The notes under the pieces: generated by a model
Told to the model about the DNA's origin: nothing
Databases searched by the model: none
The model's input: only the letters and a program-made list of their open reading frames with translations
Shown: positions 1 through 43,151 of the stretch, piece by piece
Layout of the letters: the number at the start of each line of letters is the position of its first letter
Position numbering within the stretch: position 1 is the stretch's first letter
Position numbers and translations under genes: made by a program
DNA from: Gemmatimonadota bacterium
GTDB taxonomy: Bacteria > Gemmatimonadota > Gemmatimonadetes > Gemmatimonadales > GWC2-71-9
Assembly (NCBI GenBank): GCA_003251175.1
Contig: QKHC01000015.1
Location: 1 to 43,151, forward strand
DNA length: 43,151 bases
Direction of reading: 5' to 3'

Positions 1-1136
1 GCGAGATCGAAGAACAACGCCAGATCGAGCACGATGGGTGCGGCGAGGATGGAATCGCGACACAGGAAGTCCACCTTGATCTGCATCGGGTAACCCAACC
101 ACCCGAAGATATCGATGTTGTCCCACCCCTCCTTGTTGTCCCCGCGGGGCGGGTAGTAGTTGATGCGCACCTTGTGGTAGACGTTGCCGTAGAGCTCCGG
201 ATGTGCACCGGGCTGCAGGATGTACTCGAGCACACCGAGCTTTGACTCTTCCTTCGTCTTGAACGACTCGGGATCGTCGAGCACCTCGCCGTCGCGGTTC
301 CCGAGGATGTTGGTCGAGTACCACCCGGCGAGACCGAGCATCCGCGCCTTGATCGCCGGCGCCAGCACCGTCTTCATCATGGTCTGGCCCGTCTTGAAGT
401 CCTTGCCACCGATCGGCACCGACCGCTGCTCGGCCAGCGCGACCAGCGCCGGGGTGTCCACCGTCAGGTTCGGCGCCCCGTTGGCGAACGGGACGTCTTC
501 CATGAGTGCGGCCCACGCGTAGAGCATCGACGGGGCAATGGCCGGATCGTTCTGCTCCATGGCGCGCTCGAATGCCTGCAGCGTCTGATGCGCAGGCCCC
601 GGCTGGATGAACACTTCCGTCGACGCGCACCACACCAGCACCACCCGGGCCACACCGCTCTCCGCCTTGAACCGGCGGATGTCCTCGCGCAGCTGCTCGG
701 CGAGGTCACGCTTCGTCTTGCCGCGCTTCACATTGGTGCCCTGCAGCCGCTTGACGTAGTTCTGATCGAACACGGCGGGCATGGGCTCGATCGCCTTGAG
801 ATAGTCGGCGATCGGCTCGAGATGCGTCGCGTCGAGCACACCCGCCTTGCGAGCGGCGGTGTAGGCATCGTCGGGGATCGGGTCCCACGCGGCGAACACG
901 AGGTCGTTGAGGTCCGCGAGCGGCACGAAGTCCTTGATGAGCGGTGTGCGCTTGTCGGTGCGCTTGCCGAGGCGGATCGTCGCGAGCTGCGACAGCGATC
1001 CGATCGGGAGCGCCCGACCACGCCGCACATTCTCCACCCCCGCAATGAACGTCGTGGCCACGGCGCCCAGCCCGACCAGCAACACGCCCAGCTTGCCCTC
1101 GGCCGGCGCCACCGTCCGTCCCGTTTCGTCGCTCAC
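1..1136 (-). CDS. ino1: myo-inositol-1-phosphate synthase (inositol-3-phosphate synthase), 3' end cut by the window
   Basis: The product converts glucose 6-phosphate to 1D-myo-inositol 3-phosphate, NAD-dependent and cytosolic. About 378 codons are visible; the C-terminus lies beyond the left edge. Seen: an N-terminal Rossmann stretch (LGVLLVGLGAVATTF) near residue 16, the segment GGKDFKTGQTMMK, and a C-terminal part with NYYPPRGDNKEGWDN, FGWLGYPMQIKVDF and DSILAAPIVLDLALF, all hallmarks of this family (NAD-binding and dimerisation/catalytic domains). The start is GTG at 1136, two bases after the TGA of the upstream phosphatidyltransferase, with a G-rich ribosome-binding stretch inside that gene's end. 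The coupling suggests the inositol phosphate is used at once by the neighbour, most simply for an inositol phospholipid. Family assignment is firm; the end product is inferred. Confidence 0.93.
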   Translation of the reverse strand, partial: MSDETGRTVAPAEGKLGVLLVGLGAVATTFIAGVENVRRGRALPIGSLSQLATIRLGKRTDKRTPLIKDFVPLADLNDLVFAAWDPIPDDAYTAARKAGVLDATHLEPIADYLKAIEPMPAVFDQNYVKRLQGTNVKRGKTKRDLAEQLREDIRRFKAESGVARVVLVWCASTEVFIQPGPAHQTLQAFERAMEQNDPAIAPSMLYAWAALMEDVPFANGAPNLTVDTPALVALAEQRSVPIGGKDFKTGQTMMKTVLAPAIKARMLGLAGWYSTNILGNRDGEVLDDPESFKTKEESKLGVLEYILQPGAHPELYGNVYHKVRINYYPPRGDNKEGWDNIDIFGWLGYPMQIKVDFLCRDSILAAPIVLDLALFFDL

Positions 1137-1138
1137 CC

Positions 1139-1825
1139 TCAGCTCCCCCTGCGAATCGCGGTCGCGCGCGTCGCCGTGGTCTCACGACGACGGGTACCGC
1201 CCGTAGTTCGATCAGCGACCCTCGCCACGTGCACGATGCGCTGCACCACCGTCACCGTCGTCGCCGCCGCCAGCACGACGACGATCCAGAACAGCAGGAT
1301 CCCATCGCGACCCGGGCCGAACGCCAGACACGGCGCGCCCAGCACCACGATGCGCTCGGCCCGCGCGGCGATCCCGACCCGGCAGTCCAGCCCCAGACCC
1401 TCCGCCCGCGCCCGCGTGTAGGAAACGAGCAGCGAGGCGGCGAGCGCCACCATCGCGGCGAGCACCGCCGCGACGAGTCGCTCGGGCGCTACCCCACCTC
1501 GCAGGAAATACGCGGCGATCCCGGCGAACAGCGCCGACTCGCCGACGCGGTCCAGCGTCGAGTCGTAAAAAGCGCCGAAGGTCGTGGCCCGTCCACCCTG
1601 GCGGGCGACCTGGCCGTCGAGAATGTCGAACAACCCGCTGAGCAGCAGCAGGAACCCCGCCCAGTGGACCGCGCCCACGCCGAATGCGCCCCCCGCCGCC
1701 ACGATGACCAGTGTCCCGACGGTGGTGATCGCGTTGGGGTGCACCCCTGCCCGGATCAACGCGCGCGCCAGGGGACCAATGAGGCGCACGAACCCGTCCT
1801 TGACCGCCTGCGGGATGACGTTCAT
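1139..1825 (-). CDS. CDP-alcohol phosphatidyltransferase, probable phosphatidylinositol-phosphate synthase
   Basis: A 228-residue membrane enzyme with about six hydrophobic segments. Residues around 68-92 carry the complete CDP-alcohol phosphotransferase signature: DGQVAR, eight residues, G, three residues, D, three residues, D. Family members swap the CMP of CDP-diacylglycerol (or another CDP-alcohol) for an alcohol or phospho-alcohol. Because inositol-phosphate synthase follows after 2 nt, the likely acceptor is inositol 3-phosphate, giving phosphatidylinositol phosphate at the inner membrane. Di-myo-inositol phosphate synthesis or plain phosphatidylglycerol-phosphate synthesis are alternatives. 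I chose the ATG at 1825 because the protein begins there with a normal family N-terminus; upstream codons run into namZ. There is no clear Shine-Dalgarno sequence. The last 25 residues are Arg/Thr-rich and probably cytosolic. No phosphatase gene is visible nearby. Confidence 0.85.
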   Translation of the reverse strand: MNVIPQAVKDGFVRLIGPLARALIRAGVHPNAITTVGTLVIVAAGGAFGVGAVHWAGFLLLLSGLFDILDGQVARQGGRATTFGAFYDSTLDRVGESALFAGIAAYFLRGGVAPERLVAAVLAAMVALAASLLVSYTRARAEGLGLDCRVGIAARAERIVVLGAPCLAFGPGRDGILLFWIVVVLAAATTVTVVQRIVHVARVADRTTGGTRRRETTATRATAIRRGS

Positions 1826-1853
1826 AGCGCGGGGGGAAGGTAACCGCCCGCTG

Positions 1854-1874
1854 CGGGGGCGCAAAGGGCCCCCG
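1854..1874 (-). terminator. GC hairpin between namZ and the phosphatidyltransferase gene
   Basis: Seven-base arms CGGGGGC and GCCCCCG flank a 7-base loop, just after the namZ stop codon. No T-run follows, so this may be a weak or Rho-assisted terminator, or only a GC-rich fold. If it works, the inositol pair has its own promoter in the 30 bp before 1825. Confidence 0.35.
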
Positions 1875-1886
1875 GCACCCCAACTG

Positions 1887-3128
1887 CTAGTAAAGCAAGT
1901 ACTTGGCGCGCCGCTCGTTGAAGCGTTCGCGGTCCGCGCGCCACACCGCCCACACCGAGTCGAGCGGCGTCGCCGTCTCCAGCGCCCGCCGCAGCGCACT
2001 GTCAGCAGCGAGCAGATCGAACCAGTCACGGCGGAAGGCGAACGAATCAGGATGCGCCGCACGGATCGCCGCCAGCAGCGCGACCGCCACCCGGGGCGGA
2101 TCATACCGGGCGCGATCGGTCACGTGCAGCTCGACTCCGCGCAGCGGGACGCCGTCGTACTTCGCGTCTCCCGGTGCGCGCGGCGTAAACCGAGTGGCCT
2201 GGATCTCGACGCCCGCCGTGACCGACGGGCTGCCTCCGCGAAGGGCGTCCAGCACCGCGTCCGGATCGAGCCACGGTGCGCCCACGATTCGAAACGCCCG
2301 ATCGGTGCCCCGCCCCACCGACAGGTTGGTGCCCTCGAAGAGACACAAACCCGCGTAATGCATCGCGCTCTCCAAATCCGGCAGATTGGGAGAAGGGCGC
2401 ACCCAGGGCAGGCCGGTCTCGTCGTAGTACATGGTGCGTCGCCACCCGGCAGCGGGGACGACGATGAGGCGCGCGCCGATGTCCAGCACGTCGTTGGCAA
2501 GACGGGCGAGCTCCCCGATCGTCATGCCGTGTCGCATGGCCACCGGGAGGAACCCCACCGGCTGGGTCTTCGGCGCCACGACCGTGCGCATGTTGCCCTG
2601 CACCACGCTGCCCCCGAGAGGGTTGGGGCGGTCGAGGATCACCACCGGGGTGCCACGGGGCGCCAGCGCGCGCATCAGGAACACCGCGTACCAGACATAG
2701 GTGTAGTAGCGGGCGCCAACATCCTGCAGATCCACCAGCAGCAGGTCGAGCGAATCGAGGGCGCGGAGATCCGGTACGCGCGCCCCCGTGTAGAGACTGT
2801 AGATTGGGAGCCCGGTGACCGAATCAACGTCATCGGGCAGATCCGGGCGGTCCGCGCTGCCGCGGAATCCGTGCTCGGGACTGAACAGGGCGACGACGCG
2901 CACGTCGGGCGCGGCCCGCAGCAGATCCACGTCACGGCGGCCGAGTCGATCGACGCCGCTGTGGTTGGTGAGCAGGCCGACGCGCCGCCCCCGCACCAGA
3001 TACGCGGAGTCGGTCAGCAACACTTCGATACCCGGGCGCACCCCACCCACGGGCGGGGGCGCCGGCGCCGGCCGACAGGCGCCGATCGCGACAACCAGCA
3101 GTCCGAGGGTGAGATGATTCGCGCGCAT
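1887..3128 (-). CDS. namZ: NamZ-type exo-beta-N-acetylmuramidase lipoprotein (DUF1343, GH171)
   Basis: 413 residues, the usual length for this family. NamZ removes N-acetylmuramic acid from the non-reducing end of murein glycan fragments. The N-terminus is a short lipoprotein signal with lipobox AIGAC (Cys18), so the enzyme is exported and lipid-anchored. Family hallmarks are visible: GLLTNHSG at 51-58, SPEHGFRG at 83-90 with the conserved Glu85, VDLQDVGARYYTY at 132-144, and DRPNPLGG further on. It starts head to head with nagZ, whose product removes the alternating GlcNAc residue, and the amiE homologue follows nagZ. The same three activities are clustered in Bacillus subtilis, which supports the assignment. 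The ATG at 3128 lies 12 bases inside the nagZ reading frame, so the two genes overlap antisense at their 5' ends. Confidence 0.92.
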   Translation of the reverse strand: MRANHLTLGLLVVAIGACRPAPAPPPVGGVRPGIEVLLTDSAYLVRGRRVGLLTNHSGVDRLGRRDVDLLRAAPDVRVVALFSPEHGFRGSADRPDLPDDVDSVTGLPIYSLYTGARVPDLRALDSLDLLLVDLQDVGARYYTYVWYAVFLMRALAPRGTPVVILDRPNPLGGSVVQGNMRTVVAPKTQPVGFLPVAMRHGMTIGELARLANDVLDIGARLIVVPAAGWRRTMYYDETGLPWVRPSPNLPDLESAMHYAGLCLFEGTNLSVGRGTDRAFRIVGAPWLDPDAVLDALRGGSPSVTAGVEIQATRFTPRAPGDAKYDGVPLRGVELHVTDRARYDPPRVAVALLAAIRAAHPDSFAFRRDWFDLLAADSALRRALETATPLDSVWAVWRADRERFNERRAKYLLY

Positions 3129-4862
3129 AGGTCCTTGCTGTGGTGCTGGCTGGCTGCCTGTGGAACCGCACCCGCCACGGCGCCGGCGCCCCCCGCTCCG
3201 TCATCCAACGCGCCGAGCGTGGACTCCCTGCTGGCCACACTCACCACTCGGCAGCAGGTCGCTCAGCTCGTGATGCCGTGGCTGCTGGGAAACTACACCG
3301 CTCGCGACGACTCGATATTCCTGGTCGCGCAGCACTGGGTTGCGGAGCTCGAGGTCGGTGGCATCATCATCTCCGTCGGATCGCCCATCGACATCACCGC
3401 CAAGCTCAATGCGCTGCAACAGGCGGCCCCCCTGCCGCTCCTGGTGTCCGCCGATCTCGAGTGGGGCGCCGGCATGCGACTGCGGGGGGGCACTGCGTTC
3501 CCTCCCCTGATGGCGGTCGGAGCCACGGGCGATCCGCTCGACGCCTACACGATCGGGCGGGCGGCGGCGCTCGAGGGCCGGGCGGTCGGGATCCACGTCG
3601 ATTTCGCCCCGGTCGCGGACGTCAACAACAACCCGGCGAATCCGGTGATCAACACCCGGGCCTTCGGCGAGGACCCCGAGGCCGTCGGCCAGCTGGTGGC
3701 GGCGTTCGTGCGCGGGCTGCGGGAGCACGGGATGCTGAGCACGCTGAAGCACTTCCCGGGGCACGGCGATACGGAAATCGACTCGCACATCGGGCTCCCG
3801 GTGATCCGCGGAGACTTCGCCCGCATGGACTCGATCGAGCTGGTGCCGTTCCGCGCCGGCATCGCCGCCGGCGCCGACGTGGTCATGAGCGGCCACATCG
3901 CCTTCCCTGACTTCACCGGGAACGAAGATCCGGCAACGCTGTCTCCCGCCGTGATGACGGGGCTGCTGCGTGACTCGCTGAAGTTCCGCGGCCTGGTGGT
4001 CACCGACGCGCTGGTCATGGGTGCCATCGTGTCGAAGTTCGGGGCCGGCGAAGCCGCGGTGCGCGCGTTCGAGGCGGGATCGGATCTCCTCCTGATGCCC
4101 GCCGATCCCGACTCCGCGATCGCGGCGATGGTCACCGCCGTGGAACAGGGTCGCATCGCGCCCGAGCGGCTGCAGCGCTCGGTGCGGCGAGCCCTCGAGA
4201 CCAAGGTGGCCCTGGGGCTGTTCCGGCGGCGTACGGTCCCCATCGACTCGGTGATGGACCGGGTGGGCGTTCAGGAGCTTCTGCGCCAGGCGGACGACAT
4301 CGCGACACGGGCGGTCACGCTGGTCCGCGACACGATCGGCACTGTGCGGACATTGCGCGCCCGCCCCCAGCGGCTGGCCGTGATCGCCTATGGCGACGAG
4401 GCCAACGGGTCCGTGGCGGCAACCCTGATCGACGCGCTGCGGGCCGGGGGCGACACGGTTGACGACTTCCGGCTGTGGCCCATGTCGGGACCCGTGTCCT
4501 ATGACAGCGCCCGCGCCGTGATCAATCGCGCACCAACCACCGTGTTCGTGGCCAACGTGCGTCCGCTGTCGTGGAAGGGGTTCATCGCGTTGCCGGATTC
4601 GCTCGCCGCGCTGATCACCGCGACCGATGCGGTCCGGCCCACGGTGCTGGTGTCACTCGGCAGTCCCTATCTGCTCACCCAGACTCCCACCGTGGGCGCC
4701 TACCTGCTCGCGTGGAGCGGCGTGCGGGCGGCCGAGCGCGCCGTGGCCCGCGTCCTCCTCGGGCAGGTGCCGATCGGCGGACGACTCCCGATCCGCATCC
4801 CGCCAGGCTATCCGATCGGGCATGGCCTCACCCTGCCCGTCGAAGCCGTGGACCGCAACTGA
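3114..4862 (+). CDS. nagZ: exported beta-N-acetylglucosaminidase, GH3 NagZ family, lipoprotein
   Basis: 582 residues: a lipoprotein signal with lipobox LAAC (Cys16), a Pro/Ala linker, a GH3 catalytic barrel at about 38-380, then a second C-terminal domain to the end. This two-domain plan matches the secreted B. subtilis enzyme rather than the short cytosolic E. coli NagZ. The NagZ signature is intact: KHFPGHGDTEIDSH at 212-225, with the Asp223/His225 acid-base dyad, and VVTDAL at 295-300 with nucleophile Asp298. It should release GlcNAc from murein fragments after NamZ has exposed it. The ATG at 3114 has a good Shine-Dalgarno sequence (GAGGGTG) and yields the signal peptide; the open frame extends far upstream but that part is antisense to namZ. 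It ends in TGATG, coupling it to the next gene. Confidence 0.93.
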   Translation: MIRAHRSLLWCWLAACGTAPATAPAPPAPSSNAPSVDSLLATLTTRQQVAQLVMPWLLGNYTARDDSIFLVAQHWVAELEVGGIIISVGSPIDITAKLNALQQAAPLPLLVSADLEWGAGMRLRGGTAFPPLMAVGATGDPLDAYTIGRAAALEGRAVGIHVDFAPVADVNNNPANPVINTRAFGEDPEAVGQLVAAFVRGLREHGMLSTLKHFPGHGDTEIDSHIGLPVIRGDFARMDSIELVPFRAGIAAGADVVMSGHIAFPDFTGNEDPATLSPAVMTGLLRDSLKFRGLVVTDALVMGAIVSKFGAGEAAVRAFEAGSDLLLMPADPDSAIAAMVTAVEQGRIAPERLQRSVRRALETKVALGLFRRRTVPIDSVMDRVGVQELLRQADDIATRAVTLVRDTIGTVRTLRARPQRLAVIAYGDEANGSVAATLIDALRAGGDTVDDFRLWPMSGPVSYDSARAVINRAPTTVFVANVRPLSWKGFIALPDSLAALITATDAVRPTVLVSLGSPYLLTQTPTVGAYLLAWSGVRAAERAVARVLLGQVPIGGRLPIRIPPGYPIGHGLTLPVEAVDRN

Positions 4863-6064
4863 TGCGGGCCTTGCTGGTGGTCGCCGCGTCGACCGTCTGG
4901 GCCTGCGCCGGAGCCACGCCTCCGCCGCCGGCGACGCCCTCGTCGCCACCGCCCGGCACCGCGGCGGCATTGGGCTTCGACAGCGCCGGCCTCGCGGCGG
5001 TCGTGACCTACCTGCGCAGCGAGGTGGACAGCGGCGCGTTTCCCGGCGCCGTCGTCGCCGTGGGGCGGCACGGCCGGCTGGCGCTGCTGGCTGCCGTCGG
5101 TCACTACGGCGCGACCGACTCCCGCCCCGTCACCATCGGCACCGTGTATGACCTCGCCTCGCTCACCAAAGTCGTGGGCCTGACCACGGCGGTGCTGCTG
5201 CTCGTGGACGAGGATCGGCTGGGACTCGACGACCCGGTGCAGCGCTACGTACCCAGGTTCCAGGGGCCGGGGAAGGACGGCGTGACCATCCGGCATCTGC
5301 TCACGCATTCATCCGGCCTCCCCGCGTGGCGTCCGCTGTACACCGAGGCGACGACGCGCGCGACCGCCATGCGTCTGGCCGACACGACGGAGCTGCTCGC
5401 GCCCCCGGGCACGACGATGCAGTACTCGGACCTGGGCGCGATCGTGCTGACCCAGGTCGTCGAGTCAATCACCGGCGAGCGGCTCGACCGCTTCGTCGCC
5501 GCCCGGGTGTTCGGTCCCCTCGGCATGGTCGAGACCCGGTTTCTACCCCCGGACGCGTGGCGCGACCGCATTGCGCCAACCGAGCGCAGTCAGGACGGCA
5601 CCACGATCCGCGGCACGGTGCACGACGAGAACGCGTGGCGACTGGGAGGGGTGTCCGGTCACGCCGGGCTGTTTTCGACTGCCACCGACCTGGCGCGCTT
5701 CGCGGCGTGGCTGATGGCGGCGCGCACCGGGGGACCCTCCCCCGCCACGGCCGCGCCGCGCCCCTCCCCAGCCCTGGTGCGCGAGTTCACCACGCGCCAG
5801 GGACTGCCCCCCGGGAGCACCCGGGCGCTGGGGTGGGATACCCCCTCCGACTCCGGCTACTCCAGCGCGGGAACCCGGCTTTCGCGGCGATCGTTCGGGC
5901 ATACGGGGTTCACCGGCACGTCGATCTGGATGGATCCGGACCGGGATCTGTTCGTGATTCTGCTCACCAATCGGGTGAACCCGACACGGGAGAATGTCCG
6001 CATCGGGCAGGTTCGCCCTCGGGTGGCGGACCTCGTGGCCGCTGCCCTACGCGACCAGGGGTGA
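4862..6064 (+). CDS. amiE: serine-hydrolase (beta-lactamase fold) lipoprotein, probable AmiE-like N-acetylmuramoyl-L-alanine amidase
   Basis: 400 residues, translationally coupled to nagZ: the ATG overlaps its TGA by one base. A signal peptide with a lipobox-like AC at Cys15 is followed by a Pro/Ala/Ser linker and a class-C beta-lactamase-type domain. Catalytic motifs visible are SLTK (Ser100, Lys103), YSD at 188-190 and HTG at 347-349. The stretch VHDENAWRLGGVSGHAGLF at 253-271 is typical of the B. subtilis AmiE (YbbE) subgroup. That enzyme strips the stem peptide from muramyl residues, and its gene lies beside nagZ and namZ, as here. The likely role is therefore to free MurNAc of peptide at the cell surface or in the periplasm. 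A DD-carboxypeptidase or esterase of the same fold is the alternative. Confidence 0.85.
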   Translation: MRALLVVAASTVWACAGATPPPPATPSSPPPGTAAALGFDSAGLAAVVTYLRSEVDSGAFPGAVVAVGRHGRLALLAAVGHYGATDSRPVTIGTVYDLASLTKVVGLTTAVLLLVDEDRLGLDDPVQRYVPRFQGPGKDGVTIRHLLTHSSGLPAWRPLYTEATTRATAMRLADTTELLAPPGTTMQYSDLGAIVLTQVVESITGERLDRFVAARVFGPLGMVETRFLPPDAWRDRIAPTERSQDGTTIRGTVHDENAWRLGGVSGHAGLFSTATDLARFAAWLMAARTGGPSPATAAPRPSPALVREFTTRQGLPPGSTRALGWDTPSDSGYSSAGTRLSRRSFGHTGFTGTSIWMDPDRDLFVILLTNRVNPTRENVRIGQVRPRVADLVAAALRDQG

Positions 6065-6087
6065 CCAGCGCGACTGGCGCAGCGGCG

Positions 6088-6117
6088 TTGACACTGCGGG
6101 GGACGACTACCTAAGTT
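6088..6117 (+). promoter_or_regulatory. sigma-70-like promoter for the Fe-S carrier gene
   Basis: TTGACA at 6088-6093 is a perfect -35. After 18 bp comes TAAGTT at 6112-6117 (or CTAAGT after 17 bp) as -10. Transcription would begin near 6124, 15 bp before the ATG at 6139, leaving room for the GGAGG ribosome-binding site. It lies just after the amiE stop, so the Fe-S gene can be expressed independently of the murein genes. Confidence 0.6.
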
Positions 6118-6138
6118 GTTGCGAGACGGAGGGATGAC

Positions 6139-6495
6139 ATGACGACGACCCAAAAGCCGACGATTACGCTCACGTTGACGCCCCGCGCGGCGGAGGAAGT
6201 CCGGCGCTTCATCGCCGAAGAGCCGGCGCCAGCCGAGACCGTCGGTCTGCGGGTGGGCGTGATGCCGGGCGGATGCTCCGGCTTCCGCTACTCGCTCAAT
6301 CTCGAAGATCAGGCCGCAGCGGACGACGTGGTGATCGAGTCCGAGGGCATCCGGTTGTTCGTGGACGAATTCAGCGGCGCCTATCTCAACGGAACGACTA
6401 TCGACTACAAGAGCAACTTCCAGGAGTCGGGGTTCGCGTTCGAGAATCCCAATGCGACTGGCGGCTGCGGCTGCGGATCGTCGTTCACCGTCTGA
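6139..6495 (+). CDS. A-type iron-sulfur carrier protein (IscA/ErpA/SufA family)
   Basis: 118 residues with the three conserved cysteines of the HesB/IscA fold: Cys46 in GGCSGF and Cys110/Cys112 in GGCGCGSSF near the C-terminus. The protein accepts Fe-S clusters from the Isc or Suf machinery and passes them to apoproteins in the cytosol. The final GGCGCGSSF and the segment IDYKSNFQESGFAFENPN are typical of this family. An ATG at 6139 follows a strong GGAGGG ribosome-binding site. No other Fe-S assembly gene is nearby; the gene has its own promoter and a strong hairpin after it, so it looks like a self-contained unit set into the murein-salvage locus. Which of erpA, iscA or sufA it equals cannot be settled from sequence alone. 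Confidence 0.93.
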   Translation: MTTTQKPTITLTLTPRAAEEVRRFIAEEPAPAETVGLRVGVMPGGCSGFRYSLNLEDQAAADDVVIESEGIRLFVDEFSGAYLNGTTIDYKSNFQESGFAFENPNATGGCGCGSSFTV

Positions 6496-6526
6496 CGGCC
6501 GCGTGCCGCACGTGCTGATGGCCTCG

Positions 6527-6551
6527 CGGGCCCGCGCGTTGCGCGGGCCCG
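6527..6551 (+). terminator. strong hairpin after the Fe-S carrier gene
   Basis: Perfect 11-bp stem (CGGGCCCGCGC with its complement) and a 3-base loop GTT. The following bases are TCGTGCTTGG, without a true T-run. It ends 21 bp before the symporter start, so symporter and kinase may rely on read-through or on a promoter not recognised here. Confidence 0.6.
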
Positions 6552-6572
6552 TCGTGCTTGGAGGTGCCTGAG

Positions 6573-8015
6573 GTGCGCACGCTCGACTGGGCGGTGATCG
6601 CCGCGTATTTCGTGGCGGTTCTCGTCACGGGACTCGTGGTGGGCCGCGGCCAGCGAGGCGCGGCCGACTACTTTCTGGGGCGCCATGGCCTGCCGTGGTG
6701 GGCGATCATGTTCTCGATCGTCGCCACCGAGACCTCCGCACTCACCGTCATTTCCATCCCGGGCATCGCGGCCCGCGGTGATCTCACATTCCTTCAGCTC
6801 ACCTTCGGCTACGTCGTGGGACGCATCGGTGTCGCCGCCCTGCTCCTCCCCGGGTACTTCCATGGCACGCAGGAAACGGCCTACCAGCGTCTCGAGCACC
6901 GCTTCGGCCCGCTGGCGCGCCGCGCCGCGTCGGCGGTGTTCCTGATCACCCGGGCGCTCGGCGACGGGGTGCGCGTCTTCGCCACCGCGATCCCGCTTGC
7001 CATCATCACCCACTGGAGCGTGCCCGTCGGGATTCTCGCCACCGCGGTCGTGACCATTCTCTACACCTGGGCGGGCGGCCTGCGCGCGGTCGTCTGGGTG
7101 GATGTCGTGCAGCTGGGCTTCTACGTGCTCGGTGGGGTGGCCACCCTCGCCGTGGCCCTGCACCTCGCGGGTGGCGCCGCCAGCCTGACTCGCGCGCTCG
7201 ACGCGGGTAAGCTGACGATGATCGACCCCGCCGTGTCCTTCGCCACCACGTACACGCTGTGGGGAGGCCTGCTCGGCGGCGCCCTGCTGTCGGCGGCGTC
7301 GCACGGGACCGACCACCTCCTGGTCCAGCGCCTCCTGGCCGCGCGGGATCTGCCGGCGGCGCGCCGCGCGCTGGTCGGCTCCGGGTTCTTTGTGGTGCTC
7401 CAGTTCGCCCTGTTTCTCATGGTAGGCACCAGCCTGTGGCTCGCCGGAGCCGCGCGTCCGGAGCTGGCCGGAGACGCCATCTACCCCACATTCGTCGTCG
7501 AGCACCTGCCGCCCGGGCTGAGCGGGCTGGTGATCGCCGCCATTCTGGCGGCCGCCATGAGCACCGTGGCGTCGTCGCTCAACTCGCTGTCGTCGGCCAC
7601 GACGCACGACTTCTACGCTCCCCTGACGGGCCGACGCGACGAGACGCATCTGCTACGCGTGGGACGGTGGCTCACCCTGGTTTGGGCCGGCGTGCTCGTG
7701 GGCGGGGCGATGCTGTTCCGTGACCGCGACACACCCGTCGTCGTGCTGGCATTGTCGATCGCGTCGCTCACCTATGGCGCGCTGCTCGGCACCTACATCC
7801 TCGGTGGATGGTGGCGGCGCGCGCGCGAGCGTGATGCCATCGTGGCGATCGTGGCCGGTGTCGTGGTGATGACACCCGTCGTGCTGGGCTGGCCCTCCCG
7901 CGCCCTCGCCGGCCTGGCCTGGCCATGGTACGTGCCCCTCGGGACGCTGATCACGGCGGCCGTGGGCGTTGCGTCGTCGGTAATCTGGCGCTCGCGCGAC
8001 AAGGCGGAGGCGTGA
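6573..8015 (+). CDS. sodium:solute symporter (SSS family), likely amino-sugar importer
   Basis: 480 residues with about 13 hydrophobic helices. SSS features include an N-terminal RGQRGAADYFLGRHGLPWW segment, WAGGLRAVVWVDVVQ in the middle, and AAAMSTVASSLNSLSSATTHD, the Na+-site helix typical of the family. The GTG at 6573 is preferred over the TTG at 6558, because GGAGG at 6560-6564 sits 8 bp before it. The substrate is inferred from context: the gene is coupled (4-bp overlap) to a BadF-type sugar kinase and lies behind nagZ and amiE, so MurNAc and/or GlcNAc are the best candidates. SSS-type porters next to murein or sialic-acid genes are known in other bacteria, but sequence alone does not give substrate. 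Confidence 0.88.
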   Translation: MRTLDWAVIAAYFVAVLVTGLVVGRGQRGAADYFLGRHGLPWWAIMFSIVATETSALTVISIPGIAARGDLTFLQLTFGYVVGRIGVAALLLPGYFHGTQETAYQRLEHRFGPLARRAASAVFLITRALGDGVRVFATAIPLAIITHWSVPVGILATAVVTILYTWAGGLRAVVWVDVVQLGFYVLGGVATLAVALHLAGGAASLTRALDAGKLTMIDPAVSFATTYTLWGGLLGGALLSAASHGTDHLLVQRLLAARDLPAARRALVGSGFFVVLQFALFLMVGTSLWLAGAARPELAGDAIYPTFVVEHLPPGLSGLVIAAILAAAMSTVASSLNSLSSATTHDFYAPLTGRRDETHLLRVGRWLTLVWAGVLVGGAMLFRDRDTPVVVLALSIASLTYGALLGTYILGGWWRRARERDAIVAIVAGVVVMTPVVLGWPSRALAGLAWPWYVPLGTLITAAVGVASSVIWRSRDKAEA

Positions 8016-8941
8016 CAGAAAGGACCGACGAGACGGCTCGCGCGATCGGGATCGACGCTGGCGGATCGCGGACCACCGCCGTCCTCGTGGGCGCGGACGG
8101 CGCCGAGCTCGGTCGCGCACAGGGATCTGGCGGCGCGGTGCGACCGGGGGAAGCGGCGCGGGCGGCCGCGACCATCCTGGCGACCGCACGGCGCGCGGCG
8201 GGAGCGGCCGGGATCGCGCTGCCTGCGCCACGGGCGCTGGTGGGCGCGGCGGGTACCGGGCGCGAGCGGGAGCGGGAGCAGCTCACCGCAGCGTTGCGCG
8301 AACCAGAGCTGCTGGCCCATGAGGTGCGCGTGATGGGCGACGTCGAGCTGCTGCTGCACGCCGCCTTCGCGTCGGGTCCCGGCATCGTGTTGGCAGCGGG
8401 GACGGGATCCGCGGCCTATGCCCGGACCGCGGACGGCGCGGTGCGTGGCGCCGGCGGTCACGGCTGGCAGCTGGGCGACGCCGGCGGCGGGTACTGGCTG
8501 GGGAGGCGGGCCCTGGCGCTCATCTCGCTGGCACGGGACGGCATCGGGGATGCCGGGACGCTCGCTGACCGCGTCCTGGGCATCCTGGCCCTCTCCTCGT
8601 GGGACGACCTCGTGCGCTGGGCGACGAGGGCTGACCCGCCGCAGGTGGCCGCGCTCGCACGGGAGGTGCTGCAGGCGGCGGGCGATGGCGACAGCGCCGC
8701 GCGGATGCTGGTGCGGGACGCCGCGGCGCAGCTGGCCGCGCTGGCCGTCGCACTGCGGGGGCACTTCCCCGCGAGCGTCCCACCCCCGGTGGCGCTGGCG
8801 GGAGGACTGCTGGGCGCGGGGTCTGCGTTGCGGACCGCGCTCGCCGAGCGACTTGGCGAGCTGCTCCCGGGCGCGGAGCTGCGGGGAGACGTTCCCGATC
8901 CGGCCCTGACGGCGGCGCGACTCGCGCTGGCGGCCGGGTAG
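8012..8941 (+). CDS. BadF/BadG/BcrA/BcrD-type ATPase, probable N-acetylglucosamine/N-acetylmuramic acid kinase
   Basis: 309 residues, start GTG overlapping the symporter stop in GTGA. The ASKHA-fold motifs are visible: phosphate-1 loop GIDAGGSRTTAVLVG at about residues 12-26, GAAGTGRER, phosphate-2 loop AAGTGSAAYA, HGWQLGDAGGGYWLG (the G-LGDEGSG-W-G signature of NAG kinases) and the adenosine-loop region ALAGGLLG. Members related to eukaryotic NAGK and clostridial MurK phosphorylate GlcNAc and/or MurNAc. Behind a symporter and murein hydrolases, this is the expected cytosolic step that traps imported amino sugars. A MurQ etherase, needed to turn MurNAc 6-phosphate into GlcNAc 6-phosphate, is not in the window. 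Whether it acts at C1 or C6 cannot be seen. Confidence 0.85.
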   Translation: MTERTDETARAIGIDAGGSRTTAVLVGADGAELGRAQGSGGAVRPGEAARAAATILATARRAAGAAGIALPAPRALVGAAGTGREREREQLTAALREPELLAHEVRVMGDVELLLHAAFASGPGIVLAAGTGSAAYARTADGAVRGAGGHGWQLGDAGGGYWLGRRALALISLARDGIGDAGTLADRVLGILALSSWDDLVRWATRADPPQVAALAREVLQAAGDGDSAARMLVRDAAAQLAALAVALRGHFPASVPPPVALAGGLLGAGSALRTALAERLGELLPGAELRGDVPDPALTAARLALAAG

Positions 8942-8951
8942 TCCCAGTCCC

Positions 8952-8970
8952 GGCGGGGCCGTGCCCCGCC
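8952..8970. terminator. hairpin between the convergent kinase and dicarboxylate transporter genes
   Basis: Eight-bp GC stem (GGCGGGGC with its complement) and a CGT loop, centred in the 45-bp space between two convergent stop codons. It can serve both strands. T-runs are absent on either side. Confidence 0.55.
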
Positions 8971-8986
8971 CTCCGAGGCCCCCCTG

Positions 8987-10288
8987 CTACGCGGCCTGCG
9001 GGACCCCTTCCCCGTTGGCGCGGCTCGCCGATGCCGGATCCCACCCCGCTTCGGTGCGGGCGATGTAGCAGGCGGCCGTCAGGTCGCCCGTGACGTTGAG
9101 GGACGTGCGACACATGTCGAGAATGCGGTCCACGCCGAGGATGATGGCGATCGACTCTGGCGGCGCCCCGACCGACGCCAGCACGACCATGATCAGGGGC
9201 AACGACCCGCCCGGCACCCCCGCGGCGCCGATGGCCGTGATCACCGACAGCACAATGACGAACGCTTGCTGCGGCAATGTGAGGCCGAGGCCGAACACCT
9301 GCGCCAGGAACAGGACGGTGACGCCCTCGTAGAGCGCGGTGCCGTTCATGTTCATCGTCGCGCCCAGCGGCAGCACGAAGCCGGCGATCTTGGGCGGGAT
9401 GGCGAACTCCTTCTCGGCCACCGCGATGTTCGTGGGCAGGGTCGCATTGCTGGAGCTGGTGGAAAAGCCCGTCACGAGGCTGGTCCACGCCTTACGCCAG
9501 AAGACGCCGGGGCGCACCCCACCGAAGACGCGCACCAGTATCGACAGCCCGACGGCCGCGTAGATCGCCAGCCCGCCGACGACGACCAGCACGTACTTGA
9601 GCAGCTGGAAGAGGATCTGCCACCCGAAGCGCGACGTGACCACGAAGATCAGTCCGAACACGCCGATGGGCGCCAGCTTCATGGCGATGTCGATGACCTT
9701 CACGATGGCGTCGCCCAGCGCCTCGAGCAGGCGTAGCATCGGTCGGGCGCGGTCTTCGGGAATGAGCGTCAGGGCCGCCCCGAACACGATGGCGAAGAAG
9801 ATCAGCCCCAGCATATCCATGTTGGCCGCAGCGGCGATCGGGTTGCGGGGCACGATGTTGACGAACAGATCGGGACCGAAACCCGCCGCGCCGCCCGCCT
9901 GCAGGCCCTGGGCCTGCGTGCGGTAGGTGGCCATCAGCTGATCGCGCAGCGCGCCACCGAGACCGGCACCCGGCCGGACGACGTTGACGAGCGTGAGTCC
10001 GAGGATCGCGGAGAGAGCGCTCGAAAACAGGAAGTAGCCGAGGGTGCGCCCGCCAACCCGACCCACCTTGCGGATGTCGCCGAGGCCCGCGACGCCAAGG
10101 GTGATCGATGCAAAGACCAGCGGGACGACCGTCATGAGCAGCATGCGCAGGAAGATCTGCCCGACGGGATTGGCCACGTTGTCTCCGAGCCAGCGGACCC
10201 ACCCGGCATCGGGCGCGACGACGTTGGCACTCACCCCGGCGGCGGCGCCCAGGGCGAGGCCCAGCACGATCTTCGTGTGCAGCTTCAC
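8987..10288 (-). CDS. dicarboxylate/amino acid:cation symporter (DAACS family, GltP/DctA type)
   Basis: 433 residues with the full DAACS pattern: several N-terminal helices, the serine-rich re-entrant loop STSSSNATLPTN, the NMNGTALYEG motif of helix 7, and AAGVPGGSLPLI of the second hairpin, followed by VDRILDMCRTSLNVTGD, which contains the conserved Asp and Arg-side substrate contacts. It imports C4-dicarboxylates, glutamate or aspartate with protons or sodium across the inner membrane. The GTG at 10288 is chosen because it overlaps the stop of the upstream APC transporter (GTGA) and gives the normal N-terminus. The open frame upstream is out of character and overlaps that gene. The exact substrate cannot be told. 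The two transporters form one transcription unit. Confidence 0.92.
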   Translation of the reverse strand: MKLHTKIVLGLALGAAAGVSANVVAPDAGWVRWLGDNVANPVGQIFLRMLLMTVVPLVFASITLGVAGLGDIRKVGRVGGRTLGYFLFSSALSAILGLTLVNVVRPGAGLGGALRDQLMATYRTQAQGLQAGGAAGFGPDLFVNIVPRNPIAAAANMDMLGLIFFAIVFGAALTLIPEDRARPMLRLLEALGDAIVKVIDIAMKLAPIGVFGLIFVVTSRFGWQILFQLLKYVLVVVGGLAIYAAVGLSILVRVFGGVRPGVFWRKAWTSLVTGFSTSSSNATLPTNIAVAEKEFAIPPKIAGFVLPLGATMNMNGTALYEGVTVLFLAQVFGLGLTLPQQAFVIVLSVITAIGAAGVPGGSLPLIMVVLASVGAPPESIAIILGVDRILDMCRTSLNVTGDLTAACYIARTEAGWDPASASRANGEGVPQAA

Positions 10289-11820
10289 GCCGTCCCCCCG
10301 CGACGCAGCCGACTGTGGCGGACTCCGTAGAATGCGTAGATGACGCTGCCGATGGCCAGCCACACGATGAACCGAATCCAGGTCACGGTGGGCAGCTGAA
10401 TCATCAGGTACACGCACGCCACGATGGCGATGATCGGCACCACCGGCATTCCCGGCGTCCGGAACGGGCGGGGCCGATGCGGGTCCTTGTAGCGGAGCAC
10501 GAGCACGCCCGCGGCGACGATGGCGAAGGCGAACAGCGTCCCGATGTTGGTCAGCTCCACGACTTCGTTGATGTTCGCGAACGCGGCGAAGACGGCCACG
10601 AAGACGCCGGTCAGTATCGTGGTGACGTGTGGCGTGCGAAACTTCGGATGCACCTTGGCGGCCCAGGAGGGCAGCAGCCCGTCGCGCGCCATGGAAAAGA
10701 AGATGCGGGGCTGGCCCAGCTGGAACACCAGCAGCACCGAAGCCATAGCGAACACCGCGCCCAGCGCGATGATGAACTGCGCAAACGACAGCAGCCGAGT
10801 GGAGCTACCGGACTGCTGCAGCGCGGTCAACATCGGCTCCGCCGTGCCGAGCTGCTGCCACGGCGCCATGCCCGTCATCACGACCGCCACCAGGATGTAG
10901 AGCACCGTCGTGATGATGAGACTGGCGACGATGCCGAACGGCATGTCCTTCCCGGGGTTGCGCGTCTCTTCGGCTGCGGTGGAGACCGCGTCGAACCCGA
11001 TGTAGGCGAAGAAGATGATAGCTGCTGCGGCGCTGATGCCGGCGAATCCGTTGGGGGCGAAACCGCCGTGCGCCGTGTAATTCGCCGGGCGAATGAAGAA
11101 CGCCCCGACGGCGATGAAGAACAGCACGATCGCCACCTTGACCAGCACCATGAGCGTGTTGGTAGTGGCTGATTCCCGGATCCCGTACACCAGGACGACG
11201 GTGATCAGGGCGACGATCGCCACCGCCGGGATGTTGAGGATAACGGGGAGCCCGAACAGGCGCGGCGCGTCGCTGACGGCCGTCGCCAGATAGACCGACG
11301 TGGCGTCGGTTGCTCCCCCGGCGACGTTTGCCGCGGCCTGGTACGCCGAGCGGTAGTCGATGGTCAGCCACGCCGGAATGCTGATGCCGAAATGGCTCAG
11401 CAGCTCGCGGAAGTGCCCTGCCCACGACACCGCGACCGCGATGTTGCCGACGGCGTACTCGATGATGAGATCCCAGCCGATGATCCACGCCACCAGCTCA
11501 CCCAGCGACGCGTAGGCGTACGTGTACGCCGACCCCGAGACGGGGACCATCGCGGCGAACTCGGCATAGCAGAGGGCGGCGAATCCACAGGTGACGGCTG
11601 TGAGAACGAACGAGAGCGCAATGGCCGGCCCGGCGCCGAGCCGGCCGACGGCCGGGTCGCCGGCGATCGCCGACCCGGTCGCGGCGAAGATACCGGCGCC
11701 GATCAACGCACCGACGCCGAGCGCGGTGAGGTCCCAGCGCCCGAGGGCGCGTTTCAGACCGCTGCCTTCACTCGCTTCGGTGACCAGGCGGTCAACGGAC
11801 TTGCGGGCAAACAGCTGCAC
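10285..11820 (-). CDS. APC-superfamily amino acid permease (cationic amino acid transporter-like)
   Basis: 511 residues and about 12 hydrophobic helices. The first helix carries GALIGAGIFAATGSA, the unwound-helix motif of amino acid-polyamine-organocation permeases, followed by SGSAYTYAYASLGELVAW and FFAYIGFDAVSTAAEETRNP, characteristic of the bacterial YfnA/CAT branch. It should import amino acids across the inner membrane. The GTG start at 11820 has an excellent ribosome-binding site (GAGGAGG, 7-bp spacing); a longer open frame exists but lacks such a signal. The gene is first of a two-gene unit with the DAACS transporter. Substrate is unknown; the branch includes basic and branched-chain amino acid carriers. 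Confidence 0.92.
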   Translation of the reverse strand: MQLFARKSVDRLVTEASEGSGLKRALGRWDLTALGVGALIGAGIFAATGSAIAGDPAVGRLGAGPAIALSFVLTAVTCGFAALCYAEFAAMVPVSGSAYTYAYASLGELVAWIIGWDLIIEYAVGNIAVAVSWAGHFRELLSHFGISIPAWLTIDYRSAYQAAANVAGGATDATSVYLATAVSDAPRLFGLPVILNIPAVAIVALITVVLVYGIRESATTNTLMVLVKVAIVLFFIAVGAFFIRPANYTAHGGFAPNGFAGISAAAAIIFFAYIGFDAVSTAAEETRNPGKDMPFGIVASLIITTVLYILVAVVMTGMAPWQQLGTAEPMLTALQQSGSSTRLLSFAQFIIALGAVFAMASVLLVFQLGQPRIFFSMARDGLLPSWAAKVHPKFRTPHVTTILTGVFVAVFAAFANINEVVELTNIGTLFAFAIVAAGVLVLRYKDPHRPRPFRTPGMPVVPIIAIVACVYLMIQLPTVTWIRFIVWLAIGSVIYAFYGVRHSRLRRGGTA

Positions 11821-11882
11821 GGGGAGGCCTCCTCGGAGCGGTCGTCCCGGCCGCCAAGTTGCAGCCGCCGGCATCACGGCGG

Positions 11883-11904
11883 TCGAGCGCCGATCAGCGC
11901 TCGA
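11883..11904 (-). terminator. hairpin over the stop codon of the second TonB-like gene
   Basis: Eight-bp stem TCGAGCGC with its complement and a 6-base loop that contains the TGA stop (11894-11896). There is no T-run. It separates the TonB region from the transporter pair. Confidence 0.4.
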
Positions 11905-12673
11905 TCGTGATGGGATAGATGCTGGCCACCGCTGCGCCTTCGCGGGTCTTGGCCGGCTCGAACCGGTACCCGCGCATGCGCACCTCGAAGTCGCGGCGAC
12001 AGGACTTGTCGCGCGGCGGTGGCTGAATCTCCACGTCCGTCACCCGCCCGTCGGCGGCGACCCAGAAGCGCACCTGGAAGCGGCTCCCCGGCGAGACACA
12101 CTCCGGCGGGAGGATGATGCCGCGCGGCGTGGCGAGGAGAATGTAACTGTCGTCGCCGCCCGAGCCAGGCCCCTGTCCCGTTCCGACCCCGGTCCCGCTG
12201 CCGGACCCGCTGCCGCCGCCGGTCCCGGTGCCCGACCCCGGTCCTCCGCCCGTGCCGGCTCCCGCACCGGGGACGAGCGCGTCGGTCGCGCCGTGCGGCA
12301 CTTCGATCCGCGCGAGCTCGTCGAGGGACATCACTTCCGGCGTGGGAATGTTCTCAACCGCGATAGGCGGGACCGGCTCCTCAGGCTCGGGCTCCGGCTC
12401 GGGCTGCGCCGGGGCCGCGTACGCCTCCAGCGCGATGACCGAGGAAAGCGATCGTCCGCCCCCGCCACCGCCGCCGCGGGGACCGATCCCGCCGCCACCG
12501 CCGCCGCTGTCGAGCAGCGATTTGGCCGGCCACCACAGTGCGGCGAGCAGGCCAGCGTGCACCAGCACGGACACCGCGACCCCGCCCCACGGCCGGCGCC
12601 GCTCGCGCGGCAGGGCGAGTGTCGGCGGCGGAGGCGGACCGCGCCGCGGGCCAACGTCCGGAAGCCCATGCAT
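11894..12673 (-). CDS. glycine-rich TonB-like energy transducer
   Basis: 259 residues. Order: a short basic, proline-rich cytosolic N-terminus; one membrane helix at about 30-49; a Gly-rich stretch (two runs of 6-7 glycines at 57-73); a Pro-Glu section at 91-103 (PEPEPEPEEPVPP); a long Gly/Ser/Thr linker at 135-173 built of GTG/GSG units; and a compact C-terminal domain from about 175 with the TonB-like pattern FWVAADGRVTDVEI. Two cysteines (192 and 225) in that domain could form a disulfide in the periplasm. Lying behind exbB and two exbD genes, it probably couples the proton-driven ExbB/ExbD motor to an outer-membrane partner. The linker is unusual, since most TonB proteins use Pro-Lys/Pro-Glu rods. 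A TATTAC box lies 8 bp before the ATG, so it may also be transcribed alone, nearly leaderless. Confidence 0.75.
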   Translation of the reverse strand: MHGLPDVGPRRGPPPPPTLALPRERRRPWGGVAVSVLVHAGLLAALWWPAKSLLDSGGGGGGIGPRGGGGGGGRSLSSVIALEAYAAPAQPEPEPEPEEPVPPIAVENIPTPEVMSLDELARIEVPHGATDALVPGAGAGTGGGPGSGTGTGGGSGSGSGTGVGTGQGPGSGGDDSYILLATPRGIILPPECVSPGSRFQVRFWVAADGRVTDVEIQPPPRDKSCRRDFEVRMRGYRFEPAKTREGAAVASIYPITIER

Positions 12674-12739
12674 GCGTCGTGTAATACCCTAACGGGCGCC
12701 CGAGGTGCGCGGGACCCCTGTCCGTGGGCAGAGACGACG

Positions 12740-12763
12740 ACGGGGGCCCCGTGGGACCCCCGT
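12740..12763 (-). terminator. hairpin between exbD2 and the second TonB-like gene
   Basis: Seven-bp stem ACGGGGG with its complement around a 10-base loop, 24 bp after the exbD2 stop in transcription order. No T-run. It may reduce read-through into the Gly-rich TonB-like gene, which starts 113 bp downstream of exbD2. Confidence 0.4.
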
Positions 12764-12786
12764 GCGATCGTCGGCTTCGGCCGCGC

Positions 12787-13215
12787 TCAGCCGCCGCCCT
12801 CGGTTGGCTCGGGCGGGGTGAAGCCAATCACCTGGATCCCGGCCCCGGTGGCGATGTCCATCGCCTCGACGACGTCGCGGTACTTGCGGTTCGGCGCCGT
12901 CTTGATGAACAGCAGCTTCGCGGGCCGTGGATCGAAGATCTGGTGCAGGGCGCCGTCCAGCTGGCTCTTGCCGTACGGCTGGTTGTTGATCGCATACGAC
13001 CCGTCGGCTCTCAGCTCCAGCACGATCTGACTGCTCTGGGTCTGCTGCTGGCGCTGCTGACGCTGCTCGGGCGGCACCTGCACCTCGAACGCGCGCCGCG
13101 ACAGCGGCAGCGTGATCATGAAGATGATCAGCAGCACCAGGAGCACGTCGATCATCGGCGTCACGTTGATGTCGTGAGTCGGACCGCCGCCCCCGCCTCC
13201 CGCCGCCATAGCCAT
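12787..13215 (-). CDS. exbD: ExbD/TolR-family proton-channel subunit (second copy)
   Basis: 142 residues. After a short Gly-rich N-terminus comes the ExbD signature DINVTPMIDVLLVLLI at 15-30, with the membrane Asp23 that carries protons. A periplasmic domain follows, rich in Gln (QRQQRQQQTQ) and ending in VIGFTPPEPTE. It assembles with ExbB in the inner membrane to energise TonB. I chose the ATG at 13215, 7 bp after the stop of the first exbD; a second ATG at 13209 is possible. Two different ExbD proteins in one operon often form a mixed motor in Bacteroidota- and Gemmatimonadota-like systems, but that is inference here. Confidence 0.9.
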   Translation of the reverse strand: MAMAAGGGGGGPTHDINVTPMIDVLLVLLIIFMITLPLSRRAFEVQVPPEQRQQRQQQTQSSQIVLELRADGSYAINNQPYGKSQLDGALHQIFDPRPAKLLFIKTAPNRKYRDVVEAMDIATGAGIQVIGFTPPEPTEGGG

Positions 13216-13222
13216 GACTGGG

Positions 13223-13690
13223 CTACTCCCTTCCCGGCCGCTCGCCGCGATTCTGCTCGGTGATCGTCCCGAGCACGCGGACGCCGGCCTTGCGCGCGAT
13301 TTCCACCGCCTCCTGGATGCGGGCGAACTCGAGGTTCTCATCCGCCTTCAGGAAGAGGATCTTGTCCACCGACCGCGTGGCGTAGAGCGACCGCAGCTGG
13401 GCCTCGAGCTCGTCCTCCGGCACGTAGCGCATGCCGGTGTACTTGCCGTCCGGACCGGTGATGTCGATGTAGTAGCGCCCCGCCACGTCGATCCCCAGCC
13501 GGATCTCACCTTCCTCTTCTTCCTTGGCCTTGGGGTTGTCGGCGCGGGGCACCGCCGCCTGGAAGCCGGCCGTGATGGCCGGGGTGACGATCATGAAGAT
13601 GATCAGCAGCACCAGCATCACGTCAATCATCGGCGTGACGTTGATGTCCGCCGCCACAGCGGCCCGGGTGTTAGTGGCTGATAGGGCCAC
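13223..13690 (-). CDS. exbD: ExbD/TolR-family proton-channel subunit (first copy)
   Basis: 155 residues with the signature DINVTPMIDVMLVLLI at 15-30 and proton-carrying Asp23. The periplasmic part differs clearly from the second ExbD: it has an acidic KAKEEEEGE stretch near 54-62 and a longer peptidoglycan-side domain. The ATG at 13690 lies 20 bp inside the end of exbB, so translation is coupled. It is the inner-membrane partner of ExbB in the TonB motor. Confidence 0.92.
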   Translation of the reverse strand: MALSATNTRAAVAADINVTPMIDVMLVLLIIFMIVTPAITAGFQAAVPRADNPKAKEEEEGEIRLGIDVAGRYYIDITGPDGKYTGMRYVPEDELEAQLRSLYATRSVDKILFLKADENLEFARIQEAVEIARKAGVRVLGTITEQNRGERPGRE

Positions 13691-14420
13691 TGGACTGCGT
13701 CGCTTTCTGCGCCTGGAATTCCTTGGTGAAGATCGAGCGCCCGAACTCCGAGCCCACGCTCTTGATCAGATAGTCGATCAGCTCCTTGGACAGGTACGTC
13801 ATCTCCACCGCCAGGAAGTCGAGCTTGGAAGTGAAGTAGTTGTAGAGCCACACCGCCGGGATCGCGACCAGCAGACCGAAGGCGGTCGTGATCAGCGCCT
13901 CGGCGATACCGCCCGTGATCGCGGCCAGGGACCCCGACCCGCCGGCCGCTGCCATGCCCTGGAAGGCGTTGACGATGCCCATGGTGGTGCCCAGCAGACC
14001 GACGAACGGCGCCGTCGCACCGGTGGTCGCCAGCACGCCCAGGCCGCGCTTCATCTCGGAGGTGATGATCAGCATCTGCCGCTCAACCGCTCGCTCAGCC
14101 GAGTTGATGTCAGCGGCGGTGATCGTCGCCCGGTCGCGCAGCAGGGGCTTCACCTCGGACAGCGCTTCGGCCAGCACGCGCGCCACGTGGCTGCCCTTGT
14201 ATTCCTTCTTTTCAGCCAGCTGAATGGCCCGCTCGATCTGCTCTTCCTGCAGCGCTCGCGAGAACTGCGGGGTGAATTGCCGAGTCGCCCGCTGCGACTT
14301 CCACAGGTAGAACCACTTGGTGATCGTGACCGTCCACGACCAGAGCGACATGATCAACATCGTGACCACCACGCCCTTCGCGAACATGCCCATCGACTGC
14401 CACAGTTCGGCGTAACTCAT
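13671..14420 (-). CDS. exbB: ExbB/TolQ/MotA-family proton-channel protein
   Basis: 249 residues with three membrane helices: one near the N-terminus and two flanking the conserved GLLGTTMGIVNAFQGMA loop and ITGGIAEALITTAFGLLVAI, the MotA/TolQ/ExbB signature. With ExbD it forms the inner-membrane proton channel that drives TonB. It is preceded by AAGGAG at usual spacing and lies 45 bp behind tonB. A TolQ role with TolR-like partners is possible, but the flanking tonB gene and the absence of tolA, tolB and pal favour a TonB motor. Confidence 0.93.
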   Translation of the reverse strand: MSYAELWQSMGMFAKGVVVTMLIMSLWSWTVTITKWFYLWKSQRATRQFTPQFSRALQEEQIERAIQLAEKKEYKGSHVARVLAEALSEVKPLLRDRATITAADINSAERAVERQMLIITSEMKRGLGVLATTGATAPFVGLLGTTMGIVNAFQGMAAAGGSGSLAAITGGIAEALITTAFGLLVAIPAVWLYNYFTSKLDFLAVEMTYLSKELIDYLIKSVGSEFGRSIFTKEFQAQKATQSSGPISH

Positions 14421-14465
14421 CCTGGCTGACTCCTTGTGAGAAGCGGCGGTCGCCCGCCGGTGACC

Positions 14466-15149
14466 CTATCGTCCCCGCAGCTTGAAATCGATCGGCAGCC
14501 GCACCAGCACCCGCACCGGACGACCGTGCACCCGTGCGGGGCGGAACAGCGCCTGTCGCATGTAGTTCTTCGCGGGCTGGTCGAACCCGGGATGGGGGCT
14601 CTGTACGATCTTGATGGAATTGGGCTCCGCCCGGCCCGACGTATCGATGATCGCCTCGACCAGCACGCGGCCCTGGATCTGCGCCTGGCGCAGCAGCTCC
14701 GGGTACTGCAGTGGCGGTCCGGAGAGTGGCTCCGGCTTCTCCTCAACCACTGACTCGAGGAACACCTGATTGGCCGTCGGCTCGATTCCGGTGGCCACGC
14801 CCCCTTCCACCCCGACGCCGGAGTAGTCGCGGGGATCGAACGTCTCACTCAGGTCGATCGGCGGAATGTCGGTCGGGATCTCGGTCGGCGCCACGATCGT
14901 CTGGAAGCCCTTCAGCGGCACGTCGAGGACGACCTGCGGTTGCTCCTCGGGCTTCTGCTCTTCCTGCTTTTCGGAGAGATACACCATGGCGGTGTCGATG
15001 ACCACTTCTTCGGCCGCTTCGCCCGCCGACAGCGTCGCGTACACCGCCCCCGCCACGAGCGCCGTGTGGAAGATGATCGAAAAGAGACTCGCGGCCGAGC
15101 CGCCCTTGACGTTGTGCTTGCGCTTGGACTCGATCAGGGTATCGAACAC
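14466..15149 (-). CDS. tonB: energy transducer TonB
   Basis: 227 residues: short basic cytosolic start, one membrane helix at about 20-41, a Glu/Pro-rich spacer (EEQKPEEQPQ) and a C-terminal TonB domain from about 140 (YPELLRQAQIQGRVLVEAII) to the end. It spans the periplasm and passes energy from ExbB/ExbD to outer-membrane receptors. The start is GTG at 15149 with GGGAGG 6 bp upstream. It heads the tonB-exbB-exbD-exbD unit. No TonB-dependent receptor lies in the window, so its client is unknown. The 175-bp space before it holds a short palindrome TGGAGGCTCCA near 15210 but no clear promoter. Confidence 0.9.
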   Translation of the reverse strand: MFDTLIESKRKHNVKGGSAASLFSIIFHTALVAGAVYATLSAGEAAEEVVIDTAMVYLSEKQEEQKPEEQPQVVLDVPLKGFQTIVAPTEIPTDIPPIDLSETFDPRDYSGVGVEGGVATGIEPTANQVFLESVVEEKPEPLSGPPLQYPELLRQAQIQGRVLVEAIIDTSGRAEPNSIKIVQSPHPGFDQPAKNYMRQALFRPARVHGRPVRVLVRLPIDFKLRGR

Positions 15150-15324
15150 CGCCTGCCTCCCGTGGCCGTGCGTGCGATGAAATACTACCGATTCAGCCTA
15201 CCCCGCTAGTGGAGGCTCCATTACAAAACGATGACAACGCAATGTGGAATCCGGCCCGGGACCGAGCGGGCAAGTCCCGATTCCCCCGAGCCGGCCGCGC
15301 AGACGAGCAACCTCCTGGGGTGGT

Positions 15325-16791
15325 CTACGCGGCGGACCCCGCGTCGAGACCGGGTTCGGCCTCCCGCGGCAGCTTCACCGTGAAGGCCGTGCCGCGGCCG
15401 GGACGGCTCTGCACTTCGATCGAGCCGCCGTGTGCCTCGGCGATCCACTTGCAGATCGCGAGACCCAGCCCCGCCCCCGCCCGGTCTTCGGTGCGCGTGC
15501 GCGCGGTGTCGGCGCGCCAGAAGCGATCGAACACGTGCGGCAGGTCGCCCGCCGCGATGCCGATCCCGCTGTCGGCGACGGTCATGGCGATGCGGCCGTC
15601 GTCCAGCTCGAGCCGCAGCCGCACGCGTCCACCCGGCGGCGTGTACTTGACGGCGTTGGTCAACAGGTTCAGCAGCAGCTGGCGGATGCGACTGCGGTCC
15701 ACCGCCACCACCACGGGTGCGGCGGGCGTCACCGCGTCGAGGGTGAGCCCGGCGGGCTCGGCGAGCAGCTCACCCGTCTCACGCACCTCCTCGACGATCT
15801 CCCGCAGATCGACGAGCTCACGATGCAGTGGGGCGCGCCCTTCGTCGACGCGCGCAAGCGTGAGCAGGGTATCGACGAGCTCGGTCATGCGGTTGACTTC
15901 CTGCAGCGCTTCCTCGAGTGTGGCGAGGACGTCGGGGGGCAGCTCGGGGGTCGTGATGGCGCGCTCCACGCCGCCGCGCAGCACGGTCAATGGCGTCTTC
16001 AGCTCATGACTCGCGTCGGCGGTGAAGCGCCGCAGCGCGCTGAAGCTCCGCTCCAGGCGGCCCATCATCTCATTGAGGGTTGCCGCCAGTCGGCCCAGCT
16101 CGTCACGCTCGATCGGGACGGCCAGGCGCCGATGCAGGCTGCGTCCGTCGGTGATTTCGCGCACCTCGGTGATGATCTCGTCCACGGGCGCCAGGGCCCG
16201 GCCCGCTATCCACGAGCCCACGAGATAGGCGATCAGCAACCCGAACGGCAGGGTCAGCGCGTAAGTCCCGAGCAGCTGCCGCAACTGCAGCGTCGCGGCC
16301 GCCGTCGGGGCGGCTGCGAGCACCGCCCCCAACTCCGCACCGGCACCGATTACCGGCCGCACGACGTAGCGCAGTGTGGGTCCGAGGGGCTGGATCGTGA
16401 CGGTGTCCGCCACCGATGATCGCGAGTCGCGCGCCAGTCGCGCGAGCTGTTCGAACTCGTTGATCCGCGCGCGCGCCTGCGCCGAGGCGAAGAGCACGCG
16501 GCCCTCAGTGTGCGTGATAATGAGAAAATCCGGAACGGCGTCCAGCGTCGCCGTCAGCTCCGCCACGAGCGCGGGGCGGCCCGCCGCATCCCGCTGCAGC
16601 ACAACCCCACCGGCCCGGTAGACGCCGGCCAGGATTCCGACGGTGAGATCGGCTTCGGAGGTGATCCGCCGATCCAGCTCCTCGAACGCGGCGCGGTGGC
16701 TGGCGACATACACAACGGCCGCGAATGCCGCGAGCGTCAGTGTGAGGGCGGTCGTGTACCAGGCGGTGAGGCGTCCGCGAACGGTCGCCAT
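15325..16791 (-). CDS. membrane sensor histidine kinase (HAMP-HisKA-HATPase)
   Basis: 488 residues. Two membrane helices (about 12-31 and 174-195) enclose a periplasmic sensor region of about 140 residues; then a HAMP linker, the phospho-acceptor H-box DASHELKTPLTV with His262, and an ATPase domain with DSGIGIA and GAGLGLAI boxes. It autophosphorylates and should phosphorylate the OmpR-type regulator encoded one base upstream. The ATG at 16791 follows the regulator's TGA directly. The sensor domain has no motif I recognise. It ends 175 bp before tonB. Pairing with the regulator is the standard order, yet a second kinase lies on the other side of the regulator. Confidence 0.93.
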   Translation of the reverse strand: MATVRGRLTAWYTTALTLTLAAFAAVVYVASHRAAFEELDRRITSEADLTVGILAGVYRAGGVVLQRDAAGRPALVAELTATLDAVPDFLIITHTEGRVLFASAQARARINEFEQLARLARDSRSSVADTVTIQPLGPTLRYVVRPVIGAGAELGAVLAAAPTAAATLQLRQLLGTYALTLPFGLLIAYLVGSWIAGRALAPVDEIITEVREITDGRSLHRRLAVPIERDELGRLAATLNEMMGRLERSFSALRRFTADASHELKTPLTVLRGGVERAITTPELPPDVLATLEEALQEVNRMTELVDTLLTLARVDEGRAPLHRELVDLREIVEEVRETGELLAEPAGLTLDAVTPAAPVVVAVDRSRIRQLLLNLLTNAVKYTPPGGRVRLRLELDDGRIAMTVADSGIGIAAGDLPHVFDRFWRADTARTRTEDRAGAGLGLAICKWIAEAHGGSIEVQSRPGRGTAFTVKLPREAEPGLDAGSAA

Positions 16792-16792
16792 G

Positions 16793-17461
16793 TCACGCCT
16801 TCAGCACGTATCCCACACCGCGAACGGTGTGAATCAGCTTCGGTCGGCTGCCCTGGTCGATCTTCTTCCGCAACCGGTTGATCACGACGTCCACGATGTT
16901 CGTGCCGGGATCGAAGTGGTAGTCCCAGGCGTATTCGGTGATCAGCGTACGGGACATGACGTGTCCGTGGTGGCGCATCAGGTACTCCAGCACCGCGTAC
17001 TCTTTGGGGGTCAGCTCGATGGTCCGCTCTCCCCGCCGCACCTCGCGACTGCCGCTGTCGAGGGTCAGGTCGGCCACCCGGAGCACGGGAGGGGCGATGG
17101 CCTTGGGACGGCGGCCCAGCGCCTCCACGCGGGCAAGCAGCTCCTCCAAGGCGAACGGTTTCGTCACGTAGTCATCGGCGCCCATGCGCAGGGCCTGGAC
17201 CTTGAAATCCACCGCGTCCTGCGCCGTGAGCACCAGAATCGGCAGCGTCACCCCGCGGTCCCGCAGTGTGCGCAGCACTTCCTGGCCGCTCAATCCCGGC
17301 AGCCGCAGATCGAGCACCACCAGGTCGTGGCGGCCGGCGGCCGCCACGGCGAGACCCTCGGCGCCGTCCGCCACCAGGTCGACCTGATAGCGCGCTTCCT
17401 CGAGTCCGCGCTTGACGTACTGGCCGACCGTGCGGTCGTCTTCAATCACCAGGATCTTCAT
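16793..17461 (-). CDS. OmpR/PhoB-family response regulator
   Basis: 222 residues: receiver domain at 1-118 with acidic pocket Glu7-Asp8-Asp9, phosphorylation site Asp51 (VVLDLRLPG), Lys101 (VTKPF) and a C-terminal winged-helix DNA-binding domain (ELTPKEYAVLEYLMRH, then HTVRGVGYVL). It is a cytosolic transcription factor. The ATG overlaps the stop of the upstream kinase gene by 4 bp (ATGA), and its stop is one base from the downstream kinase gene. It may therefore take input from both kinases. Targets are unknown; the neighbouring ABC importer and TonB operons are candidates by position only. Confidence 0.95.
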   Translation of the reverse strand: MKILVIEDDRTVGQYVKRGLEEARYQVDLVADGAEGLAVAAAGRHDLVVLDLRLPGLSGQEVLRTLRDRGVTLPILVLTAQDAVDFKVQALRMGADDYVTKPFALEELLARVEALGRRPKAIAPPVLRVADLTLDSGSREVRRGERTIELTPKEYAVLEYLMRHHGHVMSRTLITEYAWDYHFDPGTNIVDVVINRLRKKIDQGSRPKLIHTVRGVGYVLKA

Positions 17462-19008
17462 GCGACGGGCAGGTACACCTTGAAGTCGCTGCCGATACCG
17501 ATCTGCGATTCGACTTCGATGCGTCCGCGATGCTCGGCGATGATGCCGTAGCAGATCGACAGGCCGAGACCGGTGCCGCGCCCCTGCGGTTTGGTCGTGT
17601 AGAACGGCTCGAAGATCTTCGAGATGTCCTGTGGCTCGATCCCGGCTCCCTGATCAATGAACTCGATCAGCACTTCGTCGCCGCGATCCGGGTTCATGCC
17701 TGACCGGACCGTCAGCGTGCCGCGGGAGTTCATGGCGTCCATGGCGTTCAGCATCAGCGCCATGAAGCCCTGGACCAGCCGCTCCGGATCGCCACTGACG
17801 GATGGCAGCCTCGGGGTGAGCTCGCGCACGACCGTCAGCCGCTTGAAGCGCTCGTGGTACTTGAGCAGGAACAACGTCTGCTCGACGAGTGCGTTGACGT
17901 CGAGCGAACGGGCGGCGCCGGGCTTCGCCCGGGCGAAATCGAGCAGTCCGTCCACGATGCGCCTGCAGCGCTGCACTTCGGCATCGATGATCCGCAGATA
18001 CTCTTCCACCGACTGGCGATCGGCGGGGGGCAGCTCGTCGATCCGGTGCGACAGCGCCTCGGCGCAGGCGAGGATCGTGGCCAGCGGATTGTTGATCTCG
18101 TGCATCACGCCGGCAGCCAGCTGGCCCAGCGCCGCGAGTTTCTCCGACTGCGCCAGTCGCTGCTGCGCCTGGTTCCACTCAGTCAGATCCTCCCCGATCG
18201 TGATGACGTGGCTCACCTCACCGTCATCCACCCGCATCGGAATCTTGGTGATGCGATAGTACTTCGAGCCCCCGCTGGCGAGCGATTCCATCTCCATCTG
18301 CTGCATCTCGCCGGTCTCGAATACGGAGTCGAATTCGCGCTGCAGCAGGGTGCGTGGCTGGCGATCGAGCACGTCGAAGACCTCTCGGCCCAACGCCTCC
18401 TCCCGCGAGACACCCTGCGTCCCGGTCTCGCGGTTGCGGTTCCACGCCCGAATCCGGTAGTGGCGATCGATCACATACAGGCCGACCGGGAGCGAGTCGA
18501 TGATCTTCGCCGAGAAGCTGCGCTGCGCCTCCACTTCACGCGTGCGCAACGCCACCTCGGACGCCAGGTCCTGCGACAGCTCGGTCGCCGCCACATAGGA
18601 CGCCAGAAACCCCGCCGCCGCGACCAGGGCATCGTACGCGACCGCCTCAGCGGGCCCCGAGGGCAGGACCGCCTCGATGGCGCCGAAGAGCTGTTCGTCG
18701 TGCAGCAGGGGAAGCCGCAACCGCAGCCCATCGGGCGTGGGTTCGGAGGTGACGCCCCGCAGCGCCCACTCGACGCCGGGCCGCGACGCGTCGGTCGCGG
18801 GCTCCCCGTCGACCGTCACGGGCTGATAGCCGCCTCCCTCGGGATCCCGCCACCACATGCGGCATGCCCGCAGGGCGAGGCCCGCGCGCAGCTCGAGCAG
18901 CACGGTCCGCAGGGCGTCGGCCAGGAACAGGCCGCTCGCGAGCACGGCTGCGATGCGGGCCAGGACCCGCAGGCCGGGGTGGTCGGACCGCAACGTCACG
19001 TTCGCCAT
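17458..19008 (-). CDS. soluble-type sensor histidine kinase with GAF-like and PAS domains (NtrB-like)
   Basis: 516 residues without a clear membrane helix pair. About 20-145 looks like a GAF-type domain, a short coiled segment follows, then a PAS domain at about 165-280 (SLPVGLYVIDRHYRIRAWNR), and the kinase core: H-box AAGVMHEINNPLATI with His303, and ATPase boxes FIDQGAGI and GRGTGLGLSI. HEINNPLA is typical of NtrB-class kinases, which normally pair with other regulator types. Here the only regulator is OmpR-like, overlapping by 4 bp. The gene lies 49 bp downstream of the sugar ABC permease genes on the same strand, so both groups may share a transcript and the PAS/GAF part may sense a cytosolic signal linked to that import. 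Confidence 0.92.
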   Translation of the reverse strand: MANVTLRSDHPGLRVLARIAAVLASGLFLADALRTVLLELRAGLALRACRMWWRDPEGGGYQPVTVDGEPATDASRPGVEWALRGVTSEPTPDGLRLRLPLLHDEQLFGAIEAVLPSGPAEAVAYDALVAAAGFLASYVAATELSQDLASEVALRTREVEAQRSFSAKIIDSLPVGLYVIDRHYRIRAWNRNRETGTQGVSREEALGREVFDVLDRQPRTLLQREFDSVFETGEMQQMEMESLASGGSKYYRITKIPMRVDDGEVSHVITIGEDLTEWNQAQQRLAQSEKLAALGQLAAGVMHEINNPLATILACAEALSHRIDELPPADRQSVEEYLRIIDAEVQRCRRIVDGLLDFARAKPGAARSLDVNALVEQTLFLLKYHERFKRLTVVRELTPRLPSVSGDPERLVQGFMALMLNAMDAMNSRGTLTVRSGMNPDRGDEVLIEFIDQGAGIEPQDISKIFEPFYTTKPQGRGTGLGLSICYGIIAEHRGRIEVESQIGIGSDFKVYLPVA

Positions 19009-19057
19009 CGCGAGCTAACCTAGAATCGGCGCCGGCACCGCGCCAGCCGCGCGGGGC

Positions 19058-19876
19058 TCACCGCAGCCCCGACAACTGAATCCCGCGCACGAATGCTCGC
19101 TGGGCGACGAGGAACAGCAGCAGCAGCGGCAGCACCCCCGCGACCGCAGCCGCCATCTGGTAGGGCCAGTTCGTGTAGTAGACGCCGTGGAAGCTGGCGA
19201 TTCCCAGCTCCATCACCTGCATATCGAGCGAGCGCGTCACGATCAGCGGCCACAGGAAGTTCTTCCACTGGTCCACGAAGGCGAACACGAACAGCGTGGC
19301 GAGCGCCGGCCTGGTGAGCGGCAGGATGATGCGGCGGAAAACCGTCCATTCCCCCGCGCCGTCGAGACGCGCGGCATCCTCGAGGTCGCGTGGCAGCGTC
19401 TGAAAGAACTGCCGCAACAGGAAGATGCCCCACACCGATACCACCTCGGTCGAGATCAGACCGGCATAACTGTCGACCCACCCGAGCGCATTGACGAGGA
19501 GGAAACGCGGAATCAGCAGCACGATGGTCGGCACCATCATCACCGTCAGCACCGTGAAGAAGACGCGCTCGCGGCCGGGGAACCGCAGGCGAGCGAGCGC
19601 GTACGCCGCCGTGGCGCTGGTCGCCACCTGCGCGACGGCGACGCTGCCCGCGAACACGAGACTGTTCAGAAAGAACCGCGCGAACGGCAACGCGGTGAGG
19701 GCCGCCTGATAGTTGCCAGGCCGCGGGTGGCCGGGCCAGAGCGCCGGCGGGAACCGCAGCACCTCGAACTCGTCCATCAACGACGTGGAGAGCATATAGA
19801 GGAACGGTGCCACCATCGACAGGCCCAGGAGCCCGACCAGCACCCGCCCCATCCATCGCAGCAGCCGGTCAGCCAT
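19058..19876 (-). CDS. carbohydrate ABC transporter permease, MalG type
   Basis: 272 residues with six hydrophobic helices and the EAA loop EDAARLDGAGEWTVFRRIILP-like segment at about 165-185, which docks on the ATPase. It is the second inner-membrane permease of a CUT1-type sugar importer. The start ATG at 19876 overlaps the end of the long permease gene by 8 bp. Length and motif are standard for the MalG/UgpE branch. Substrate cannot be read from it. Confidence 0.93.
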   Translation of the reverse strand: MADRLLRWMGRVLVGLLGLSMVAPFLYMLSTSLMDEFEVLRFPPALWPGHPRPGNYQAALTALPFARFFLNSLVFAGSVAVAQVATSATAAYALARLRFPGRERVFFTVLTVMMVPTIVLLIPRFLLVNALGWVDSYAGLISTEVVSVWGIFLLRQFFQTLPRDLEDAARLDGAGEWTVFRRIILPLTRPALATLFVFAFVDQWKNFLWPLIVTRSLDMQVMELGIASFHGVYYTNWPYQMAAAVAGVLPLLLLFLVAQRAFVRGIQLSGLR

Positions 19877-21707
19877 ACTCCACCCGCCGCCCCAGCAGCC
19901 GGAACTGCACCCAGGTCACGCCGAGCAGGATCACGAAGAGCGCGAGCGCCAGCGCGCTGGCGTGACCGAACTGGAGGAACTCCCATGCCGTCTGATAAAT
20001 GCGATAGACGATCACATCGGTGGCGTGCAACGGCCCGCCGTCCGTGAGCACATAGATGTACGTGAAGACCTGGAATGAGCCGATCACGCCGGTCACCAGG
20101 ACGAACAGCGTGACGGGCCGAAGCAGCGGGAGAGTGACCCGCCAGAAGCGTTGCCAGGCATTCGCGCCATCGACCCGGGCGGCATCATGATAGACCTGCG
20201 GAATGTTCTGCAGGCCCGCGACGAAGATGGTCGTCTGGTACCCCAGCTGGACCCAGGTGCTGATCACCATCACCGCCAGCAACGCGGTGTGCGGATCGCC
20301 GAGCCAGTCCACGGCAGGCACACCCACTGCGCCCAGCACCCAGTTCACGAGGCCGAAATCGGGGCTGAGCATCCACTGCCAGACGAGGGCAACGGCGACT
20401 ACCGACGCCACGTAGGGCATGAAGAAAACCGTGCGCGCGAGGCGGGTGAGGCCGCCGTGATGCTGCAGCACCAGCGCGACGCCGAGGGCCAGCATCATCG
20501 TCACCGGCACGTACAGCGTGTACAACAGCGTGTTGCGGAGCGAGACCCACGCCAGCGGGTCAGCGGCCGCCGCGGCGAAGTTGCGCAGGCCGACGAATCG
20601 CCGCACGGGATCCAGCAGATCCCATTCGTGCAGCGACAGCCAGGCCGCGAACAGCATCGGCCCGAACGAAAAGACGACGAGGTGCAGCGCCGCCGGACCG
20701 AGGAACGCCCAGGCCGTCACGATCTCGCCCAGGCGACGCGGACTGGCGGCGGCGACGGCCCCCCACCCCGCCACCGCCACGCCCACCACACCCACCAGAG
20801 CGAGACCAAGGGCAGCGAGGGTCCATCCACCCTGGCGCGCCTCGAGCGGCACCATCGTCGCGCTGAGCCATCGCCGCCGGCCCAGCCGGATGGGGGCAAC
20901 CGCCCGGGGACCCCGCGCGGTTTCAACCCGCCGGATCATCGTTCCCTGTGCGCTGTCGGCTTCGGCCAGGGTGACACCGGTACCCTGGACGACGCGCGCG
21001 AGCTGCGCCAGCGGGACACGCGAGCGCACCACCGGGAGGCGGGCCGGCGCGTCCCCGATCAGGGTCCGGATGTCGCGCAGCGCGCGATCGCCGCTCCAGG
21101 CCGCCGCGCCGCGCACCACCGCCGCGCACATCCCGCCGTGCACCAGGGCGGCGGCGGCGAAGGTGGCCATCGTCACGCGGCGCAACCCGCGCCCCCTCCC
21201 CACTGCCCACACCCCGCCGAGCGCCGCCAGCGCGACCGCGAGCCCGGTCCACACCGGGCGTCGATCCCGGGGTGCAGAGCGACGACCGACCCACGCGGCG
21301 CCCACGACGTCCCACGCCTCTCGATCCTTGAGTGGCACGAGGGTCCCGGCACCGAGCCGCACAGGTGACTCGAGGCGCTGCAGGTCGCGCCAGGTGGCGC
21401 TCGGCAGGCCGGGCCCGCCGGCGGCGAGCAAGGGAGTACGCACCGCGTACACGTCGACCGGCGCCGACCAGCCGGGCAGCGTCCTCAGCCCACGGGCCGT
21501 CACCAGCAGCTGCCGGGGCTCGTATCCCGGGCGGCCGGGTGCCGCGGGGGTCACCAGGGCCACGTACCCGGCCACCGCGTACGCCACGCGCTCGCTGAGG
21601 CTGTCCTCGGCACGCGCCGTCGCCAGGCGGGCCGCCGCGATGGGGAGCGTGACGGCGCCGGTCCCGGCGATTGCGGCGAGAAGGCGCCAGGCGAGCTGCG
21701 GCCTCAC
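19869..21707 (-). CDS. carbohydrate ABC permease, MalF type, with a long sensor-like N-terminal extension
   Basis: 612 residues. The last 280 or so form a normal six-helix MalF/UgpA permease with its EAA loop at about 508-530 (DAARVDGANAWQRFW). The first 320 are not usual: helix 8-27, an extracytoplasmic stretch at 28-152, helices 153-170 and 177-199, a second extracytoplasmic stretch at 200-294, and helix 295-320. This resembles two Cache/CHASE-like outer segments hung on four helices, though I cannot assign a family. E. coli MalF also has extra helices and a periplasmic loop, but placed differently. The GTG at 21707 overlaps the binding-protein stop (GTGA) and no later start would keep coupling. 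The extension might hold the binding protein or sense substrate. Confidence 0.88.
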   Translation of the reverse strand: MRPQLAWRLLAAIAGTGAVTLPIAAARLATARAEDSLSERVAYAVAGYVALVTPAAPGRPGYEPRQLLVTARGLRTLPGWSAPVDVYAVRTPLLAAGGPGLPSATWRDLQRLESPVRLGAGTLVPLKDREAWDVVGAAWVGRRSAPRDRRPVWTGLAVALAALGGVWAVGRGRGLRRVTMATFAAAALVHGGMCAAVVRGAAAWSGDRALRDIRTLIGDAPARLPVVRSRVPLAQLARVVQGTGVTLAEADSAQGTMIRRVETARGPRAVAPIRLGRRRWLSATMVPLEARQGGWTLAALGLALVGVVGVAVAGWGAVAAASPRRLGEIVTAWAFLGPAALHLVVFSFGPMLFAAWLSLHEWDLLDPVRRFVGLRNFAAAAADPLAWVSLRNTLLYTLYVPVTMMLALGVALVLQHHGGLTRLARTVFFMPYVASVVAVALVWQWMLSPDFGLVNWVLGAVGVPAVDWLGDPHTALLAVMVISTWVQLGYQTTIFVAGLQNIPQVYHDAARVDGANAWQRFWRVTLPLLRPVTLFVLVTGVIGSFQVFTYIYVLTDGGPLHATDVIVYRIYQTAWEFLQFGHASALALALFVILLGVTWVQFRLLGRRVEYG

Positions 21708-23014
21708 GGTGTTTCCACCTCGTGCCGCGCGAGAATCCGATCCACGGCTCGGGCCATCTCTCTCGCGGCGGCTGCCGGGTCCTCCCCGCGCAGCGTGATG
21801 CGGTCGATGAGGTCGGGCAGGACGGCCTCGATCTCCCGCCACTGCGCGATCCGCGCCCCCCAGGGCGCTCGCCCATGTGCCGTCGCGCGCCGGAACACCG
21901 CTTCCCACCCGAGCGTATCCGCTTCAGCCATGTGCTGGGCCACCGCGGAGCGGCTGGGCAACTCCAGTCGGGCACCGGCACGGATCGCGAGCGCGAGCGA
22001 GTCGGCCAGAAACGCGGCGAGGCGCACCGAATGGCGGCGATGCGGCGCGCCGGCCGGCACCGCCAGACCCGACGCGTAGATCACCGTGGCCGGCGACGCG
22101 CCCGCGCGGTGAGGGATCTCGGCGAAGCCGATGCGCAGTCGCCCCTCCAGCACGTACGGCAGGAAGTTCGGCACCCAGAAGTGCCCGGCGGTAATCATGG
22201 CTACGCGCCCCGTGTAGAACAGGCGGAGGTTGTCGCCCAGCGAGCGGCGCAGCGTGTGAAACCGGGGCGCGATCCGGTCCTGCGTCACCCACCCGGTATA
22301 CCAGCTGATTGCCGCGACCGTGGCTGGCGAGTCGAGGCACCCCGTCGCGCGCCGGCCCCCGGGGCACAGCAGGTCTCCGCCTCCAGCCAGGATCCAGGAA
22401 TTCCACAGGAACACCCGACGGTCGAACACCGTCCCCCACTGATCCACTGTCCCGTCACCATCGGTATCGCGCGTCAGCGCCGCTGCGGCACGACGAAAGT
22501 CCTCCCACGTCCAGTCGTCCTGTGGATACGCCAGGCCGGCGCGATCGAACAGGTCCTTGTTGAAGGCGAGGACCATCGGGGTGTACCCCTTGGGCAACGC
22601 ATACACCGCCGCGCCGCGACGGAAGATGTCGAGCACCGTCGGCTCGTAGTCATCCAGCGTGATGCCGACGCGATCAAGATAGGGGCGGAGATCGAGGAGC
22701 ACGTCGCGCTGCGTGAACGCGGGGACGTCGATGTTGTCGAGAAGAAACACATCGGGTGGCGCCCCAGCAGCGATCGACGTGAGCATCCGCTCGCGATACT
22801 CCGCCTGTCCACTTCCGGCGCTCTGCTGTGTCACCCGGACCCCAGGGACGGCGTCCATGAAGGAGTCGAGCACGACCTGCTCGATCCCCGCTTCGAGATA
22901 CGAAGCCCAGTTGGCAAGCTCGAGGGTGACCGCATCGCGGGGGGCGTGGTCAGGGATGCACGCCAGCGCTCCCACGCACGGCGACAGCAGCGCCGCGGCC
23001 CACGGGAACCTCAC
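21704..23014 (-). CDS. extracellular solute-binding lipoprotein of a sugar ABC importer (family 1 type)
   Basis: 436 residues. The signal ends in lipobox ALAC (Cys19), so the protein is lipid-anchored in the periplasm. The mature part has the family pattern: LELANWASYLEAGIEQVVL near the start, GSGQAEYRERMLTSIAAGAPPDVF, AVYALPKGYTPMVLAFNKDLFD, and DWTWEDFRRAA. These are typical of MalE/UgpB-like proteins binding oligosaccharides or glycerophosphodiesters. GTG start at 23014 overlaps the ATPase gene's TGA in GTGA. It delivers substrate to the two permeases encoded next. The ligand is unknown; two large glycosidases encoded upstream of the operon hint at an oligosaccharide. Confidence 0.92.
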   Translation of the reverse strand: MRFPWAAALLSPCVGALACIPDHAPRDAVTLELANWASYLEAGIEQVVLDSFMDAVPGVRVTQQSAGSGQAEYRERMLTSIAAGAPPDVFLLDNIDVPAFTQRDVLLDLRPYLDRVGITLDDYEPTVLDIFRRGAAVYALPKGYTPMVLAFNKDLFDRAGLAYPQDDWTWEDFRRAAAALTRDTDGDGTVDQWGTVFDRRVFLWNSWILAGGGDLLCPGGRRATGCLDSPATVAAISWYTGWVTQDRIAPRFHTLRRSLGDNLRLFYTGRVAMITAGHFWVPNFLPYVLEGRLRIGFAEIPHRAGASPATVIYASGLAVPAGAPHRRHSVRLAAFLADSLALAIRAGARLELPSRSAVAQHMAEADTLGWEAVFRRATAHGRAPWGARIAQWREIEAVLPDLIDRITLRGEDPAAAAREMARAVDRILARHEVETP

Positions 23015-24078
23015 GCGCGACGCACTCCCCGGCCGTCGAACACGTGCAGGTCGCCTGCATCGATCCGCACCCCCACGCGATCGCCGACGGCCGGCGCCCT
23101 GAGACCGCGCATGCGGGCGACGAGGCGCGTGGTACCGACGTCCAGGTGGACCAGCGTCTCCGCACCCAGGGGCTCGACGATGCGCACCTGCCCCTCGCCC
23201 TGCCCGGCTCCACGCCCCCGCGCCCGCAATGCCACGTGCTCGGGGCGGACCCCGACCTGAAACGCGCCGTCGACCGTCACGTCGGTCTCCACCGTGAGTG
23301 ATCCGCCGATCAGCACGCCACGGCCACCATCAGCACGAGCGGCGTCGAAGATGTTCATCCCCGGACTGCCGATGAAGCGCGCGACGAACGTATCCGCCGG
23401 CCGCTCGTACACGTCGCGCGGCGCCCCGACCTGGCGCAGCCGCCCCTCGTGCAGCACTGCGATCCGCTCGCCCATCGTCATGGCTTCGACCTGGTCATGG
23501 GTCACGTAGAGCATTGTGGCGCCGAGGCTGCGGTGCAGCGCCAGCAATTCGGCTCGCAGCTCCCCCCGCAGCTGCGCGTCGAGGTTGGACAGCGGCTCGT
23601 CGAGGAGGAACACAGCGGGGTTCCGCACCATGGCGCGTCCCAGCGCGACCCGCTGCCGCTGGCCACCCGACAGCTCGCCAGGTCGCCGATCCAGTAGCTC
23701 GGTCAGCCCCAGGCGGGCCGCAACATCGGCCACGCGACGGGTGATCTCCGGCCTGGGAACCCGCCGCATTTCGAGGGCAAACGACAGATTGTGCCGCACG
23801 GCGAGATGCGGATACAGCGCGTAGTTCTGGAACACCATCGCGACGTCGCGCGCTCCAGGCGCCAGGCGCGTGACCTCGCGGGCGCCGATCCGGATCGTCC
23901 CCGCCGTGGGCTCCTCGAGACCGGCAACGCAGCGCAGGGCGGTGGTCTTCCCGCAGCCCGACGGTCCGAGCAGCACGAGAAACTCCCCGTCGGCGACGGC
24001 GAGCGACAGCTCGTCCAACGCCGCACGTGGCGCGCGGTCGTAGCGCTTCGTCAGGCGCTCCAGGGTGACGGCGGCCAT
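23011..24078 (-). CDS. ABC transporter ATPase, MalK/UgpC type
   Basis: 355 residues. Walker A GPSGCGKTT at 38-46, Q-loop FQNYALYPH, signature LSGGQRQRV at 136-144, Walker B FLLDEPLSNLDA from 157, and switch His in THDQVEAMTMG. A regulatory TOBE/OB domain fills the last 110 residues (FIGSPGMN onward, VGVRPEHV). It powers the sugar importer on the cytosolic face. The only good start is the ATG at 24078; the open frame upstream is antisense-like and overlaps the NTF2-like gene. Unlike many operons of this type the ATPase gene comes before the binding protein. Confidence 0.95.
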   Translation of the reverse strand: MAAVTLERLTKRYDRAPRAALDELSLAVADGEFLVLLGPSGCGKTTALRCVAGLEEPTAGTIRIGAREVTRLAPGARDVAMVFQNYALYPHLAVRHNLSFALEMRRVPRPEITRRVADVAARLGLTELLDRRPGELSGGQRQRVALGRAMVRNPAVFLLDEPLSNLDAQLRGELRAELLALHRSLGATMLYVTHDQVEAMTMGERIAVLHEGRLRQVGAPRDVYERPADTFVARFIGSPGMNIFDAARADGGRGVLIGGSLTVETDVTVDGAFQVGVRPEHVALRARGRGAGQGEGQVRIVEPLGAETLVHLDVGTTRLVARMRGLRAPAVGDRVGVRIDAGDLHVFDGRGVRRA

Positions 24079-24089
24079 GGCGCGAGCGA

Positions 24090-24617
24090 TCAGGGTCCGG
24101 ACCGAGGGAGCGAGTCCCCGGGTAACTCCTGCGTGAAAGCGAGGGAGACGATGCGCCACGTGCCCCCATCGGCCAGCAACTGGAACGCATCCACGCCGTA
24201 ATGCGTCTCGGGAGGCGCGCCCGGCATGCCGAAGGTGGCCTCGAAGGTCGCCCACACGATCGCGAGGTCGCCGTACCGACGCACCTCGTGCCGTACCATC
24301 CGCTCGGCAAACACGGCCAGGCGGTCCGGACCTTCCTCGGTGCGCGAGAGAAACGTCTCCAGGGGAATCACGTCCACCAGCGTGTCGCTGGCTCCGGGCG
24401 GGAGCCATCGGGTGGCGATCACAGCACCAGGCCAAAACGACTCGCGCAGCTCGTCCCAGGCCCGACGGCTGAAGCGACCGTAATAGGTGTCGAGCGCTGC
24501 CTGGATCGCGCTGTCCTCTTCCGCGCGGGAGTTCTCCGTGCCGCCAGGCTCGATCCGCTCAATGGAGCACCCGGCGAGGGCCACCACCACCACCACCATG
24601 AACACCAGCAGCCGCAT
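24090..24617 (-). CDS. NTF2-like (SnoaL/DUF4440-type) lipoprotein
   Basis: 175 residues. A clear lipoprotein signal (LAGC, Cys17) is followed by an NTF2-like fold pattern: AIQAALDTYYGRFSRRAWDEL (a helix), FWPGAVIATRW, a middle part with HEVRRYGDLAIVWATFEATF and the closing GGTWRIVSLAFTQE strand. Such cone-shaped domains bind small ligands or act as enzymes; no active residue can be assigned. It starts at the ATG at 24617 with GGGAGG 6 bp before and ends 11 bp before the ATPase gene, so it heads the ABC importer operon. An anchored periplasmic or outer-membrane helper in uptake is possible but unproven. Confidence 0.8.
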   Translation of the reverse strand: MRLLVFMVVVVVALAGCSIERIEPGGTENSRAEEDSAIQAALDTYYGRFSRRAWDELRESFWPGAVIATRWLPPGASDTLVDVIPLETFLSRTEEGPDRLAVFAERMVRHEVRRYGDLAIVWATFEATFGMPGAPPETHYGVDAFQLLADGGTWRIVSLAFTQELPGDSLPRSGP

Positions 24618-24680
24618 CGAGCACCTCCCCGAGCGTCGGGACGCCCAAAGTTCCCGCATTCCGGTGACTCTCGCAACGCG

Positions 24681-24686
24681 TATCAT
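24681..24686 (+). promoter_or_regulatory. -10 box directly before the RCC1 lipoprotein gene
   Basis: TATCAT lies 9 bp before the ATG at 24696, and no Shine-Dalgarno sequence is visible. Transcription from this box would begin a few bases before, or at, the start codon, giving a nearly leaderless mRNA. A weak -35 (TTCCGG, 16 bp upstream) fits poorly. Confidence 0.35.
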
Positions 24687-24695
24687 TGACGACAG

Positions 24696-26165
24696 ATGCC
24701 CGAGACCCACCGACTCACCCTGTCCGCCGCGCTGCTCGCGCTCGTCGCCTGCGAGGCACCGTTCCGGTCCACGGCGCCACCGACCGCAAGCGTCGCCAGC
24801 GTGACGGTGGCCCCCGATTCCGCCGTCCTGGTCCCGGGCGACAGTCTGACCCTGACCGCCACCGTCCGCGATTCCACCGGCGCCGTGCTGCCTGACCGCG
24901 CCGTGTCGTGGACCACCACCGCTCCCGCGCTGCTCGCGGTCACGAGCGCCGGCACGGTCACGGCCGTGGCCGCGGGCAACGGTGCCATCGTCGCGGCGAC
25001 GGTGGGCCGCGCCGACACCGCGTACATCGACGTCGTGGAGCGGGTGTTCCTCGATGTCGCCACCGGCGGGCTGCACACCTGCGCGCGCACCAACGACGCA
25101 CGCGCGTTCTGCTGGGGATTCAACCTCTACGGCCAGGACGGCATCGGCCTGATCTCGTTCGTCGAGGCCGCACCAGCCCCCGTCGGCGGGGACCTCCGGC
25201 CCGCCACCCTGGCGGCGGGCGCCGATCACTCGTGCGGCATTGCGCCCGACGGGACCGCGTCGTGCTGGGGCCGCAACGATCGCTCTCAGCTCGGCCGCGG
25301 GACCGACCCCGGCGACCCGACGCTGCCGCGACCGGTGCTTGGCACGGCGCGGTTCACCAGCATCGCCGCTGGCGAGTCGCACAGTTGCGCGCTCGATGAC
25401 CGGGGCAGCGCCTGGTGCTGGGGAGACAACGCAGAGGGTCAGCTGGGCGACTCCCAGACTACCGCTCGCTCATCGCCAGCGACCGTCGCCGGCGGGCCCT
25501 TCGCGCAGCTGTCCGCCGGCGCCGCCTTCACCTGCGCCGTCGCTGGCGGCGGCGCGGCCTGGTGTTGGGGCACCAACGCCCATGCCGAGCTTGGGGACAG
25601 CACCCTCGGCGGGCTCCGCGCGTACCCACGCCCGGTGCGCACCGCCGTCCCGATCGAGTGGGTGTCGGCGGGCGCGCGACACGCGTGCGCCCTCTCGGCC
25701 GGCAGCCTGCTGTGCTGGGGCGACAACCGGGCCGGGCAAACCGGCACCGGCTCATCCGATACGACGGTGCTGGCTCCCACCCCGGTCGCCGCGGTCGCGC
25801 CGCTCACGGCCGTGGCAGCGGGCGGACGCCACACCTGCGCCCTCCTCGCCGACAGTACCGCGGTGTGCTGGGGCGCGAACGATCGTGGCCAGCTGGGCGA
25901 TGGCACGATGGCCCCGCACAGCCTGCCGGCTGCCGTCGCGGGCGGTCGGCGGTACCGCAGCGTGTCCGCCGGCCGCGACCATACCTGCGCCGTGACCTCG
26001 GCGCGCGTGGTGTATTGCTGGGGTGCGGGGACCGAGGGTCAGCTGGGCAGCGGCATGACTGCGGACAGTCCCGTGCCCGGTGCCACCCGCCCGCCGGCGC
26101 ACGTCACGACGCCCCCGGCGCCGGGTCGGCTCGCCACTCCACGTCGTGGGTCTCGACCGCCGTGA
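24696..26165 (+). CDS. RCC1-repeat lipoprotein with one bacterial Ig-like domain
   Basis: 489 residues. Lipoprotein signal ending LVAC (Cys19); a Big_2-like domain at about 33-115 (VPGDSLTLTATVRDSTG, then VTAVAAGNGAIV); then seven RCC1 (beta-propeller) repeats to about 460. Each repeat carries the pair HTCA/HSCA and CWG-N-GQLG, giving two cysteines per blade that could form disulfides outside the cytosol. In eukaryotes RCC1 propellers are protein-interaction platforms; bacterial exported versions have no settled role. The last 40 residues are Pro/Arg-rich and their codons overlap the 3' end of the opposite glycosidase gene by 62 bp, so this tail may be accidental read-out. There is no partner gene on this strand. 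Confidence 0.88.
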   Translation: MPETHRLTLSAALLALVACEAPFRSTAPPTASVASVTVAPDSAVLVPGDSLTLTATVRDSTGAVLPDRAVSWTTTAPALLAVTSAGTVTAVAAGNGAIVAATVGRADTAYIDVVERVFLDVATGGLHTCARTNDARAFCWGFNLYGQDGIGLISFVEAAPAPVGGDLRPATLAAGADHSCGIAPDGTASCWGRNDRSQLGRGTDPGDPTLPRPVLGTARFTSIAAGESHSCALDDRGSAWCWGDNAEGQLGDSQTTARSSPATVAGGPFAQLSAGAAFTCAVAGGGAAWCWGTNAHAELGDSTLGGLRAYPRPVRTAVPIEWVSAGARHACALSAGSLLCWGDNRAGQTGTGSSDTTVLAPTPVAAVAPLTAVAAGGRHTCALLADSTAVCWGANDRGQLGDGTMAPHSLPAAVAGGRRYRSVSAGRDHTCAVTSARVVYCWGAGTEGQLGSGMTADSPVPGATRPPAHVTTPPAPGRLATPRRGSRPP

Positions 26166-29067
26166 AGGTGACGGCGGCGTGCCGACAGCCCGACGACGCC
26201 GTGATCCGCGGACGCAGCCCGACACCGTCGATCTCCACCGCGGCTCCCCGCCACGTCTCCGGAATGGGGAGGGACAGCGTGATCGTGAGCGACGGACCAC
26301 CGACCCGCATGAGCCGCGCCCGCATCCGTTCCCGTGCGACGGCGATCCGCAGGTCCAGCCGGGTGGACCCGACGCGCAGTCCGCGCCATTCGCCCTCAGG
26401 CCACGCGGCGGGGAGGTGGGGCGTGAGCAGCAGTCGTCCCCCGAGCGCGTCGGGATTGGCGCCGAGGAGGCCTTCGACGAGCGGCAGGGCCAGCATCGCC
26501 GCGGACCAGCACTGGTCCGGGCACACGCCGGCGCTCTCCTCCCGGTCGCCGCGCAGGACCTCGTCGAACGCACCGATCTGGCGCGCGAACGGCAGCCGGG
26601 CGTTGGCGGCGAGATGCCCGAACCCCGGCGCCGCCCGATGCCCGCGATACTCCGCGAGCGCGACCCACCCGGTGTACAGCGGCCACACCGCGCCCGCGTG
26701 GTAGCCGGCGGGCTGGTACAGCGGGTCGGATTCCTCGAGCAGACGCACTCCCCACGGCGCTGAGAAGGCCGGTCCGGCGATGGCGTCGTACCACGCCGCC
26801 GTGCTCTCCGGCTCGATCACGCCGAGCAGGAGGGGCACCGCGGTCAGCGCGGTGTTGCGCCGCTGCGGTGTGCCGTCTGAGTGCAGTCCGAGCGCGAATC
26901 CATCGGGGAAGCGAAACCGCCGCGCGATGGTCGAGCGGGCGCGTGCGGCTCGCTGGGTCAGCTCGTCCGCCAAGGCGGTCCGACCGAGCGCGCGCGCCGC
27001 CGGGGCGAGCGCGGCCAGCGCCGCGGCCCAGACGGACGCCAGATAGAGCGTGACATGCGCGCCGGAGAGCGGCCCCATCTCGATCCAGCCGTGCCCGACT
27101 CCGCTGTTCTCGATCAGTCCATCGCCGTCCCGGTCGGTGGCGAGACAGAAGCGGTACGCGCGCTCGAGGCGGGGCCACTCCGTTTCGAGCAGCGCGAGAT
27201 CTCCGGTCCAGGCCGCGTAGCGGCCGGCCAGGAGGAGATAGAGCGGCGTGCTGTCGGCAGCGTCGTAGTGGGCTACTCCGCTGGTTGTAAGCTCGTGAAT
27301 CACCTTCCCCGTCACGTCCTGCGTCGCCCCGAGAAACCGCAGCACCTCGCCGGGGCCCTCGTGATCGCCGAGCGCCAGCTGCGCCCACGCGCTCCAGCAG
27401 GCGTCCCGACCGAAGTACCAGCCGTAGCCGGGCCGGCCATCGCCCCAGCCGGGGCGCGACGCCGCATACCCGGCCGCCAGCGACCGACCCACGCCCGGCG
27501 TGTCGATGCGGAACCCGTCGAGCCGCAGCTTCGCCCACTCCAAGGCCGCATCGAGCCCGGCGTCGGGCGTCCGGAGTCGCACCGCCCCGGCACGCACGGC
27601 GCGCTCGTGCCCCACGCGCTGGCGCACCACGCCGATCGCGCCGCGCCGCGCCAGCGCCCGGAGGGCCGCCGTCCATGCTCGCGGTGAGCCTCCGCCCAGC
27701 ACCGCGAGCCGCAGCGGCCGCTCGAGGGTCGTGCGCAGTCGCACGCGCACCGCCGCTTGCCGGGGCACGGGGCGTACGTCCCAGGCAACAGGGTGACTCG
27801 CCAGGAAGGTCGCCCCCGCACCGCCGGCGCGGGTGACCACCAGGGAGCGGTCGTCGGGGGCCACCCGAAACGACATATCCCCACCGGCGTCGGCCGCGTA
27901 GGGCCACGCCATCCGCAGCTCGGCGATCCATTCGAGCTGCAGTGAAGCGACGCCCGGGACGGAGTCCTCGGGCTGGTAGTCGAGCAGTGCCACACCGTCC
28001 CGCAGCGCGGTGGTGACGGTTTCCACCACCGCCTGAGACCCGACTTCGAGACGCCGCCGCACGCCCCACGGCGCCACGCGGAAGCCGCCGCACCGCGGCT
28101 CGTGGTCGCTGACGGTGACCACGAGACCGGCCAGCGCCCGATGCGGATGGAGCCAGATCTCGCGCACGCCTCCCTGCTCGCTGCCAACGACCAGCACTCG
28201 GCGACCGGCAAGGGAATACGGCGCGTCGCGCGCGGCGTCCGTCTCGCAAACGAGATCGGAATCGAGCTGCGGCAGGACCCCGCCCAGCTCGCCGGTGACG
28301 GCGATCCGCAGATCTTCGCCGGACGCCGCCCGCTGTCCCGGCGGGGGCCAGTGCGCCACGGGGCCCGCGCGGCTGGCGCTCGGAATGCCGGACCCCGCCA
28401 GCGCGTTGGTCAGGAGCCGGTGCAGCTGCGCCGCGAACCGCGGGTCCGCGGCCGCCGGGTGGATAAACGCGCCGATGCACAGAACGCCCCCGTCACCGAC
28501 GCCATATTCCCAGGCGACGATCCGGTCGGCGTTGAGGTGTACGTAGGAGCGTTCGCACCCCACCACCGCGGCGGCTGCCGGTCGGCTCCCTCGGGCGTAG
28601 GTGACGCGGGTGAAGGTCTCTCCCTCAGCGGGCGCCCAGAGATAGGTGCCGCGTCCCAAGCCCGCGAACAGCGGGTGGTCTCCGAACGCCGCGATCCCAC
28701 GCACGTGAGGAAAAGCGCGGTGGTCGCGGAACTCGGGAAACCACAACTCGTCGGCCTCATGACGCCACGTTCCGGCCACCAGGTCGTTGGGACCATCTGG
28801 GGACAGCCCAAGCGCGCCCGCGATGGTGACGGCGTGCTGGGTCAGGAGCAGGCGGCCGCCGCGCTCGAGCCACGGCACCAGCCGCTCACGCGGCAGCCCC
28901 GGCGGCTCATCGCTCGCGTGCACCCAGATGACGTCGGGGACCACGCTCCCCTCGGGGATCGGATCGGCCGGATCCAGCGACCCCGCGGCCACCCCGGGGA
29001 CGGTGGCGAGCAGCGCGCGCGCCGCGCCGGCGTCAGCTCCGGCCGCCACCATCGCCACCAGCGGCAT
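26104..29067 (-). CDS. glycogen-debranching/GH63-like (alpha/alpha)6 glycosidase with N-terminal amidotransferase-like domain
   Basis: 987 residues, no signal peptide. About 1-225 looks like a class-I glutamine-amidotransferase-like fold (VIWVHASDEPPGL, LERGGRLLLTQHA, AWEYGVGDGGVLCIGAFIH), as in some trehalose-utilisation-like domains, without a clear catalytic Cys. About 250-500 is beta-rich. From about 505 to 900 lies an (alpha/alpha)6 barrel of the debranching-enzyme/GH63/GH15 type: GYGWYFGRDACW at 547-558, KVIHELTTSG at 588-597, RDGDGLIENSG near 646-656 and HGWIEMGP; Glu592 and Glu663 are the likely acid candidates. It probably cleaves an imported alpha-linked oligosaccharide in the cytosol. 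It starts at the ATG overlapping the upstream gene stop (TGATG). Confidence 0.72.
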   Translation of the reverse strand: MPLVAMVAAGADAGAARALLATVPGVAAGSLDPADPIPEGSVVPDVIWVHASDEPPGLPRERLVPWLERGGRLLLTQHAVTIAGALGLSPDGPNDLVAGTWRHEADELWFPEFRDHRAFPHVRGIAAFGDHPLFAGLGRGTYLWAPAEGETFTRVTYARGSRPAAAAVVGCERSYVHLNADRIVAWEYGVGDGGVLCIGAFIHPAAADPRFAAQLHRLLTNALAGSGIPSASRAGPVAHWPPPGQRAASGEDLRIAVTGELGGVLPQLDSDLVCETDAARDAPYSLAGRRVLVVGSEQGGVREIWLHPHRALAGLVVTVSDHEPRCGGFRVAPWGVRRRLEVGSQAVVETVTTALRDGVALLDYQPEDSVPGVASLQLEWIAELRMAWPYAADAGGDMSFRVAPDDRSLVVTRAGGAGATFLASHPVAWDVRPVPRQAAVRVRLRTTLERPLRLAVLGGGSPRAWTAALRALARRGAIGVVRQRVGHERAVRAGAVRLRTPDAGLDAALEWAKLRLDGFRIDTPGVGRSLAAGYAASRPGWGDGRPGYGWYFGRDACWSAWAQLALGDHEGPGEVLRFLGATQDVTGKVIHELTTSGVAHYDAADSTPLYLLLAGRYAAWTGDLALLETEWPRLERAYRFCLATDRDGDGLIENSGVGHGWIEMGPLSGAHVTLYLASVWAAALAALAPAARALGRTALADELTQRAARARSTIARRFRFPDGFALGLHSDGTPQRRNTALTAVPLLLGVIEPESTAAWYDAIAGPAFSAPWGVRLLEESDPLYQPAGYHAGAVWPLYTGWVALAEYRGHRAAPGFGHLAANARLPFARQIGAFDEVLRGDREESAGVCPDQCWSAAMLALPLVEGLLGANPDALGGRLLLTPHLPAAWPEGEWRGLRVGSTRLDLRIAVARERMRARLMRVGGPSLTITLSLPIPETWRGAAVEIDGVGLRPRITASSGCRHAAVTFTAVETHDVEWRADPAPGAS

Positions 29068-31268
29068 CAGAACGCGATCGTCAGCGGCTCGCCGACGCGG
29101 CCGCGGCCAGCTCGTCGGCCGTCGACAGCGACCGCGAATCGCCCATCGGTGAGGCGCACGTCGAGGCGGTGCCCCGCGACCGCTACCCCCACGAGTGATG
29201 CGCGCGCGACGCCCAGGCGCAGCGGCTGAATCGTGACGCCGGTGGCACCGTGCGGCAAGACACCCATCACGTGCGACACGATCAGATCGTTCACCCACGA
29301 GTGCAGGTAGTCATCGACGCCGCGATACGCCGCGGCCCGTCCCGTGTAGGGGTGATAGTGCTCGAAGCAATTGGGGCGATCCGCGTCGCCCGCGAACGTC
29401 ATCATGCGCACGAAGCGGTGAAGCAGGTGGCCGAGACGAGGCGCCCATTCGGGGCGGTGCGCGCGCACGACGCGCGCGAGGGCCTCGATGACATGTGCCG
29501 TGGTCATCGGCCACACCCGCCCGTTCCACGGGCAGTTATGTCGCTTGCCCTTCCACCGCGCGTCGGGATCGAACTGTGGATCGCGCACGCTCGACGACGG
29601 CACGGGGAACGGGGTCCAGAAACGGTCCGGCGCGAACAGGGCACGCCCCAGTCCCGCGACGTGGACCCTGGTCGCCAGGTCGGTGAGGTAGGGATAGAAG
29701 CACACCGCCGCCTCGACGCCGGTGCGGCGGCCGGTCGCCGGATTGGTGTCGGAGAACATGCCCCGCGCAGGATCCCACATCCGTCGGCGCACCGCGGCCG
29801 CCGTGCGTTCCGCCCGCCTGCCCCAGTGAGCCGCAGCCCCGGGGGCTGATTCCCGGGCCAGATGCTCGAGCGCCCGGAACAGTCGGTAGGCGTACACCGT
29901 CACGTCGACCCCCTTGAGGCGGGCACCGTCGCGCCAGCCACGGCGGTCGGCACCGGGGTCCACCGCCTGGTAGCGTGACATGTACTCCTGACCCGTTTCG
30001 TAGTGGTTCGCGACGTCGATCAACCCCGACCCTTCGCGATCCCGGGTGCGGAGCAGCCAGGCAGCGTAGCGTGCCAGCGGCGCGTACACGTCGGCGCGGA
30101 ACGACGGCTCCGGGTGCACCGCGTCCAGTGCCAGCACGGCCCCGCCCCAGTCGGCGTGATAGAAATCGGTGCCCTCGAGGTGATCGGCGTAGATCCTTCC
30201 ATGGAGAGCGCCACCCGGCCGCTGGTGATCGAGGAACGTGCGGATCACGCCCCGCGCCCACTCGGGGTCACTGACCCAACGCAACTCCCGCACGTGGCAC
30301 GGCGCGCTGAACGCGATCGGGACGTGGAAGTAGCCGATGCCCTCGCACACGGTTGGGTGCCGGTAGTTCGGCGCGCCCGGCGCCACACCGCTCAGCCGAA
30401 GGCCGAACCAGCGGTGCCACCAATGCCGCTCGAGATAGCGGTCGGAGCAGCGAAAGGCAGGCACCGCGCCGCGGAACCGCTCCCAGTCACGCAGCGCCGC
30501 CGCGACCGACGCGCGACCGGCGCCAGGGGCTCCCCGCTCGCGCCCGAGTCGCATCGTCGCGCTCACTGCGAATCGCGTTCTGCGAGCGGGGGCCAGGCGC
30601 AGCCGTCGCTGCAGTCCGATGAACACGACGCCGTCGGGCGACAACCCGGACAGCGCCAGGCGATCGTCGAGCCGGCGGGACGACCCCCACGCGTCGTAGA
30701 ATGGCGTCAGCTCAAAGCGCGGTGCCGGTGGCGGACCCGAGGCCTCCGCACGAACCGCGGCCCACGATTGCGCGCCGGGGTGCAGCGTCAGCTGCCGCAC
30801 GATCCGAGCGCAGTGACCGTGCCGGTCGCGACTGAGGCTCGTGTATCGCATGCCCCGGTCGTCGCCGCGGACGCCTCCCGCGAGCTGCTCACCCCCCACT
30901 GCCGTCCACACGATGAGATCCACCGTCTGCGGACGTCCAGCGCGATGACGCAGCTCGTATTCCGCGACACAGCTCCGCCCCACCACCACACGTCGTTCGC
31001 GCAGTCGCAGCGGTCCAGCGTGATGGTCGAGTACCAGCTGTGCGGGCGTCCACGTCCGTCGGCGACAGTGCCACGCGAGGGGCTCACGGTCCACAATCAC
31101 GCTGACGGTGAACACCGGACCAACGGCGTACTGATACAGATGGGCTTCATCCCAGAATCCCGGAACGTCGACCCAGCGAGGAAACGGCGGTGCCCAGATC
31201 AGTCCAGCCCCGCCCCCGAGATACCACTTGTCGCTCCGCGACGGCACACTCGTCTCGCCTTCGGTCAC
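29067..31268 (-). CDS. large (alpha/alpha)6 glycoside hydrolase, GH63/MGH1-like
   Basis: 733 residues, no signal peptide. The N-terminal 290 residues are beta-rich; a barrel follows from about 300 with [47 protein letters not shown] and, at 581-587, WNGRVWP followed by TTAHVIEAL, a hallmark of mannosylglycerate-hydrolase/GH63-type enzymes; FEHYHPYTG near 635 is also typical. Substrate is unknown. The GTG at 31268 is chosen for the GGAG 7 bp upstream; an ATG at 31370 would add 34 atypical residues and reach into the divergent sodA promoter region. It is coupled to the second glycosidase, which it precedes. Both fit an ABC-import-then-hydrolysis scheme. Confidence 0.72.
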
Positions 31269-31344
31269 GCCCCGACTCCGGTCGGTGGAGGGCACAGCGC
31301 TGAGGACAATGTCGACGCGGGAACCTCCCCTGGCAAACGACGCG

Positions 31345-31373
31345 TTGCCAACAAAGGGACCCCTCGCCATACT
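31345..31373 (+). promoter_or_regulatory. sigma-70-like promoter of sodA
   Basis: TTGCCA at 31345-31350, a 17-bp spacer, and CATACT at 31368-31373. Transcription would start near 31380, about 36 bp before the ATG at 31416. Confidence 0.6.
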
Positions 31374-31415
31374 GCCGGGGTGGTCATCTACCACTCCACC
31401 AGGGAGCGACACGCC

Positions 31416-32021
31416 ATGCCACATACACTGCCTGCCCTGCCCTACGACTTCGCTGCACTCGAGCCGCACGTCGACGCGCAAACCATGCAGATCCACCACG
31501 GCAAGCACCATCAAGCGTACGTCAACAACCTCAACGCGGCGCTCGACAAGCACCCGGACCTGCACCAGAAATCACTGGACGACCTGCTGCGCGACCTCGC
31601 TCGCGTCCCCGACGACATCCGCACGGCGGTGCGCAACAACGGCGGCGGGCATCACAACCACTCCCTGTTCTGGACCGTGATGAGCCCCAAGGGTGGCGGG
31701 GAGCCGGGTGGCTCGCTCGCCGAGGCGGTCACGGGAGCGTTCGGCAACTTCGGAAAGTTCAAGGAACAGTTCACACAGGCCGCCGCGACGCGCTTCGGGT
31801 CCGGATGGGCGTGGCTCGCGGTGAGCGGCGGCACGCTCGAGGTCTACAGCACACCGAACCAGGACAGCCCCGTCATGGAAGGGAAGACGCCGATCCTGGG
31901 CCTCGACGTGTGGGAGCACGCCTACTACCTCAAATACCAGAACCGACGACCCGACTACATCGCCGCGTGGTGGGTGGTCAACTGGGCGGAGGTGGCGCGA
32001 CGATTCGACGCCACCCGCTGA
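31416..32021 (+). CDS. sodA: superoxide dismutase, Mn type of the Fe/Mn family
   Basis: 201 residues, no signal peptide, so cytosolic. It converts superoxide to oxygen and hydrogen peroxide. The metal ligands are all present: His27 (MQIHHGKHH), His82 (NHSLFW), Asp164 and His168 within DVWEHAYY, the family signature. Gly78 together with Gln149 (NQDSP) matches Mn enzymes rather than Fe enzymes, where the Gln sits at the earlier position. The ATG follows AGGGAG with 9-bp spacing. It has its own promoter and a strong terminator hairpin, so it is a single-gene unit. Metal use is inferred from the two residues. Confidence 0.96.
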
Positions 32022-32032
32022 GCAATGACGAG

Positions 32033-32060
32033 ACGGGCCCGGCAAAGACGCCGGGCCCGT
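32033..32060. terminator. bidirectional terminator hairpin between sodA and the THX gene
   Basis: Perfect 11-bp stem ACGGGCCCGGC with its complement and loop AAAGAC. It lies 12 bp after the sodA stop and 3 bp after the stop of the opposite 41-codon gene, so it can end both transcripts. No T-run on either side. Confidence 0.7.
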
Positions 32061-32063
32061 GGC

Positions 32064-32189
32064 TCATTCACCAGCCTTCTGCTCGGCCGTTTTCGCGGCC
32101 GAGTGCTTCTTGCGCTTCTTGCGCCGTGTGTTGCCGTAGGAGCTTCGAAAGATCTTGCCCCGGCGTGTCCGGCGGTCGCCCTTGCCCAT
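32064..32189 (-). CDS. small ribosomal-subunit protein of the THX (bTHX) family
   Basis: 41 residues and strongly basic. It begins MGKGDRRTRRGKIFRSSYG, the hallmark of the THX protein that sits in the head of the 30S ribosome in Thermus and relatives; then comes a run of lysines and arginines (TRRKKRKKHS) and a short C-terminal tail. The ATG at 32189 is preceded by GGGAG. Family members are usually 25-60 residues, so length fits. It ends 3 bp before the terminator hairpin shared with sodA and stands alone on the minus strand. Confidence 0.85.
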   Translation of the reverse strand: MGKGDRRTRRGKIFRSSYGNTRRKKRKKHSAAKTAEQKAGE

Positions 32190-32246
32190 GGCTCTTGTCT
32201 CCCGGTCGGTGGTCGCGTCGCCACAAGCTAACGCGTCGCCGCCGTC

Positions 32247-32771
32247 TCACCAGCCCCGGCTGGCCCGCAGGGTGGTGATGTGGGCGGTGTGATGCCGACC
32301 GTGCCAGGCGTACAGCGCGAGCATCTGGTCGAGGCTCGGCGTGCCCCATTCGGGATGCACCATGCGCCGGGCGAAGTCGGACGGACCCAGCGCTCGCAGC
32401 AGCGGCACCCACCGGCGGTGCAGCGCCTCCAGCAGCGCCAGCGACACTTCCACTGGTACGATGTTCACTTCGGCAGTCTCGGCCCACCGCTTCTCGTCGT
32501 AGGTCTTGATGGTCGGCCGCTCCTCGGTCAATGCGAGCTTGAAGCGCAGGTAGGCGTTGGTATGACTGTCGGGCACGTGGTGCACCACCTGCCGCACCGT
32601 CCACCCGCCATCGCGGTACGGCGTGTCCAGCTGCCCCGCATCGAGGCCAGCGACGGCGTCGCGCAGTGCCGCCGGCGCGGCGGCGATCTGATCGATGCAG
32701 GTGACACGCTGCGCCGCGTCGAGCGCGTCCGGCGGCTCGAATGGGCCGATGGGGTACCGGGGATCGGTCAT
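32247..32771 (-). CDS. YfiT/BstA-type four-helix metal protein (bacillithiol-transferase-like)
   Basis: 174 residues of the DinB/YfiT superfamily. The stretch PYRDGGWTVRQVVHHV at 51-66 plus ADSH-like PDSHTNAYLRFKLALTE and YDEKRWAE matches YfiT of Bacillus closely. The three metal-binding histidines are in place: His64, His160 and His164 (WHGRHHTAHI). Relatives add low-molecular-weight thiols to toxic compounds or hydrolyse metal-activated substrates; the true reaction here is not known, nor is the use of bacillithiol. The ATG at 32771 is preferred because TGAGG sits 6 bp upstream. It lies 7 bp downstream of the kinase stop, so both may be read together. Confidence 0.85.
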   Translation of the reverse strand: MTDPRYPIGPFEPPDALDAAQRVTCIDQIAAAPAALRDAVAGLDAGQLDTPYRDGGWTVRQVVHHVPDSHTNAYLRFKLALTEERPTIKTYDEKRWAETAEVNIVPVEVSLALLEALHRRWVPLLRALGPSDFARRMVHPEWGTPSLDQMLALYAWHGRHHTAHITTLRASRGW

Positions 32772-32778
32772 CGCAACC

Positions 32779-35664
32779 TCAGGAGAGGGGTTCGCTGCCG
32801 AGGCGGAGCAGCGCGGCCCGCGCCTCTGCCACGTAGGGCTGCAACTCCGGATCGGCCTCCCGCCAGATCGCCGCGACGAACGCGAAGGCGGCCGCGGCAC
32901 CGGCGCGATCACCCAGCCGCTCCAGGACGCGGCCCCGCTCGAGGGCGACGAGGGGCTCGAGAATCACGGGCATGCGCGCCAGGCGCGGGCCCAGCAGGGC
33001 CAGCGCCCCGGCGTCGTCACCGCTGGCCGCCAGCAACCGCGCCTTGGCCAGCCGGTGGATGGCGCACCCGATGCAGACGGTGTCGGGAAGCGCCCGAAAT
33101 CGTGCCAGCGCGTCAACGCTGTCCCCGCGGGCGAGCGCGAGATACGCCGCGCCGAGCGCCACCCCGAATGCGGCCTGTCTGGCCCGCACCGAGTCGCCCG
33201 CGGACCGGGCCAGCGAGTCGGCGCTGGCGATGAACCGGCGGATCGGCATCGTGTCACCCACCGCGGCCCACCACGGGAGGGCCGCGTGGCCGCCCAGCCC
33301 GCCGCCGAGCCACGTGGCGAACCGTGCCCGCGCGGTGTCCGCGGGGATGCCGCCCAAAAGGGCAAGCTGCAGGAACACCGGGGGACTCACCGGTTCGGGC
33401 GCGAACAACGCGCGCGCCTCCCGCAGGCGTCCCCGATACGCCAAGGTGGTCGCGCGCGTCACCGCGATCCAGCCAGGGTCGGTGTAGATGCGTTGGGCGG
33501 CCGGGCGCGGCCGGGACAGCTCGGCGGCGAGCCGCACGGCCCACTGGGTCGAGTCGGCCCACCGTCCGATCATGGACCAGACCACATGGGCCAGCACGTC
33601 CGCCTCGACGGTGTCGAGCATGGCGCGGAGCACGGGTCCGTCGCGACCCTGGAGCAGCATCGACACGAGGCGGATCGCTCCCGCGCTGATGTCGGTCGCC
33701 TCGAGCCCGAGGTACCGCTCGGCGTAGTGCCGGGCCGCGGCCACGTCGCCGACCGTCAGCGACAGCTCCACCGGGTGGATGTACGACGGGGCGAACGCGC
33801 TATCCAGGGCGATCGCCCGGTCGAAGGTCCGTCGCGTCTCCTCGGCGCTGACCTCCAATCCCGGCCCGAAACCGAAGTGGTGGTACGCCTCGCCGAGGTT
33901 GTACCAGATCGACGGGTCGGTGGGATAGCGCCGCGCGGCGTCTTCGAGCGTGGCGAACAGCCGGCGCGCGTGCCGCCAGTAGTCGGGAGCGCCATCGTCC
34001 GCGAACAGCACCGACCGAATGGAGTCGGCGACCAGCAGCAGGCTGTCGCGCGGGGCGAGACCGTGATTGAGGCGTCCCGCCAGCTCGCCGTAGGCCCGCG
34101 ACAGCGAGTCGGTGCCGGAGCGCACCCACCCCATCGCGAGGCTGAGTCGGTTGTACGCGAGGGCGAATCCCGGATCCTGCGCCGCTGCACGCTCGTAGCT
34201 GGCGATGGCGGAGTCCCACGCGGAGCGGCGCAGGTACTGCTCACCCTGCAGAAATGTCTTGACCGCGGCGAAGGATGCCGAGCCGAGCGACGCGATGCGG
34301 CCGGCGCCGATGGGGCGGGTGCGCTCGAGCTCACGCAGCAGGGCCACGGTGACGGAGTCCGCCAGGCGGTCGACCCGTTCGGCCGCGTCGCGCCGCTCCA
34401 CGTCGCCCAGTCGGCGCCCGTTCGCCACGTCGAGCAGCGTCGCCGTGAGGCGGACCGAATCCCGGCCACTGCCGATCAGCTGGCCGAAGACTGCCAGGCG
34501 CGCCCCGGTTGCCTCTCCCAGCGCCGTCGCCGAAGCCGGATCCGCGTGTCCGCTCCAGCGCCGCACCACGACGGTCGGCGACACGGTGCGCAGCGGACCG
34601 GCGCCGTCGAGGTTGCGCGAGAGGATATCGATCAGCCCCTCGCGCCAGATCGGGTCGAGATCCGGAGCCAGCAGGTCAAAGGGGGCAACGACGACGAGAT
34701 CGGGATCGAGGCTCGGCGGGCGCGAGGCGCGCAACAAGTAGGCGGTGCTGCCGAGGACCGCCGCCGCCACGGCCGCCGTGGCAGCCACGCGGCGGACGCG
34801 GCGGCCGGGGCGCAGGCGCGCCACCGGAACGACTCCGGTCAGCGCGTCACGCAGGGTCGCGGCGCTCGCGATGCGGTCCTCCGGAGCCCTGGTCAGGGCC
34901 CGCATCAGCACCTGGACCACCGCCGGCGGCGTTTCCGGGCGCAGCTTGTCGACGGACTTGGGTTCGGTGGATAGCCGGGCCGCGAGCAGCGCGCGCGCCG
35001 TCTGGCCCTCGAAGGGCAACTTCCCGGCCAGCATCTCGTAACCCACCAGCGCCAAGGCGTACACGTCGGCGCGTGCGTCCACGTGCTGCTCGCCCGCCGC
35101 CTGCTCAGGCGCCATGTAGCTCGGCGTGCCCACGGCCATCCCCGCCTGGGTCAGCCGCCCCCCGCTGGCAGCCTGGGCGATCGCCCGCGCCACGCCGAAG
35201 TCGGTCAGGACGGCGTGCCCGTCCAGCAACAGGATGTTCTCGGGCTTCACATCCCGGTGGATGACGCCGCGCGCATGCGCGTATGCCAGGGCGTCCGCGA
35301 TCTCGGCGACGATCCGCACCGCCTCCTGGACCGGCAGCCGGTGGTCGCGATCGAGGCGCTGCCGCAGCGATTCGCCGGGCACGTACGGCATGACGTAGTA
35401 GAGCAGGTCCCGCGAGGCGCCCGCCGCGAGCACGGTGAGGATCGCCGGATGCTGCAGGTGCGCCGCGACCTGGATCTCCTGGTCGAATCGCGCCGCGCTG
35501 ACCTCGCTGGTGTATTCCGGCGGCAGGACCTTGACGACCACCAGCCGCTCGAGGGAGGCCTCGTTCGCGAGGAACAGGCGGCTCATCCCCCCCGGGGGCA
35601 GCTCGTGGAGGATCTCGTAGGCGTCCCCAAGGACCGCCTGTAGTCGTGGCGCGAGATCGCTCAT
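32779..35664 (-). CDS. membrane Ser/Thr protein kinase with FlgO/TolB-like and TPR periplasmic tail
   Basis: 961 residues. Kinase domain at about 10-280 with Gly loop LPPGGMSRLF, Lys45 (VVVKVL), Glu63, HRDVKPENI at 136-144, DFG at 156-158 and GTPSYMAPEQ; so it looks active. One membrane helix at about 292-312. The outer part starts with a short domain like TolB/FlgO (VVVAPFDLLAP, then LRTVSPTVVV) and continues with tetratricopeptide-like repeats to the end. It probably senses a signal outside the inner membrane and phosphorylates cytosolic proteins. This layout is common in Gemmatimonadota and Acidobacteriota. The ATG at 35664 begins with the customary MSDLAPRLQAVLGD; the frame extends 12 codons further. 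No Shine-Dalgarno sequence is clear. No target or phosphatase gene is nearby. Confidence 0.92.
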   Translation of the reverse strand: MSDLAPRLQAVLGDAYEILHELPPGGMSRLFLANEASLERLVVVKVLPPEYTSEVSAARFDQEIQVAAHLQHPAILTVLAAGASRDLLYYVMPYVPGESLRQRLDRDHRLPVQEAVRIVAEIADALAYAHARGVIHRDVKPENILLLDGHAVLTDFGVARAIAQAASGGRLTQAGMAVGTPSYMAPEQAAGEQHVDARADVYALALVGYEMLAGKLPFEGQTARALLAARLSTEPKSVDKLRPETPPAVVQVLMRALTRAPEDRIASAATLRDALTGVVPVARLRPGRRVRRVAATAAVAAAVLGSTAYLLRASRPPSLDPDLVVVAPFDLLAPDLDPIWREGLIDILSRNLDGAGPLRTVSPTVVVRRWSGHADPASATALGEATGARLAVFGQLIGSGRDSVRLTATLLDVANGRRLGDVERRDAAERVDRLADSVTVALLRELERTRPIGAGRIASLGSASFAAVKTFLQGEQYLRRSAWDSAIASYERAAAQDPGFALAYNRLSLAMGWVRSGTDSLSRAYGELAGRLNHGLAPRDSLLLVADSIRSVLFADDGAPDYWRHARRLFATLEDAARRYPTDPSIWYNLGEAYHHFGFGPGLEVSAEETRRTFDRAIALDSAFAPSYIHPVELSLTVGDVAAARHYAERYLGLEATDISAGAIRLVSMLLQGRDGPVLRAMLDTVEADVLAHVVWSMIGRWADSTQWAVRLAAELSRPRPAAQRIYTDPGWIAVTRATTLAYRGRLREARALFAPEPVSPPVFLQLALLGGIPADTARARFATWLGGGLGGHAALPWWAAVGDTMPIRRFIASADSLARSAGDSVRARQAAFGVALGAAYLALARGDSVDALARFRALPDTVCIGCAIHRLAKARLLAASGDDAGALALLGPRLARMPVILEPLVALERGRVLERLGDRAGAAAAFAFVAAIWREADPELQPYVAEARAALLRLGSEPLS

Positions 35665-35752
35665 ACCCAGCGTACGTTCGCGGGAGTTCCAGGGTTCCAT
35701 CGGGTCATGCGTCAGTCACGCTCTGGGTGAGGGACCGGTGCCCTGGTACCCC

Positions 35753-36226
35753 TCAGTCGAACTCCCGACGCGGCGCCGCCTGGTCCGGGCCGACCCGGCC
35801 AGCCACGATTTCCGCCTTGAAGTAGTTCTCGCCCCGGATCGGCTCGCCCGCCAGTCGCCGCAGCAACGCGAGTTGACCGGTGTGCCAGAGCGCGTCGGCG
35901 AGCGGCCCCTGGAACAGGCCGCCGGTGGGCGCTCCCAACGGAGCGTCGGAGGCCAGGTAGTCGTCGAGGGCTCGCAACGCCGCATGGAACCGCACCACTT
36001 CCTCGTCCCATGACGCGGGCGCCGTGTCACGCCACACGTGCCGTCCCTGGGCCAGGTGCAGGCCCCAGTCGAGCAGGTCGTTCATGTGCGTCAGGATGGC
36101 GAGTGGAGTGCGGCTGGAGGGTTCCGCGCGAAACGTGGCGAAGGCGGCTGAGGCCCCGCGCAGCGTCTTGCCGGCGCGATAGGCGAGCGTGGCGAGGATG
36201 TGGCGCAGCAGATCACGGTCCGTCAT
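35753..36226 (-). CDS. DinB-like four-helix protein
   Basis: 157 residues of the DinB superfamily. Two metal-type histidines are visible, His47 (ILTHMNDLLDW) and His115 (LWHTGQLALLRR), and the C-terminal end RGENYFKAEIVAGRVG is typical of one uncharacterised bacterial branch. Its function is unknown; the fold is shared with the YfiT-like protein 3 kb away, and both flank the Ser/Thr kinase. The ATG at 36226 has no obvious ribosome-binding site. Confidence 0.75.
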   Translation of the reverse strand: MTDRDLLRHILATLAYRAGKTLRGASAAFATFRAEPSSRTPLAILTHMNDLLDWGLHLAQGRHVWRDTAPASWDEEVVRFHAALRALDDYLASDAPLGAPTGGLFQGPLADALWHTGQLALLRRLAGEPIRGENYFKAEIVAGRVGPDQAAPRREFD

Positions 36227-36535
36227 CGGTACGGTCTCGGGCCGGCGGCGCGGCCTCGCGGTCTACGAGGCGCTCACCGCACGAGCGCGGCAAGATATGG
36301 CATGGTGGGTGGATGGCAACACGGAGCGGGCGGGGGCGCACCACGCGCGAGCGGCACACAACCCTAGGGGCGCGTGTCACGGTGCCCCAAGGGAGAAGTT
36401 CAAATCCCGCTGTTCTTCTCGCCATTGTCCGGTGGTCACCGGTTCCTTATGGTGCACGATCCCAGCCAGGCCTCCGCCGGGCAAGCCGACGGCGATGCTC
36501 TGGTGAACCACCCCCACAGACGGAGTTTTCGCATC
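36227..36535 (+). other. 309-bp intergenic region
   Basis: No gene was found. It holds the upstream side of the DinB-like gene and, near its right part, a promoter candidate with a palindrome for the small lipoprotein gene. AAGTTCAAATCCC near 36397-36409 resembles a tRNA T-loop, but its stems do not pair. Confidence 0.6.
36425..36453 (+). promoter_or_regulatory. promoter candidate with inverted repeat in its spacer
   Basis: TTGTCC at 36425-36430, 17 bp, TATGGT at 36448-36453. Start of transcription would be near 36460, giving a leader of about 75 bases to the GTG at 36536. The inverted repeat CCGGTG-GT-CACCGG at 36429-36442 covers the end of the -35 and most of the spacer, where a repressor or activator could bind. 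Confidence 0.45.
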
Positions 36536-36940
36536 GTGCGCACCAGTCACCTCACCCTGTACGCCCTGTCGCTGGTCCTGTTGACGGCGGCCTGTGGCAG
36601 CGACAATGCACTGGCCCCGCAGTACCAGCCTGAGGTTGTAAACACACCCAACGTCGTCTTCAGCTTCCAGGCGACCGGTCTACAGAACATCAGCGACGTT
36701 GTCACGTACACCTGGAGTTGCTCCTCCGGCAGCGTCGTCATTCACCCGGCCACGAACACGACCGGTGGCACCATTACCCTGAACATCATGGACGCCGACG
36801 GAGGAACCCCGATTTACAATGGGAGCGTCCCGGCAAGCGGTGATATCACCCCCCCAACCGGCACGGGCGGTCCCTGGACGATACGCGTGACGTTGTCGAA
36901 CTACACCGGGACGATCAACTTCGCAGTCCAAATGCAGTAG
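36536..36940 (+). CDS. small secreted lipoprotein of unknown function
   Basis: 134 residues. A good lipoprotein signal (VRTSHLTLYALSLVLLTAAC) puts the lipid on Cys20. The mature part of about 115 residues is rich in Thr, Ser, Asn and Gly, with a Cys in TWSCSSG near residue 61, and reads as a small beta-sandwich: alternating hydrophobic strands and a closing WTIRVTLSNYTGTINFAVQ. I know no family. The GTG at 36536, with CGGAG upstream, gives the signal peptide directly; a longer frame exists. It has its own promoter candidate and no same-strand neighbour. Confidence 0.72.
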   Translation: MRTSHLTLYALSLVLLTAACGSDNALAPQYQPEVVNTPNVVFSFQATGLQNISDVVTYTWSCSSGSVVIHPATNTTGGTITLNIMDADGGTPIYNGSVPASGDITPPTGTGGPWTIRVTLSNYTGTINFAVQMQ

Positions 36941-37215
36941 ATCGCGTCAAACCCGCAGACACGCGAAGGGCCATCCCGTGCGGGAGGTCGCGGCTGCGGG
37001 TGGCTGCAAGTGCGCGGGCGGTCTCGCTGACCGATCACCGGCCCGACGCGGCGAGTGTCTATTGCGTGGCGACGGAGCCTACCCATCACGTCCGCGAGAC
37101 TGGGCGATGCCTGACGCGACTCCTGCACGGTGTCAGTATCTCGGGCGCGACGAAGGAATCGAGGCGACCGACGCCAGTGTTCGGAAGGAGTTAGGACACC
37201 ATGCACGTGACCACA

Positions 37216-37288
37216 TGGAGCGGACGGGATTCGAACCCGTGACCCCCTGGTTGCAAACCAGGTGCTCTCCCAGCTGAGCTACCGCCCC
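37216..37288 (-). tRNA. tRNA-Ala (anticodon UGC)
   Basis: 73 bases that fold into a full cloverleaf: acceptor GGGGCGG with CCGCTCC, including the G3-U70 wobble pair that marks alanine tRNAs; D-arm GCTC/GAGC; anticodon stem CCTGG/CCAGG with loop TTTGCAA, so the anticodon TGC is at 37253-37255; T-arm ACGGG/CCCGT with loop TTCGAAC; discriminator A. CCA is not encoded and must be added. A TATCTT box at 37298-37303, 9 bp upstream, could be its -10. Confidence 0.97.
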
Positions 37289-37355
37289 CGGTGCCACAAG
37301 ATAGCACCGGAGGCGGTAGTGCAGAGAGAGACGGAGGTCGGCGCCCGCGCCGCGG

Positions 37356-40300
37356 TCAGTTGAGAATCATCAGCCGCGCCACGGAGGGCACACCGTTCGC
37401 ATTCACCAGGAACAGCATGTACGGCCCCGGCGGGGCGGCCGCCGCGCTGGCCGGCAGCGTGATGGAGAGACCCCCGCTCGCCGGCGAGAAGCTGAGGTTC
37501 ACCAACCGCTGACCCGCATCGAACGCGTGGGTCACCGACCCGTTGCGGATCAGCGTCACCTTGACAATCGTGGCGGCGTCCGGCGTCTCGACGGTCAGTG
37601 TCTGACCGTACGTGACGGCCGCCGGCGTCGGTGCGGTGACCGTGGGCCGCGCCCCTCGGAACAGGTACGGAGGCGAGTAGATCTGATAGCTGAGGTTGTC
37701 GGGGGTCCCGCCCCCGTCGCCACCGCCGCTGTGAAGGATGCGCCCATCCGGCAACAACAGCGACGTCGAATGGTAGCCCCGCAGCAGCTGTGCGGCGCTC
37801 GCCATGGTAGTCCAGAGACCCGTCGCGGGATTCCACATCTCGGCGGCGTTGACGGCGAGCTGGGGGTTCGACCGATCGCCGCTCGTGCCCCCCGTCACCA
37901 GCACCTGGCCGTCCGGGAGCACCGTCGCGTTGAGATGCCAGCGCGCGTAGGCCAGGGAGCCGGTGTAGGCCCAGACGGGGGTCGGCTGATTGAGGTCGAT
38001 GATCTCGGCGGTGCTGGTCGGCGTCGAGTTGCCGCCCACGAACAGGATCTTCCCCAGTTCGTACATCACCGCGGACCCGTACGAGCGTGAGCCGAAGTTC
38101 ATCGACGGGCCGTCGGTCCAGCTGCCGGCCCCCGAGACGTCGAGCCAGTGAGACTGCCGTTGCGGGCCGGCTTCGAAGATGCGCCCGTCCGGCGCCACGA
38201 AGTCGCGGGGATAATTCGACAGGGACAGGCTCGCGCCGGTGAGCTGGCGCCAGCTCGTGCCGTCCCACAGCTCGGGAATCGGCACGGTGTTGCCGTTCTC
38301 GTCCTGACCCGCCACGGTCACCAGGTTGCCGTTCGGCAGCGTCGTCGTGGTGGGATACCAACGGGCGTACGCCATGGCGGGTCCGGAGGTCCACGACGTG
38401 GTGGCCGCGTTGAAGATGTCGGTGTTCGGGAAGCCGCGACCGTTCCCGGTCCCGCCGCCGGTCACGAGCAGTCGCCCATCGGGGAGCCAGGTATGCCCGC
38501 TGCAGAAGACCAATGAGACGACCGGCACGGGCGTGAAGATGCCGGTCGCGGGATCCCAGACCTGGGGGGTTGCACTGCTGCCCCCAAAGCTCACCACGCG
38601 ACCATCGATCATCAGGTGCAGGTGCACCTGCACGATCGGCGAGTCCATCACGCCCGACCACTGGCCCACCAGCGCCGCCGCGCCACCGGTCGTCACCGTG
38701 ACGATCGCCTGCCCGCTCTGCCCCTCGCTCGTGGCCGTGACGGTGGCCTGCCCCGGGCCGGTGCCCGTCACGAGCCCGGTCGTCGACACCGTGGCGATGG
38801 CGGGTGCGTCGCTCTCCCACGTGATCACGCGCCCGCTCAGTGGCTGGCCCGCCCCATCCTTCGGTGTCGCGGTGAGCTGCACGGTCCCGCCGACCAGAAT
38901 GCTGGCCGCCCCCGGCGTGACTTCGACCGACGCCACGGGCTCGGCGGTGGAAGTGACGGTCACACTCGCCGTGCCAGTCACGCCTTCACTCGTCGCCGAA
39001 ATCGTGGCGGATCCCGCCGCTACGCCAGTCACGAGTCCCGTCGAAGACACCGTGGCGAACTGGGAAGCATCGCTCGACCATGTCACCAGCCGCCCGGTCA
39101 GGGGCTCCCCACCGACGTTGAGCAGGTTGGCGACGAACTGCTGGGTCGCGCCGACCAGCACCGTCGCCGACGCCGGGCTGATCTCGACCAGCGCGACGGG
39201 ATCCTGCGGCACGGTGACGCCGGCCTTGATCTCGATGCCCAGCGCGGCGCCGTTGAGACTGGACCAGCTCGCCTCCACGGTGCTGAGGTTGACCGCCCAT
39301 TCCGCGGCGACATCACCCGAGGTGCGCTCGCCCGACGGCTGCTCGGCGAGCTCCGTGAACCCGGCGCCGGGCGTGACCGCGGCAGCCGCGCTGGCGACAC
39401 CGAACACGCCGTAGGCCACGTCGTTCGCGTCCGCGAATGGAGCGAGTGTCACCGCCAATCCGCTCACACCATCACCGCTGGTTGCACCCGTCTGCCCGAT
39501 TGCGCCGGATCCGCTCACACCGCTGGCGTCCACACCCTGCCACTGGGACACGATCCACTGGCAGTTGGATTCGGTAGCGTCCCACGTAATCGTGAGGGGG
39601 CCGGTGCCGGGCGCAACGCTCATGGCCCGGTAGACGGTCAAACGCTTGTGGGGGCGCGAACCGTCGTCAAACGTGACGCTGGCCACCTCGACCCACTCCG
39701 GCATCCCGCCGCCCGACAGCGTGGGGCTCGAGGCGACGCTCGAGGAACGATGCCCCAGCACCGCCACCGTGACGAGCGCGTTGGGCGCCGGGGAGATGGA
39801 GGCCGTGGTGTAGACCTTCTGGTTGGTCGGGTCAGTTCCCACGGTCAGCAGCGTATGGGAAATCGTGGCAACGGTCTGCGTTGCGACCTCGACCGTCGCG
39901 GTCTGCGTAACCGGTGTCCCGGCGATGGTGGCTGACACGACGACGGTTTCCTCAACGGTGCCGCTCAGCGACCCCGTCGCCACTCCGTTTCCGTCGGTTG
40001 GCCCGACGGGCTGCGTGAGGTTGCCGCCGGTGGCCGCGAGCACCACCGCTGCTCCGCTGACGGGATTTCCAAAGGCGTCGAGCGCCGTGACGGTGATCGT
40101 CGCCGACCCGCCTCCCGGAGCGATCGTGCCCGGCACGGCGGCGACCGTCGACTGACTCGCCGAAACCGGCCCCGGGGTCACCGTCACCGCGGCCGTCTGG
40201 GTGATCGCCACGCCGTTCGCCTTGGCTGACAGCGTCTTGGCTTCGGCGACCGTCGAGCTCAGGGTCCCCGTCGCAATGCCGCCCGCATCGGTGGGCGCGC

Positions 40301-41300
40301 CGGGCTGCGTCACGGTGTTGCCCGATCCGGAGGCCACCAGCTCGACGGTTGCTCCGCTGATTGGGTCGCCGTTCGCGTCCTTCACGGTGACCGTCACCGT
40401 GGCGGTCGCCCCAGCCGCCAAGGACGTCGGGGTCGCGGCCACCGTGCTCAGCGCCGCCGAGACACCACCACCACCACCACCACCGCCACCGCCCCCACCG
40501 GTCCCGGCCCGGATTTCGACGCCCAGCGCCCCGGCGTTGAGACCCGACCAGGTCGCATCAATCGTGTTGTCGTTGACCGCCCACTCTGCCTGCAGATCCG
40601 ACGGCGTGCTCTCGCCCGACGGCTGCTCGGCGATCTCCGTGAAACCGGCGCCCGGAGTCGCCGACGTGGCGGCTGTACGCAGGCCGAAGACCCCGTAGGC
40701 CACATGGTTGACGTCGGCAAAGGGCGCCAGCGTCACCGTGAGGCCGCTGACCCCGTCGCCTCGCGTCGAGCCCGTCTGCACGATGGCCCCGGCTCCGTTC
40801 ACGCCGCTCGCGTCCACACCATCCCACTGGGACACGATCCACTGACAGTTGGAGACCGTCGCGCTCCAGGTGATGGTGAGGGGACCACTGCCCGGCGAAG
40901 GACTCATCGCCCGGAAGATCGTGAGACGCTTGAGCGGGGTGGCGCCGTCGAACACCACCGTCGTCACTTCGCTCCATTCGGTCATGCCGCCACCGGTCAC
41001 GGTGGGACTGGGCGGGGCCGCCGAGGAGTTGTGCCCGAGGACCGCCACCGTGATCAGGGCATTGGCGCCCGGGGTGATGGACGCGGTGGTATAGATCTTC
41101 TGGTTGGTGGTGTTGGTTCCGACCGTCAGCAGGCTGTGGCTGACCCCCCCGGCCTCCAGTGCCGCCGGCAGGGAGTCGGCGATCAGCGCATCGGATGAGG
41201 TCGGGGTGCGTTGCTCAACGCAGGTCGCCACGGTCGCGAGGAGCGCGATGGCCATGACGCGCGGCACGCGGGAGGCCGGGAGCGAGAAACGGGAGCCCAT
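37356..41300 (-). CDS. giant lipoprotein: duplicated unknown module, Ig-like domains and galactose-oxidase-like (AA5) copper radical oxidase
   Basis: 1314 residues. Order: signal with lipobox-like ATC (Cys27); module A (about 53-265); a 12-glycine linker at 268-279; two invasin-type Ig domains (about 280-375, 379-475); module B (480-693), a close repeat of A; two Big_2 domains (about 701-783, 787-871); then a kelch propeller and C-terminal DUF1929 domain (880-1314). Galactose-oxidase active-site equivalents are present: Cys933 (FCSGHTWLPDG), Tyr982 (ARWYPT), Tyr1176 and His1177 (RGYHST), His1258 (VTHAFDAGQR). So a Cys-Tyr copper radical enzyme that oxidises alcohols or aldehydes to give hydrogen peroxide is likely, displayed outside the cell. 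The ATG has GGAGG 7 bp upstream. Substrate is not evident. Confidence 0.85.
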   Translation of the reverse strand: MGSRFSLPASRVPRVMAIALLATVATCVEQRTPTSSDALIADSLPAALEAGGVSHSLLTVGTNTTNQKIYTTASITPGANALITVAVLGHNSSAAPPSPTVTGGGMTEWSEVTTVVFDGATPLKRLTIFRAMSPSPGSGPLTITWSATVSNCQWIVSQWDGVDASGVNGAGAIVQTGSTRGDGVSGLTVTLAPFADVNHVAYGVFGLRTAATSATPGAGFTEIAEQPSGESTPSDLQAEWAVNDNTIDATWSGLNAGALGVEIRAGTGGGGGGGGGGGGVSAALSTVAATPTSLAAGATATVTVTVKDANGDPISGATVELVASGSGNTVTQPGAPTDAGGIATGTLSSTVAEAKTLSAKANGVAITQTAAVTVTPGPVSASQSTVAAVPGTIAPGGGSATITVTALDAFGNPVSGAAVVLAATGGNLTQPVGPTDGNGVATGSLSGTVEETVVVSATIAGTPVTQTATVEVATQTVATISHTLLTVGTDPTNQKVYTTASISPAPNALVTVAVLGHRSSSVASSPTLSGGGMPEWVEVASVTFDDGSRPHKRLTVYRAMSVAPGTGPLTITWDATESNCQWIVSQWQGVDASGVSGSGAIGQTGATSGDGVSGLAVTLAPFADANDVAYGVFGVASAAAAVTPGAGFTELAEQPSGERTSGDVAAEWAVNLSTVEASWSSLNGAALGIEIKAGVTVPQDPVALVEISPASATVLVGATQQFVANLLNVGGEPLTGRLVTWSSDASQFATVSSTGLVTGVAAGSATISATSEGVTGTASVTVTSTAEPVASVEVTPGAASILVGGTVQLTATPKDGAGQPLSGRVITWESDAPAIATVSTTGLVTGTGPGQATVTATSEGQSGQAIVTVTTGGAAALVGQWSGVMDSPIVQVHLHLMIDGRVVSFGGSSATPQVWDPATGIFTPVPVVSLVFCSGHTWLPDGRLLVTGGGTGNGRGFPNTDIFNAATTSWTSGPAMAYARWYPTTTTLPNGNLVTVAGQDENGNTVPIPELWDGTSWRQLTGASLSLSNYPRDFVAPDGRIFEAGPQRQSHWLDVSGAGSWTDGPSMNFGSRSYGSAVMYELGKILFVGGNSTPTSTAEIIDLNQPTPVWAYTGSLAYARWHLNATVLPDGQVLVTGGTSGDRSNPQLAVNAAEMWNPATGLWTTMASAAQLLRGYHSTSLLLPDGRILHSGGGDGGGTPDNLSYQIYSPPYLFRGARPTVTAPTPAAVTYGQTLTVETPDAATIVKVTLIRNGSVTHAFDAGQRLVNLSFSPASGGLSITLPASAAAAPPGPYMLFLVNANGVPSVARLMILN
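39222..39863 (-). repeat. second copy of a 213-residue coding repeat
   Basis: Encodes residues 480-693 of the oxidase lipoprotein. It matches the first copy (40506-41144) over its whole length, with most residues identical: LLTVGT, TNQK-YTTASI, ITW-AT-SNCQWIVSQW, GDGVSGL-VTLAPFAD, PGAGFTE-AEQPSGE. Confidence 0.85.
40506..41144 (-). repeat. first copy of a 213-residue coding repeat
   Basis: Encodes residues 53-265 of the oxidase lipoprotein. It looks like an all-beta carbohydrate-binding or adhesive fold, but I know no family. The two copies are separated by the 12-glycine linker and two Ig-like domains. Confidence 0.85.
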
Positions 41301-41553
41301 GGGGGTACCTCCGGGCCATCGGTCGGCCGCCCGCGGGCGCGCCTGGGGTCATCGGGCGCCGGCCGCGAGCGAAGCCGGGCCGAATCCCGAGCGAATTATG
41401 TGCCATTCGTTCAGTGTCGTGACACCGCCGTGAATCGTACTAGCGCTGTCACTAATCGAACCAAAGTGGGGAGCAGGCCGCCGCGCCCCCGCCACTGCGG
41501 GCGTGCGACGGCCGAGGTTCGGACGCTACATGGGGATTTGCGAGGGAAGTCCG

Positions 41554-42807
41554 TCAGTGCACGCGCCGCGTGCGGACCACCCGGCCCGCCGCATCCACCT
41601 CCACGATGACGTCCCACTGGGGCAGCAGCTCGCGCAGCCGGACTGGGGCCGTCCCCTCCATGCGCAGTGCGAGCGGATTGGCGACGACGTACCCGTCGGA
41701 TCCCGCGTAGTTCACCGTGTAGCCCAGGTCGCCCATCGACGCCGTGGTGATCAGGCTGAGCGGATTGGGCACGCCGTTGTCCAGTGTCGCCGTCATCAGC
41801 TCGGTGCCGAAGATCGTTTCGCGCCAGTGGGCATCAATCGATCCGTCGCCGCCGACGTTCTCGATCGGGACCTTGGCACCGCCGCTGTACCCGAGGCCGC
41901 CACTGCGGTCGAACGCGGCGATGGCCTGCGCGCCGATGAAATGCGGGTCCACGCCGCCCGACCCCGCCGGGTCCACGAACAGCCCCTTCGGAGTCCACAA
42001 CGCGGGCGTGAAGCCGAGCACGTGACCCATCTCGTGCATCACGACTTCGTCAAAGAGTCCCTGCGCCAGGAGCCCCGCGACGTCCGCCGTGTCAAACTTC
42101 ATGATGCCACGGATGATCAGCAGCGATCCCCCACGGACCGGGTTGCACGGCGTCGCCACCCCGACGATCGACGAATCACCTGGGAGCGTGGGGCCGTCGA
42201 TGGAATCGAGCTGCGCGAAGATCACGATGTCGTCCACGACCTCGTTCATCGCCGGGATGTCCAGGGTGCCGCAGGTCGTGGCCGGCTGGTTGAGGCTGAC
42301 GTTCGGCAGGTCCCCATAGATGAGCCGCTCCCACCGCGCTTGGGCCGAGTCGAACGCCTCCTTCTGCTGGGCGGTTGGCTGCGGATCGAGGAAGCGCACC
42401 TCGATGTTGTACAGCGGCAGCGAACCGCTGGCGGTGAACGCGGCCGGCGTGGCCGACAGGCCCGCCGTCAGTGCGTTGGGACCGGCGGTCACACCGAGCA
42501 CCCAGCTGCCGACGGTCGCGACGCCGTCGGCGCCGGTGACCACGGTGCCACCGGTCACGCTTCCGCCACCGGCGGTCACGGCGAAGGTGACCTGCACGTT
42601 GGGGAGGGGCACGTTCGCCGCGTCGCGCACGATCACCGCCGGAGGAATGTTGACAGCGAAGCCGATCAACCCGGTCTGGTTGTTGCCGGCGGTCGGGACG
42701 ATCGTGACGCTCGTCGGACCGGGCGAAGTGGGGCCTCCATCCTTCCTGCAGGTGGCGGCCAGCAGGGCGGCGGACAGCACGAGAACGACGGTAGCCGGAC
42801 GGCGCAT
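41554..42807 (-). CDS. leishmanolysin-like (M8) zinc metalloprotease lipoprotein
   Basis: 417 residues. Lipobox LAATC (Cys20); an invasin-type Ig-like domain at about 31-127 (PNVQVTFAVTAGGGSVTG); then the protease. The zinc motif HEMGHVLGF lies at 258-266 (His258, Glu259, His262) and a third His in SIDAHWRETIFG (His327), the leishmanolysin arrangement, followed by a GTELMT turn of the metzincin type. It likely degrades proteins at the cell surface or periplasm. The ATG at 42807 has GGGGA upstream. It lies 253 bp upstream of the oxidase lipoprotein on the same strand. Substrate unknown; the final 60 residues carry no recognised domain. Confidence 0.88.
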   Translation of the reverse strand: MRRPATVVLVLSAALLAATCRKDGGPTSPGPTSVTIVPTAGNNQTGLIGFAVNIPPAVIVRDAANVPLPNVQVTFAVTAGGGSVTGGTVVTGADGVATVGSWVLGVTAGPNALTAGLSATPAAFTASGSLPLYNIEVRFLDPQPTAQQKEAFDSAQARWERLIYGDLPNVSLNQPATTCGTLDIPAMNEVVDDIVIFAQLDSIDGPTLPGDSSIVGVATPCNPVRGGSLLIIRGIMKFDTADVAGLLAQGLFDEVVMHEMGHVLGFTPALWTPKGLFVDPAGSGGVDPHFIGAQAIAAFDRSGGLGYSGGAKVPIENVGGDGSIDAHWRETIFGTELMTATLDNGVPNPLSLITTASMGDLGYTVNYAGSDGYVVANPLALRMEGTAPVRLRELLPQWDVIVEVDAAGRVVRTRRVH

Positions 42808-42919
42808 GAATCCCCGGGTGGCTCGGTGTAGCTCAAGTGTAGAAACGAGCAGGCCTGCCAGGCAAGGAACACCGCCTCACCGGCTTCGGGCGCCCCGCTC
42901 TCTGCCCCGCTCCTGCCCC

Positions 42920-42940
42920 CTGCTCCCTGCTCCCTGCTCC
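42920..42940. repeat. tandem heptamer, three copies
   Basis: CTGCTCC occurs three times without gap, touching the stop codon of the S9 peptidase gene. A degenerate copy (CTGCCCC) precedes it and another (CTGCCCC) lies at 42902. It may be a slippage product. Confidence 0.85.
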
Positions 42941-43151
42941 CTACCGCAGCGTCGACTCGAAGAGGCGCAGGATGCGCCGGTACTCGTCGCGCCAGCTGTC
43001 GGCCCGCCGGAAGCCGTGTGGCTCGGCGGGATAGATCGCCACCTCCCAGTTCTCCTTGCCGAGCTCGATGAGGCGCTGCACGAGTCGCACGGTGTCCTGG
43101 AAGTGCACGTTGTCGTCCACCATCCCGTGGCACATCAACAGGTGTCCCTGC
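42941..43151 (-). CDS. prolyl-oligopeptidase-family (S9) peptidase, C-terminal end only
   Basis: About 70 C-terminal residues are visible; the rest lies beyond the right edge. The fragment [16 protein letters not shown] holds the catalytic Asp of the alpha/beta-hydrolase triad and YPAEPHGF holds the catalytic His, both at normal spacing for DPP-IV/acylaminoacyl-peptidase members. The nucleophilic Ser is off-window. The direct neighbour is the metalloprotease lipoprotein gene 134 bp downstream. Confidence 0.85.

Follow-up and report, generated by a model that had tools for sequence, protein, structure and literature searches.

A block of genes from a Gemmatimonadota genome probably encodes a system for the salvage of murein sugars that combines cutting outside the cytoplasm, import by a sodium:solute symporter of the SSF family, and phosphorylation by a kinase. 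Gemmatimonadota are bacteria of soil and water, and a search of the open-access literature returned no paper on murein salvage in this phylum. The window analysed here, a stretch of 43,151 nucleotides with a GC content of 70%, is a whole contig (C58) of a 2.2-Mb MAG, G000, rated 56% complete; family counts were made over 61 genomes, namely, this one and relatives from its order. The five gene identities proposed in the initial annotation (NamZ, NagZ, amidase, symporter, and kinase) were borne out by Pfam and NCBIfam scans (Table 1), and the active-site motifs are intact in the window translations. The locus supplies transporter and kinase candidates that can be cloned, which makes a phylum-wide salvage route testable.

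Table 1. Features of the contig (window coordinates) and loci of a second SSF family in other genomes
Feature	Position	Strand	Basis or remark
myo-Inositol-1-phosphate synthase (Ino1), truncated at contig end	1..1136	-	PF07994 + PF01658
PI-phosphate synthase-like gene (PIPS), conserved next to NamZ	1139..1846	-	PF01066; NF045883 below cut-off; synteny
NamZ-type exo-beta-N-acetylmuramidase (GH171), predicted lipoprotein	1887..3128	-	PF07075 + PF20732, full length
NamZ/NagZ head-to-head overlap, bounded by the two start codons	3114..3128	.	15 bp, ATGATTCGCGCGCAT
NagZ-type GH3 beta-N-acetylglucosaminidase, predicted lipoprotein	3114..4862	+	PF00933/PF01915
YfeW/AmiE-like PF00144 serine hydrolase, predicted lipoprotein	4862..6064	+	PF00144, 5.5e-72
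ErpA/IscA-type Fe-S cluster protein	6139..6495	+	PF01521, TIGR00049
Hairpin, 11-bp perfect stem, 3-nt loop	6527..6551	+	terminator-like in relatives
SSF sodium:solute symporter, predicted murein amino-sugar importer	6573..8015	+	PF00474, TIGR00813
MurK/NagK-type amino-sugar 6-kinase	8012..8941	+	PF01869; NagK_SO3507 (NCBIfam)
TonB/ExbB/ExbD-type energising genes	11894-15149
Sugar ABC importer	19058-24435
Two MGH1-like glycoside hydrolases	26104-31565
Ser/Thr protein kinase with TPRs	32779-35700
Large Big_1/Big_2 protein with Kelch and glyoxal-oxidase-like domains	37356-41300
SSSq loci L201-L206, L224	genomes G040, G046, G048, G060, G025, G016, G032		SSF after nagZ

In the pathway that we infer, including the cell location of its enzymes, the substrates of its symporter and kinase, and the direction of flux, the lipoproteins NamZ and NagZ would release single MurNAc and GlcNAc residues from non-reducing murein ends in the periplasm or at the outer membrane, and the PF00144 hydrolase would split the peptide from MurNAc. 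The SSF symporter would then bring the free sugars in together with Na+, and the MurK-type kinase would convert them with ATP to GlcNAc-6P and MurNAc-6P. MurNAc-6P would pass to MurQ, encoded elsewhere with AnmK and a cytosolic NagZ, and GlcNAc-6P to a NagB-LmbE fusion protein where one is present, its LmbE domain possibly replacing NagA.

The NamZ protein combines PF07075 (3e-68, 229 bits) and PF20732 (7e-43, 147 bits) in one chain, has the solved relatives 4k05 and 4jja, and is predicted from its sequence to have exo-N-acetylmuramidase activity. NagZ matches PF00933 (5e-85), its best solved relatives include 3sql, 6k5j, and Bacillus subtilis YbbD/NagZ (3bmx), and its translation carries the KH..PG.G....DSH loop intact, as KHFPGHG...DSH (KHFPGHGDTEIDSH). 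The PF00144 hydrolase has the SxxK, Yx(N/D), and HTG motifs (SLTK, YSD, and HTG), and its best NCBIfam model is PBP4B/YfeW (NF002968), matched below the cut-off (145 of 385 bits). Its neighbours, together with the fusion of NagZ and amidase into one polypeptide in Palauibacter (L175) and in L168, indicate that it is probably a MurNAc-L-Ala amidase; in the window, the two genes overlap by one base. The initial annotation regarded all three hydrolases as lipoproteins. A crude scan agrees: in the window, each has a lipobox-like N terminus (AIGAC in NamZ), as do 27 of 50, 27 of 37, and 18 of 49 relatives of the three proteins, respectively, compared with 0 of 67 in the kinase control.

In a correction to the initial annotation, NamZ lies on the opposite strand, head to head with NagZ. 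An overlap of 12 to 15 bp between the two starts (ATG..CGCGCGCAT) is shared by the window and close relatives (L121-L127, L143, L062, L059, and L101). In 11 of 11 cases, the NamZ Shine-Dalgarno sequence (AGGAG or AAGGA, expected by chance at about 4 to 6% per site) is found upstream of its ATG within NagZ codons, so that there is no intergenic space between these genes. The signal peptides of both proteins start M(x)RAH-like. Further downstream, an ErpA/IscA-type gene that had been overlooked in the annotation sits between the hydrolase and the symporter, and a hairpin separates it from the latter; in close relatives, the hairpin is followed by a T-run, which has been lost in the window. These features argue that the block, although a conserved neighbourhood, probably comprises three or more transcription units, best seen, on the DNA evidence, as NamZ with two inositol-lipid genes, NagZ-hydrolase-ErpA, and symporter-kinase. 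The symporter starts with a GTG preceded by GGAGG, and the kinase gene overlaps the symporter gene by 4 bp. The inositol-lipid genes Ino1 and PIPS, downstream of NamZ, are kept there across the order.

The test named beforehand as capable of refuting a functional link, namely, whether relatives keep the genes together, has come out in its favour, and the link holds. The kinase was found in 58 of the 61 genomes and NamZ also in 58; 43 of the 58 kinases are encoded no more than 14 kb (mostly 3 to 8 kb) from a NamZ, which is not attributable to chance; of the remaining kinases, many come from short contigs or lie close to the end of one. Three families of the order, as well as named GTDB genomes, share the recurrent arrangement Ino1 < PIPS < NamZ / NagZ > amidase > (second SSF gene) > ErpA > (NagB-LmbE) > symporter > kinase. 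Of 49 loci that have wide flanks, 42 carry the kinase, 43 NamZ, 39 the amidase, and 32 NagZ; as the named loci were picked by symporter similarity, these counts describe the surroundings of the window-type symporter and not all genomes. ErpA is kept in place within the order, whereas loci of more distant Gemmatimonadota lack it. In 12 distant loci (Palauibacter and others), NamZ, NagZ, the amidase, the symporter, and mostly the kinase form a group from which ErpA and the inositol genes are missing. ErpA is therefore not the cause of the linkage, and these loci tell the functional core apart from hitch-hikers. A second amidase-NagZ-NamZ-PIPS-Ino1 copy with 88.9% DNA identity occupies positions 1-5916 of contig C14 of G000 (L101), up to the contig end, and probably stems from another strain or species binned into the same MAG.

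Orthologues of the symporter adjoin the kinase in relatives, as in all kinase loci first inspected (L013-L042). By sequence, its best solved relative is 5nv9, a sialic acid symporter whose record names it a putative sodium:solute symporter; none of the relatives found is a characterised SSF member close enough to fix the substrate. In a maximum-likelihood tree, the locus symporters form a cluster that is broken only by three Rubrivivax sequences and an Ignavibacteria-type group. The Rubrivivax symporters (MAGs L150, L173, and L187) are nested among Gemmatimonadota sequences, have no murein genes around them, and are probably the result of transfer from Gemmatimonadota or of mis-binning. In the Ignavibacteria-type genomes (L171, L184, and L186), the symporter is found beside the second SSF family, without the kinase or murein genes. 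Such symporters without murein genes, like the hairpin that parts symporter-kinase from NagZ-amidase, speak against murein-sugar import. They would suit a neighbourhood of mixed function, in which a murein module adjoins a symporter-kinase pair for some other solute (e.g., sialic acid, glucose, or glucosamine), as would the 5nv9 match and the conserved ErpA and Ino1-PIPS genes, which show that unrelated genes also stay. We nevertheless regard such an arrangement as improbable, given that the linkage is kept in distant lineages without ErpA and Ino1-PIPS, that NagB joins the locus, and that the kinase belongs to the MurK/NagK family, with ROK kinases further away.

The reported absence of MurQ is true of the window but not of the genome, in which murQ (G000:C132:4819-5688) forms a run with anmK and the gene for a cytosolic GH3 NagZ. 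MurQ exceeds the cut-off in 55 of the 61 genomes and AnmK in 53; G016 and G009 were rejected as murQ-less genomes, their anmK lying at a contig end. Within the fetched flanks of the window-type symporter, murQ, anmK, and ampG were found in none of the 49 loci. In 41 of 57 murQ/anmK regions, a gamma-glutamyltransferase gene is found close to murQ and on the other strand (the product of L043:5738-7516 has a lipoprotein-like N terminus); it could possibly have a role in stem-peptide breakdown. NagA had been noted as absent from the window, and this absence extends further: the family search found canonical NagA over the cut-off in 0 of 61 genomes, with short partial matches only, so that the view of it as merely missing from the window was rejected. 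A check for nagB, proposed at the same time, found none in the 56%-complete MAG, but the gene is common in relatives, where NagB mostly shares one chain with a PIG-L/LmbE deacetylase domain (NF002557, PRK02122; e.g., L051:6288-8294). The fusion gene (NF002557) occurs in 14 of the 49 loci, mostly between ErpA and the symporter, and is part of the locus in many Gemmatimonadaceae. With canonical NagA missing, NagB-LmbE may do its work, carrying out both steps. The locus can hardly be called self-contained, as it was at first: erpA and the hairpin interrupt it, it lacks murQ and usually nagB, which are encoded elsewhere, and the search for canonical nagA was negative.

As for other routes of entry, no MurP-type PTS EIIBC importer was detected: PTS EIIC is absent from G000 and present in only 3 of the 61 genomes, so import must largely do without a PTS. 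AmpG of substantial score was found in 11 of 61 genomes; at a rated completeness of 90% or more (44 genomes), AnmK is present in 40 and a full-length AmpG homologue in only 6. Neither textbook importer thus appears to be available to most species.

The AlphaFold model of the kinase is of high confidence (mean pLDDT, 93) and matches sugar kinases of the MurK/NagK family. By profile, the nearest of all solved chains is Clostridium acetobutylicum MurK (8zo3; E = 1.7e-62); by fold, this enzyme (E = 2.6e-20; TM about 0.8, 24% identity in the structural alignment) ranks behind Sulfolobus tokodaii hexokinase and human NAGK. The window kinase also resembles NagK families (NF046058, 1zc6, and human NAGK) and is closer to the MurK/NagK family than it is to ManNAc kinase and other ROK kinases. 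According to PMC5790795, which cites Reith 2011, C. acetobutylicum MurK acts on both MurNAc and GlcNAc, with a slight preference for GlcNAc. In Tannerella forsythia MurK, a small residue before the catalytic Asp and the lack of a Glu/His clash at positions 133-135 make room for the lactyl ether (PMC10465942). The window kinase has Gly109 before the catalytic Asp110 and GGH at 133-135, with His aligned with Leu135. The rule is thus compatible with MurNAc binding. It is not decisive, however, as the corresponding residue of C. acetobutylicum MurK is Asn, never found there among 27 aligned kinases, so that this enzyme breaks the first part of the rule; the T94/S133-L135 rule was therefore rejected as a decider of MurNAc specificity.

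Genomic context bears on both sugars. On the MurNAc side are NamZ in the locus, the profile match to C. acetobutylicum MurK, and the genomes G019 and G036, which have MurQ and the kinase but neither AnmK nor PTS EIIC, so that the kinase is the only visible source of MurNAc-6P there. On the GlcNAc side, nagB is found in the symporter flanks and murQ, anmK, and ampG never are, which fits GlcNAc better than MurNAc, and G042 (98% complete) has the kinase with neither MurQ nor AnmK over the cut-off. It could be, then, that the symporter and kinase handle GlcNAc only, that NamZ and the amidase merely expose GlcNAc ends, that MurNAc stays outside or uses another carrier (e.g., the second SSF), and that MurQ-AnmK is a separate anhydro-sugar pathway, as would accord with NagB-LmbE in place of MurQ in the locus, the NagK-like features of the kinase, and G042. 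This is possible but rather unlikely, because NamZ and the kinase each occur in 58 of 61 genomes and mostly adjoin, G019 and G036 retain MurQ without AnmK or PTS EIIC, and the nearest solved kinase by profile has dual specificity. A dual MurNAc/GlcNAc kinase resembling the Clostridium MurK fits best and reconciles the evidence on both sides.

The second SSF family (SSS2) is often encoded in the locus of relatives between the amidase and ErpA; the weak symporter matches there belong to a second SSF gene and do not represent a fragment of the first. A paralogue, SSSq, directly follows murQ-anmK-nagZ in seven genomes (Table 1), whose murQ regions all lack AmpG. The murQ-anmK-nagZ operon of G039 and G041 has AmpG itself at its 3' side, and in six others AmpG is convergent to the operon. 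AmpG and the murQ-linked symporter do not overlap in their occurrence, but this was set aside as proof that they exclude each other, because 8 versus 7 murQ regions are too few for significance. The shared operon slot is suggestive, with weak statistics, that an SSF symporter may have replaced AmpG. That the window symporter itself imports anhydro-MurNAc or disaccharides in the place of AmpG is very hard to credit, even though AmpG is missing from most AnmK-bearing genomes and an SSF gene of the second family is part of the murQ-anmK-nagZ operon in 7 genomes: the symporter of that operon belongs to the second family (SSSq/SSS2) and not to that of the window, periplasmic NamZ and NagZ would already have cut disaccharides, and AnmK is never encoded near the window-type locus. 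As an extension of the salvage pathway, we tentatively propose a division of labour, in which the window-type SSF symporter and MurK-like kinase would import GlcNAc and MurNAc, and SSS2 (in the locus) and SSSq (in AmpG's place) would import anhydro sugars or disaccharides instead of AmpG. If so, murein-sugar import in Gemmatimonadota would have passed to Na+-coupled SSF symporters.

Each half of the proposed system has a known counterpart. In function, YbbC of B. subtilis is NamZ. The amiE-nagZ-ybbC genes of that organism adjoin murQRP, so that its murQ-murR-murP-amiE-nagZ-namZ (ybbC) cluster encodes the same three secreted hydrolases, NagZ, AmiE, and NamZ (PMC5061867). There, import is by the PTS (MurP) and MurQ is encoded in the cluster, whereas here an SSF symporter and an ATP-dependent kinase are found, MurQ is encoded elsewhere, and PTS EIIC is nearly absent. 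The Escherichia coli murQ operon includes yfeW (PMC5061867), which encodes the best NCBIfam match (YfeW/PBP4B) of the window PF00144 protein; in contrast, murQP-yfeW relies on PTS import, and NamZ and a secreted NagZ are absent from the operon. The counterpart of symporter-kinase is T. forsythia murT-murK-murQ, likewise with an importer of the sodium symporter superfamily and an ATP-dependent kinase in a didermic bacterium, in which free MurNAc enters via MurT and passes to MurK and MurQ (PMC5790795, PMC10465942); the suggestion that the Gemmatimonadota genes represent a different solution was therefore overstated. The two kinases are remotely related by sequence. An SSF-type importer beside a MurK-type kinase is common to both, but MurQ is encoded in the T. 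forsythia operon and in 0 of the 49 loci here; T. forsythia also has AmpG in the same transcription unit (PMC7670621) and is a MurNAc auxotroph. The combination of symporter and kinase is thus not new as a principle but joins two known halves in another phylum. The novelty lies in a version that extends across a phylum, does without a PTS and mostly without AmpG, and is coupled to the NamZ-NagZ-amidase trio, as well as in a second SSF symporter family in AmpG's place beside murQ-anmK-nagZ.
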